Shown piece by piece: positions 1 through 35,409 of a DNA stretch of 35,409 nucleotides. Positions within the stretch are counted from its first letter, which is position 1. Each line of letters starts with the position of its first letter. The notes beneath the pieces were generated by a model, which saw only the letters and a program-made list of their open reading frames with translations, searched no databases and had not been told where the DNA came from. Source of the DNA: a virus. A program made the translations under genes and the position numbers. The stretch lies in the IMG/VR virus record IMGVR_UViG_3300034073_001278, positions 1 to 35,409 of that record, one strand, 5' to 3'.

Positions 1-2
1 TG

Positions 3-464
3 GAGGGCGCAAAGATTTCTCCACAGGTTGCTGGCGCGATCGGGGAGGATTCAGTTGGCCAAGTGTTGACCCGGCTTGGGATCAAGCACGATTGCCAATG
101 GGTTGCACCGTGGATCGGATGGGGCAAAACGAAGCAGTCTGTTATTGACTTTAAGGTCCACGCCTTTGATCGAGAGCCACTTAATAATGGCTTCTACATC
201 GAAGTGAAGTGGCGGAACCGCCAGCAAAGCGCAGATGACAACCTGACTGCGCTGCTGCACAACATTGAATCTTGGTACGACCTGCCAACTCTGATCCTGT
301 ACGACGGAGAGGGAAGTATCCCCGACGCATACGAGCGGGTGCGCCACCAGATGAAACGCAAGAATCGAAACCTTCAGACCAAGGTGCTGGCGGTCTACAC
401 GTTCTCTGAGTTTGTCTCCTGGGCTCAGCGCCAGCTGGGCGATCAAACGCGAGGTCAGGCGTGA
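3..464 (+). CDS. PD-(D/E)XK nuclease-like protein, 5' end cut by window edge
   Basis: The frame is open from the first bases of the window, so the gene begins further left; the GTG at 63 is an internal codon, not the likely start. Reading from base 3 gives GEDSVGQVLTRLG, then WGKTKQSVIDFKV and, about 20 residues later, GFYIEVKWRN. An N-terminal helical Glu, an Asp in a strand and an E-x-K pair is the usual layout of PD-(D/E)XK nuclease folds. I infer a phage nuclease acting in recombination or DNA processing; catalytic activity is not certain. It is the first visible gene of a tightly packed rightward operon: its TGA overlaps the ATG of the next gene by one base. GC is a little lower than in the genes that follow. 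Confidence 0.7.
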   Translation, partial: EGAKISPQVAGAIGEDSVGQVLTRLGIKHDCQWVAPWIGWGKTKQSVIDFKVHAFDREPLNNGFYIEVKWRNRQQSADDNLTALLHNIESWYDLPTLILYDGEGSIPDAYERVRHQMKRKNRNLQTKVLAVYTFSEFVSWAQRQLGDQTRGQA

Positions 465-1423
465 TGATGACGATTGATGTAAGCGTGCTTCCTGCTGCGG
501 AACAGGACTGCGACCTATGGAAAGGAGGCGCGGATCGCTACGACTACAGCCGACTACCGGCTGAGATGCGAAGCCAGGCAATGCTGGCCCAGGGCACTGT
601 CGTGGAGGGCCTCAGCAGCGCAGTGCGGCGAGTGGTCGAAGCTGGCCAGGCGCTGAGCTGGGCCAAGGCTGAGCTGCCACATGGCGAGTATTTGCCGTGG
701 GTACAGCAGGCGTGTGGGTTGAAGCCGCAGAGAGCCGCTGAGCTGATCAAGGCGTTTGACTGGGTTCAAATGTCCGGCATTGCCGGAACTTTGGAAGGTG
801 TCACAGACGCAAACGTCTTATTCCTCTTATCAGCCGACACCACGCCTGAAGAGGTGCGCGAGTGGTTCATGGAGCGATGCGCAGCTGGCGATCCGCCAAG
901 CCGGAAGGAGGTACAGGAGCGCAAACGCACCGCTGGCCAGCCCCGCCAGCCGCAACCACTGGAAACACTTGCCCTGAACCTGATCCGCAAAGGAGAGGTG
1001 GATCGACTGCGCGAGGCCTTGACCTTGGCTGAACGTGCCGAAGTGGTCACGGCAGATCAAGTGATGGCGGAACAGCGGCTGCGCGAACTGGGCAAGCTGC
1101 GATACATCGCCGGCATGGAAGCCGACTTCCATCGAATGAAGGACGGCAGCTGGGTTCGGCTGCCGCATGCTGGTGATGTTGATGTTTCCGTTGTTGCCGA
1201 GGTTTCTGCCGAACCATCGCCATCACCGCCGGCATGGGACGCAGCGCCACTGCTGAGCATTGAGTCAGCCGCGAGGCGATTGAACATGAAAGAGAAAACC
1301 CTGACTCAATCCCTTACGCCTAGCAGCGCGGCACGACGCAATGGTGCGCCATTCGTTCGCAATGGATTCAAGGTCACCCGTGAAGGCCTCGGAAAAGTTC
1401 GCCTTACGCCTGTCGCCCCATGA
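464..1423 (+). CDS. DUF3102-like protein
   Basis: About 319 residues. The section around residues 55-110 reads VVEAGQALSWAKAELPHGEYLPW, then a segment with RAAELIKAFDWV. This 'L.eAK..L.HG.f..Wl....l..r.A...m' pattern is typical of DUF3102, found in phage and plasmid genes and thought to be DNA-associated. The middle is helical and charged. The C-terminus (LLSIESAARRLNMKEKTLTQ) looks like a small helix-turn-helix, which favours DNA binding. Start codons GTG 461, ATG 464 and ATG 467 are all possible; 464 is chosen because it overlaps the upstream TGA by one base. Its stop overlaps the ATG of the helicase by four bases, so the two are probably translationally coupled. The function is not known; a role with the adjacent helicase in replication or recombination is inferred from position. 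Confidence 0.75.
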   Translation: MMTIDVSVLPAAEQDCDLWKGGADRYDYSRLPAEMRSQAMLAQGTVVEGLSSAVRRVVEAGQALSWAKAELPHGEYLPWVQQACGLKPQRAAELIKAFDWVQMSGIAGTLEGVTDANVLFLLSADTTPEEVREWFMERCAAGDPPSRKEVQERKRTAGQPRQPQPLETLALNLIRKGEVDRLREALTLAERAEVVTADQVMAEQRLRELGKLRYIAGMEADFHRMKDGSWVRLPHAGDVDVSVVAEVSAEPSPSPPAWDAAPLLSIESAARRLNMKEKTLTQSLTPSSAARRNGAPFVRNGFKVTREGLGKVRLTPVAP

Positions 1424-2796
1424 CCCCCACCCTCCGCCCCTACCAACTGCAGGCCGTCGAGCAGCTTCGCCAGGCGTACCAGCGCCACCGCTCAGTGCTG
1501 TTCGTGCTGCCCACTGGTGGCGGCAAGACTCATATTTTCAGCCACATCACCCGCCAAGCCGCGGCCAAAGGCTCAAGGATCTGCATCCTCGTGCATCGGC
1601 AGGAACTGCTACGGCAGGCCAGCGCGAGCCTGCAGGCCTTGGACGTGCCGCATGGGTTGATCGCTGCGAATCATGCGATGGATCTGAGCCGCCAGGTGCA
1701 GATCGCTTCAGTCCAGACCCTGGCGCGCAGGCTGCACCGGATACCGGCTGATCTGTTTCAGCTGCTGGTGATCGATGAGGCCCACCACAGCAACGCCGGC
1801 ACGTGGGCGAAGGTGCTCGAGCACTGCGCCAAGGCCAGGGTGCTGGGTGTGACAGCGACGCCGGTGCGCACCGATGGCCGCGGCCTTGGGGAGTTCTATT
1901 CAGCCCTGGTGCAAGGTCCGACACCAGCCGAGCTGACTGATGCCGGATTCCTGGCCCCGGCCCGCGTGCTGGCCCCGCCGATCGGTTTTGACGTGAAGGG
2001 CCTGCGGAAACGGATGGGCGATTACGACCTGAACCAAGCCGGCCAGGCCCTGCAGGCGGGACAGGCCATGGGTGACTGCCTGTCGCATTACCGCCGGTAT
2101 CTGAGCGGCCAGACCGCGATTGCGTTCTGCTGCTCGGTGGCGCACGCCGAAGCGGTCGCCCGACTGTTCAACGATCACGGTGTTGCCGCGGCCAGCATCG
2201 ATGGAACGATGGACAGCAACACCAGGGAACGGCTACTGGCGGATCTGGGTGCTGGCCGGTTGAAGGTGCTGACCAGCTGCGCATTGATCGGTGAAGGTGT
2301 GGACGTGCCGAGCGTTGGCGGGTGCATCCTGCTGCGGCCTACCCAGTCAGTCAGCCTGCACCTGCAGATGATCGGCCGCTGCCTGCGGCCACAGCCCGGC
2401 AAACAAGCCGTGATCTTGGATCACGTTGGGAATGTGCTCAGGCTGGGCCATCACCTGGAGGCGAGGGAATGGACGCTGGAGGGTACGCCGAAGAAGGATC
2501 GAGAGAAGGCCCCATCCGTAAAGGTCTGCCCCAGCTGTTTCGCATGCATGCCATCAGCGAAACAGCTCTGCCCTGATTGCGGGCATCAGTTCGTGCCTGA
2601 GAGGCGTGAGCTGCAGACCGTAGAGGGTGAGCTTGTGGAAGTTCAGCGGCGTGAAGCCAAGCGTGAACAGGCCAACGCCACCACCGTCGAAGACCTGATC
2701 GCGATCGGGAAACGCCGCGGCATGAAGAACCCCCGCGGCTGGGCCAGGCACGTGATGGCTGCCCGGCAGGCGAAACGATTGAGGACCGCAGCATGA
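1420..2796 (+). CDS. SF2 DEAD/DEAH-box helicase with C-terminal zinc ribbon
   Basis: A 458-residue superfamily 2 helicase. Visible motifs: Walker A TGGGKT (residues 32-37), DEAH box (119-122), motif III TATP (145-148) and motif VI QMIGRCLRP (316-324), so both RecA-like domains are complete. After the helicase core comes CPSC (370-373) and CPDC (384-387), a four-cysteine zinc ribbon likely to contact nucleic acid. The layout resembles UvsW/SSL2-type phage helicases that remodel recombination or replication forks. It starts with ATG at 1420, overlapping the stop of the DUF3102-like gene (ATGA), and its own stop overlaps the next start. Nucleases sit on both sides of this block, which favours a role in recombination-dependent replication. 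The general class is sure; the precise substrate is not. Confidence 0.93.
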   Translation: MTPTLRPYQLQAVEQLRQAYQRHRSVLFVLPTGGGKTHIFSHITRQAAAKGSRICILVHRQELLRQASASLQALDVPHGLIAANHAMDLSRQVQIASVQTLARRLHRIPADLFQLLVIDEAHHSNAGTWAKVLEHCAKARVLGVTATPVRTDGRGLGEFYSALVQGPTPAELTDAGFLAPARVLAPPIGFDVKGLRKRMGDYDLNQAGQALQAGQAMGDCLSHYRRYLSGQTAIAFCCSVAHAEAVARLFNDHGVAAASIDGTMDSNTRERLLADLGAGRLKVLTSCALIGEGVDVPSVGGCILLRPTQSVSLHLQMIGRCLRPQPGKQAVILDHVGNVLRLGHHLEAREWTLEGTPKKDREKAPSVKVCPSCFACMPSAKQLCPDCGHQFVPERRELQTVEGELVEVQRREAKREQANATTVEDLIAIGKRRGMKNPRGWARHVMAARQAKRLRTAA

Positions 2797-3416
2797 ACCT
2801 CGGCCCGCCATACAGCCGTGAAGAATCCGAGTTCCTTGAGCCCTTGGCGGGTGATCTGCCGCTAAAGGAAATCGTGCGGCTGTTTCAGAAACACGCTGCT
2901 GAGCAGGGATGGCCGCCGCGCAGTCACCGGAGCATCCAGCAACGGCTGATCCGGATGGGCCATGAGGTCCGGGTGACCACTGGTGACTGGGTGACGACTG
3001 GCGGTGCGGGTGAGATTCTCGGATGCCCTGGGACGAGGGTTGAAGCGTGGCTGCGGCGACCGAGCACCCGCGAGATTCTGCAGCCGGTATGGCGCGGCGC
3101 GTTTCGGTATATCAGCCGCCGGTCATGGCGGAGGTTGGCGAGGGAGAAACCGCAGGTGCTGGGTGGGTTCAGCGTTGATCGGTTGTTTGATCTGCTGGAG
3201 GATCGGGAGCTCGCTGAGCAGGTAGCTGCCCGGTATCCGCGGCCACGTGGAGATTGGCGGGTGCGTTGTGTGGAGACGGGCCAGACCTGGCCCAGTGCGG
3301 TGAAGGCTGCAGCAGAGCTGCACGTGAGTCAGGCGACGATCACCAGGGCGATGCGTTTGGCCAGGCCTGTCGCGGTGCTGGGGCTGCGGTTTGAGGCGTT
3401 GCGGGAGGTGGCTTGA
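2793..3416 (+). CDS. Putative DNA-binding protein with HTH and NUMOD1-like segments
   Basis: A 207-residue basic protein. The N-terminal third (YSREESEFLEPLAGDLPLKE) resembles a SANT/HTH segment in which residues decide whether to 'look up' a target. The C-terminal part contains VETGQTWPSAVKAAAELHVS followed by QATITRAMR and a closing GLRFE. That pattern fits NUMOD1, a small DNA-binding module common in phage and homing-endonuclease proteins. No nuclease motif is visible. ATG 2793 overlaps the helicase stop (ATGA) and the stop overlaps the VRR-NUC gene, so it belongs to the same operon. I infer a sequence-specific DNA-binding accessory protein; the target is unknown. Confidence 0.7.
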   Translation: MNLGPPYSREESEFLEPLAGDLPLKEIVRLFQKHAAEQGWPPRSHRSIQQRLIRMGHEVRVTTGDWVTTGGAGEILGCPGTRVEAWLRRPSTREILQPVWRGAFRYISRRSWRRLAREKPQVLGGFSVDRLFDLLEDRELAEQVAARYPRPRGDWRVRCVETGQTWPSAVKAAAELHVSQATITRAMRLARPVAVLGLRFEALREVA

Positions 3417-3823
3417 CTGCCGGGATGCCCAGCGAACACGAAACCCAGCAACGCATCCTTCTAGCCCACGGCTCCGGCCCGGTAAGGCTCTGGCGTAACA
3501 ACGTTGGGACCGGCTGGGCCGGCCAGGCCACCAGGGTTACCGCCGGGAACCTGCAGGCCATCGCCAACACCATCAGACCTGGTGACGTGGTGATCCGTGG
3601 CGGCCGGCCCCTGCATGCTGGGCTGTGCGTCGGCAGCTCCGACCTGATCGGTTACCGCCAGGTCAATGGCCTGGCCCAGTTCGTGGCGTTGGAGGTGAAG
3701 TCCGCCACGGGTCGCCCAACTGCAGAGCAGACCCGGTTTCTCAGTCACATCACTAGCGCTGGCGGTTGTGCTGCGGTGGTGCGCAGCGTTGATGATGCCT
3801 ATTCGGTTCTCCGCTATCCCTAG
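3413..3823 (+). CDS. VRR-NUC domain nuclease
   Basis: About 136 residues with the layout of a stand-alone phage VRR-NUC protein: an N-terminal SEHETQQRILL helix, then GLCVGSSDLIGY, FVALEVKSATGRPTAEQ, FL..I...GG and AAVVRSVDDAYSVL. The acidic SSD, the E-x-K pair (LEVK) and the Q of the EQ helix are the expected metal-binding residues of this PD-(D/E)XK subfamily. Such proteins cut branched or flap DNA and often accompany phage helicases, as here. TTG at 3413 overlaps the upstream stop; ATG at 3425 is an equally good start and removes only four residues. It is the last gene before the first copy of the repeated 30-bp element, so it probably ends the operon. Confidence 0.9.
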   Translation: MTAGMPSEHETQQRILLAHGSGPVRLWRNNVGTGWAGQATRVTAGNLQAIANTIRPGDVVIRGGRPLHAGLCVGSSDLIGYRQVNGLAQFVALEVKSATGRPTAEQTRFLSHITSAGGCAAVVRSVDDAYSVLRYP

Positions 3824-3848
3824 TAAACCGGAACCGCTACGGTTCAGG
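3819..3848 (+). promoter_or_regulatory. 30-bp repeated promoter/operator element, copy A (diverged)
   Basis: AAACCGGAACC lies at 3825-3835, followed by GCTACGG and TTCAGG at 3843-3848 where the other copies have TAGGRT. GAACCG-CTA-CGGTTC (3831-3845) forms a perfect inverted repeat here. The left GGTGC block of the other copies is missing. It sits between the VRR-NUC stop and the repressor-like gene. If the hexamer acts as a -10 box, transcription would begin near 3855, which fits translation from ATG 3877. Confidence 0.6.
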
Positions 3849-3876
3849 CATGGAACGGGAACACTCCGAGCAACGG

Positions 3877-4593
3877 ATGGATCGAGGCGTGCAGCAGCTG
3901 GCTGCAGCGGTGACGTATTGGCTCGCGCACAGCCTGAGCCAGGACAAGCTGGCGGCACTGCTGCACTGGGCGTACGGGGAGACGTCCGGGTTTGACGGCG
4001 GCACGTTCAGTCGGATCAAGAACGGGAAACAGGCCCGCGGCGCTGGCCTGCGGCACTTGGATGGACTGGCGGAAACCAACCGGGCGATCTGGACGTGGCA
4101 GACGCAGGGTGAGCGCGAGGCCATTAGGGAGTTTGGCCTGTACTCCGAGCACGGCGTACAGCCGGAATGGGTAGCTGACACGATCTGGCTGCCGAAGCCG
4201 TATGACGAGAGCAAGCCGCTGGACCTGGGAGATCTGGCCAACCTGGTGATGGGCCGGCTGGAGCTGCCGTACGTGGGCGGCAAGCTGACGCAGGGCCAGG
4301 CCCGGCGTGCCAACGATCGCCTGATTGACCTGCTGGATGATCTGGCGGCAGAGCATGGCTGGGGACCACGGGAAGCGCTGCGGGAGTTTCTCGCGGTGTA
4401 CCCAGCAGCCAGCACCAACACCCGCCAGGCAAGGCTGAAGGAGCTGCTGATGGGCGAGCCACTCAGCCACAAGGAGCTGGAGTCGGAGCTGGCAGCGCTG
4501 GCGGAGATGATCCGCCAGGTGCGTGGTCTGGAGACGTTTACTCCGGCGCAGCTGCAGGCTGAGCTGTTGACTGATCGCCGTTTGCGGTCCTGA
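3877..4593 (+). CDS. Putative Cro/C1-type (XRE-like) transcriptional regulator
   Basis: About 238 residues. Near the N-terminus LSQDKLAALLHWAYGE, then a short insert, then DGGTFSRIKNGKQ matches the 'LSQ..LA..l......iS.ie.Gk' form of XRE-type helix-turn-helix domains. The remaining ~180 residues are mostly helical and charged, with no peptidase motif seen, so a LexA/C1-type autocleaving repressor is not supported. ATG 3850 is possible, but it would lie at the predicted transcription start of element A; ATG 3877 leaves a leader of about 22 bases and is preferred. The gene stands alone with its own copy of the repeated element, as expected for an autoregulated repressor or early regulator. Whether it is the lysogeny repressor is inference. 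Confidence 0.6.
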   Translation: MDRGVQQLAAAVTYWLAHSLSQDKLAALLHWAYGETSGFDGGTFSRIKNGKQARGAGLRHLDGLAETNRAIWTWQTQGEREAIREFGLYSEHGVQPEWVADTIWLPKPYDESKPLDLGDLANLVMGRLELPYVGGKLTQGQARRANDRLIDLLDDLAAEHGWGPREALREFLAVYPAASTNTRQARLKELLMGEPLSHKELESELAALAEMIRQVRGLETFTPAQLQAELLTDRRLRS

Positions 4594-4720
4594 TGACCCG
4601 GTAGACGAAGCGGTCAACGACGTAGACGTCGATCTCTTGAAAGTCGGCGTCTGGGACGTGGCAGAGCATGCGCCAGAGGCGGTCGGCAGCGGAGTGGTCG
4701 GAGCAGTGGGCTTGGATCAT
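4538..4720 (-). CDS. Small hypothetical protein (60 aa)
   Basis: A 60-residue leftward frame with ATG at 4720. The sequence LWRMLCHVPDADFQEIDVYV followed by VDRFVYRVIRTANGD looks like a real beta/alpha segment rather than random antisense, and most of it lies outside the neighbouring gene. It overlaps the 3' end of the rightward regulator gene by 56 bases, tail to tail. No Shine-Dalgarno sequence is obvious. It resembles no family I recognise. Its start region is divergent from the RecT-like gene across a 136-base gap holding element B. Confidence is moderate because of the overlap and small size. Confidence 0.4.
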   Translation of the reverse strand: MIQAHCSDHSAADRLWRMLCHVPDADFQEIDVYVVDRFVYRVIRTANGDQSTAQPAAAPE

Positions 4721-4803
4721 CGTTTCTTATCGGTCGGCTGGTTATAGGAGTCTTAAGCCGAGACCTGTCGGGCTATGCAGGAATGGCATTTCACAGCCTG
4801 ATG

Positions 4804-4833
4804 GGTGCGAAACCGGAACCTTAGCGCTAGGAT
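4804..4833 (+). promoter_or_regulatory. 30-bp repeated promoter/operator element, copy B
   Basis: GGTGCGA (4804-4810), ACCGGAACC (4812-4820) and TAGGAT (4828-4833) align without gaps to copies C and D. TAGGAT fits a TAnnnT -10 hexamer, which would put the transcription start near 4840 and give a 17-base leader to ATG 4857 of the RecT-like gene. The rest of 4721-4803 shows no other clear signal apart from TATAGG at 4744-4749. Confidence 0.7.
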
Positions 4834-4856
4834 GACGGAATCCACCGCCTGATGCC

Positions 4857-5684
4857 ATGGCGATTCCACAAAGCTCAGCGTTGACCGCGCCGAGCGTCCC
4901 ACCAGCTCTCAGCCTGCAGGTCCAGTCCGTTGACGACCTAGCCCGCCTTGCGCGGGTGTTTGCCGCGTCTGGTCTGTTCGGCCGGAATGGCAACCAAGAG
5001 ACGCAGGTTGCCGAGTGCGCTATTCGCCTGATGGCCGGCATGGAAGCAGGGTTCTCCCCGTTTGCATCCGCCACTGGCGTGCACATCATCAACGGCCGGC
5101 CGGCGTTCTCCAGCAACCTGCTGGCCCAGGCGGTGCGCCGTCATCCGGTGTACGACTACCGGGTGCTGGAGAAGTCAGCCAAGGCCTGCAAGATCCGGTT
5201 CCTCGCCCATGGTGAGGTGCTCGGCACTGAAGAGTTCACCATCGAGATGGCTGAACGCGCCGGCCTACTGAAGAACCCCACGTGGAAGTCGTATCCCGAG
5301 GCCATGCTGTTTAGCCGTGCGCTGACGGCTGGCATGCGTACGCACTGCCCTGACGCGCTGGGTGGTCATACGGCGTACACGCCTGATGAGATCGGCGGTG
5401 AGGTGGTGCCGGTAACGGTGACCGAATCGCCGGCATCAGAGCCAGCTGATCCGGTTGAGCAGGCCCAGCAGGTCTGTGATGCCGCCGGCCTGACTGTTGA
5501 TGGCGTCATGGCGTTCTGCCTGCTGGTCAGCAACGGGACGATCGCCGCATTGGCGCAGCTGCCTAGGCCGACGCTTGACCGGATCATTCAACAGGGGATC
5601 AGCGCCGAGACGGTGGCGAAGTGCAACGGCACACCAGAGCCGACCGAAGATCCCGACGACCTACCAGCTGCCTGGTCTGTTTGA
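4857..5684 (+). CDS. RecT-like single-strand annealing recombination protein
   Basis: 275 residues. The order of motifs fits a RecT-like phage family: LARVFAASGLF, then QVAECAIRLMAGMEAGFSPF, GVHIINGRPAFSSNLLAQAV, a Cys/Arg beta section, FTIEMAERAGLLKNPTWKSY, PEAMLFSRALTAGMRTHCPD and an ending YTPDEIG. These are the 'kI..G.e.G..p..a...i.vi.GkP..s..l' and 'W..yp..ml..Ra....r..~pd' signatures of annealing proteins that pair complementary single strands. The acidic, Pro/Gln-rich C-terminal 90 residues are less conserved. An SSB gene follows within 33 bases, the usual partner arrangement. No RecE-like exonuclease is adjacent, though the PD-(D/E)XK and VRR-NUC genes upstream could supply nuclease activity. 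It has its own upstream element B and no clear Shine-Dalgarno site. Confidence 0.8.
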   Translation: MAIPQSSALTAPSVPPALSLQVQSVDDLARLARVFAASGLFGRNGNQETQVAECAIRLMAGMEAGFSPFASATGVHIINGRPAFSSNLLAQAVRRHPVYDYRVLEKSAKACKIRFLAHGEVLGTEEFTIEMAERAGLLKNPTWKSYPEAMLFSRALTAGMRTHCPDALGGHTAYTPDEIGGEVVPVTVTESPASEPADPVEQAQQVCDAAGLTVDGVMAFCLLVSNGTIAALAQLPRPTLDRIIQQGISAETVAKCNGTPEPTEDPDDLPAAWSV

Positions 5685-5692
5685 CCACGTGA

Positions 5693-5722
5693 GCTGCACT
5701 ACCGGAACCTGACCCCAGTGAA
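5693..5722 (+). promoter_or_regulatory. Degenerate half copy of the repeated element (copy E)
   Basis: TGCACTACCGGAACCTGA (5695-5712) matches the left part of the element closely, including the TGCA block and ACCGGAACCT. The right half reads CCCCAGTG, so no -10-like hexamer is present, and the ssb GTG start falls inside the window. It may be a binding half site or a decayed promoter rather than a working promoter. Confidence 0.4.
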
Positions 5723-6164
5723 CGAACTCTTTACTCAACTCATTCAGTGCAACCAGTGGCGGTTCATCGGTCGCCTTGGCGCCGATCCCGAACTGCGCTG
5801 CTTTCAATCCGGCGCCAGCGTGTGCAACGCCCGGCTGCTGGTGAACAAACCCGGCCAGAAACGGGACGACGGCCAGAAACCGTATTCGTTCAAGCTCGAA
5901 CTGTGGAACGACAAGGCGCAGGAGTTTGTCGATGCCGCCGGCAAAGGTGACCTGATCGACGTGGAGGGCCGCGTCAAGACGGAGACGTGGGACGACCGGA
6001 ACACCGGTGAGAAACGCCACGGCTTGGTGATGACGGTTGAAGCATGGGAGGTGCTGGCCAAGCCTGGCCAACACCATCAGCAGCAGGCCACCACACCTGC
6101 ACCGGCACCAGCCAAGACGCAGCCGGACTGGACCAGCTCTGATGACTTCGGGGTACCGTTCTGA
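5718..6164 (+). CDS. ssb: Single-stranded DNA-binding protein
   Basis: 148 residues with a clear OB fold: WRFIGRLGADPELRCFQSGA, then VCNARLLVNKP, SFKLELWNDKAQEFVDAAGK, GDLIDVEGRVKTETWDD and LVMTVEAWEVL. A disordered Gln/Pro/Ala-rich linker follows, ending in the acidic tip SSDDFGVPF, the SSB protein-interaction peptide (usually DDDIPF). The start is GTG 5718, with the normal SSB N-terminus directly after it. It lies behind the RecT-like gene and its stop overlaps the next start (TGATG). It should coat single-stranded phage DNA and recruit partners during replication and annealing. Confidence 0.95.
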   Translation: MNELFTQLIQCNQWRFIGRLGADPELRCFQSGASVCNARLLVNKPGQKRDDGQKPYSFKLELWNDKAQEFVDAAGKGDLIDVEGRVKTETWDDRNTGEKRHGLVMTVEAWEVLAKPGQHHQQQATTPAPAPAKTQPDWTSSDDFGVPF

Positions 6165-6442
6165 TGGACACCATTACGCAAGTCCGCCAGCAGTTCGACC
6201 ACCTGCTGGCTCGTATCGAGTCTGACCGTCAGGCGTTGGATGCTGAACAGGCAGCCGTCGCTCGTGCCACGGAAGCCCTGCACGAATCACCAGCGCTGCG
6301 GGCAGCACTGGCCCAAGGGCAGGAGATCATGCGCGGCCGGGTGGTGGCGTTGATTGACGCCCAGCTGTCGCTGCTGGAGCGCAGCGGCACCAATGCGTTG
6401 GTGTTAGGCGCCCTGCGCCGTCAGGTGCTGGAGGTGGACTGA
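6164..6442 (+). CDS. Small coiled-coil hypothetical protein
   Basis: 92 residues, nearly all predicted helix: ITQVRQQFDHLLARIESDRQ, a run rich in Ala, Glu and Gln, and LLERSGTNALVLGALRRQV near the end. Heptad-like spacing suggests a short coiled coil and probably oligomer formation. Its ATG overlaps the ssb stop by one base and its stop touches the next ATG, so it is translated as part of the ssb operon. I do not recognise the family; a small accessory factor of the replication module is only a guess from position. Confidence 0.75.
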   Translation: MDTITQVRQQFDHLLARIESDRQALDAEQAAVARATEALHESPALRAALAQGQEIMRGRVVALIDAQLSLLERSGTNALVLGALRRQVLEVD

Positions 6443-6639
6443 TGTTTCCACCACTCGCTGAACAGTCCTGTCTGACGTGCCGGTATTTCCGGCCATCGTC
6501 AGCGTTTGACGTGGCCAGGTGGCCCGTGGGGAACTGCCACCGCCAGCCGCCGCAGCTCGGGCCACGTGGTGAGCAGTGGCCATCCGTTGATGCCGCTGAC
6601 TGGTGTGGGGAATGGGTGATGCGGGAGGTGGGACAGTGA
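6442..6639 (+). CDS. Small cysteine-rich (zinc-binding type) protein
   Basis: 65 residues with a CLTCRYF knuckle (CxxC) at residues 10-13, a GNCHR at about 30 and a WCGEW near the end. This set of four cysteines plus histidine and aromatic residues is common in small phage proteins and is likely to bind zinc. The protein sits between the coiled-coil gene and the SNF2-like helicase, overlapping both by one to four bases. Function unknown; nucleic-acid or protein binding is plausible. Confidence 0.8.
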   Translation: MFPPLAEQSCLTCRYFRPSSAFDVARWPVGNCHRQPPQLGPRGEQWPSVDAADWCGEWVMREVGQ

Positions 6640-8012
6640 CCAGCACCCTGCAGCGTTACAGACAGTTCATTGCATCAAAGGGCACTGCCGCCGAATCCCA
6701 CGGGTTTCCCGTCCAGTCGAAGTGGGATCTGTTCCCCCACCAGCAGGCCACCTTGCAATTCGCATGCGAGAAAGGCCGATCGGCTGCGTTCCTCGACACT
6801 GGCCTAGGCAAGTCTCGGGTCGAGGCCGCTGCTGCTGCCGAGTTCGCCGCGGCCAGCGGTCGCCCGTCGCTGATCCTCACCCCATTGGCGGTCGCCCGTC
6901 AGATGGTGCGCGAGTGCGCAGCAGTTGGCATTGATGCCCGCATCGTCCGCGAGCAGGCCGACGTTGGCCTTGGCGTCAATATCGCCAACTACGAACGGCT
7001 GCCGAAGCTAGATCCATCGGTGTTCGGTGGCGTGGTGCTTGATGAGAGCAGCATCCTGAAGTCCTTTACCGGGCCGACCAAACGGATGCTGTGCGAGGCA
7101 TTCAGCGAGACGCCCTACCGGTTGGCGGCCACCGCTACGCCAGCGCCGAATGATCACATGGAGCTGGGCAACCACTCCGAGTTTCTCGGGCACCTGGGCA
7201 GCATGGAGATGCTGTGCCGCTGGTTCATCAATGACACCAGCACCGCTAGCCAAGACTGGCGGCTGAAGGGGCACGCGCAGGCTGATTTCTGGCGGTGGGT
7301 CAGCAGCTGGAGCAGAACCGCGACGCTGCCGTCTGATCTGGGTGGTGATGACGATGGATTCATCCTGCCGCCGCTGAACTACGAGCTCCACACCATCAGC
7401 GCTGACATCACCCAAGACGTGCCGGATGGGATGCTGTTCAGAATCCCCGATGGCAGTGCCACCACCATCCATCGTGAGAAGCGGCTGACGATGGAGGATC
7501 GCGTCGCCCGCGCTGCAGAGCTGGCCAACACCACCGATGGCCCAGTGATCGTGTGGTGCGAGACGAATGACGAATCATCGGCATTGGCGGCATCCATCCC
7601 TGGTGCCATCGAGGTGCATGGCTCCATGCCGTTGGACGAGAAGGTGGCCGCGTTGGATGCCTTCACGTTTGGTGAGCGCCGGGTGATCGTGTCGAAGCCG
7701 AAGCTGGCAGGCCTAGGCCTGAACTGGCAGCACGCCAGCACGGTGATCTTTGCCAGCGTCAGCCACAGCTACGAGCAGCACTACCAGGCCGTGCGTCGGG
7801 CATGGCGGTTTGGTCAAACCAAGCCTGTCACCTGCCACGTGATCATCAGCGATACAGAGACAGCGATTTGGAACAACGTCCAGCGAAAGGCTGCTGATCA
7901 CGCCCGAATGAAGCGTGCAATGGCTGAAGCCATGAATGGCTACCAGCAGCAGGCCAGCAAGAAGGCGTACACGCGCACTGCGTCCGTATCACTCCCCGCA
8001 TTCCTTCAATGA
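6636..8012 (+). CDS. SNF2-like SF2 helicase/translocase
   Basis: About 458 residues from GTG 6636. The frame is open further upstream (to 6603), but GTG 6636 has GGGAGGTGG just before it and overlaps the previous stop (GTGA), so it is the best start. Motifs: Q/FPHQ near residue 33, Walker A DTGLGKS (54-60), a DEAD-box variant DESS (136-139), TATPAPND (166-173) and motif VI QAVRRAWRFGQ near the C-terminus. The DESS box and 'ATPAPND.MELGNH' are typical of phage SNF2-family helicases encoded next to DNA methyltransferases, as found here. It probably moves along double-stranded DNA in replication or repair. This is the second SF2 enzyme of the arm; the two are not close relatives. Confidence 0.9.
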   Translation: MTSTLQRYRQFIASKGTAAESHGFPVQSKWDLFPHQQATLQFACEKGRSAAFLDTGLGKSRVEAAAAAEFAAASGRPSLILTPLAVARQMVRECAAVGIDARIVREQADVGLGVNIANYERLPKLDPSVFGGVVLDESSILKSFTGPTKRMLCEAFSETPYRLAATATPAPNDHMELGNHSEFLGHLGSMEMLCRWFINDTSTASQDWRLKGHAQADFWRWVSSWSRTATLPSDLGGDDDGFILPPLNYELHTISADITQDVPDGMLFRIPDGSATTIHREKRLTMEDRVARAAELANTTDGPVIVWCETNDESSALAASIPGAIEVHGSMPLDEKVAALDAFTFGERRVIVSKPKLAGLGLNWQHASTVIFASVSHSYEQHYQAVRRAWRFGQTKPVTCHVIISDTETAIWNNVQRKAADHARMKRAMAEAMNGYQQQASKKAYTRTASVSLPAFLQ

Positions 8013-8887
8013 AACCCGACTATCAAGGTGAAAAGTGGGCCGTTTATGTGGCCGATTGCATTGAGATCATGAACGGCATGCCTGAGGGCATTGTTGACCT
8101 AGCAGTGTTTTCCCCACCGTTTTCTGATCTTTTCGTATATTCAGACTCAGAACGTGACATGGGAAACTGCGGCAGCCATGCCGAATTCATGGAGCACTAC
8201 GCGTACTTTGCGCGAGCACTGTTCCGCGCCATGAAACCAGGCCGCATCGCCTGCGTTCACTGCTCAGACCTGCCAGCCCGCAAGAGCAAGGATGGATTCA
8301 TTGGGCTACATGACTTTGGTGGTGACCTGATCCGCGCTCACCAGGATGCCGGCTGGGTTTACCACGCTCGCTGCACGATCTGGAAAGATCCTGTGATCGA
8401 AATGCAGCGGACCAAGGCGCTGGGCCTGCTATATAAGCAGCTGAAGAAAGACAGCAGCCGCAGCAGGGTAGGCATGCCGGACTACATGCTGTTCTTTCGC
8501 AAGGATCAGGACAATCCCGATCCGATCACCCATGACCCTGATGATCTGCCGGTGAGCATGTGGCAGGAGCTGGCCAGCCCGGTATGGATGCGCGTGAACC
8601 AGACCAACGTGCTGAACGGCCGGCAGGCCCGTGGTGATCAGGATGAGCGGCACATTTGCCCGCTGCAGCTGGACGTGATCGAGCGCTGCATCACGCTGTA
8701 CAGCAACCCTGGGGACGTGGTGATTGATCCGTTCAACGGCATTGGCAGCACCGGCTACCAGGCCGTGAAGATGGGCCGGAAGTATGTGGGAGTTGAGCTC
8801 AAGCCGGAGTACGCCCGCCAGGCTGCGAAGTTTCTAGAGCAGGCCGAGGGCAGCGCTGCGTCACTGTTCGACCTGGAGGCCGCCTGA
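8009..8887 (+). CDS. Site-specific DNA methyltransferase (N6-adenine or N4-cytosine type)
   Basis: 292 residues. The catalytic motif IV is VFSPPFSDLF (residues 33-42), an SPPF variant of the (D/N/S)PP(Y/F) box. Motif I, DPFNGIGSTG, begins near residue 240 and is followed by GRKYVGVELKPEYA. Motif IV before motif I is the beta-class order. The middle contains WKDPVIEMQRTKALG and MPDYMLFFRKD, also typical. It overlaps the helicase stop by four bases, a pairing often seen in phages. No specificity subunit or restriction enzyme lies next to it, so it is best read as an orphan methylase that protects or marks phage DNA. The recognition sequence cannot be read from the protein. Confidence 0.93.
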   Translation: MKPDYQGEKWAVYVADCIEIMNGMPEGIVDLAVFSPPFSDLFVYSDSERDMGNCGSHAEFMEHYAYFARALFRAMKPGRIACVHCSDLPARKSKDGFIGLHDFGGDLIRAHQDAGWVYHARCTIWKDPVIEMQRTKALGLLYKQLKKDSSRSRVGMPDYMLFFRKDQDNPDPITHDPDDLPVSMWQELASPVWMRVNQTNVLNGRQARGDQDERHICPLQLDVIERCITLYSNPGDVVIDPFNGIGSTGYQAVKMGRKYVGVELKPEYARQAAKFLEQAEGSAASLFDLEAA

Positions 8888-8889
8888 CC

Positions 8890-9033
8890 ATGGAAACCCG
8901 CCGTTTAACCATCCTGCTGACGCTGCCCGAGGTGGAGGCGTTACGCCGCCAACTGCGGCCTGAGGAATCAATGAACGACCTGTTACGCAGAATTGTCCAC
9001 GATCGTATTCATGCTGGGAGGACTGAGCGATGA
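8890..9033 (+). CDS. Small ribbon-helix-helix-like protein (47 aa)
   Basis: ATG 8890 starts two bases after the methyltransferase stop. The 47-residue product begins METRRLTILLTLPEVEALRR and continues with a loop and MNDLLRRIVHDRI. A short beta strand (RRLTILL), a helix, a turn and a second helix is the ribbon-helix-helix plan of small DNA-binding proteins. Its TGA overlaps the ATG of the next gene. It could be an early repressor or DNA-packing factor. Confidence 0.6.
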   Translation: METRRLTILLTLPEVEALRRQLRPEESMNDLLRRIVHDRIHAGRTER

Positions 9034-9368
9034 GCGCTGACTACGCCCTGGCCCAGCCCGAGCCACAGGAGCCGACTATTGAGGAGATTGACGATCTGGC
9101 CTCAGAGCTGCTGGACGGCGACCGAGCAAGCACCCGTGACTTCGCCCGCGCCGTCCTCGCCCGCTGGGGCCGCCCCGCCATCGAGCCGGTGCCGGTGAGT
9201 GAGCGGTTGCCGGGGCCGGAGGAGGGGAGGTGTTGGTGGTGGAACGATATGAGAAACCATTGGGACCTTCTTGACGCTCGGTACAGAACACGTGCCGAGC
9301 TTTGGAGTTTCACAGCCTGGCTCCCCTATTACGCCCTGCCGGTGCCGCAGCAACAGGAGGTGGAGTGA
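9030..9368 (+). CDS. DUF551-like protein
   Basis: 112 residues. The second half has PVPVSERLPGPEEGRCWWWN, a spacer, and FTAWLPYYALPVP. This 'PvserLP......vlv.n......W....THWlPlp.lP.p' pattern is DUF551, found in many phage and prophage genes with unknown function. The first half is acidic (EEIDDLASELLDGD) with a FARAVLARWG helix. It overlaps its neighbours at both ends (ATGA and TGATG), so it belongs to the same transcription unit. Confidence 0.8.
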   Translation: MSADYALAQPEPQEPTIEEIDDLASELLDGDRASTRDFARAVLARWGRPAIEPVPVSERLPGPEEGRCWWWNDMRNHWDLLDARYRTRAELWSFTAWLPYYALPVPQQQEVE

Positions 9369-9598
9369 TGAGCCCGTATATCTATCTACTACTCAGCGTA
9401 TACCTACCTAGTGATCAACGAGTCAGTCGTTGTGCCGTAAAAAGAGACGTAAACACAATCCCAAGTGGCTGGGACGCCATTGATTACTGGGCAGAGCCTG
9501 AGCACAAAGCTTATTTCCTCTCCTTGCTACCTGAGCACATAACAGAAGATCAGCCAGTATTAGTTAATGTCGAGCGAATTCAATGGATCGAGCCATGA
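9368..9598 (+). CDS. Hypothetical protein (76 aa), AT-richer
   Basis: ATG 9368 follows an ACAGGAGGTGGAG Shine-Dalgarno region and overlaps the previous stop (TGATG); the frame is open further upstream but that part is antisense-like. The product begins MSPYIYLLLSVYLPS and later has WDAIDYWAEPEHKAYFLSLL. Codons such as tat, tta and gta are used far more than in neighbouring genes, suggesting recent acquisition. No family is recognised. The stop overlaps the next ATG by one to four bases. Confidence 0.6.
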   Translation: MSPYIYLLLSVYLPSDQRVSRCAVKRDVNTIPSGWDAIDYWAEPEHKAYFLSLLPEHITEDQPVLVNVERIQWIEP

Positions 9599-9864
9599 CC
9601 ACCCCAACCCCGCCCCTCTCACCAGCAGCTCAGGCTGTGCTGGATGCTGCGATGCAGTACGAGATCAACCCGGAGTGTTACTCACGGGAAATTGCCGTCG
9701 CCGTATTGCGTGCGGCTGCGGATCAGGCAATTCCTCTCACCAAGACGCCTTGGGGTACAAGTCTGATTCCGGTTCTGACTTCACAAGAAAGCCGCGATCG
9801 GATTCTCGCCATCGCCGCCGAGCTGGAGCAGGCGGCAAATATCAACACTACGGAGGCACCATGA
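9595..9864 (+). CDS. Small hypothetical protein (89 aa)
   Basis: ATG 9595 overlaps the previous TGA; ATG 9583 is possible but less well placed. The protein begins with a Pro/Thr-rich tail, then SPAAQAVLDAAMQYEI and AVAVLRAAADQAIPL, ending in a helix with RDRILAIAAELEQA. I recall similar small proteins from picocyanobacterial phages, always with this AVL(D/A)AA opening, but with no known function. It is coupled to the following gene by an ATGA overlap. Confidence 0.75.
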   Translation: MTTPTPPLSPAAQAVLDAAMQYEINPECYSREIAVAVLRAAADQAIPLTKTPWGTSLIPVLTSQESRDRILAIAAELEQAANINTTEAP

Positions 9865-10199
9865 CTGACCAACACCGCGCCACGCCTGAGCAGTGGGAGC
9901 TGCTGAAACGCCAAGGCCAAACACTCGGCAGCGCCGAATCTATTGCCCTCCTCGAACTCCGCGACCGCATCGCAGCACTGGAGGCATCAGCAGGTATTGG
10001 CCAGCCCGTCACGCCAGCCAATACTTCAGCCCCCGCCGATTCGCTGCTGGAGCGGGTTCAGGGTGCGATCAGTGATGTGGAGTTTCCACATGGCACCGAC
10101 GAAGCCCGCGCCGCGATCCGTGAGGTGGCCAGGTGGTTGCGATCAGAACTGGTGAGTCGTGCGGTGGCTGATCGACTGGAGCAGGAAGCCAACCACTAA
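9861..10199 (+). CDS. Hypothetical protein with ATPEQW opening and C-terminal ARAAIREVA segment
   Basis: 112 residues from ATG 9861, which overlaps the upstream stop; the frame continues upstream to 9567 but that stretch is antisense-like and out of keeping. The protein opens MTDQHRATPEQWELLKRQ, has ELRDRIAALEAS (short coiled coil) and closes with EARAAIREVARWLRSELVS. This modular layout recurs in small genes of Synechococcus/Cyanobium and their phages, which supports the host inference. Function unknown. It is the last gene before element C. Confidence 0.8.
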   Translation: MTDQHRATPEQWELLKRQGQTLGSAESIALLELRDRIAALEASAGIGQPVTPANTSAPADSLLERVQGAISDVEFPHGTDEARAAIREVARWLRSELVSRAVADRLEQEANH

Positions 10200-10200
10200 C

Positions 10201-10230
10201 GGTGCAAAACCGGAACCTATGCGGTAGGGT
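10201..10230 (+). promoter_or_regulatory. 30-bp repeated promoter/operator element, copy C
   Basis: GGTGCAAAACCGGAACCTAT (10201-10220) then GCGG and TAGGGT (10225-10230). It matches copies B and D over the whole 30 bases. ACCGG-N7-GCGGT forms an imperfect inverted repeat. It begins directly after the stop of the preceding gene and precedes the small membrane-protein gene. Confidence 0.7.
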
Positions 10231-10296
10231 ATGGAGGTCAGCAGGCCGAGCGCGCCGCTGACCACCTATTCCGCCCGGCACTGGCCGGTTCTGTTC

Positions 10297-10659
10297 ATGT
10301 CCATCACCACCATTGCCGGCACTGCCGGCCGCATCACTGGTACGGCTGCCAAAGGCCTGATCTGGGCTTACGACACCATCGACTGGGCTGAAGTTCGCGC
10401 GATCGTGCTGCACGGCCTACAGGTTCTGATCGTTCTGGCCCTGCTGGCCGGCAGGTACAGCCGCCGCGCATGGGACACGGTGCCAGTCCTGAGTGAACGG
10501 CTCGGCCGCTGGTACGCCGGCCTGATTGCACCAGCACCAGCGCCGACCTACAAGCGCGCCGAGCTGGAGCAGCTGACCTGCCGTCAGCTCATGGCCATCA
10601 CCGGCACTCGCAGGAAACTCGCCAAGCGGCACCTCGTGGAGCTGGCGCTAGCGGCCTGA
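10297..10659 (+). CDS. Small membrane-associated hypothetical protein
   Basis: About 120 residues from ATG 10297. A hydrophobic stretch VLHGLQVLIVLALLAG forms one membrane segment, flanked by AGRITGTAAKGLIWAYD and a basic RYSRRAWD. The C-terminus (QLMAITGTRRKLAKRHLVEL) looks like a small helical SAP/Rho-N-type or HTH-like module. ATG 10231 gives a 142-residue version, but that codon directly follows the -10-like hexamer of element C, so it would lie upstream of the predicted transcription start; 10297 is preferred, though 10231 remains possible. Having its own copy of the element suggests early expression. Function unknown. Confidence 0.65.
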   Translation: MSITTIAGTAGRITGTAAKGLIWAYDTIDWAEVRAIVLHGLQVLIVLALLAGRYSRRAWDTVPVLSERLGRWYAGLIAPAPAPTYKRAELEQLTCRQLMAITGTRRKLAKRHLVELALAA

Positions 10660-10679
10660 TCACATACAACCGACACACC

Positions 10680-10913
10680 ATGAAAGACCACCTCCAGCCC
10701 GGTGACATCTGGCGGCACCCCTGTATGGGGCCGCTGTACGTCACCGATGAAGATCGGGACGCATATCCCGGCACGTTGAAGTGCTACTGGGGAATGGGCG
10801 GCAACCCTAATGCGCCGTTCACGTTCCGCCACCCGAACAACACAACCAACCTGACGCTGGTGCAGCGACTGGGTGAACAGGACGAGAACGGCGAATGGCA
10901 CCTCAAGCGATGA
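10680..10913 (+). CDS. Hypothetical protein (77 aa)
   Basis: ATG 10680 follows a 20-base gap. The sequence MKDHLQPGDIWRHPCMGPLY and later KCYWGMGGNPNAPFTFR looks like a small beta-rich fold of the kind many phages carry; the PGDIW opening is reminiscent of small SH3-like proteins. No catalytic motif is visible. The stop overlaps the following small gene (ATGA). Real coding is likely because the frame is well formed and coupled. Confidence 0.7.
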   Translation: MKDHLQPGDIWRHPCMGPLYVTDEDRDAYPGTLKCYWGMGGNPNAPFTFRHPNNTTNLTLVQRLGEQDENGEWHLKR

Positions 10914-11056
10914 TCCCGCGCCTGTATCACGTCCAGCTCATCACTGGTTCCGTGGAGCTCTACGCCATCACTCAGGCCCAGGCCATCCGCACCGCACTGG
11001 AGCTGGCCGGCCCTGGTGCCACGGTGCTCAGGGTGTGGCGAGAAGGTGACTGGTAG
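10910..11056 (+). CDS. Small hypothetical protein (48 aa)
   Basis: ATG 10910 overlaps the previous TGA. The product reads MIPRLYHVQLITGSVELYAI, then TQAQAIRTALELAGPGA and ends VWREGDW. A beta hairpin followed by an AQAI..A.ELAGPGA helix is typical of small picocyanobacterial/phage proteins I recall, without known function. Its TAG abuts the stop of the opposing leftward gene. Confidence 0.65.
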   Translation: MIPRLYHVQLITGSVELYAITQAQAIRTALELAGPGATVLRVWREGDW

Positions 11057-11060
11057 TCAC
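11046..11060. terminator. Short inverted repeat between convergent genes
   Basis: GTGACT-GGT-AGTCAC is a perfect 6-bp inverted repeat covering the two facing stop codons. It is short and lacks a T-run, so at best it is a weak bidirectional terminator. Confidence 0.25.
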
Positions 11061-11263
11061 ACGCCCGGCTCGTCCACTTCAGACGGGCCACGTCGAGGCT
11101 GCACGCCACCACCAGGGAGCTGCAGCCCGCGGCGTTCGCACTCGTCAATGAACGCCGCCGCGGCCGTGTGTCGGTCGCTGTGCTCCACCTGCACGCCGCC
11201 ACCTTGGATCAGCCAGACCGGTTGGCCGTTCCTGATCACCAGCTCAGCGGTGGGGAGATTCAT
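11057..11263 (-). CDS. Small hypothetical protein (68 aa)
   Basis: A leftward frame with ATG 11263. It begins MNLPTAELVIRNGQPVWLIQ, continues HTAAAAFIDECERRGLQLPG and ends in a Pro/Gly-rich tail. A beta hairpin plus a helix with 'IDECERRGL' looks like genuine protein, with typical local codon use. It is a lone leftward gene between the rightward early arm and the integrase. A CCATACCCTGA motif lies immediately before its start (11264-11277). No family is recognised. Confidence 0.65.
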   Translation of the reverse strand: MNLPTAELVIRNGQPVWLIQGGGVQVEHSDRHTAAAAFIDECERRGLQLPGGGVQPRRGPSEVDEPGV

Positions 11264-11277
11264 GAGTCAGGGTATGG
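11264..11277 (-). promoter_or_regulatory. CCATACCCTGA start-proximal motif, copy 1
   Basis: Reading leftward, CCATACCCTGACTC ends directly at the ATG of the 68-residue protein. The same 11-mer at the same distance precedes the head-tail joining gene (30293-30306), and a one-mismatch copy precedes the gene at 20821. TACCCT could be a TAnnnT -10 box very close to the start codon. Confidence 0.3.
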
Positions 11278-11534
11278 ACAGGGGATGTACCTTCCCCGAG
11301 ACTCCCTGCCGTTACTGGGCTCTCACTACGACATCCGGGCCATTGATGAGGATTTGTACTTGGCGGTGCTCGCCTGTCGTAGAGCGGAAAATGGTTGCGC
11401 TGCAGGCGATCTGACCAGTACGCCAACTCCAGCGTTAGGGACTGCAGGGGACTACGAAGGCCCATAATTTCGCGGAATATGTACCGGCCGTCCATCGGTG
11501 CATTGATCCCAAATTCTGTGCGTCGTATTCGCCC
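11264..11534. other. Non-coding gap upstream of the integrase
   Basis: No confident gene, tRNA or terminator is visible. Short frames exist (for example ATG 11262, about 50 residues, Cys-rich) but none looks convincing. By position this gap could hold the integrase promoter and perhaps the phage attachment site; I could not identify an att core without a host sequence. Confidence 0.4.
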
Positions 11535-12530
11535 ATGGCCAGCGTGAACGTCCATCGCGACCGCCTGTACCTGCTGGCCAAGGTGCCGCGCCGCGACGGC
11601 AGCCCAGGCCTGCAGCAGTGCCGGATTGCCCTGCGGCTTGACAACACGCCGGTGAATCGCCGCACTGCCGCCAAGCAGCTGCAGACCTTGGAGCAGCAGC
11701 TGGCGACCGGAACGTTCGACTGGGCGTACTGGAACGATCAGGAGCAGGGGATTACCTGGCGGGATGCCATCGCCAGGTTGCATCGTGCTCGGGTGGTATT
11801 GGGCCGCACGTCGGAGACGACCTGGGAGATCAACTATATGGGCCGGCTGCGGCAGATCCCGCCAGGGGCAGCCGTGACCACTGAATCAATGGCGCAGGCG
11901 CTGCAGCGTTACGACCGCTCGACGTGCTCGTACAAAGAGCTCTGGTATCTGCTGCGGCATATCGCCAAGCTGACAGGCGTGCCATTTCCTGAGCTGCCAG
12001 TGCCGACCTATGGCCAGGCCCAGCTGGTGGCAGTGCCCACCGATGCGGAGATCATCAGCTGGGTCGAGGCGTCAGGTGCCGCGGCCTGGTATTTCGGGAT
12101 GATGGCCACCTATGGGCTGAGGCCGCACGAAGTGGAAGGCTCGCGGCTGATCGAGAAGGATTACTGCCAAATATCAGACAGCACTAAAACCGGATTCCGC
12201 ACGGTGGTGCCGGTGCCCCGCGAATGGGTTGAGCGGTTCAGGCTGCGCGATCGACGGCTACGGACTGGTGGTGTGCTGGGTGAACGACCTGATGCCGTGT
12301 CGAAGTGGCTGCATAAGGAGCTTCGCCGGCTGGGTTTGCCGTGGCGGCCTTATGCGCTCAGGCATGCGTACGCCGGCCGGCTGTGGAAGCAAGGCGGCAG
12401 CCGGCTGGATATTTACACGGCTGCCAGGCTGATGGGCCACACGCCGCAGCAGCACGCCAAGACGTACCGTGCCCACATTCAGCCGCATGCGGTGGCAGAG
12501 GCGGCAGAGAGGGCGTTGAACGATGGATGA
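11535..12530 (+). CDS. int: Tyrosine site-specific integrase
   Basis: 331 residues. The N-terminal third (MASVNVHRDRLYLLAKVPRR) is a DNA-binding arm, the middle a core-binding helical domain, and the C-terminal half the catalytic domain. Catalytic residues visible: Arg196 in TYGLRPHEVEG, Lys218 in STKTGFRTV, Arg276 in PYALRHAYAG, His302 in LMGHTPQQHAKTY and nucleophile Tyr311. The first His of the box II HxxR motif is Tyr273 here, a seldom-seen change. The enzyme should integrate and, with an excisionase, excise the phage genome. An excisionase-like HTH gene converges on it. The protein is slightly shorter than lambda integrase (356 residues). Presence of this gene shows a temperate lifestyle. 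Confidence 0.93.
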   Translation: MASVNVHRDRLYLLAKVPRRDGSPGLQQCRIALRLDNTPVNRRTAAKQLQTLEQQLATGTFDWAYWNDQEQGITWRDAIARLHRARVVLGRTSETTWEINYMGRLRQIPPGAAVTTESMAQALQRYDRSTCSYKELWYLLRHIAKLTGVPFPELPVPTYGQAQLVAVPTDAEIISWVEASGAAAWYFGMMATYGLRPHEVEGSRLIEKDYCQISDSTKTGFRTVVPVPREWVERFRLRDRRLRTGGVLGERPDAVSKWLHKELRRLGLPWRPYALRHAYAGRLWKQGGSRLDIYTAARLMGHTPQQHAKTYRAHIQPHAVAEAAERALNDG

Positions 12531-12586
12531 GCTGATGACAGGGAGAGAAGCGCTGCTTGCTCGGCTGGCCAGCTACAACGAAGAAG

Positions 12587-12826
12587 TCAGCTCAGGCCGG
12601 CATGTTCCACCACCAGGCCTGGCACCACCGCCTGCGGATTTATCCGCACCATGCGCCGCTGAGCGCCAACCGGCGCCAGGTCAATCAACTCACGGCCCCA
12701 CCGCCAGCGGCTCTTGCGGTTCGCATCGGCCTCGTGGATCAGCCGCTTGATATGCCGCTCACTGCAGCCGAGGGCCTCGGCAGCTTCGGCCACGGTGAGC
12801 AACAGTCTGGGGCTGCACTTCCGCAT
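12587..12826 (-). CDS. Excisionase-like helix-turn-helix protein
   Basis: About 79 residues from ATG 12826, which has GAGGGG upstream and overlaps the previous stop (TGATG); GTG 12832 is the alternative. LLTVAEAAEALGCSERHIKR is a clear MerR/excisionase-type helix-turn-helix, followed by a basic loop and a wing with RRMVRINPQAV. Such proteins serve as excisionases or AlpA-like regulators in temperate phages, and the position directly facing the integrase fits that. It is the last gene of the leftward early operon. Confidence 0.8.
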   Translation of the reverse strand: MRKCSPRLLLTVAEAAEALGCSERHIKRLIHEADANRKSRWRWGRELIDLAPVGAQRRMVRINPQAVVPGLVVEHAGLS

Positions 12827-13128
12827 CAGCACCCCTCCCTGCCGAAGAGGGAGCAGTCACGGGCAAACCCTGGACCTTCCAGCGCAGGATCTGGGAACCC
12901 TAGCCCGCACTCGCCGTGATGCCAGTGCATGCACCGCTCGCAGCTTGGATCGTTTGGTCCCGGTGGTGGCCGGTAACCATCAGGCAAAGCGTCGCGGTAG
13001 ATCTTGCCGATCCGTATCTGGCGGATCGTTTCACGGCTGACGCCATACACGTGCCCTAGAGCACGGTGCGTTTCAGGTGATGCAATGATCGCCGCGATTT
13101 GCTCAGCGGTGAACTTCCGGATGGTCAT
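12826..13128 (-). CDS. HTH protein with cysteine-rich C-terminus
   Basis: 100 residues. The first half (MTIRKFTAEQIAAIIAS, then HVYGVSRETIRQIRIGK) is a helix-turn-helix, similar to the HTH of site-specific endonuclease accessory proteins. The second half has CERCMHWHHGECGLGFPDP and a final Cys, a probable zinc-binding cluster. ATG 13128 overlaps the deaminase stop (ATGA). It is likely a small DNA-binding regulator; its target is unknown. Confidence 0.75.
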   Translation of the reverse strand: MTIRKFTAEQIAAIIASPETHRALGHVYGVSRETIRQIRIGKIYRDALPDGYRPPPGPNDPSCERCMHWHHGECGLGFPDPALEGPGFARDCSLFGREGC

Positions 13129-13637
13129 CCCTTGCTGCCCGTAACGGTGACGTCCCCGTTGTATCTGCCACTGACGGCGTAGGACCGCAGGGGCCGTTCA
13201 GCCATCAGGTGGAATACAACTTGGCCGATCTTCATGCCAGGCCAGAGCCCTACTGGCCAGAGCTGGCGGGAGTTATGGAGCTCCAGCGTGAGCACGCTGC
13301 CATGCCAGCCGGGATCGCAGTATCCGGCCATCAGATGCTCGAGGCCTTCACGTGCGCGGCTGGACTTCAGCATGAATTGAGCCGCTACATCATCGGGCAG
13401 GTTGAACACCTCCACCGTCTGGGCCAGGCAGAACTGACCCGGCACCAGTTCGTATGGGTTGGCTTCAGTGTGACCGGCCAGCGGATACGGCACCAGCTCA
13501 CGGCTGACGGCTGATTCAATCAGCAGCGTGTCACCAAGGCGTACGTCGAGCGATGCTGGATTGATCAGCTCATCGGCGTAACCGTGGATCATGCCGCCTT
13601 CACAGCGGCTGCGGATCTGAAAATCTGCGAGAATCAC
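13125..13637 (-). CDS. dcd: dCTP deaminase / dUTPase-like protein
   Basis: About 170 residues from GTG 13637. This start overlaps the upstream TGA (GTGA) and gives the usual Dcd opening (M)ILADFQIRSRCEGG; ATG 13688 upstream would overlap the preceding gene by 55 bases and is less likely. Family signatures: INPASLDVRLG, GQFCLAQTVEVFNLP, MLKSSRAREGLE, CDPGWHGSVLTLELHN and SGRYNG. The SSxxR motif and the Glu in LTLELHN match the catalytic Ser, Arg and Glu of bacterial dCTP deaminase. It makes dUTP (and perhaps dUMP) from dCTP for thymidylate supply. In a GC-rich phage it may instead tune dCTP/dTTP balance. It is embedded in an operon of small regulatory genes. Confidence 0.88.
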   Translation of the reverse strand: MILADFQIRSRCEGGMIHGYADELINPASLDVRLGDTLLIESAVSRELVPYPLAGHTEANPYELVPGQFCLAQTVEVFNLPDDVAAQFMLKSSRAREGLEHLMAGYCDPGWHGSVLTLELHNSRQLWPVGLWPGMKIGQVVFHLMAERPLRSYAVSGRYNGDVTVTGSKG

Positions 13638-13831
13638 GGGCGGGAACGGATGACGGAACTGGAGAGGTGCAGCTGACAGATGCGCCATTCAATGCCGAAC
13701 GCATCAACGATCAGGTAGTGGGGCCACGCTGAACCGCCGTGGCCAAAGGCTGCAGTGACCCGTGCCGGCTGCTGCGGATGGCCAGCGACGTACACCACGT
13801 CGCCAACCTTGAACCGCCAGGGTGATTTCAT
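13634..13831 (-). CDS. Small SH3-like hypothetical protein (65 aa)
   Basis: 65 residues. FKVGDVVYVAGHPQQPARVT followed by LIVDAFGIEWRICQLHL is a compact beta-barrel pattern (VGD.V...G....V.......Y.V......W....L) like SH3/KOW-type small proteins. It is coupled on both sides: TGATG with the upstream small membrane peptide and GTGA with the deaminase gene. Function unknown. Confidence 0.7.
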   Translation of the reverse strand: MKSPWRFKVGDVVYVAGHPQQPARVTAAFGHGGSAWPHYLIVDAFGIEWRICQLHLSSSVIRSRP

Positions 13832-13923
13832 TGGCGCACCTCCAGCTGCTGCAGACGGGCTTCGCGCTCAAGGGTGACGACTGCACCAACCAGCCCGAGA
13901 ACTGATAGCACCACGGCGATCAT
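13828..13923 (-). CDS. Tiny membrane peptide (31 aa)
   Basis: ATG 13923 gives MIAVVLSVLGLVGAVVTLER and a charged tail, i.e. one transmembrane segment. The frame is open much further upstream (to 14226) with basic residues before the ATG, so the start is uncertain. The stop overlaps the next ATG, which supports translation. Function unknown; small membrane peptides are common in phage early operons. Confidence 0.45.
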   Translation of the reverse strand: MIAVVLSVLGLVGAVVTLEREARLQQLEVRQ

Positions 13924-14027
13924 GGTTCTGCGACGGGCAGCGGCCTGGGCAGCAATGACAGCCCTGCGGCGTTGCGCCTTGTAAAGCGCCAGTGAAACAA
14001 TAGGCTGACGATTACAGGGAAGAACAT
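13920..14027 (-). CDS. Possible tiny hydrophobic peptide (35 aa)
   Basis: ATG 14027 opens MFFPVIVSLLFHWRF, a short hydrophobic stretch, and ends at a stop overlapping the ATG at 13923 (ATGA). It overlaps the end of the preceding 53-residue gene by 16 bases. The coupling pattern is suggestive but the protein has no recognisable features, so this is a weak call. Confidence 0.25.
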   Translation of the reverse strand: MFFPVIVSLLFHWRFTRRNAAGLSLLPRPLPVAEP

Positions 14028-14173
14028 GGCCGCTCGTGGATTGAGACGATAACCGCCTGCGGGTGGCGGATACTGAAGCATTGTCGAATCGAATCTTTGG
14101 TCCAGCCGTTTCCGGCGATCCACTCAAGTTCATAGCGTTGATCGTTCTTGATGTAGGTGATGAAGTAAGCCAT
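14012..14173 (-). CDS. Small hypothetical protein (53 aa)
   Basis: ATG 14173 begins three bases after the upstream stop. The product starts MAYFITYIKNDQRYELEWIA and contains GWTKDSIRQCFSIRHPQAVI, a plausible small alpha/beta protein. Position within a continuous leftward chain and sensible amino-acid content support it. No family is recognised. Confidence 0.6.
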   Translation of the reverse strand: MAYFITYIKNDQRYELEWIAGNGWTKDSIRQCFSIRHPQAVIVSIHERPCSSL

Positions 14174-14176
14174 TGG

Positions 14177-14485
14177 TCAGAACACGTCAGTTGCTGCCTG
14201 CAGATGACGCAGGACGGCTTGAACATCGGTTTTCAGGCTGTTGATCAGGTCGGCTGGCACGGCATGGCCTGAATCCCAGGCGTTATCTGCAACGGCAATA
14301 GCGGTAACCCGCGCCGCATCGATCAGGCCCACCAGTAGCGGCATGAGCGGCTGGTTACGTGCGCCGCAGTCAGGCAGGCGTATCAGGTGATCGACGCGCT
14401 TGGGCACCGCTTGACGAGCAGCCTGAAGAACCAGGTCAGACAGCGCCGTTTCGCACTCCAAGGGGGTGAGGTTGTGGGTTTGCAT
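14177..14485 (-). CDS. Hypothetical protein (102 aa)
   Basis: 102 residues, mostly helical: MQTHNLTPLECETALSDLVL, later RVDHLIRLPDCGARNQPLMP, LLVGLIDAARVTAIAVAD and LINSLKTDVQAVLRHLQA. It has no clear motif. It lies between the Gp157-like gene (5-base gap) and the 53-residue gene (3-base gap), in the same leftward operon. Function unknown. Confidence 0.7.
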   Translation of the reverse strand: MQTHNLTPLECETALSDLVLQAARQAVPKRVDHLIRLPDCGARNQPLMPLLVGLIDAARVTAIAVADNAWDSGHAVPADLINSLKTDVQAVLRHLQAATDVF

Positions 14486-14490
14486 GGCGG

Positions 14491-15033
14491 CTAGGCAATC
14501 TTCCAGCTGCGGCGCTCGACCAGTGCGACGCCTTCAATCTGCTCACCAGCCTTCAGCGCATTGGCCAATGCGGTCTTGTCTGGTGAGTACGTGGTGCGTG
14601 CGCGTTGGAAACGATCCGGCAGCACGAACACGTCAGCGGTCACCTCGACAGCGGACACCTTGCGGCTGGTCAGCTTGTGCTCTGGCAGATCCCACTTTGT
14701 CGCATCTGGGTCGATGCGCTGGAGCACAGCGATGAGGCGATCTTGCAGGGTGTCAGCCTGCCGTTCATCAGCAGCGGCCAGTTCAGCCAATGCTGCAGCC
14801 CGAGCTTTGCGGGCATCGCGGCGTGCGCGGAGTGAGTCAATGACCCAGCACCAAGCGTCGGCCTTGGCCTCAACCTGACGGCGGTTGTCAAACTCAGCAG
14901 AAATCAGCTGCTCCAGCGTTGCAGTGGCTGCTGCCACCACTGCCGGGTCATCACTGAACAGGTCGGTGGCGGCGGTATCGATCTGCTGCTGCAGCCGGAG
15001 CGCGTCACCGGTGAGGTCGTAGAGGGTGCTCAT
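14491..15033 (-). CDS. Siphovirus Gp157-like protein
   Basis: About 180 residues from ATG 15033, which overlaps the preceding stop (ATGA); a longer version from 15075 adds an unlikely N-terminus. It opens MSTLYDLTGDALRLQQQID, has a long helical section with EAKADAWCWVIDSLRARRDA and LQDRLIAVLQRIDPDATKWD, then a beta part (HKLTSRKVSAVEVTADVFVL) and ends with LKAGEQIEGVALVERRSW. This plan is that of siphovirus Gp157-family proteins from temperate phages. The family was linked to phage resistance in streptococci, but its molecular role is unclear; proximity to recombination genes is common. Confidence 0.8.
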   Translation of the reverse strand: MSTLYDLTGDALRLQQQIDTAATDLFSDDPAVVAAATATLEQLISAEFDNRRQVEAKADAWCWVIDSLRARRDARKARAAALAELAAADERQADTLQDRLIAVLQRIDPDATKWDLPEHKLTSRKVSAVEVTADVFVLPDRFQRARTTYSPDKTALANALKAGEQIEGVALVERRSWKIA

Positions 15034-15239
15034 CGGTCGGCCTCCACGCGCAGCTGAACCCACAGGGCATCCCATGCGGTGGCCTTAGGGCCAGTGGTAA
15101 AGCGGTTGAAGGAGGCGGCCTCTTGGCTGGCCTGCAGCCACATGATCGGGGCTCCGATCAGCAAGAGCAGGATCAGCACGCAGGCATATGCGGCGGCTGC
15201 AGGGGCAAAAGCCCTAAGCAGATCTTTGAAATCGTCCAT
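15030..15239 (-). CDS. Small membrane protein (69 aa)
   Basis: ATG 15239 gives MDDFKDLLRAFAPAAAAYAC then VLILLLLIGAPIMWLQAS, one strong membrane segment, and a soluble tail FNRFTTGPKATAWDALWVQL. The 'FNR.TG....TWDA.wv.LRv' tail recurs in small phage membrane proteins. A TTG 27 bases upstream is a weaker start and would be close to the predicted transcription start of element D. It is the first gene of the leftward early operon. Function unknown. Confidence 0.75.
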   Translation of the reverse strand: MDDFKDLLRAFAPAAAAYACVLILLLLIGAPIMWLQASQEAASFNRFTTGPKATAWDALWVQLRVEADR

Positions 15240-15266
15240 GGCGTCGCGAGTGCTGCGAACCGTCAA

Positions 15267-15296
15267 ACTCTACCGGTTAGGTTCCGGTTCTGCACC
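15267..15296 (-). promoter_or_regulatory. 30-bp repeated promoter/operator element, copy D
   Basis: Reading leftward: GGTGCAGAACCGGAACCTAA, CCGG, TAGAGT (15272-15267). ACCGG-N7-CCGGT is a perfect inverted repeat. A -10 box at TAGAGT would start transcription near 15260 and leave about 20 bases before ATG 15239, matching the leader in copy B. It lies 32 bases from the start of the divergent sigma-factor gene, so it may also affect that gene. Confidence 0.7.
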
Positions 15297-15328
15297 TATG
15301 CTGGGCGCAATCCTTCACACTCGCACCG

Positions 15329-16276
15329 GTGGCCCAGTCCTGGTGGCTCGACAGCATCGGCCGCATCCCGCTGCTCACACCAGCCGAGGAGATCGAGCTG
15401 GGCACTGCAATCCAGCGGTGGCAGCAGCACCCCGACCCATGCCCACCAGGCATCCGAAGACGAGGCATGCGGGCACGTGATCGATTCGTGTCAGCGAACC
15501 TGCGGCTGGTCATTGCGTACATCGCCAAACGCTGCCACCGACTGGCGAAGGCGTATGACCGGGAGGATCTGATACAGGCTGGGAATCTGGGTCTGATCAC
15601 CGCTGCTGAGCGGTTTGACCCGAGCAAGGGATACCGGTTCAGCACGTATGCGTACTGGTGGATCAGGCAGGCGATCAATCGATGGGTGGATCAGCACGGC
15701 AGGTCGATCGCGATTCCCGGCAGCCACTGCCAGCACCTGGCGAAACTGGAGCCGATCACCCGCCGGCTGGAGCGCGAACTGAACCGCTCACCAACGCAAG
15801 CCGAGATCGCCGCAGAGCTGGGCGTATCGATGCGCGTGCTGGAGCAGGTGCTGGAGAACGGCCGGCCGGTGGGCAGCTTGGATCAGGTGGTCACTGATGA
15901 CGGTCTGGAGCTCGGCAGTCTGGTCGCCACGTATGACCGCTCACCAGAGGATGAAGAGGATCAGCGTGAACGGTGGCGGCAGGCTGAGCAGCTGCGTGGC
16001 ATGATCGCCCGGCTGCCGGCTGCGGATCAGCGCCTGCTGTCGTTGGCGTGGGGCCTCGACGGTGTGGAGATCCCGAGGCCTGAGCTGGCCCAGCAGGAGG
16101 GGCTGAGCACACGGGCGCTTGATGTGCGCCTGGAGCGGCTGCAGGCATCACTGGCGTCTGAGTCGGTGCAGCTGGTGTTGGTGGCAGTTCAGCGGATACC
16201 GGTTGCAGTGGTGAAACGCTGCAGACGGCGCCGGAAGGTACGTGATGCCGAGCAGCTCGCCCTGGCGGTGGCCTAA
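15329..16276 (+). CDS. Phage-encoded sigma-70 family RNA polymerase sigma factor
   Basis: 315 residues from GTG 15329. Region 1.2: WWLDSIGRIPLLTPAEEIEL. Region 2 is canonical: RFVSANLRLVIAYIAKRC, DREDLIQAGNLGLITAAERF, GYRFSTYAYWWIRQAINRWV. Region 3: RSPTQAEIAAELGVSMRVLE. Region 4 is short and diverged: ARLPAADQRLLSLAWGLDG, then RPELAQQEGLSTRALDVRLE, followed by a basic tail (KRCRRRRKVRD). It resembles cyanobacterial group 2 factors in regions 1.2-3. It should redirect host polymerase to phage promoters; the unusual region 4 suggests a different -35 preference. It stands alone, divergent from the leftward early operon, and its stop overlaps that of a convergent small gene. Confidence 0.93.
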   Translation: MAQSWWLDSIGRIPLLTPAEEIELGTAIQRWQQHPDPCPPGIRRRGMRARDRFVSANLRLVIAYIAKRCHRLAKAYDREDLIQAGNLGLITAAERFDPSKGYRFSTYAYWWIRQAINRWVDQHGRSIAIPGSHCQHLAKLEPITRRLERELNRSPTQAEIAAELGVSMRVLEQVLENGRPVGSLDQVVTDDGLELGSLVATYDRSPEDEEDQRERWRQAEQLRGMIARLPAADQRLLSLAWGLDGVEIPRPELAQQEGLSTRALDVRLERLQASLASESVQLVLVAVQRIPVAVVKRCRRRRKVRDAEQLALAVA

Positions 16277-16488
16277 CGATCAGCGGCCGCTCGTTGTCGT
16301 GCCATCCGCAGCCGGTTCATCTCACGTCCCGCTGGTGATCGTTTCCAGCACCGTGAGCACAACGGCGCGGTGCGCTTGGATCTCACCAGCCGGCCGCATT
16401 GGGGGCACGGTTGTGGTGCGTCTGGGTCGGGCAGTCCTGCAAGACGACGACGCCACCGTGCCGTGCGTGCCCTGCTGGTGTTGGCCAT
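16273..16488 (-). CDS. Small zinc-finger protein (71 aa)
   Basis: 71 residues, highly basic. CPQCGRLVRSKRTAPLCSRC (residues 28-47) supplies two CxxC pairs, a treble-clef or zinc-ribbon finger, flanked by arginine-rich helices. This is a likely nucleic-acid or RNA-polymerase-binding protein. The stop overlaps the sigma-factor stop by four bases (tail to tail). The upstream coiled-coil gene ends two bases before its ATG. Confidence 0.7.
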   Translation of the reverse strand: MANTSRARTARWRRRLAGLPDPDAPQPCPQCGRLVRSKRTAPLCSRCWKRSPAGREMNRLRMARQRAAADR

Positions 16489-16490
16489 GG

Positions 16491-16739
16491 TCAGTCCCCC
16501 ATGGCGTCGAGCTGGGCGGCCAGCGCCTGCTGCTGGCGCTCCACCAGGGCCGACAGCCGGGCGGCGTGCCGAGCAGTGCGCTGGAGCCGGCGCATGGCCG
16601 CTCCGGTATCAGCCAGCGGCTGTGGCGTCCACCCGTCCAGCAGGGCGTCCACCCGTGCGTCGGTGGAGTCCACCTCGGCCAGCAGGGCGTCCACCTCGGC
16701 CAGCAGGGTGTCGGTGTCGGTGGTGGGGGTGTGGTCCAT
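16491..16739 (-). CDS. Small acidic coiled-coil protein (82 aa)
   Basis: 82 residues: an N-terminal Thr/Asp-rich tip, a heptad-like repeat TLLAEVDALLAEVDSTDARV and DALLDGW, then a second helix LVERQQQALAAQLDAMGD. The repeat is mirrored in the DNA by tandem copies of a 21-base unit. It probably forms a helical hairpin. No family is known; it is part of a short leftward group with the zinc-finger gene. Confidence 0.6.
   Translation of the reverse strand: MDHTPTTDTDTLLAEVDALLAEVDSTDARVDALLDGWTPQPLADTGAAMRRLQRTARHAARLSALVERQQQALAAQLDAMGD
16637..16712. repeat. In-frame tandem repeat within the coiled-coil gene
   Basis: CCAGCAGGGCGTCCACC and close variants occur three to four times in this stretch, encoding the repeated LLAEVDA unit. 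The copies differ slightly, as in a coding repeat that grew by slippage or unequal exchange. Confidence 0.6.
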
Positions 16740-16792
16740 GGCGTGGCGTGTGGCCGGTGTGAGGGGTCAGTGGGCCCGTGGGCCCGTGGGGG

Positions 16793-16987
16793 TCACCCCC
16801 GTGGAGGGGTGACCGTGTAGCCCGCTGCCTCCAGCAGGGCGATGGCGGCGGCGATGTCGTCCGCCGGTAGTGCCGGCCGGCTGGCCGGTGTGTCGGCCAG
16901 CTCGGTGGCCAGTCCCCGGTAGAGCCGGGCATCGCTCTCGGCCAGATCCCGGAGGGTGGCGCGGAGCGTGTCGGTGATGACGCCCAT
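16793..16987 (-). CDS. Small hypothetical protein (64 aa)
   Basis: ATG 16987 gives MGVITDTLRATLRDLAESDA, then RLYRGLATELADTP and a final AIALLEAAGYTVTPP. CTTGAGGAG lies about 20 bases upstream. The frame stays open to 17179, but that part reads through the repeat region and is Cys-rich and unlikely. A helical protein whose last segment resembles the C-terminal helix of many small regulatory proteins. No family recognised. Confidence 0.6.
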   Translation of the reverse strand: MGVITDTLRATLRDLAESDARLYRGLATELADTPASRPALPADDIAAAIALLEAAGYTVTPPRG

Positions 16988-17121
16988 GAGTGGTGGTGCG
17001 TGGAACTCCTCAAGTGTGCACCAGATCGTCACCACGTAGCACACGCGCCCAGCCGGTACATCCGCACCAAAATCAGCCAGACCCGTTGCGCTGCAATGGA
17101 TTTGGTCAGCGCGTGCCGGTG

Positions 17122-17179
17122 ACGAAGTGGCACACATAAGAACGAAGTGGCACACTACTGGCACACAAAAGCGGCACAC
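17122..17179. repeat. Spaced GGCACAC repeats (iteron- or operator-like)
   Basis: ACGAAGTGGCACAC occurs at 17122-17135 and again at 17142-17155, exactly 20 bp apart (two helical turns). Shorter GGCACAC copies follow at 17160-17166 and 17173-17179, and AAGTGGCAC recurs at 17412-17420. Regular spacing on one face of the helix suggests cooperative protein binding. Confidence 0.6.
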
Positions 17180-17207
17180 TGACGTCGGTACTCGGTATCA
17201 CCCCAGC

Positions 17208-17400
17208 ACAAAACAGGGCCGCTGCAAACAGTTGTACTACTGCTGAGATACATTGCAGCGCAAGGGATCTGCCAAAAACAGTACGCCCGTACCTGTGGAG
17301 TAGTTCAGTTTCCACAGGGGTGTGACAGTTGCCGTTGTATCCCGTTACAAAACAGGCGGAGCAGATGTACTAGCGGGTTAGATCAGTTGCAGCGCAGGCA
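17208..17400. other. Repeat-rich non-coding region, candidate replication origin
   Basis: Two imperfect direct repeats share the order CAAAACAGG ... TGTACTA ... TTGCAGCGCA (17209-17262 and 17348-17396). An inverted copy of the last block, GTTGCGCTGCAAT, is at 17085-17097. Between the repeats, CCTGTGGA (17292-17299) and TCCACAGG (17311-17318) form an 8-bp inverted repeat, and GTTTCCACA is one base from the cyanobacterial DnaA box TTTTCCACA. The whole gap 16988-17431 has no convincing gene. Confidence 0.45.
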
Positions 17401-17431
17401 CTCTCATTGATAAGTGGCACGTCTGTACCAC

Positions 17432-17698
17432 TCACCGCCCGAGCACCTCACGCGCCCACTGGTGGTGTTGATCGTTCGGCTCGCCCAGCGGTGGTGCGTC
17501 CTTTAACGCCAGCTGAACCATCAGATTCGCCGCGGCCTTCTGCAGCTCCAGGATCAGGTGTTCCTGCTGGTGTGCGCGTTGGATCAGTTCGTCACACCAC
17601 TGCGCCAGTTCATTACGACTCAGGCGTGCTGCTCGCTGCCGCTGGTGTTGCATCATTGCCTGCCTCGACAGGCTGAGGGAGAGATCAATCCCGAGCAT
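17432..17698 (-). CDS. Small helical hypothetical protein (88 aa)
   Basis: MMQHQRQRAARLSRNELAQW is followed by CDELIQRAHQQEHLILELQK and a Pro-rich C-terminus. A Gln/Arg-rich coiled coil is likely. Start could be ATG 17698 (88 residues), which overlaps the ATG of the divergent small gene, or the MM pair at 17656 (74 residues). The stop lies close to the origin-like repeats. Function unknown; a DNA- or protein-binding accessory role is possible. Confidence 0.5.
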   Translation of the reverse strand: MLGIDLSLSLSRQAMMQHQRQRAARLSRNELAQWCDELIQRAHQQEHLILELQKAAANLMVQLALKDAPPLGEPNDQHHQWAREVLGR

Positions 17699-17891
17699 GG
17701 CCGTGCAGCAGTTGGCTCAGTCTGTCCAGGATGATTCGGTGCCCTATATCACAGTTCAGCGCGATGATCGCGGTGGCGTGTGCTGGGTGGTGGTAGGTCG
17801 TGACGTGGCCTGCCGCTGTTATTGCGGCCAGCGAGCGTTGGATGTACTGCGGATGATCTGCGCGAGCCGTGGGATCAGCGCTCCGCAATGA
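17697..17891 (+). CDS. Small hypothetical protein (64 aa)
   Basis: ATG 17697 is the only rightward gene in the late arm. The product has SVPYITVQRDDRGGVCWVVV, then GRDVACRCYCGQRALDVLRM. A beta sheet followed by a helix and Cys-rich turn looks like a true protein. It overlaps the endolysin 3' end by 17 bases, tail to tail. An opposing frame (17685-17888) covers the same bases but reads less like protein. Confidence is moderate because of the orientation. Confidence 0.5.
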   Translation: MAVQQLAQSVQDDSVPYITVQRDDRGGVCWVVVGRDVACRCYCGQRALDVLRMICASRGISAPQ

Positions 17892-19065
17892 TCGCCCAGC
17901 CGGTATTGAATCCCTCGACCATCCAGCGCGGGCCGAAATACTGGCGGGAGTATTTGGCGAATCGTGCAGGGCTGCCGATCGTTGCGCCGGTCACCAGGTC
18001 GGCCTTGCCAAATGGGTCATGCACAATCACGTCGGTTGTGGTGTGACCCACCACGCAGAGCCAGTGACCGCCGCCTGATGGTGCAGTGACAGGGCCACGA
18101 TGCAGGAACCCGCAGGGCACGGGAATACCGGCAGCAATCTGATCCTCGATCGTGCGCCAGCCGGCCACCTTCGTGAGCTTGGCCCGGACGCCGTAACTGG
18201 ACAGCGCCCGGATCTGCGCTGATGGGTTGGTGGTGTCGCCGTATTGCAGGACGCGCTTCAGATACTGGTCGTCACCGTTGGGGCCGGTGAGCACACCAGG
18301 CTTCAGGTAGGCCAGCATCATGGCGCAGCTGCTGGAGAAACACATCCGCGCCGCTTGGTCGCGGTCAGCTGAATCCATCTGCGCAAACCATGGAACCTGC
18401 AGCGGGTTGCCATGGCCGGACTGCTGGAGCGGTTGACCAACGAACAGGGCCACCTCAGCGTTGCGGCGCCGCACCAAGCCCTCGAGCACCTTGCCGTCAG
18501 CACGGACCCATTTAGGCAGCTCCTCGGAGGCCACCACTACGGGATCTTCACCAGCGTTCAGTCGTTTGCGCAGGGTGGAATCCTCGACGGCAGCGAGGCC
18601 CACGTTGTACGCCCACGACACCAGTGCGGCGATGCGGTTGGGCGCCCAGCTGGTGGCCATGGGCAGCAGATCCAGCAGGGCTGGGCCACGTAGGGTCAAC
18701 AGGTCATGCCGCAGGAAGTCTTCAGCCTGTTGCTGCATGATTGAGTCGCCCTTGCGCACCGGCCCACCGCCAGGGTTTGGATAGCGAGTCGTCCCGTACC
18801 CAATCGTCCACACACCAGCCGGGCAGCGGTATGCCTCAAGCCTGCAGCCCTCAAACTCGCGGATGATCTTCAGCGCAGGCGCCAGCCAGTCAGGATCAGC
18901 CGGCGCCGCGGGGCTCCCTGCTGCTCGCCACAGCTCCGTGAATTCTTGGCGCTGCTCAGTGCTTAGCGATTCATCCAACCAGCCGAAAGCAGCCAGCTGA
19001 TGCGGCGTAAGCGCTCCCTGGCGGGCAGCATGTTCCGCAGCAGATCGAACAGAGGCGTAAGTCAT
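17875..19065 (-). CDS. Two-domain endolysin: GH24 muramidase plus C39-like peptidase
   Basis: 396 residues. Residues 1-55 form a helical N-terminal piece. Residues 60-210 are a T4/P1-type GH24 lysozyme: catalytic Glu72 in REFEGCRLEAY, Cys81 at the usual Asp/Cys position and Thr87 in GVWTIGYGTT (E-8-C-5-T), then SWAYNVG and RRRNAEVALF. Residues 220-396 match a C39-like cysteine peptidase: Cys242 in RMCFSSSCAMML, His334 in GGGHWLCVVGH and Asp350 in VIVHDPFG. No signal peptide or SAR segment is visible, so release should need a holin. It would cut glycan strands and probably cross-linking peptides. Four tiny membrane-protein genes lie just upstream in the operon. The fusion of these two domains is uncommon. 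Confidence 0.9.
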   Translation of the reverse strand: MTYASVRSAAEHAARQGALTPHQLAAFGWLDESLSTEQRQEFTELWRAAGSPAAPADPDWLAPALKIIREFEGCRLEAYRCPAGVWTIGYGTTRYPNPGGGPVRKGDSIMQQQAEDFLRHDLLTLRGPALLDLLPMATSWAPNRIAALVSWAYNVGLAAVEDSTLRKRLNAGEDPVVVASEELPKWVRADGKVLEGLVRRRNAEVALFVGQPLQQSGHGNPLQVPWFAQMDSADRDQAARMCFSSSCAMMLAYLKPGVLTGPNGDDQYLKRVLQYGDTTNPSAQIRALSSYGVRAKLTKVAGWRTIEDQIAAGIPVPCGFLHRGPVTAPSGGGHWLCVVGHTTTDVIVHDPFGKADLVTGATIGSPARFAKYSRQYFGPRWMVEGFNTGWAIIAER

Positions 19066-19268
19066 CAGGGTTCAGCGATCGGTGGCAGATCCGGCAGCCG
19101 GCCACCGACTGCTCGATCAGCGCGGCGGTATGCCTGTTGTCCCACGTAGGCAGCGATGGGTTCCAAGAACGCCTTGAGCACGATCAGCCGGAGCGTTCCC
19201 GCTAGCAGGCTGCCGGCGATGATGTCACCGATGATCCGTAGGTCATCCCAGCTCCAGTGAACGCCCAT
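19065..19268 (-). CDS. Small membrane protein, holin candidate
   Basis: About 67 residues from ATG 19268, which overlaps the previous stop (TGATG). MGVHWSWDDLRIIGDIIAGS is followed by LLAGTLRLIVLKAFLEPIAA, one or two membrane segments, then a charged C-terminus. It lies directly before the endolysin and shares a one-base overlap with it. Position and size suit a holin or holin-like protein, but the topology is not certain. Confidence 0.6.
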   Translation of the reverse strand: MGVHWSWDDLRIIGDIIAGSLLAGTLRLIVLKAFLEPIAAYVGQQAYRRADRAVGGRLPDLPPIAEP

Positions 19269-19474
19269 CACCGATTCTTCCTGCACGAATGGTTGAGCTG
19301 CTCCATCAGGTGGCCATGCTCGCCACGCAGCCGATGCTGTTCATTGACCGTGCTGCTCAACGTCCAGGCGAACACAGCGCCGATGAGCAGCAGAAACATG
19401 GCGCCCATGGGAATCGCCAGTTCCATGACGTGCCAGCGGTCAGTGGTGCGGCGGTCGTGGTGGTCGTCCATCAT
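19268..19474 (-). CDS. Small membrane protein with coiled-coil tail
   Basis: 68 residues: a charged N-terminus (MDDHHDRRTTDRW), one membrane segment (MGAMFLLLIGAVFAWTL) and a short helical tail (STVNEQHRLRGEHGHLMEQL). The cytoplasmic N-terminus and periplasmic coiled coil are spanin-like (i-spanin type), though it is shorter than most. It sits in a chain of four such genes before the endolysin. Confidence 0.6.
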   Translation of the reverse strand: MMDDHHDRRTTDRWHVMELAIPMGAMFLLLIGAVFAWTLSSTVNEQHRLRGEHGHLMEQLNHSCRKNR

Positions 19475-19710
19475 TCCTCGCGGCGTGCGAATCGGCCGTG
19501 CTCATCACGATGCTGCGGCTGGCGGAGGTCTGGGTTGTAGGTCTGGTAACCGCGCTCAAAGCCTGCTCGCGCTGCACCACCAAGGCCCATGATCGCCAGT
19601 GCTCCAGTCCAGCGGCTTTCAGACCAACCACCAGTGCCGGCGTACAGCAAGCCGATCAACACCGGGATGAACAGCGATGCGTCGATCTGTCCCTTGAACC
19701 AGCGATTCAT
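19471..19710 (-). CDS. Small membrane protein (79 aa)
   Basis: 79 residues with LFIPVLIGLLYAGTGG and GALAIMGLGGAARAGFE, two probable membrane segments, and a basic, disordered C-terminus (HRDEHGRFARREE). Two membrane segments with a charged tail is the usual class II holin plan. ATGA-type overlaps link it to both neighbours. Holin is the best guess among the four tiny genes. Confidence 0.6.
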   Translation of the reverse strand: MNRWFKGQIDASLFIPVLIGLLYAGTGGWSESRWTGALAIMGLGGAARAGFERGYQTYNPDLRQPQHRDEHGRFARREE

Positions 19711-19988
19711 CGGAGCTCCAGGCGAATGATCCGGCGGTCATGCTCGTCCACTTGTTTCTCCAGATCAATGAATCGAGTGTTGAACAGCTCCTGGTTTTCA
19801 ACGATCTGAACAATGCGAGACTCCAGCTGCTGCAACCTGCTGGGCAGCTGGACCACCAGCCAGCCAACACCAGCAGCAGTGCCGATCACGGATGCCGTGA
19901 GCACGGAGGCCGCCGTTGCCTCCATCACCTGGATACGGCTGAACTTGCGCCGTTCCACGAAGGGTGGTGGCTGTGGCCCAGGCGTCAC
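19707..19988 (-). CDS. Small membrane protein with coiled coil (93 aa)
   Basis: 93 residues: a Pro-rich start, KFSRIQVMEATAASVLTASV and IGTAAGVGWLVVQL as a membrane segment, then a long coiled coil (LQQLESRIVQIVENQELFN and DLEKQVDEHDRRIIRLEL). This plan resembles phage inner-membrane spanins or holin partners. It is the first of the four membrane genes of the lysis region. Confidence 0.65.
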   Translation of the reverse strand: MTPGPQPPPFVERRKFSRIQVMEATAASVLTASVIGTAAGVGWLVVQLPSRLQQLESRIVQIVENQELFNTRFIDLEKQVDEHDRRIIRLELR

Positions 19989-20030
19989 GGCGGGAGCAGA
20001 TCGCTACATCACCAGTCTGCGGACAGCTGG

Positions 20031-20402
20031 CTAGATCAGCTGCAGGAGCTGCACCGTCACGTCGAACAGCAGGCCGCTGCGGTGCGTCTCGTTTGGCTGC
20101 TCGGCATAGACCCATGCCGTACCGAGTGGGACGATGTTTGCAGGGTCGCTGTGACCTGCCCAGATCGCGCTGGGCAGCAGGAATGACCGATGGCCGCCAT
20201 CCTGCCCGCGGTAGTGATCACGGATCTGCTGAGCTTCGACAGCGGTGAGAACCTCGTAGCCCAGCTCAAGGTTCACGCCATAACGGCTGTCACCATGCAG
20301 GAACCGGACAGGGCCACCGCCGAATCCACCAACGGATGAAACGGGGAATAGGCCGAAACCGTACCGGCGGACGGATGGTGTGATCGCCGGGAAACTGGCC
20401 AT
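20031..20402 (-). CDS. Tail-associated protein, paralogue of the N-terminus of the LamG fibre
   Basis: 123 residues. MASFPAITPSVRRYGFGLFP, then VRFLHGDSRYGVNLELGY, QQIRDHYRGQDGGHRSFLLP, W.Y and a final DVTVQLLQL. The same sequence of elements appears at the start of the 443-residue protein encoded upstream (FPALIPSSRTFTPGEYP, VRHSN, HYANRQGAFKSFALP, W.Y, VTLTLE). I infer a small tail-tip or fibre-adaptor domain present twice. It sits at the distal end of the tail gene block, next to the lysis genes. Confidence 0.7.
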   Translation of the reverse strand: MASFPAITPSVRRYGFGLFPVSSVGGFGGGPVRFLHGDSRYGVNLELGYEVLTAVEAQQIRDHYRGQDGGHRSFLLPSAIWAGHSDPANIVPLGTAWVYAEQPNETHRSGLLFDVTVQLLQLI

Positions 20403-20821
20403 CAGTTCTGCAGCGTGATCACGCTGCTGCCAACGCTGAGGGTGGTGTTGCTGGTGGTCACGTTGCCGCCGAAGTCGTTGTAGAACACCAGTTCATCAGC
20501 CGAGCTGGCGCCACCAGAGGACTTGTAAACCACGGCAGCTGCAGCGGTGATCGTTGAACTGGGCCAGCTGCCGGCAGCAAAGGTCAGCGTGGTGCGGTCG
20601 TTGGCGTTATCACGGGCAACGGTGCAGGTGACGGTGATACCACCAGCGGTGTAGCCGCCAGATGCGGCCACTTCATTGGTCACGTCATCGCGTTTATCGT
20701 GCGTGTCCTTATCCGGCGTGTAGCTGCTGGTTACCAGCATCATTTTGAAGGTATCGGTATCCAGGTCGATCGCACCCCTGGCCAGATCCTCATGGAATGA
20801 GTTGTAGATCAGCGATGCCAT
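20402..20821 (-). CDS. Phage virion structural protein (tail-associated)
   Basis: 139 residues. MASLIYNSFHEDLARGAIDL, FKMMLVTSSYTPDKDTHDKR and DDVTNEVAASGGYTAGGITV are typical of a widespread phage family, often found next to tail fibre genes. The rest is beta-rich and Thr/Ser-rich. No enzyme motif is visible, which fits a structural role such as tail or head decoration. The start lies 17-30 bases downstream of a CCATAGCCTGA motif and the stop abuts the next gene. Confidence 0.75.
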   Translation of the reverse strand: MASLIYNSFHEDLARGAIDLDTDTFKMMLVTSSYTPDKDTHDKRDDVTNEVAASGGYTAGGITVTCTVARDNANDRTTLTFAAGSWPSSTITAAAAVVYKSSGGASSADELVFYNDFGGNVTTSNTTLSVGSSVITLQN

Positions 20822-20836
20822 GGTTTGACGGGTTTA

Positions 20837-20850
20837 GCGTCAGGCTATGG
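20837..20850 (-). promoter_or_regulatory. CCATAGCCTGA motif (variant copy)
   Basis: Leftward CCATAGCCTGACGC lies 15 bases before the ATG at 20821, in the 30-base gap between the LamG-fibre and the structural gene. It differs by one base from the CCATACCCTGA at 11264-11277 and 30293-30306. It could be a -10-like element of an internal late promoter. Confidence 0.25.
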
Positions 20851-20851
20851 A

Positions 20852-22183
20852 TCAGGAATTAGGGAAAGGCGCGGTCGGTGGGGTGAAGTTGGCGGTATAG
20901 CGGGCTACGCCTTTGGTGACGCGGAGGTCGTCAACCAGGCCACGGAAACGGAATGAGGAATTGGCATACCAACCTAGCGTGAGTTTGTCTTGCGTAAAGT
21001 TAACGCCTATCCATGTAGCATCTCCTCGTGGCTGATTACCATCAATAAAAAATTTAGCATAAATGCCAATTCTCACTACTGCTATATGCGCCCACTCGTT
21101 GGCTACCGCTGCGCCAGCGTTTATGCCGCCAGAGCCAGTGGTTCCCAGCGTCCAAGTGCCGCTAACTATGGACAGGCACAACCCATTGCCAAACGTAAAC
21201 AAGCCATCGTTACCATCTGTCCTGTAAGGCTTCACCCACATTTCAACTGTAAAATTGCCAGTCCCAAGCTGGAACGCACTATTAGCGGGCGACTCAATGT
21301 AAGCGCCTGAACCGTTGATCTCAAGAGAAGCGCTTCCGAATACTTTGTCGGCAGTGACTAGGCTGGCGCTGCCAAACGTTGTAATCGTGAATGCATTACT
21401 GCTTGCGTCGGCAAACGTTGTAGCTCCATTGGCCCCATCAAACGGCAACAGCAGCGAAACACTGGAGAAATCGGGATCTGTTGCAGCACCACCATCGGCC
21501 GCGCCAGGGACTAGCGATAGCGTGATGGTCTGATTGATCCCAGGTCGGCCAAGGTTTTGCGCTGAGCCAGCTTGCAGTATCAGGAGAGTGTTCCAGTTGA
21601 TGCCAGCCACGCTTACGTCACCCTGTGCGGCGCCTGCCGCAAGGCTGAGCGCGACGGTGGAGAACACGCCATTCTGTGCGATCACAGCCGCGCCAGTGCT
21701 GATCGACAGGGCCACGGATTCGGTTATGCCTGCCACGTACTCGCCCGCTGCACCAGCACCAGCAGCAAGCGCCAGCACCACGCGCAGATCAGCGCCACCA
21801 GCGCTGGCAGGCGATGGCGGCACCGTCTCCAGCGTCAGCGTGACGTTATGGCCGCCGCAGGGCAAGTCCTCCACCACGCCAGGCCCGGTGTATCGCCACA
21901 GGTAAATGTCCGGCACGTAGTCAGTGATGCTGCTATTACTGACGATTTCAGCCGGCAACGCAAACGACTTGAACGCGCCTTGGCGATTGGCGTAGTGCTG
22001 CCAGATGGCCAGCATGTCCGCCTCAGGCAGCCCGATAAATGACAGCTGCAGCTGCGCAGCAATCAACACATTGGAATGCCGCACCCGGTTCTGCACCCCG
22101 CTGAACGCGCTGAACGCCGTCGCCGGATACTCGCCAGGGGTAAAGGTGCGAGAGCTTGGGATCAGGGCGGGAAAAGTGGTCAT
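20852..22183 (-). CDS. Tail fibre/receptor-binding protein with LamG-like C-terminal domain
   Basis: 443 residues. Residues 1-125 share the FPALIPSSRTFTPGEYP... domain with the 123-residue protein encoded downstream. Residues ~130-235 contain loose repeats ending in TLSL..GAA (VALSISTGAAV, VALSLAAGAAQ, TLLILQAGSAQ, TLSLVPGAADG). From ~240 a concanavalin/LamG-like domain follows: SVSLLLPFDGANGATTFADA, ADKVFGSASLEINGSGAY, FTVEMWVKPYRT, EWAHIAVVRIG and the ending FRGLVDDLRVTKGVARYT. Such domains bind sugars, so a receptor-binding role is likely. DNA for the LamG part (20990-21480) is clearly AT-richer than the surrounding genes, suggesting exchange. Confidence 0.82.
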   Translation of the reverse strand: MTTFPALIPSSRTFTPGEYPATAFSAFSGVQNRVRHSNVLIAAQLQLSFIGLPEADMLAIWQHYANRQGAFKSFALPAEIVSNSSITDYVPDIYLWRYTGPGVVEDLPCGGHNVTLTLETVPPSPASAGGADLRVVLALAAGAGAAGEYVAGITESVALSISTGAAVIAQNGVFSTVALSLAAGAAQGDVSVAGINWNTLLILQAGSAQNLGRPGINQTITLSLVPGAADGGAATDPDFSSVSLLLPFDGANGATTFADASSNAFTITTFGSASLVTADKVFGSASLEINGSGAYIESPANSAFQLGTGNFTVEMWVKPYRTDGNDGLFTFGNGLCLSIVSGTWTLGTTGSGGINAGAAVANEWAHIAVVRIGIYAKFFIDGNQPRGDATWIGVNFTQDKLTLGWYANSSFRFRGLVDDLRVTKGVARYTANFTPPTAPFPNS

Positions 22184-24456
22184 GGCTGCGGCTCACCGGC
22201 CCACGATGCAAGGACTTCTTGTCTGTCGTCCGAAAACTCCCAGCTTCCCTGAAATTCTGCGACTGTAAGATTTGAACCATTTACGCCGCATCCATAGCTG
22301 CCTACATGCAGATAAAACAAGATATTCCCTCCTTGACTTGTAATTTGTCCAAGGACCCCGCCAACACCGAGTGGGCACGTTTCGGGTTGATAGGTCCATG
22401 ATGCAACCCAAGCCGCAAAGCCAGTAATTGGAGCATTCCCGGTATACCCACCTGGATCAGTTGTAGGCCACCATGCGGACCTAGAACCAGAATCTCCTAC
22501 GAATCGATAATGCTGATACTCTGTCGGATCAAACGGCGGCGCCGGTTGCGGGTTGTTGCACGGGTCTGCGATCTGCCGCTTCCCATCGGGGCATTCAAAT
22601 TCAAACGCTGCATACTTCCCATTCCAATCACCGCCGCCTGGTGGGTTGAGCGGCAGCGAATACAGCTCAGAACCGCCGGATTCTGTGACACCGTTAGCCT
22701 CGTCGCCAATCGTGCCAAGGGTGCGTTTCACCGTGGCACCAGGGCATACGCCAGATGGCGGGATCGCAGCGGCGCCACCGGGCACCGGGCAGGCAGCCAT
22801 CGGCCCAAGCGGTTGCGGATCGTTGCCATCATCCGGCACGGGCTCAGGTTCAGGCGATGCGGCCGGCGGCAACGCACCACCACCACCGCCGCCACCACCA
22901 GCTCCACCGCCACCGATGCCACTGATCGGCGTATCAACGCCAGGATCAATCGGCGTCAACCCATCACCCGGAATACTTGGCGGTGGCGTAAACGTCTCAC
23001 TCGGCACTGACGTATCGCCAGAGCTGTTCAGATCACAACCCAATCCTGTCAGGTTTGACGTCAGCAGGATTCCAGCGCCTGTCGCATTCGCAACGTCTCG
23101 CGCAATCAGGCTGCGCCCTTGACTATCAACCGGCACGTGGCTGCAGTCATACTGAATATCACCCGCCAACGTTCTTGTGATCCGCTCCACCTCGTACAGA
23201 TAATCATGGAATACCGGCACATCACCTGATGCGTTACGTTCCAGCCTTACCCGCACAATGCTGCCCTGCTGGACAATCGTATTGTGCGACTGTGGCCGCA
23301 CCTTAAACCGCATCGTATGCGTAGACCGTACACGTTTTGCCAGGATGTACGCTCCGACTTTCACCGCATGATCCTCTCGCGTGCAGAACTGCGATAGATC
23401 ATGCGTCTCATACGGTCCAGTTCCTGCAGTGCCGGCGTATCGCACCTCAGCCGTGCGGATGATCCCTACATCAGCATCGAGCTGCTGACGCCAAACGACC
23501 TGCGCTACAAACGGCTGGCGGCTTGCCCAGTCTGAGTACACGATCTCCTCAGAGCCAGGAATCACCAGGTCATCGGTGAACGTGTATTCAACCGTCAGCG
23601 CTGTAGTCTTGATTGTGCCGTTGCTATTCGTCGGCAGCAGCGGCTTCAAGCCTGCCTTGCCATTTCGGCTACTGGAGCGCAGCAGGTGATACGGTCCCCA
23701 CCGGCTGATTAGTTCGCTGTAATTGATCGCCTCTGTAAGCCAGCAATTTGTGGTGATGTTGTTGGCATTCAAGAATATACTGGTCGATTCGATCGAATCC
23801 GTATCAATCAACGACACTGGGATTCTGGCGCTGTTCACCATCAGCCAGTACGCCAGATCAGCAAACGAATCAGACGACACATTCGCCGTATCATCCGCCC
23901 ACCGGTACACCTCCATGCCGTTGCGCACAAAGCAGTGAACCTGCCGATTCCAAACGTCAAAGCCATTTGGTATGGTCACCTGGAATGACAGCGTGCTCAT
24001 CCCTGGATACGCGCCAACCGTCCCGCACAGATAGGTAGCCTCCGGCTTATCGAATCCAGCCCGTACAACGATTGCGTTTCCTGGTGACCACGTGCCAGCT
24101 CGTCGATTGTACGTTTGCGTGAAACTTCCAACCCGGCATTGCCGCTGGAATACGTCACGAACCTGCAAACTGCCGATCCGCCCTTCACTCAGCACAAGGT
24201 GATAGAACGCCGTTACGTCGTTATCGGTGTCGTTCTCAAACCTGCATTCAGTTGCCTTCGGTGAGATGAACACACCACCAGCGCCATTACGCTGCCGGCC
24301 GAATGCAATCGGCACCGGATCACCGATCTTGTGCGCCACCTGCTGCACGTCCAGCGGGTTACTGCCACGAGCACCACGCTGATCGCCAGGTGTTGGCGTT
24401 TGCCCTGCTTGAATCGCCAGCAGCGCCAGCGGATCAGTGCCGCGGATCAGGCTCAC
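22180..24456 (-). CDS. Tail tip attachment protein J-like
   Basis: 758 residues. The N-terminal part has NPLDVQQVAHKIGDPVPIAF, a Gly-rich turn and AFYHLVLSEGRIGSLQVRDV, a layout typical of host-specificity (J-like) tip proteins in long-tailed phages. Middle segments (TALTVEYTFTDDLVIPGSEE; KRVRSTHTMRFKVRPQSHNT) are beta-rich. A run of glycines (GGGGAGGGGGGGG, from DNA near 22880-22920) links to a Pro-rich part and a C-terminal domain with WVASWTYQPETCPLGVGGVL. The C-terminal domain is encoded by AT-richer DNA (22190-22550) and is the likely receptor-contact part. Overlaps both neighbours by four bases. Confidence 0.8.
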   Translation of the reverse strand: MSLIRGTDPLALLAIQAGQTPTPGDQRGARGSNPLDVQQVAHKIGDPVPIAFGRQRNGAGGVFISPKATECRFENDTDNDVTAFYHLVLSEGRIGSLQVRDVFQRQCRVGSFTQTYNRRAGTWSPGNAIVVRAGFDKPEATYLCGTVGAYPGMSTLSFQVTIPNGFDVWNRQVHCFVRNGMEVYRWADDTANVSSDSFADLAYWLMVNSARIPVSLIDTDSIESTSIFLNANNITTNCWLTEAINYSELISRWGPYHLLRSSSRNGKAGLKPLLPTNSNGTIKTTALTVEYTFTDDLVIPGSEEIVYSDWASRQPFVAQVVWRQQLDADVGIIRTAEVRYAGTAGTGPYETHDLSQFCTREDHAVKVGAYILAKRVRSTHTMRFKVRPQSHNTIVQQGSIVRVRLERNASGDVPVFHDYLYEVERITRTLAGDIQYDCSHVPVDSQGRSLIARDVANATGAGILLTSNLTGLGCDLNSSGDTSVPSETFTPPPSIPGDGLTPIDPGVDTPISGIGGGGAGGGGGGGGALPPAASPEPEPVPDDGNDPQPLGPMAACPVPGGAAAIPPSGVCPGATVKRTLGTIGDEANGVTESGGSELYSLPLNPPGGGDWNGKYAAFEFECPDGKRQIADPCNNPQPAPPFDPTEYQHYRFVGDSGSRSAWWPTTDPGGYTGNAPITGFAAWVASWTYQPETCPLGVGGVLGQITSQGGNILFYLHVGSYGCGVNGSNLTVAEFQGSWEFSDDRQEVLASWAGEPQP

Positions 24457-24914
24457 AGCTGTGCTCCCACGCCCATGATCGCTGTCGTCAGTCTGCGGGG
24501 CGGCACCGTTGCGCCAACCGGCGACAATGCCGACCCGAGCTGCAGGGTGAACGCCGTCGCATTGGCGCCACCACCGACCACTTGGCCATTGAACTGCCCG
24601 ATCAACGTCATGCTCGCCGGCGGCCCTGCTGGTGCGAGCGTTGAGTCGAACTGAAAGATTTTGAGCTCAGCCAACCAACCAGCCGCCAATGCACGTTCAG
24701 CAGCGATCACCACGCGAGCGGTAGCCGGCAGGTTTACCGACACGCTCTGATCAGCGCCGCTGTCACCCTCTACAAACCCGCTGGCATCGAATGGCAGGTA
24801 GTCCCAGGTCTGGCTGTCGTACGTGATCGCCGTTGCCCAGTACGACTGCCACCGTTCACGGGTGGTGCCGGCTGCGTCGTACAACCGGAACAGCTGCGCC
24901 TGCGCCCTGCTCAT
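24453..24914 (-). CDS. Minor tail protein (tip complex)
   Basis: 153 residues. Begins MSRAQAQLFRLYDAAGTTRE, then YWATAITYDSQTWDYLPFDA, VNLPATARVVIAAERALAAG, a beta section and FTLQLGSALSPVGATVPPRR. Beta-rich with no enzyme motif. Position between the tape measure and the J-like tip gene corresponds to gpM/gpL of lambda-like phages, which link tail tube and tip. Function is inferred from order and length. Confidence 0.65.
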   Translation of the reverse strand: MSRAQAQLFRLYDAAGTTRERWQSYWATAITYDSQTWDYLPFDASGFVEGDSGADQSVSVNLPATARVVIAAERALAAGWLAELKIFQFDSTLAPAGPPASMTLIGQFNGQVVGGGANATAFTLQLGSALSPVGATVPPRRLTTAIMGVGAQL

Positions 24915-27718
24915 CGACCCAGCGCGATCCGCGCTTGCGGTGTACGCAGCATCGCCAACACCTGCTCTGCAGTCTGCTGCGTCGCACGTTCCAGATCATC
25001 AATGCTGACCCAGCGTGAGCCGTCCTGCTGCTGCATCACCGGGCCGGTGGTGATGTTCACCTGCGGCGTACGGGCTGCGGTGGTGGGGCTGGAGCTGCCG
25101 GCTGGGATGACACTGGCGCCACGCTGACCAGCCAGGAATCGTGAGCTGGCGGCTGCCATCTTCGACTCGGGGATGATGTACTCCCGGCCGGCTTCACCCA
25201 CCAGGCCAACAGTGGGACGGTTCACGACACCACCTTCGGCAAAGGCGGGGACGGCGACCGTAGGAATAAATGGCAGGTCACCAAAGTTCGGCAGGCTGTT
25301 GTAGCCCGCGATCAGCCGGTTGATCAGGCCAGCCACTGCGTTGATCTGGTTGGCAATGAACTGGAGCACACCACGAAACACGTTGCGTAGGCTGTCCGCC
25401 ATGACGGTCCAGGCGCCTTGCGCGATCTGCACCACGGAGTTGATCGCGTTCCGCAGCCAGCTAGTGAGGCCTGTCCAGGCGTTGCGGATCGGCTCAACTA
25501 CAAACGTGGTGAACGCTCGACCCACTACAGACCAGACGGCTTGCACCGCACCGCGCCACACGTCAACGACTTTCTGCAGCGCGCTGAACATTCCGCTCCA
25601 CAGCTTGAGCAGCACGCCTGCATAGGTGCTGAGCACCTTGGAGATGGTGCCAAGGCTGAACCCAACGAACGCCACCAGGCCATCCCAAAGGCCAATCCAG
25701 AATTTCCGAATCGGCTCACCCCACTCCCAGAGCCAGGTGAGGAAGTTCATCAGCGGCTCACGGAATGCAATGGCCATTGCGACCACGGCAGCGATAGCGA
25801 GCACGGTCCAGCCGATCGGGCCGGAGAAGAACGCCAGCAGCGCAGGCAGCAGGGTGCTGCCCATCCAAGCCAGGATGCCCTGGAATGCCACGATAAACAC
25901 CGTCTGCAGGCCTGCCCAAGCCACGCCAATCGCGGCAGCTAATGGTGCCAGCTGCGAAAGCAGGGTAATAAACGCACTGATAAATGGCGCAGCTGCAACC
26001 AACGCGACGAATGCAGACCCAAGGCCTCCAATGATTGGGCCCAAGATCGGAACATTCTGAACCAACCAAGTAAACGAGCCAATGATAGGCTGCAACGTTT
26101 TTGCAACCGCCGTTAGTATCGGCAGAAAAGAATCACCCATCACAATGGCTAGATTCTCTAAATTGTTCTTGGCAACTTGCGACTGCGCCGCAGCGGTTTC
26201 CATCCTGGCGGCATAGTCTCTCAACACAGAACCAGCCGCCTTCTGCTTGTCGGTTGCTTTTGATAGTGCATCATCCAATGCACCTATGTTGTTAATCAGC
26301 GCAGGCAGCGCCCTTGCTTCATCACCAAACAAGTCGCTAATCACCGAAACTTGTTGCGCCTTGGGAAGCTCTGCTATTCGGCCAAGAATTTCACGAATGG
26401 TGCCAGCCGCATCATTCTGAAGCCGATCCGCAAAGCCTTGCTTCCACGCATCAGATAGCTCTTTACCACGTGCCTTAGCATTGGCCTTAGCATCTTCAAC
26501 GTAAGTTTTTTCCGCTGCCTCAACAGCCTTAAACCGCGACTCAACCGCATTGCGCTCTGCATCCTCCCTATCGTCTAGCTGGTCCCGAATTGCTTGCTGC
26601 CGATCACGTGCAGATCGCTGGATCAATCGAATCTCTTGATCCACTTGGTCCTGGATGGAATCAATATATTGCCTTTTCGCGTCCTCCGTAAGTGCATCGT
26701 TTTTGTTGATCGCTCGAATCTGCGCATCCGCTCGATCACGTAGCGCATCCTCCTGTGCTCGCGACTCGTCGTCCCATCCATCCTGGAGCTGCCGCAGTTG
26801 GTTTCTGTAGCGTCTGCCGATCTCCTTCAGCAATCCATCTGTCTCCTGGCGGTAGATACCAAGCCGTCTATCGCTCTCTCGCTGGACTGAATCGCTAAGC
26901 CGCTTCTCTTCAGTCGCCGCGTCCACCACGGCATAACCTAAACGCTGCAACGCACCGACCTGTCGATCGGTCATGCTTGGCCCTTTGCTAAGCGCTCGGA
27001 TCATGTTGTTGAAACTGGTGGCAGCAACTTCTGTCTCAAATCCCATTGAGATCATTGCCGCGCCAAAGCCAGCCGTTTCTTCCGCTGCCAGTCCAGCAAT
27101 CTTGCCCATTGCGCCAGCACGGGCTACAAAGTCAACCAGCGCCGAAGCCGATACATTTGCAACGCTATTCTCCAAGTAGTTAATCTGATCTGCCAACTGG
27201 CGCAATCCATCAAGCGGCAAGCCAAGTGCTACTTGCATTTGAGCAAGCGACTTGCCAGCTTCTGCTGCTGTCATATCAAATGCAGTGGCAACAGTCGCCA
27301 CCATTTCCGCAAAGCCTTTTAGGTCAGACTTTGCAACGCCAGCAGCGCCGGCAGCGGCATAAATCTCAGCAAAGCCTTTCGCCGCAATCGGCATGCGGCT
27401 GGATAAATCAATAATCTCTGATTTGATTTGCGCTAACGCCGCTGGAGATTCTAGGCCGTCTACAACCTTGCGAACATCTGACAATGATCGCTCAAAGTCA
27501 ACAGCTGCTCGCACTGATAGGCCAATCGCTACGCCAACGCCAGCAGCTGCAACCGCTGCAGCTTGCCACATTTGCGAATTGGCAACAGCCTTGAAACCAG
27601 CCGAAGCACTTTGCGCGGCCTTCTCAGCGCCAGCAATCCCGCGCTCCAGCTTCGTTACATCTTCCAGTCCTACAACCTTCGCCGCAATCCGCAGCACCGC
27701 TTCCAGGTTCATCGCCAT
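24911..27718 (-). CDS. Tail tape measure protein
   Basis: 935 residues. MEAVLRI-type opening, then a membrane-active segment (WQAAAVAAAGVGVAIGLSVR), FERSLSDVRKVVDGLESPAA and MVATVATAFDMTAAEAGKSL, the TP901-type tape-measure signature. Residues ~275-420 are a charged coiled coil rich in Arg, Asp and Gln. Residues ~540-680 form a long hydrophobic stretch (LGSAFVALVAAAPFISAFIT and LLAFFSGPIGWTVLAIAAVV), as expected for DNA injection. At ~1.5 angstrom per residue the tail would be about 140 nm. The coiled-coil and N-terminal part is encoded by AT-richer DNA (26100-27650), suggesting a mosaic gene. Confidence 0.92.
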   Translation of the reverse strand: MAMNLEAVLRIAAKVVGLEDVTKLERGIAGAEKAAQSASAGFKAVANSQMWQAAAVAAAGVGVAIGLSVRAAVDFERSLSDVRKVVDGLESPAALAQIKSEIIDLSSRMPIAAKGFAEIYAAAGAAGVAKSDLKGFAEMVATVATAFDMTAAEAGKSLAQMQVALGLPLDGLRQLADQINYLENSVANVSASALVDFVARAGAMGKIAGLAAEETAGFGAAMISMGFETEVAATSFNNMIRALSKGPSMTDRQVGALQRLGYAVVDAATEEKRLSDSVQRESDRRLGIYRQETDGLLKEIGRRYRNQLRQLQDGWDDESRAQEDALRDRADAQIRAINKNDALTEDAKRQYIDSIQDQVDQEIRLIQRSARDRQQAIRDQLDDREDAERNAVESRFKAVEAAEKTYVEDAKANAKARGKELSDAWKQGFADRLQNDAAGTIREILGRIAELPKAQQVSVISDLFGDEARALPALINNIGALDDALSKATDKQKAAGSVLRDYAARMETAAAQSQVAKNNLENLAIVMGDSFLPILTAVAKTLQPIIGSFTWLVQNVPILGPIIGGLGSAFVALVAAAPFISAFITLLSQLAPLAAAIGVAWAGLQTVFIVAFQGILAWMGSTLLPALLAFFSGPIGWTVLAIAAVVAMAIAFREPLMNFLTWLWEWGEPIRKFWIGLWDGLVAFVGFSLGTISKVLSTYAGVLLKLWSGMFSALQKVVDVWRGAVQAVWSVVGRAFTTFVVEPIRNAWTGLTSWLRNAINSVVQIAQGAWTVMADSLRNVFRGVLQFIANQINAVAGLINRLIAGYNSLPNFGDLPFIPTVAVPAFAEGGVVNRPTVGLVGEAGREYIIPESKMAAASSRFLAGQRGASVIPAGSSSPTTAARTPQVNITTGPVMQQQDGSRWVSIDDLERATQQTAEQVLAMLRTPQARIALGR

Positions 27719-28086
27719 CAGCGCTTCCTCCCAGGCTTCGGCTCGGCAGCCTTATTCAGCAACTCGCGGGCCCTGCTCTCCATTACCTGCAAGTCCTCCA
27801 GCGTCTGCCGCCGATCATCCACAGCGTAAAGATCCATCATCTGCAGCACCACGCCATAGTCCAATCCCACCACACCAGAGCCGCCGGTGCGCCATTGAGA
27901 CTGACAGCGAAGAAACATCAGCACGGCGTCCTCATGCTCAGGCCACACCTCAAACTCCTTAGGCCTGGTCACCACATCAGGCAGGCAGCTCAAGTCCGCG
28001 CCGTACGCTTTCAGGTCGTCCAGCAGGTCATTGTTTACGCCGCCGTCACCATGCCACCAGTGATCAACGGCGCCGGTCAGTTTCCC
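27718..28086 (-). CDS. Tail assembly chaperone, T frame (GT fusion by -1 frameshift)
   Basis: This frame is entered from the G gene by a -1 shift at GGGAAAC (28086-28080). It continues LTGAVDHWWHGDGGVNNDLL, then TRPKEFEVWPEHEDAVLMFL, CQSQWRTGGSGVVGLDYGVV and a basic tail (KPGRKR). The FEVWPE...QWR....GL(D)Y pattern matches DUF1799, the T-like part of phage tail chaperones. TTG 27993 could start a shorter protein, but the upstream frame runs without a stop to the slippery site and contains sensible residues. The GT fusion should bind tape measure and tail-tube subunits, as in lambda. Confidence 0.8.
   Translation of the reverse strand, partial: GKLTGAVDHWWHGDGGVNNDLLDDLKAYGADLSCLPDVVTRPKEFEVWPEHEDAVLMFLRCQSQWRTGGSGVVGLDYGVVLQMMDLYAVDDRRQTLEDLQVMESRARELLNKAAEPKPGRKR
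28041..28086 (-). promoter_or_regulatory. Programmed -1 ribosomal frameshift signal
   Basis: G GGA AAC in the G frame is an exact X XXY YYZ heptamer, followed immediately by the G stop TGA. Seven bases further down, CGCCG (28072-28068) pairs with CGGCG (28045-28041) and TCAC (28063-28060) with GTGA (28049-28046), giving a bulged stem-loop of the kind that stimulates frameshifting. Confidence 0.8.
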
Positions 28087-28445
28087 CGCTTTGCCACCTC
28101 CATGCTGCTGAACCAGGCTTTGATGATCTGCCCCGCGATCGTTGGGATCTCCAGCAGCTGATCCAGTGCAGACTCGGAGAACGGCACATCCTTGCCGGCG
28201 TCATCGGTGATGCCGGTCCAGCCGATCAGGATTTCCTTCGCGGCGCTCTTGTCGTCCAGCGCCTCGTCATCACCGCGGCCGAGCTCCAATGCGCGAGCCA
28301 GCTTGATGATTTCGTTAATCCGGCTTTGCGGCAGCCGCTTGAACTCCGCATCAAACGAATGCTTCTCTCGACGGCCGCCATCAACCGGGATCAGCAGCGG
28401 CACCGGCCACGTGTACGAAGCCGATTGCTTAAGAACGAATGCCAT
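28077..28445 (-). CDS. Tail assembly chaperone, G-like
   Basis: 122 residues. MAFVLKQSASYTWPVPLLIP, then RREKHSFDAEFKRLPQSRIN and EIIKLARALELGRGDDEA, ending KRGN just after the slippery site. The opening 'f....ytwPV.v..p..g....~~f..~F+RL...e...l' is the usual form of lambda gpG-like chaperones in DUF-type families. It lies between tail tube and tape measure, as in all such phages. A fraction of ribosomes should shift to make GT. Confidence 0.85.
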   Translation of the reverse strand: MAFVLKQSASYTWPVPLLIPVDGGRREKHSFDAEFKRLPQSRINEIIKLARALELGRGDDEALDDKSAAKEILIGWTGITDDAGKDVPFSESALDQLLEIPTIAGQIIKAWFSSMEVAKRGN

Positions 28446-28451
28446 GATCGA

Positions 28452-29396
28452 TCAGGTAAGCGCAAGGCTCATTTCGTTGTTGGCAGCAGTCGCCTGCGCC
28501 ATGTATGGAATGTTCAGCATCTGCACCCCGTCAGAGTCGGAGTACGTCGGGCCATCAATGTTGCACTGGCCCATGCTCAGGTTGATGATGTTCCCCGCCG
28601 TCTGGCCGTGCTGCCATGCAATGGTGCCAGTGGCTTGGCTGATCACCTGAGCGAAGTAATCCTTCTCTCCAGCACTACTGCCAATCACTGGTGCCTCAAT
28701 CACCACCTCACCAGACGGCGCCCGGTTGGTGATCGGATACTGCGCGCTGCAGCCGGCCAGCTGCCGGAGCGGGATCTCGTTACCCAGGTTCAGGTTGAAC
28801 GACTCCATACAAGCTGTGGTCAACCCCAGCACGTTCACGTTGGTGGTGTTCGCGCTGTTCACCACCACCGGTGCCACCTGATCAGCAAACGTCGGGGTCA
28901 GCTGCGCTTCAACGCCAGCAGCCACGTAGATCCCGAAGAATTCAAAACTGATCCGTGGGATCTCACCGACTGCCAGGTTGAACGTGGCGTTACCGCGGCA
29001 GCCGGCTAGCCGGTGGCGGTTGCCATCGTTGTTGAAGTCGAACGAGATCCCAGCGATGCTGGTCATCGCCGGGGCGTACGTCACCGACGTGTTGGCCACG
29101 ATCGTCTCGCCAAACCCGCAAGCGCGCAGCAGCTTCCCCCATGCCGGTGCTGTACCAGCAGTGCCAGAACCGGCCAGCTCAACGTCAAAGGTGACAGTGC
29201 CGACCCGTTGGCCGATGATCTTCGGACGGTTGCCAAAGTACGGGAGCACCAGCTCGCGATCCACCAGGCCAGGGTCCAGCGGCTGGCAATCCAAGCTGCT
29301 TACCAGGATTGCGTCAGTGCCGGCGATCGTCTCAAACGTGCCATAGGTCTGCTCTACAGCAGCGAGCAGTAGGCGCTTATGCGTCGATTTCGTCAT
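28452..29396 (-). CDS. Major tail tube protein
   Basis: 314 residues, beta-rich. Begins MTKSTHKRLLLAAVEQTYGT, continues ILVSSLDCQPLDPGLVDREL, VGTVTFDVELAGSGTAGTAP, WGKLLRACGFGETIVANTSV and SISFDFNNDGNRHRLAGCRG. The 'PAWGKLLRACGF' block is typical of phage tail tube proteins. Position between the tail terminator and the G gene agrees. Should polymerise into the non-contractile tube around the tape measure. Confidence 0.88.
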   Translation of the reverse strand: MTKSTHKRLLLAAVEQTYGTFETIAGTDAILVSSLDCQPLDPGLVDRELVLPYFGNRPKIIGQRVGTVTFDVELAGSGTAGTAPAWGKLLRACGFGETIVANTSVTYAPAMTSIAGISFDFNNDGNRHRLAGCRGNATFNLAVGEIPRISFEFFGIYVAAGVEAQLTPTFADQVAPVVVNSANTTNVNVLGLTTACMESFNLNLGNEIPLRQLAGCSAQYPITNRAPSGEVVIEAPVIGSSAGEKDYFAQVISQATGTIAWQHGQTAGNIINLSMGQCNIDGPTYSDSDGVQMLNIPYMAQATAANNEMSLALT

Positions 29397-29538
29397 TGCT
29401 CGAAGCAGGGACAGGTTCTGGCATCACGCACTCCGCAGGCTTGACGCACTGCTCAATCCATTTCCCGGTTGCTTCATCCAGCAGATAGCTGCCGCCATCC
29501 ATCGGACGAGGATCAGGTTCAGGTTTGGATCGTGCCAT
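29377..29538 (-). CDS. Small hypothetical protein (53 aa)
   Basis: ATG 29538; MARSKPEPDPRPMDGGSYLL, DEATGKWIEQCVKPAECVMP and an acidic tail. Overlaps the tail-tube start by 20 bases, as is common in phage structural operons. Small, Pro-rich, probably disordered at the ends. Function unknown; similar small genes occur next to tail-tube genes. Confidence 0.6.
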   Translation of the reverse strand: MARSKPEPDPRPMDGGSYLLDEATGKWIEQCVKPAECVMPEPVPASSNDEIDA

Positions 29539-29564
29539 TGGGGCTGTGATTCCACAACCTCAGC

Positions 29565-29993
29565 CTATGAACCCAGATCGGTAACACTCGTCCGATACCG
29601 CACCCGGTACGTGAGCACTTCCCACACGGCAGCCAGGTCGCCCTTCTCAAACTGCGGATCACGGCCCTGCGGCCAGATGTCCATCACCAGCCCATCAATG
29701 CTGCGATCAGCCATTAGCAAGCTGTGGACAGACTGCACCACCGGATCAGCGACCTGATCAGGGATTGTGCCGCGGGCATACACCGCCACCACCAGCGTCA
29801 TGGTGTGGTCAATCTTGCAGGTGCTGACAGGCTCCGCTGCGATCGACTCAGGGCCAGGTTCGATCACCACCGCTGGCGATTCGTTGCGGCTGAACGCTTC
29901 TTGTCTGGAGCGGTATACACGGCCTGTAGCCCCACTGGTGGCGGCCAGCGTGGTGGCGACTGCCGCGAGGATCTGTTCGCGTTTGGTGGTCAC
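29565..29993 (-). CDS. Tail terminator / minor tail protein U-like
   Basis: 142 residues. MTTKREQILAAVATTLAATS, then RVYRSRQEAFSRNESPAVVI, MTLVVAVYARGTIPDQVADP and a final TYRVRYRTSVTDL. The alpha/beta layout, with 'I..av...L......~~v~r.r...~~..~~pai.v' opening, matches lambda gpU-like tail terminators. It lies just before the tail tube gene in the usual order. It should cap the tail tube and join it to the head. Confidence 0.78.
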   Translation of the reverse strand: MTTKREQILAAVATTLAATSGATGRVYRSRQEAFSRNESPAVVIEPGPESIAAEPVSTCKIDHTMTLVVAVYARGTIPDQVADPVVQSVHSLLMADRSIDGLVMDIWPQGRDPQFEKGDLAAVWEVLTYRVRYRTSVTDLGS

Positions 29994-30292
29994 ACTTTCT
30001 CCAGCGAGATGACGCAGAGCAGGCCATCAGCCATACGCATCGGCTCATGGCGCACTTTGTACGCCACGCTGTTCACCGTGATGCTGTCGCCGTAGCGCAG
30101 GTGACCCAGCTCGGAGTAGAGCACCGTCAGCGCGTTCTCTACGCTGACCACGTTTTCATCCAGCACCAGCTCGGACTTTTCATCGAAGATCCCGGTAGTG
30201 CTGACGGCACCAGCCACCACCGGCACGCGACCCAACAGCTTGGACGTCGTGCCCCACATGCGCGTATGTAGCCGGGTCCAGGAGGTGGTCAT
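29990..30292 (-). CDS. Head-tail joining protein (FII-like)
   Basis: 100 residues. MTTSWTRLHTRMWGTTSKLL, GIFDEKSELVLDENVVSVEN, ALTVLYSELGHLRYGDSITV and a final YKVRHEPMRMADGLLCVISL. The beta-rich 'gif......~~v........~~~~~~~~~l~~Gd~i~i~g~~Y~V~~~~~d~~g~~~~~L' pattern is that of lambda FII-type (Phage_attach) head-tail connectors. It overlaps the tail terminator by four bases. A CCATACCCTGA motif immediately precedes its ATG. Confidence 0.78.
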   Translation of the reverse strand: MTTSWTRLHTRMWGTTSKLLGRVPVVAGAVSTTGIFDEKSELVLDENVVSVENALTVLYSELGHLRYGDSITVNSVAYKVRHEPMRMADGLLCVISLEKV

Positions 30293-30306
30293 GCTTCAGG
30301 GTATGG
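30293..30306 (-). promoter_or_regulatory. CCATACCCTGA start-proximal motif, copy 2
   Basis: Leftward CCATACCCTGAAGC ends directly at the ATG of the head-tail joining gene; the 11-base core and the spacing equal those at 11264-11277. It occupies the short gap after the metalloprotease stop. Confidence 0.3.
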
Positions 30307-30744
30307 CTACCAGATCGACTCCAGCGCCCGCCAGTCCTTGCCGGTGAAGTCGTAGATGCCGTTCATCTGAGGCTGCATCAGGCTGTTGGCGCCGAGCGGT
30401 GCATGACCCAGGCCGAGCACGTGGCCGAGTTCGTGGCGGAAGACGGTGGTGGAGAAGCTGCTGCCACCAGGCATGCGGATCTCCCAGCCTTGCGAATCCC
30501 ATACTGCACTACCGGAAGTGCCAGGTGCCAGCTCGCCATGATTGATGATCAGGTCAGCATCGCGTGGTTTGACCCGTTTGAACTTGATCCCGGTCAGCCG
30601 GTCATCTACCTCGGCAATGATGCCCTTCATGTAGTCGCGGTAGAGCGGCGTGTAGCTGCCCTTGGCGAAGCCATACGTCAGCACGTCGTTCTTGCCGAGG
30701 AACGACTTGGTGTGGTTGACCAGTTCGCGCTCAATCAGGCTCAC
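30307..30744 (-). CDS. Metzincin-type metalloprotease
   Basis: 145 residues from GTG 30744. HELGHVLGLGH (residues 104-114) is a complete HExxHxxGxxH zinc site, followed nine residues later by SLMQP, the Met-turn (Met123). The part before it (KGSYTPLYRDYMKGIIAEVD, DADLIINHGELAP) fits the beginning of a matrixin/M10-type catalytic domain. There is no signal peptide or pro-domain, so it acts inside the cell or in the virion. Lying within the head-tail gene block, it could cut a structural protein, act on host surface proteins on entry, or be a virion component. Its GTG overlaps the stop of the small basic gene before it. Such proteases are unusual in siphovirus structural operons. Confidence 0.82.
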   Translation of the reverse strand: MSLIERELVNHTKSFLGKNDVLTYGFAKGSYTPLYRDYMKGIIAEVDDRLTGIKFKRVKPRDADLIINHGELAPGTSGSAVWDSQGWEIRMPGGSSFSTTVFRHELGHVLGLGHAPLGANSLMQPQMNGIYDFTGKDWRALESIW

Positions 30745-30860
30745 GGTTTGGCTTTGCCCTTGGGCGGCTCGGGTTTGCCGGGTCGTTTGCCCATGCGTTC
30801 AGCAGCCTGCTGCTTCACCTTCGGGTGTTTCTTGGCTGCGCGGATATACGGGTTGGTCAT
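30741..30860 (-). CDS. Small basic protein (39 aa)
   Basis: ATG 30860; MTNPYIRAAKKHPKVKQQAA, then ERMGKRPGKPEPPKGKAKP. Strongly basic, Lys/Pro-rich and probably disordered. It is tightly coupled: its stop overlaps the metalloprotease GTG (GTGA) and its ATG overlaps the preceding gene by four bases. Could be a DNA- or RNA-binding peptide, or a partner of the protease; both are guesses. Confidence 0.5.
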   Translation of the reverse strand: MTNPYIRAAKKHPKVKQQAAERMGKRPGKPEPPKGKAKP

Positions 30861-31186
30861 GCGAGCATCTCCTCCAGGGTTGCATCATCAGGTGCCTGAG
30901 TAGCACCACCAGCGAAGATCCGGCTGGGAGAGTTCACCACCACAAGGTACTGATCCCATGCTTCAGGGGCGAGGCCTAAGGTATTGACGTGCCAGCCGGT
31001 CAGAGCAGTCGGTGGGGTGATGACTTCACCATCAGGGCCATACTCGCCGCCTTGGTAGATGACGCCGATTTCATCAATGGCGTGGGTGTGGCTGCTGGTG
31101 ATCAGGTTGCCGTCAGCATCAATCAACCCCTGCGCTGCAGCTAGGGTGCGGAACTGTTGGCGGGATGTGAAGCGGAAACAGTACAT
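30857..31186 (-). CDS. Hypothetical structural-region protein (109 aa)
   Basis: 109 residues. MYCFRFTSRQQFRTLAAAQG, then ITSSHTHAIDEIGVIYQGGE, LTGWHVNTLGLAPEAWDQYL and a final DDATLEEMLA. A mixed alpha/beta protein without known motif. Encoded between the fibre-like protein and the small basic gene. The 'GWHVN.....P.aW..y.v.v..P.r.FaG' segment resembles conserved small proteins found near phage fibres. Function unknown. Confidence 0.7.
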   Translation of the reverse strand: MYCFRFTSRQQFRTLAAAQGLIDADGNLITSSHTHAIDEIGVIYQGGEYGPDGEVITPPTALTGWHVNTLGLAPEAWDQYLVVVNSPSRIFAGGATQAPDDATLEEMLA

Positions 31187-31188
31187 GG

Positions 31189-32541
31189 CTATTGGGTTAT
31201 GGATTGCAGCGTGGAGTTGGGGAGGCGGGTTGGCCAGAAGGTGAGGCGGCGGATGGTACCAGATAGAAACTTTGTTGCATTAAATGCTTGATCTGCGCCA
31301 ATGTTCAGCGCTGTAGGGGTCGGCAGATTTACGACTGTATCTGTTCCCACTGTTCCACCATTCAGGCAAAAAGCAGCATTGTTTAGCGCAATGCCGTGAG
31401 CGGCTTTATGTCGGGTGTTGGTCCAACTGGCTACGGAGACGTTGATTGTATCGCTGCTTCCACTGGCATCCCTAATTCGCCCAGTAACGGAAATTTCGTT
31501 ATTGGTTCGGTAGGCCTCAACTATGTTTTGGATGAAAGCACCAGCGTTAAAGTTGTAAACTGTATTGAACCCACTAGCCCCTGTAGAAAGCCAGTCTGCA
31601 AAGACGCAGCCCTCATCCTGCCGATACCACGAACTGAAATTAGTCCCGCTTATCGACACCACATCAGCCGTGCGCGTCGCGGCGGTGCCGGTGGTGGGGA
31701 TGTAACTGGTGGGGAACGCGCCGGCTTCGAGCTGGGCGCCCCAGAGGTAGATGCCGGAGGTGCCATCGCCAGTGTAAGAAAAATTGCCTAACGCATCACT
31801 GAACCTGATAAAGATGTTACTTGCTGATGGAGCAGCGGAGGTAACAAATGTCATTCTCAGCCTATACCATCCATTTGCAAAGGTCTGAATAGACGCAGTT
31901 GCACCATCAGTGCTAGTTACAGTGCCGGTAGCAAGGTTAAAGTCTGCTTCTCTGCCACCAGTGAAGTTGCCGCCACCGACCCCAAAAAAGTCAAGTCGCG
32001 CTCTCCCGTTAGACTTGGCAAATATGCTGAAGGTGTAAGTCGTACTGCCTACCCATACAACTGAACCTGTACTAACTCTGTGCTCACCTGTGCTGGTATC
32101 TTCAGTAAGCAGATCGGCTGTTGTGGTTCCATTTGGAGCTGCAGTAGCGTTTGCAGTTGAGCCACTTCCAAAGGCGAGAATCCCAAGTGGCGTCCACGCA
32201 GCATTATCAAACTCCTCACTCCATGTGAGCAAATTCTGCCGCTGCTCCTCAGGCAACAACCCCAGGCACTCGCCCGTTAGCGGGTTGTGGTCGAAGGCCG
32301 GTACATCAATGCCGACGCTTTCCAGCACACCCTGGCTGTTTGTCACCATCTTGGTGCTGGCCCTGGTGAACGTGATCAGGTTCTGACCGCTGACAGAATC
32401 AACCAGCGACTTCGACTCAGCAAACCGCAGATCCAGCGATGGCACTGCACGCGCACGCCGCCACAGCTCATTCCTCACCCACGGGCCTGCCAACACACCG
32501 CCAGGCGCTACAGCAGCCCTGAACGCTGCAGAGCCACGCAT
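31189..32541 (-). CDS. Phage fibre/spike-like surface protein
   Basis: 450 residues. After SLDLRFAESKSLVDSVSGQN and ITFTRASTKMV comes RQNLLTWSEEFDNAAWTPLG, then repeated beta segments and WGAQLEAGAFPTSYIPTTGT, ending in a concanavalin-like part (AFCLNGGTVGTDTV ... GTIRRLTFWPTRL). The NLL.(Y/W)SE.FdnaaW and 'GAQLE.G...TSYIPT..T..tR.AD' motifs are hallmarks of phage head-fibre or tail-spike carbohydrate-binding domains. DNA at 31260-32240 is AT-richer than flanking genes. A surface-exposed sugar-binding role is likely; whether on head or tail is not clear from order. Confidence 0.8.
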   Translation of the reverse strand: MRGSAAFRAAVAPGGVLAGPWVRNELWRRARAVPSLDLRFAESKSLVDSVSGQNLITFTRASTKMVTNSQGVLESVGIDVPAFDHNPLTGECLGLLPEEQRQNLLTWSEEFDNAAWTPLGILAFGSGSTANATAAPNGTTTADLLTEDTSTGEHRVSTGSVVWVGSTTYTFSIFAKSNGRARLDFFGVGGGNFTGGREADFNLATGTVTSTDGATASIQTFANGWYRLRMTFVTSAAPSASNIFIRFSDALGNFSYTGDGTSGIYLWGAQLEAGAFPTSYIPTTGTAATRTADVVSISGTNFSSWYRQDEGCVFADWLSTGASGFNTVYNFNAGAFIQNIVEAYRTNNEISVTGRIRDASGSSDTINVSVASWTNTRHKAAHGIALNNAAFCLNGGTVGTDTVVNLPTPTALNIGADQAFNATKFLSGTIRRLTFWPTRLPNSTLQSITQ

Positions 32542-33128
32542 TACAAACCTGCCTCCAGCATCGCTACACGCACCTCAATCGTGCTTGCTGATGCCGGCGT
32601 ATACGCGCCGCGCGTTTCCAGCTCGGCATATAATGTCGTGCTAGCAGCTGCCAATTTGATCAGTCGGCCAGAATAGTCCGCCTGCGTAAACAAACTGCTA
32701 CCCATATCCTGCGGAGCAGGAATATCCACAAAACCCATATACGCTCCACGATCACCGCTCACCAAATCAAACGCCGCGTTATCTGCGATGGCAGTCGGAC
32801 TGGCAGAGTAAAAGTGCAGCCTGAACGCAGCCATGCCGCTGATCACTGCAGCATCGCTAAACACCAGCGATACACTCTGCACCAGCACGTAGCCACCGCT
32901 GGGACCGATACTTGGCAGCGTGATGATCGCACTGCCGCCGGTATCACCCACCACGTCACCAGCGGTATAGGCCGTCGTGTTGCTGGGGCGGGTGATCGTT
33001 ACTGCTGCGCGGTAAGCCTTCCCGTCAACCGTCAGGCTTCCGCCAGCGTTATCCACGGGCAACGGGTCAGTCGGACTCACAGTCCGGCCTTGGCCGTCCG
33101 CTCCTACAAATCCGATCGCCGCGCCCAT
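32541..33128 (-). CDS. Virion structural protein (195 aa)
   Basis: 195 residues, beta-rich. MGAAIGFVGADGQGRTVSPT, YRAAVTITRPSNTTAYTAGD, VLVQSVSLVFSDAAVISGMA, FRLHFYSASPTAIADNAAFD and a C-terminal YAELETRGAYTPASASTIEV. The 'vtitRpsnttaYtagDvvg' section recurs in phage structural proteins next to capsid or fibre genes. It follows the DUF2190 gene after a terminator-like hairpin, and overlaps the fibre-like gene. Probably a capsid-surface or fibre-anchor protein. Confidence 0.7.
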   Translation of the reverse strand: MGAAIGFVGADGQGRTVSPTDPLPVDNAGGSLTVDGKAYRAAVTITRPSNTTAYTAGDVVGDTGGSAIITLPSIGPSGGYVLVQSVSLVFSDAAVISGMAAFRLHFYSASPTAIADNAAFDLVSGDRGAYMGFVDIPAPQDMGSSLFTQADYSGRLIKLAAASTTLYAELETRGAYTPASASTIEVRVAMLEAGL

Positions 33129-33149
33129 GGTCGTCTCAATGCAATAGTT

Positions 33150-33172
33150 GAAAGCCCCGGTTGCCCGGGGCC
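33150..33172 (-). terminator. Rho-independent terminator-like hairpin
   Basis: GCCCCGG-GCAA-CCGGGGC is a perfect 7-bp stem (33171-33154) followed leftward by TTT. It lies between the DUF2190 gene and the next structural gene, so it could attenuate late transcription after the capsid genes, leaving more capsid than tail message. Confidence 0.7.
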
Positions 33173-33183
33173 AGGGTTGTTGA

Positions 33184-33555
33184 TCAGGTCACAGCAGTAG
33201 CCGTCTGGTTAGAAGCCGATGGCATCAGCTTCACCAGCAGATTCCCAGCCACAGCGCCAGACGTTGCCAGATTGATCCCGACCAGCACATTCGCAGTGGT
33301 CGAAGCCGTGGTAACGGTCTTCACGCCGTTGCCCGAGAGCACGCAGTAGACCGGCAGGCCTACCGACGCGAACTCTTCAGTGCCAGACTTGGGAATCTCA
33401 AACACACCAGTGGTCTTCAGCTCAACCTGAGCACCACTGGCCGCATCCGCCACCGCAATGCCACGGATGCGGCCCACCTGCACAAAGTCACCAGAGGCAA
33501 CAGCTTCAGGCGCTGTCACCGTGATCGTGTCGCCGTCTTGGATGTAGTTCTTCAT
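33184..33555 (-). CDS. DUF2190 protein (capsid-associated)
   Basis: 123 residues. MKNYIQDGDTITVTAPEAVA, SGDFVQVGRIRGIAVADAAS, GAQVELKTTGVFEIPK and VLVGINLATSGAVAGNLLVK. This is the DUF2190 pattern, found directly after major capsid genes and often part of or bound to the capsid. GGAGAT lies before ATG 33555, a good Shine-Dalgarno site and stronger than most here, fitting high expression. A terminator-like hairpin follows the gene. Confidence 0.88.
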   Translation of the reverse strand: MKNYIQDGDTITVTAPEAVASGDFVQVGRIRGIAVADAASGAQVELKTTGVFEIPKSGTEEFASVGLPVYCVLSGNGVKTVTTASTTANVLVGINLATSGAVAGNLLVKLMPSASNQTATAVT

Positions 33556-33579
33556 TGGAATGATCTCCGGAGATAAGGA

Positions 33580-35409
33580 TCAGGAAGCCGCAGCAGCGCG
33601 GAAGAAGCCGCGATAGTCCTTGACCGCTGCACCGAAGTCGAAGCGGGCCAGGAGCTCAACCCCGTCAGGGTCGCGCTTCTCAGTGGTCGTCACCGTGGGG
33701 CCTTCCTCGCCGGCCAGATAGCCGTAGACGATCCCCTCAACCGAACCAGGCGATGCAGCCAGATACCAGGTAGTAGCCGACCCATCAAGCCGTGGCTCAA
33801 CAATCAGCTCAATACCAGCGGTCTGCACACTCACAGGGCCGGCATCACCAGTCCGAGCAGCAGGTGCAAATCCTGTCGGGAACAGGAACTGCTGCGCGGT
33901 AGCCTCCAGATCGGTAGGCACCATCATGTAGCTCGGGGTCAGGTTGATGGTGTTCCCCGCCAGATCGGTCTGCTTACGCATCAGCTTGCGAGCAGCATTG
34001 AAGCCGGTCGTGGTGATGCTCTGCGCCGAGCTGTTGTTATGCGCTGCATTGAACAGCGACAGGTTGTCCACGCTGGTGGCAGCGTTGCCGGTGATCAGCG
34101 CCCAGATGATGTTGCTCTCCAGCCGGCGGAAACCGCGACCGAGCATCTCAGGCACGCGCTCCATCGCAGACAGGTCATCGTTGATGATGGCCTGCCGGGT
34201 CAGGGTCACCTTGCGGGCGTAAGTTGCCAGCTTCCAGGTGTGCTGACCTTCCACCAGGGTTCCAGCCTTGTACTCTCCACCCTCCAGCAGTGCCTCAGGG
34301 GTGAGCGAGCCAGCGATAATCAAGTCGTTTGCAGACTTAAAATCTGGCAGGTTCCGCTGACGTGCGATCGGCCGCCAGGTGTGCGGCTCCTCCATGTAGG
34401 CCGCATCCAGCGTCTTGCCGGCCAAATTACTGAATAGCAAGGGAAAATCACTGGTGGAGTGGAAACCACGGGTCACCAGTTCGCTCTTGCTCATCCCACG
34501 GGTGTTGACGCCGCGGGAATCCAGATACTGACGGGTCAGCTCCAGCAGGGTGTAGCTGCGGAATTCGCGGCCCAGCTCGGCGTCTTCACCCTTGAGAACA
34601 CCAGGCCGGATGCGGGCCTCGAGACCCAGGCCGATGCCACGGAGCAGAGTGTCACCAGCGTCGCGGGTCACCTCAACACGGGCGGGATGACCGATCACGG
34701 CGTCACCTTCAAGGCGAGACTTCATGATGCGCAGCGCATCGCGGCTGCACTCCATAACGGTCTTGCCCGAGCGGATCAGCTCGTCGGTCTGCTCAACAGT
34801 CAGGCCAGCGTCTTGGCCGAGACGGAGCAGGTCGCGCTCACGGCGGAGCTCGGCAGCAGTGCGTTGCAGTTCGGTATCTGCAGCGGCCACGGGGGCGGGG
34901 GATGGATCGGCGCTGCGTTGCGCGTCGATAGGCGCCGGGTCACCCCCGGCCTTGGTGAGGTCTTCGGTCATGGGGTGATCAGCGGGATTGATCGTTTGCA
35001 GTTGGTCGCCGCGCATAACGGCATGCGTGTCCTGCCCGATCGGCACCAGGGAAACCAGGTTCGGCTCCCAATCGGTGGCGACGAGCATGCTGGTGGCGCG
35101 ATCCTCGCGATGCCGGTAAATCCGAGCATCAACAGAAAATCGAGCTGAACCAGTACGCAGCCGCGGTAGAGCAATGTCCATCGCGGCGGCTGGGCCGTCC
35201 ACCACCACCTCTCCAATCAGTTCGGTGACGCCTTGCTCATTCCGCTGCAGGGAGAGATTGGTGACCGCGCCCCAGATCGTGTCTGAACTGCGCTTGTGGT
35301 CGTAATCCATCGGCAGCGGCCGCTTAGGCCACCGGATTGCTTCGTTGGTGTGGAGCAGCTGGAAGCCATCACCAACGTCGGCGTCAGTGCTGATAACGAT
35401 CGTCGCGGT
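33580..35409 (-). CDS. Prohead protease-scaffold-major capsid fusion, 5' end cut by window edge
   Basis: The frame is open to the right edge, so the true start lies beyond it (ATG 35310 is internal). N-terminal part: NEAIRWPKRPLPMDYDHKRS, with the His of a prohead-protease domain, then a beta section and TGSARFSVDARI with the likely catalytic Ser. The middle (residues ~145-210 from 35310) is a Gln/Arg-rich helix (ELQRTAAELRRERDLLRLGQ), the scaffold-like delta region. From ~240 on is a HK97-fold capsid protein: LELTRQYLDSRGVNTRGMSK, TWRPIARQRNLPDFKSANDL, KVTLTRQAIINDDLSAMERV and MMVPTDLEATAQQFL. Protease, scaffold and shell protein are usually separate genes; here they form one polyprotein, which must be cut during head maturation. 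Confidence 0.88.
   Translation of the reverse strand, partial: TATIVISTDADVGDGFQLLHTNEAIRWPKRPLPMDYDHKRSSDTIWGAVTNLSLQRNEQGVTELIGEVVVDGPAAAMDIALPRLRTGSARFSVDARIYRHREDRATSMLVATDWEPNLVSLVPIGQDTHAVMRGDQLQTINPADHPMTEDLTKAGGDPAPIDAQRSADPSPAPVAAADTELQRTAAELRRERDLLRLGQDAGLTVEQTDELIRSGKTVMECSRDALRIMKSRLEGDAVIGHPARVEVTRDAGDTLLRGIGLGLEARIRPGVLKGEDAELGREFRSYTLLELTRQYLDSRGVNTRGMSKSELVTRGFHSTSDFPLLFSNLAGKTLDAAYMEEPHTWRPIARQRNLPDFKSANDLIIAGSLTPEALLEGGEYKAGTLVEGQHTWKLATYARKVTLTRQAIINDDLSAMERVPEMLGRGFRRLESNIIWALITGNAATSVDNLSLFNAAHNNSSAQSITTTGFNAARKLMRKQTDLAGNTINLTPSYMMVPTDLEATAQQFLFPTGFAPAARTGDAGPVSVQTAGIELIVEPRLDGSATTWYLAASPGSVEGIVYGYLAGEEGPTVTTTEKRDPDGVELLARFDFGAAVKDYRGFFRAAAAS

Follow-up and report, generated by a model that had tools for sequence, protein, structure and literature searches.

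A 30-bp element as a candidate phage-specific early promoter in S-LBS1-like freshwater cyanosiphoviruses

A repeated 30-bp element is best read, from its sequence and distribution, as a phage-specific promoter of early DNA-metabolism operons in S-LBS1-like freshwater cyanosiphoviruses. It was studied in a window, meaning the whole stretch of DNA that was analysed (35,409 nucleotides), which is a 35.4-kb virus contig from IMG/VR with a GC content of 61%. We assign a probability of about 0.5 to the reading as a whole, in which a phage-encoded sigma factor would read this early promoter class and an XRE-like protein would act as a repressor in some members. The nearest cultured relative of the window was Synechococcus phage S-LBS1 (MG271909), with a sigma factor 79% identical and a common early gene order. 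The closest relative of all was L129, whose XRE-like protein was 99.6% identical. L129 has an additional element, 5.9 kb ahead of its XRE-like gene, in a stretch absent from the window, so the left end of the window contig is probably cut.

The initial annotation had placed full copies of the 30-mer at 4804-4833 (+), 10201-10230 (+) and 15296-15267 (-), and these coordinates were exact. The first (copy B; position weight matrix (PWM) score 42.1) is the putative promoter of the recT operon. Its predicted +1 is at 4840 and the recT ATG at 4857, where the gene for a RecT-like annealing protein begins (4857-5684, +; phrog_561, E 1.6e-45). The second (copy C; PWM 46.6) follows a methylase cassette, is kept in many relatives and has its predicted +1 at 10237; a small membrane-protein gene lies downstream, with its likely ATG at 10294. 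The third (copy D; PWM 42.9, predicted +1 at 15260) faces leftwards, ahead of an operon with a Gam/gp157-like gene (14491-15075, -; PF05565, E 1.1e-22), and relatives have the element at the same place. The 11-mer AAACCGGAACC was indeed found three times in the window, at 3825, 4810 and 10207. Among gapless triples in the window, the best had a minimum pairwise identity of 24/30, and 100 order-3 Markov simulations gave at most 21. When up to three mismatches were allowed, the core pattern GGTGCNNAACCGGAACC(N4)CGNTANNAT matched three sites in the window and had matches in 31 of 42 related records; the reversed-pattern control gave no match in either.

Scanning the relatives with the PWM revealed one to five copies per record, with scores from 20 to 48, and the highest score in 1.09 Mb of reversed sequence was 9.9. 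For the conservation analysis, 34 non-redundant copies were used, with pairwise differences above 20% across 85 bp. The conserved block was exactly 30 bp long, ending at the edges of the 30-mer. Its last six positions read TANNRT: TA and the final T were fixed or nearly so, the third base was free, the fourth was mostly G and the fifth A or G, in agreement with the TAnnnT -10 box suggested at first. CGG directly precedes this box. If the last T is taken as -7, the predicted start falls on position 37, a purine in 33 of the 34 copies. No TTGACA-like -35 box was found at a distance of 17 +/- 1; GGTGCR occupies its place, as the beginning of a 17-bp block, GGTGCnnAWSSGGWWCC, from -36 to -20. Nine genomes had a scored recT copy, and in every one the start codon of recT was 23 or 24 bases past the element. 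The -10 box, the purine at the predicted start and the conserved 30-bp block together argue for a promoter and not only an operator.

The relatives carry the element before the same operons as the window, namely those of recT and Gam/gp157, and before the helicase and the gene after the methylase cassette (small membrane protein). This fits the early-operon regulon that had been proposed from the window; whether relatives lack copies at these genes, which would have spoken against it, was checked, and they do not. No copy was found before the terminase genes or the structural (late) operon of S-LBS1.

The phage sigma factor (15329-16276, +) is encoded divergently from copy D. It had matches to PF04542 and PF04539, and a Pfam domain search gave no region 4 match above the cut-off. 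The -10 box of its gene, TATGCT (15297-15302, +), abuts copy D, and TANNNT occupied the corresponding position in each of 23 clade genomes. Each of the 12 long genomes with the element encoded the sigma factor, the shorter element-bearing contigs without it being fragments, and it was the sole recognised DNA-binding protein common to all of them; an XRE-like protein was found in five of the 12 and a protein with three helix-turn-helix (HTH) parts in four. In the sigma factor tree, the element-bearing genomes formed one clade (support 90/94). Branching outside it were G016, G025 and G041, which have no element, and the altered G017-19. A by-eye alignment was made with E. coli sigma70, in which R584, E585, R588 and Q589 of region 4.2 are residues that read TTGACA. 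In most phage sigma factors of the clade these positions were T, R, E/D and V/S/A/T, and this altered region 4.2 was common to the clade. Clade sigma factors should therefore not read TTGACA. Because of this altered region, the presence in 12 of 12 genomes and the single clade, the phage sigma factor is named as the likely reader of GGTGC, and it is probably the reader of the promoter class. The co-occurrence is not independent proof, since sigma factor and element share one ancestry. Against this assignment, the outgroup phages G017-19 still have GGTGC with a different region 4.2 helix, and a host factor, present in every case, may be the reader instead.

Other candidate readers and links were set aside. 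The triple-HTH protein (2793-3416) was rejected as a universal reader, being present in only four of the 12 long genomes. A link between position 2 of the -35 box (GGTGC versus GATGC/GCTGC) and the end of region 4.2 was suggestive; the four genomes concerned are one clade and count as one event. An equivalent promoter family was sought among the repeats of the outgroup genomes G016, G025 and G041, and none was found. The triple-HTH protein itself is 207 aa long, with three possible DNA-binding parts by eye (homeodomain-like, winged and C-terminal helix-turn-helix) and a weak Pfam HTH match; S-LBS1 and several relatives also have it. A protein of 102 aa (14180-14485, -) without a family match, encoded beside the Gam/gp157 gene, was present in 12 of 12 long element-bearing genomes and in S-LBS1.

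S-LBS1 has GGTGC and a normal -10 box at the same three places (sigma/Gam, recT and helicase/primase), with a different inner block. The distance from GGTGC to the -10 box is 18 to 20 bases there, a one-base play that RNA polymerase would tolerate if it touches both boxes. As S-LBS1 keeps only GGTGC and the -10 box, the outer boxes have a wider distribution than the inner block. The more distant G017 retained GGTGC...TAGGAT with yet another inner block.

Promoter recognition could also be divided differently: host RNA polymerase, helped by a phage or host activator on the 17-bp block, might serve the element, and the phage sigma factor other, probably late, promoters. Class II activation and the MotA-dependent middle promoters of T4 would be the models for this. 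This is a possible explanation, to which we give limited credence. The block is not a palindrome and is longer than the stretch that region 4 of a sigma factor normally reads. GG recurs in the element at positions 1, 12 and 23, a period of 11 bases or one turn of the helix. These promoters serve early genes. The block is also conserved without a -10 box between recT and ssb, where the window has the 17-bp module GCTGCACTACCGGAACC (5693-5709, +). A half copy had been proposed at 5693-5722; its first 17 bases are kept in relatives, but the 30-mer score of the site, which has no -10 box, was at noise level. About 14 records, the XRE-less G005 included, conserve the module as GGCTGCAYAACCGGWWCCTAACCC. 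Its persistence without a -10 box suggests that a protein other than the sigma factor binds at least part of the 17-bp block. A scan with the module revealed the recT-ssb site as the sole recurrent intergenic site, and a genome-wide array of promoter-less sites was rejected. What counts against an activator is that all carriers have no recognised phage DNA-binding protein in common but the sigma factor. Furthermore, S-CBS1 and KBS-S-2A, two other sigma-encoding Synechococcus phages, had the bipartite GGTGC/-10 pattern no more often than chance predicts. This argues against a general host promoter type, although these two phages infect marine strains.

The XRE-like regulator gene (3850-4593, +) provides a second candidate DNA-binding protein. 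Its structure model (mean pLDDT 87) was nearest, over residues 4-90, to the helix-turn-helix domains of XRE, POU and SaPI Stl proteins, with Z scores of 5-6 only, and Foldseek gave no match below E 0.001. The supposed diverged promoter copy at 3819-3848 (copy A) turned out to be a palindrome instead, GGAACCGCTACGGTTC, at 3830-3845 (+), ending four bases before the XRE-like ATG. A palindrome of the pattern GGAACCG-CTA-CGGTTC precedes the ATG in eight of eight genomes with an XRE-like gene at 54% identity or more, and in G022 its 9-bp arms are perfect; it was not found in genomes without the gene. The palindrome is probably an autoregulatory operator of the XRE-like gene. It shares with the promoter copies the half-site GGAACC and the spacing to GGT (GGAACC-N5-GGTA in the latter), which makes binding of the XRE-like protein to both plausible. 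A separate inverted repeat, ATGC-N7-GCAT (about 4765-4800), lies shortly before the recT promoter, in the interval that separates copy B from the XRE-like gene; it is also present in G001, G017-19 and G020, all of which have an XRE-like gene.

The common half-site and spacing are also what favours reading the element chiefly as an operator of the XRE-like protein, with an ordinary host promoter beside it, which we consider improbable. The XRE-like gene is patchily distributed over the sigma factor tree. In G003, G005 and G029-G031 it is absent, a VRR-NUC gene abuts the recT promoter, and the element is complete. Since GGWWCC persists in these XRE-less phages, something other than the XRE-like protein must maintain it there, and an operator of this protein alone was rejected. 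S-LBS1, likewise without the gene, retains GGTGC, and the promoter copies have no palindrome. The inverted repeat ACCGG-N7-NCGGT, taken for an operator in the initial annotation, was not constant in the promoter copies (the right arm was CGCT in most recT copies), and it is weak as an operator inside them. Both the sigma factor and the XRE-like protein had been put forward as readers of the element; it tracks the former and persists where the gene of the latter is missing. The promoter sites are thus independent of the repressor gene, and the XRE-like protein is best read as an added repressor layer in some members.

G033 (L269) and G034 (L270) kept the first 24 bases of the element with the -10 box replaced, possibly a cassette boundary inside the element, and no close relative of this sigma factor was found in either. 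That the element is a linker for recombination between gene cassettes, as such a boundary and the position of copies at cassette ends might suggest, is very improbable, as the -10 variation, the fixed distance to the start codon, the purine at +1 and the orientation all follow transcription.

If the phage-specific, sigma-read promoter class is real, infection could proceed as follows. Host polymerase could make the sigma factor first, from the ordinary -10 box opposite copy D. RNA polymerase with the phage sigma factor would then read GGTGC as a -35 box, using the altered region 4.2, and TANNRT by means of region 2, and the inner GGWWCC would be the site of a further DNA-binding protein. The XRE-like protein would regulate its own gene through the palindromic copy; on the promoters it would cover -25 to -12 and could, as a lysogeny repressor, turn off the sigma gene along with the early promoters. 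A stricter form, which we regard as unlikely, is a three-part promoter read by the phage sigma factor (GGTGC as -35, GGWWCC as spacer box, CGG-TANNRT as -10) whose spacer box is the operator of the lysogeny repressor. One repressor would then silence the sigma gene as well as all early promoters, and mutants escaping the repressor would lose the promoter.

A tyrosine integrase (11535-12530, +; phrog_1) and an adjoining excisionase-like gene with a weak match (12587-12832, -) suggest a temperate phage. A search through RecT in GTDB genomes gave no cyanobacterial prophage relative, only two distant actinobacterial matches. For S-LBS1, the published account, as excerpted, reports an integrase and no evidence of integration (PMC6157547).

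Parts of this arrangement have parallels in known systems. SPO1 and T4 late promoters depend on phage-encoded sigma factors and form classes confined to the phage. Here too there is a phage-encoded sigma factor and a promoter class confined to the phage, but the sigma factor is cyanobacterial group-2-like, the genes are early and not late, and the spacer holds an extra conserved block. MotA-dependent middle promoters of T4 have a good -10 box, lack the standard -35 box and carry a regulator box near -30. This likeness is one of architecture only, a box near -30 in place of the -35 and a good -10, whereas the box sequence differs. As in CI, Stl and cluster A operator sets, an HTH regulator (of modest Z) has a putative operator at its own gene in eight of eight genomes, but the promoter sites here do not depend on the repressor gene. 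In cluster A mycobacteriophages, one repressor likewise acts on many similar asymmetric sites, the stoperators, some of them inside operons without a promoter (PMC9283540, PMC6550527), comparable with the recT-ssb site. In contrast, there is one promoter-less site per genome here and no genome-wide array, and genomes that lack the repressor gene retain the sites. Compared with the window, S-LBS1 has GGTGC and the -10 box before the same operons, lacks the XRE-like gene and has a diverged inner block. In the excerpted S-LBS1 paper, promoters were predicted with PePPER only and a shared motif is not described (PMC6157547).

Lysogeny and the timing of gene expression are little studied in freshwater Synechococcus phages. 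With a promoter class, a sigma factor and a repressor candidate, and with a cultured member, their transcription programme becomes directly testable. In metagenomes, the element is also a signature by which these phages and their early genes can be recognised.

Two minor observations concern possible structured sequences. Rfam gave no match within the window. The predicted copy C transcript starts with a hairpin (10236-10263, +), for which covariation was seen: among nine relatives, both partners had changed in four of the ten pairs. A second group of relatives has a different hairpin at the same place, and the structure is perhaps end-protecting or regulatory. At the genome end of S-LBS1 (L216; 34264-34641), a stretch of about 120 bases that contains many CCTAACC/GGTTAGG units occurs twice, 254 bases apart.
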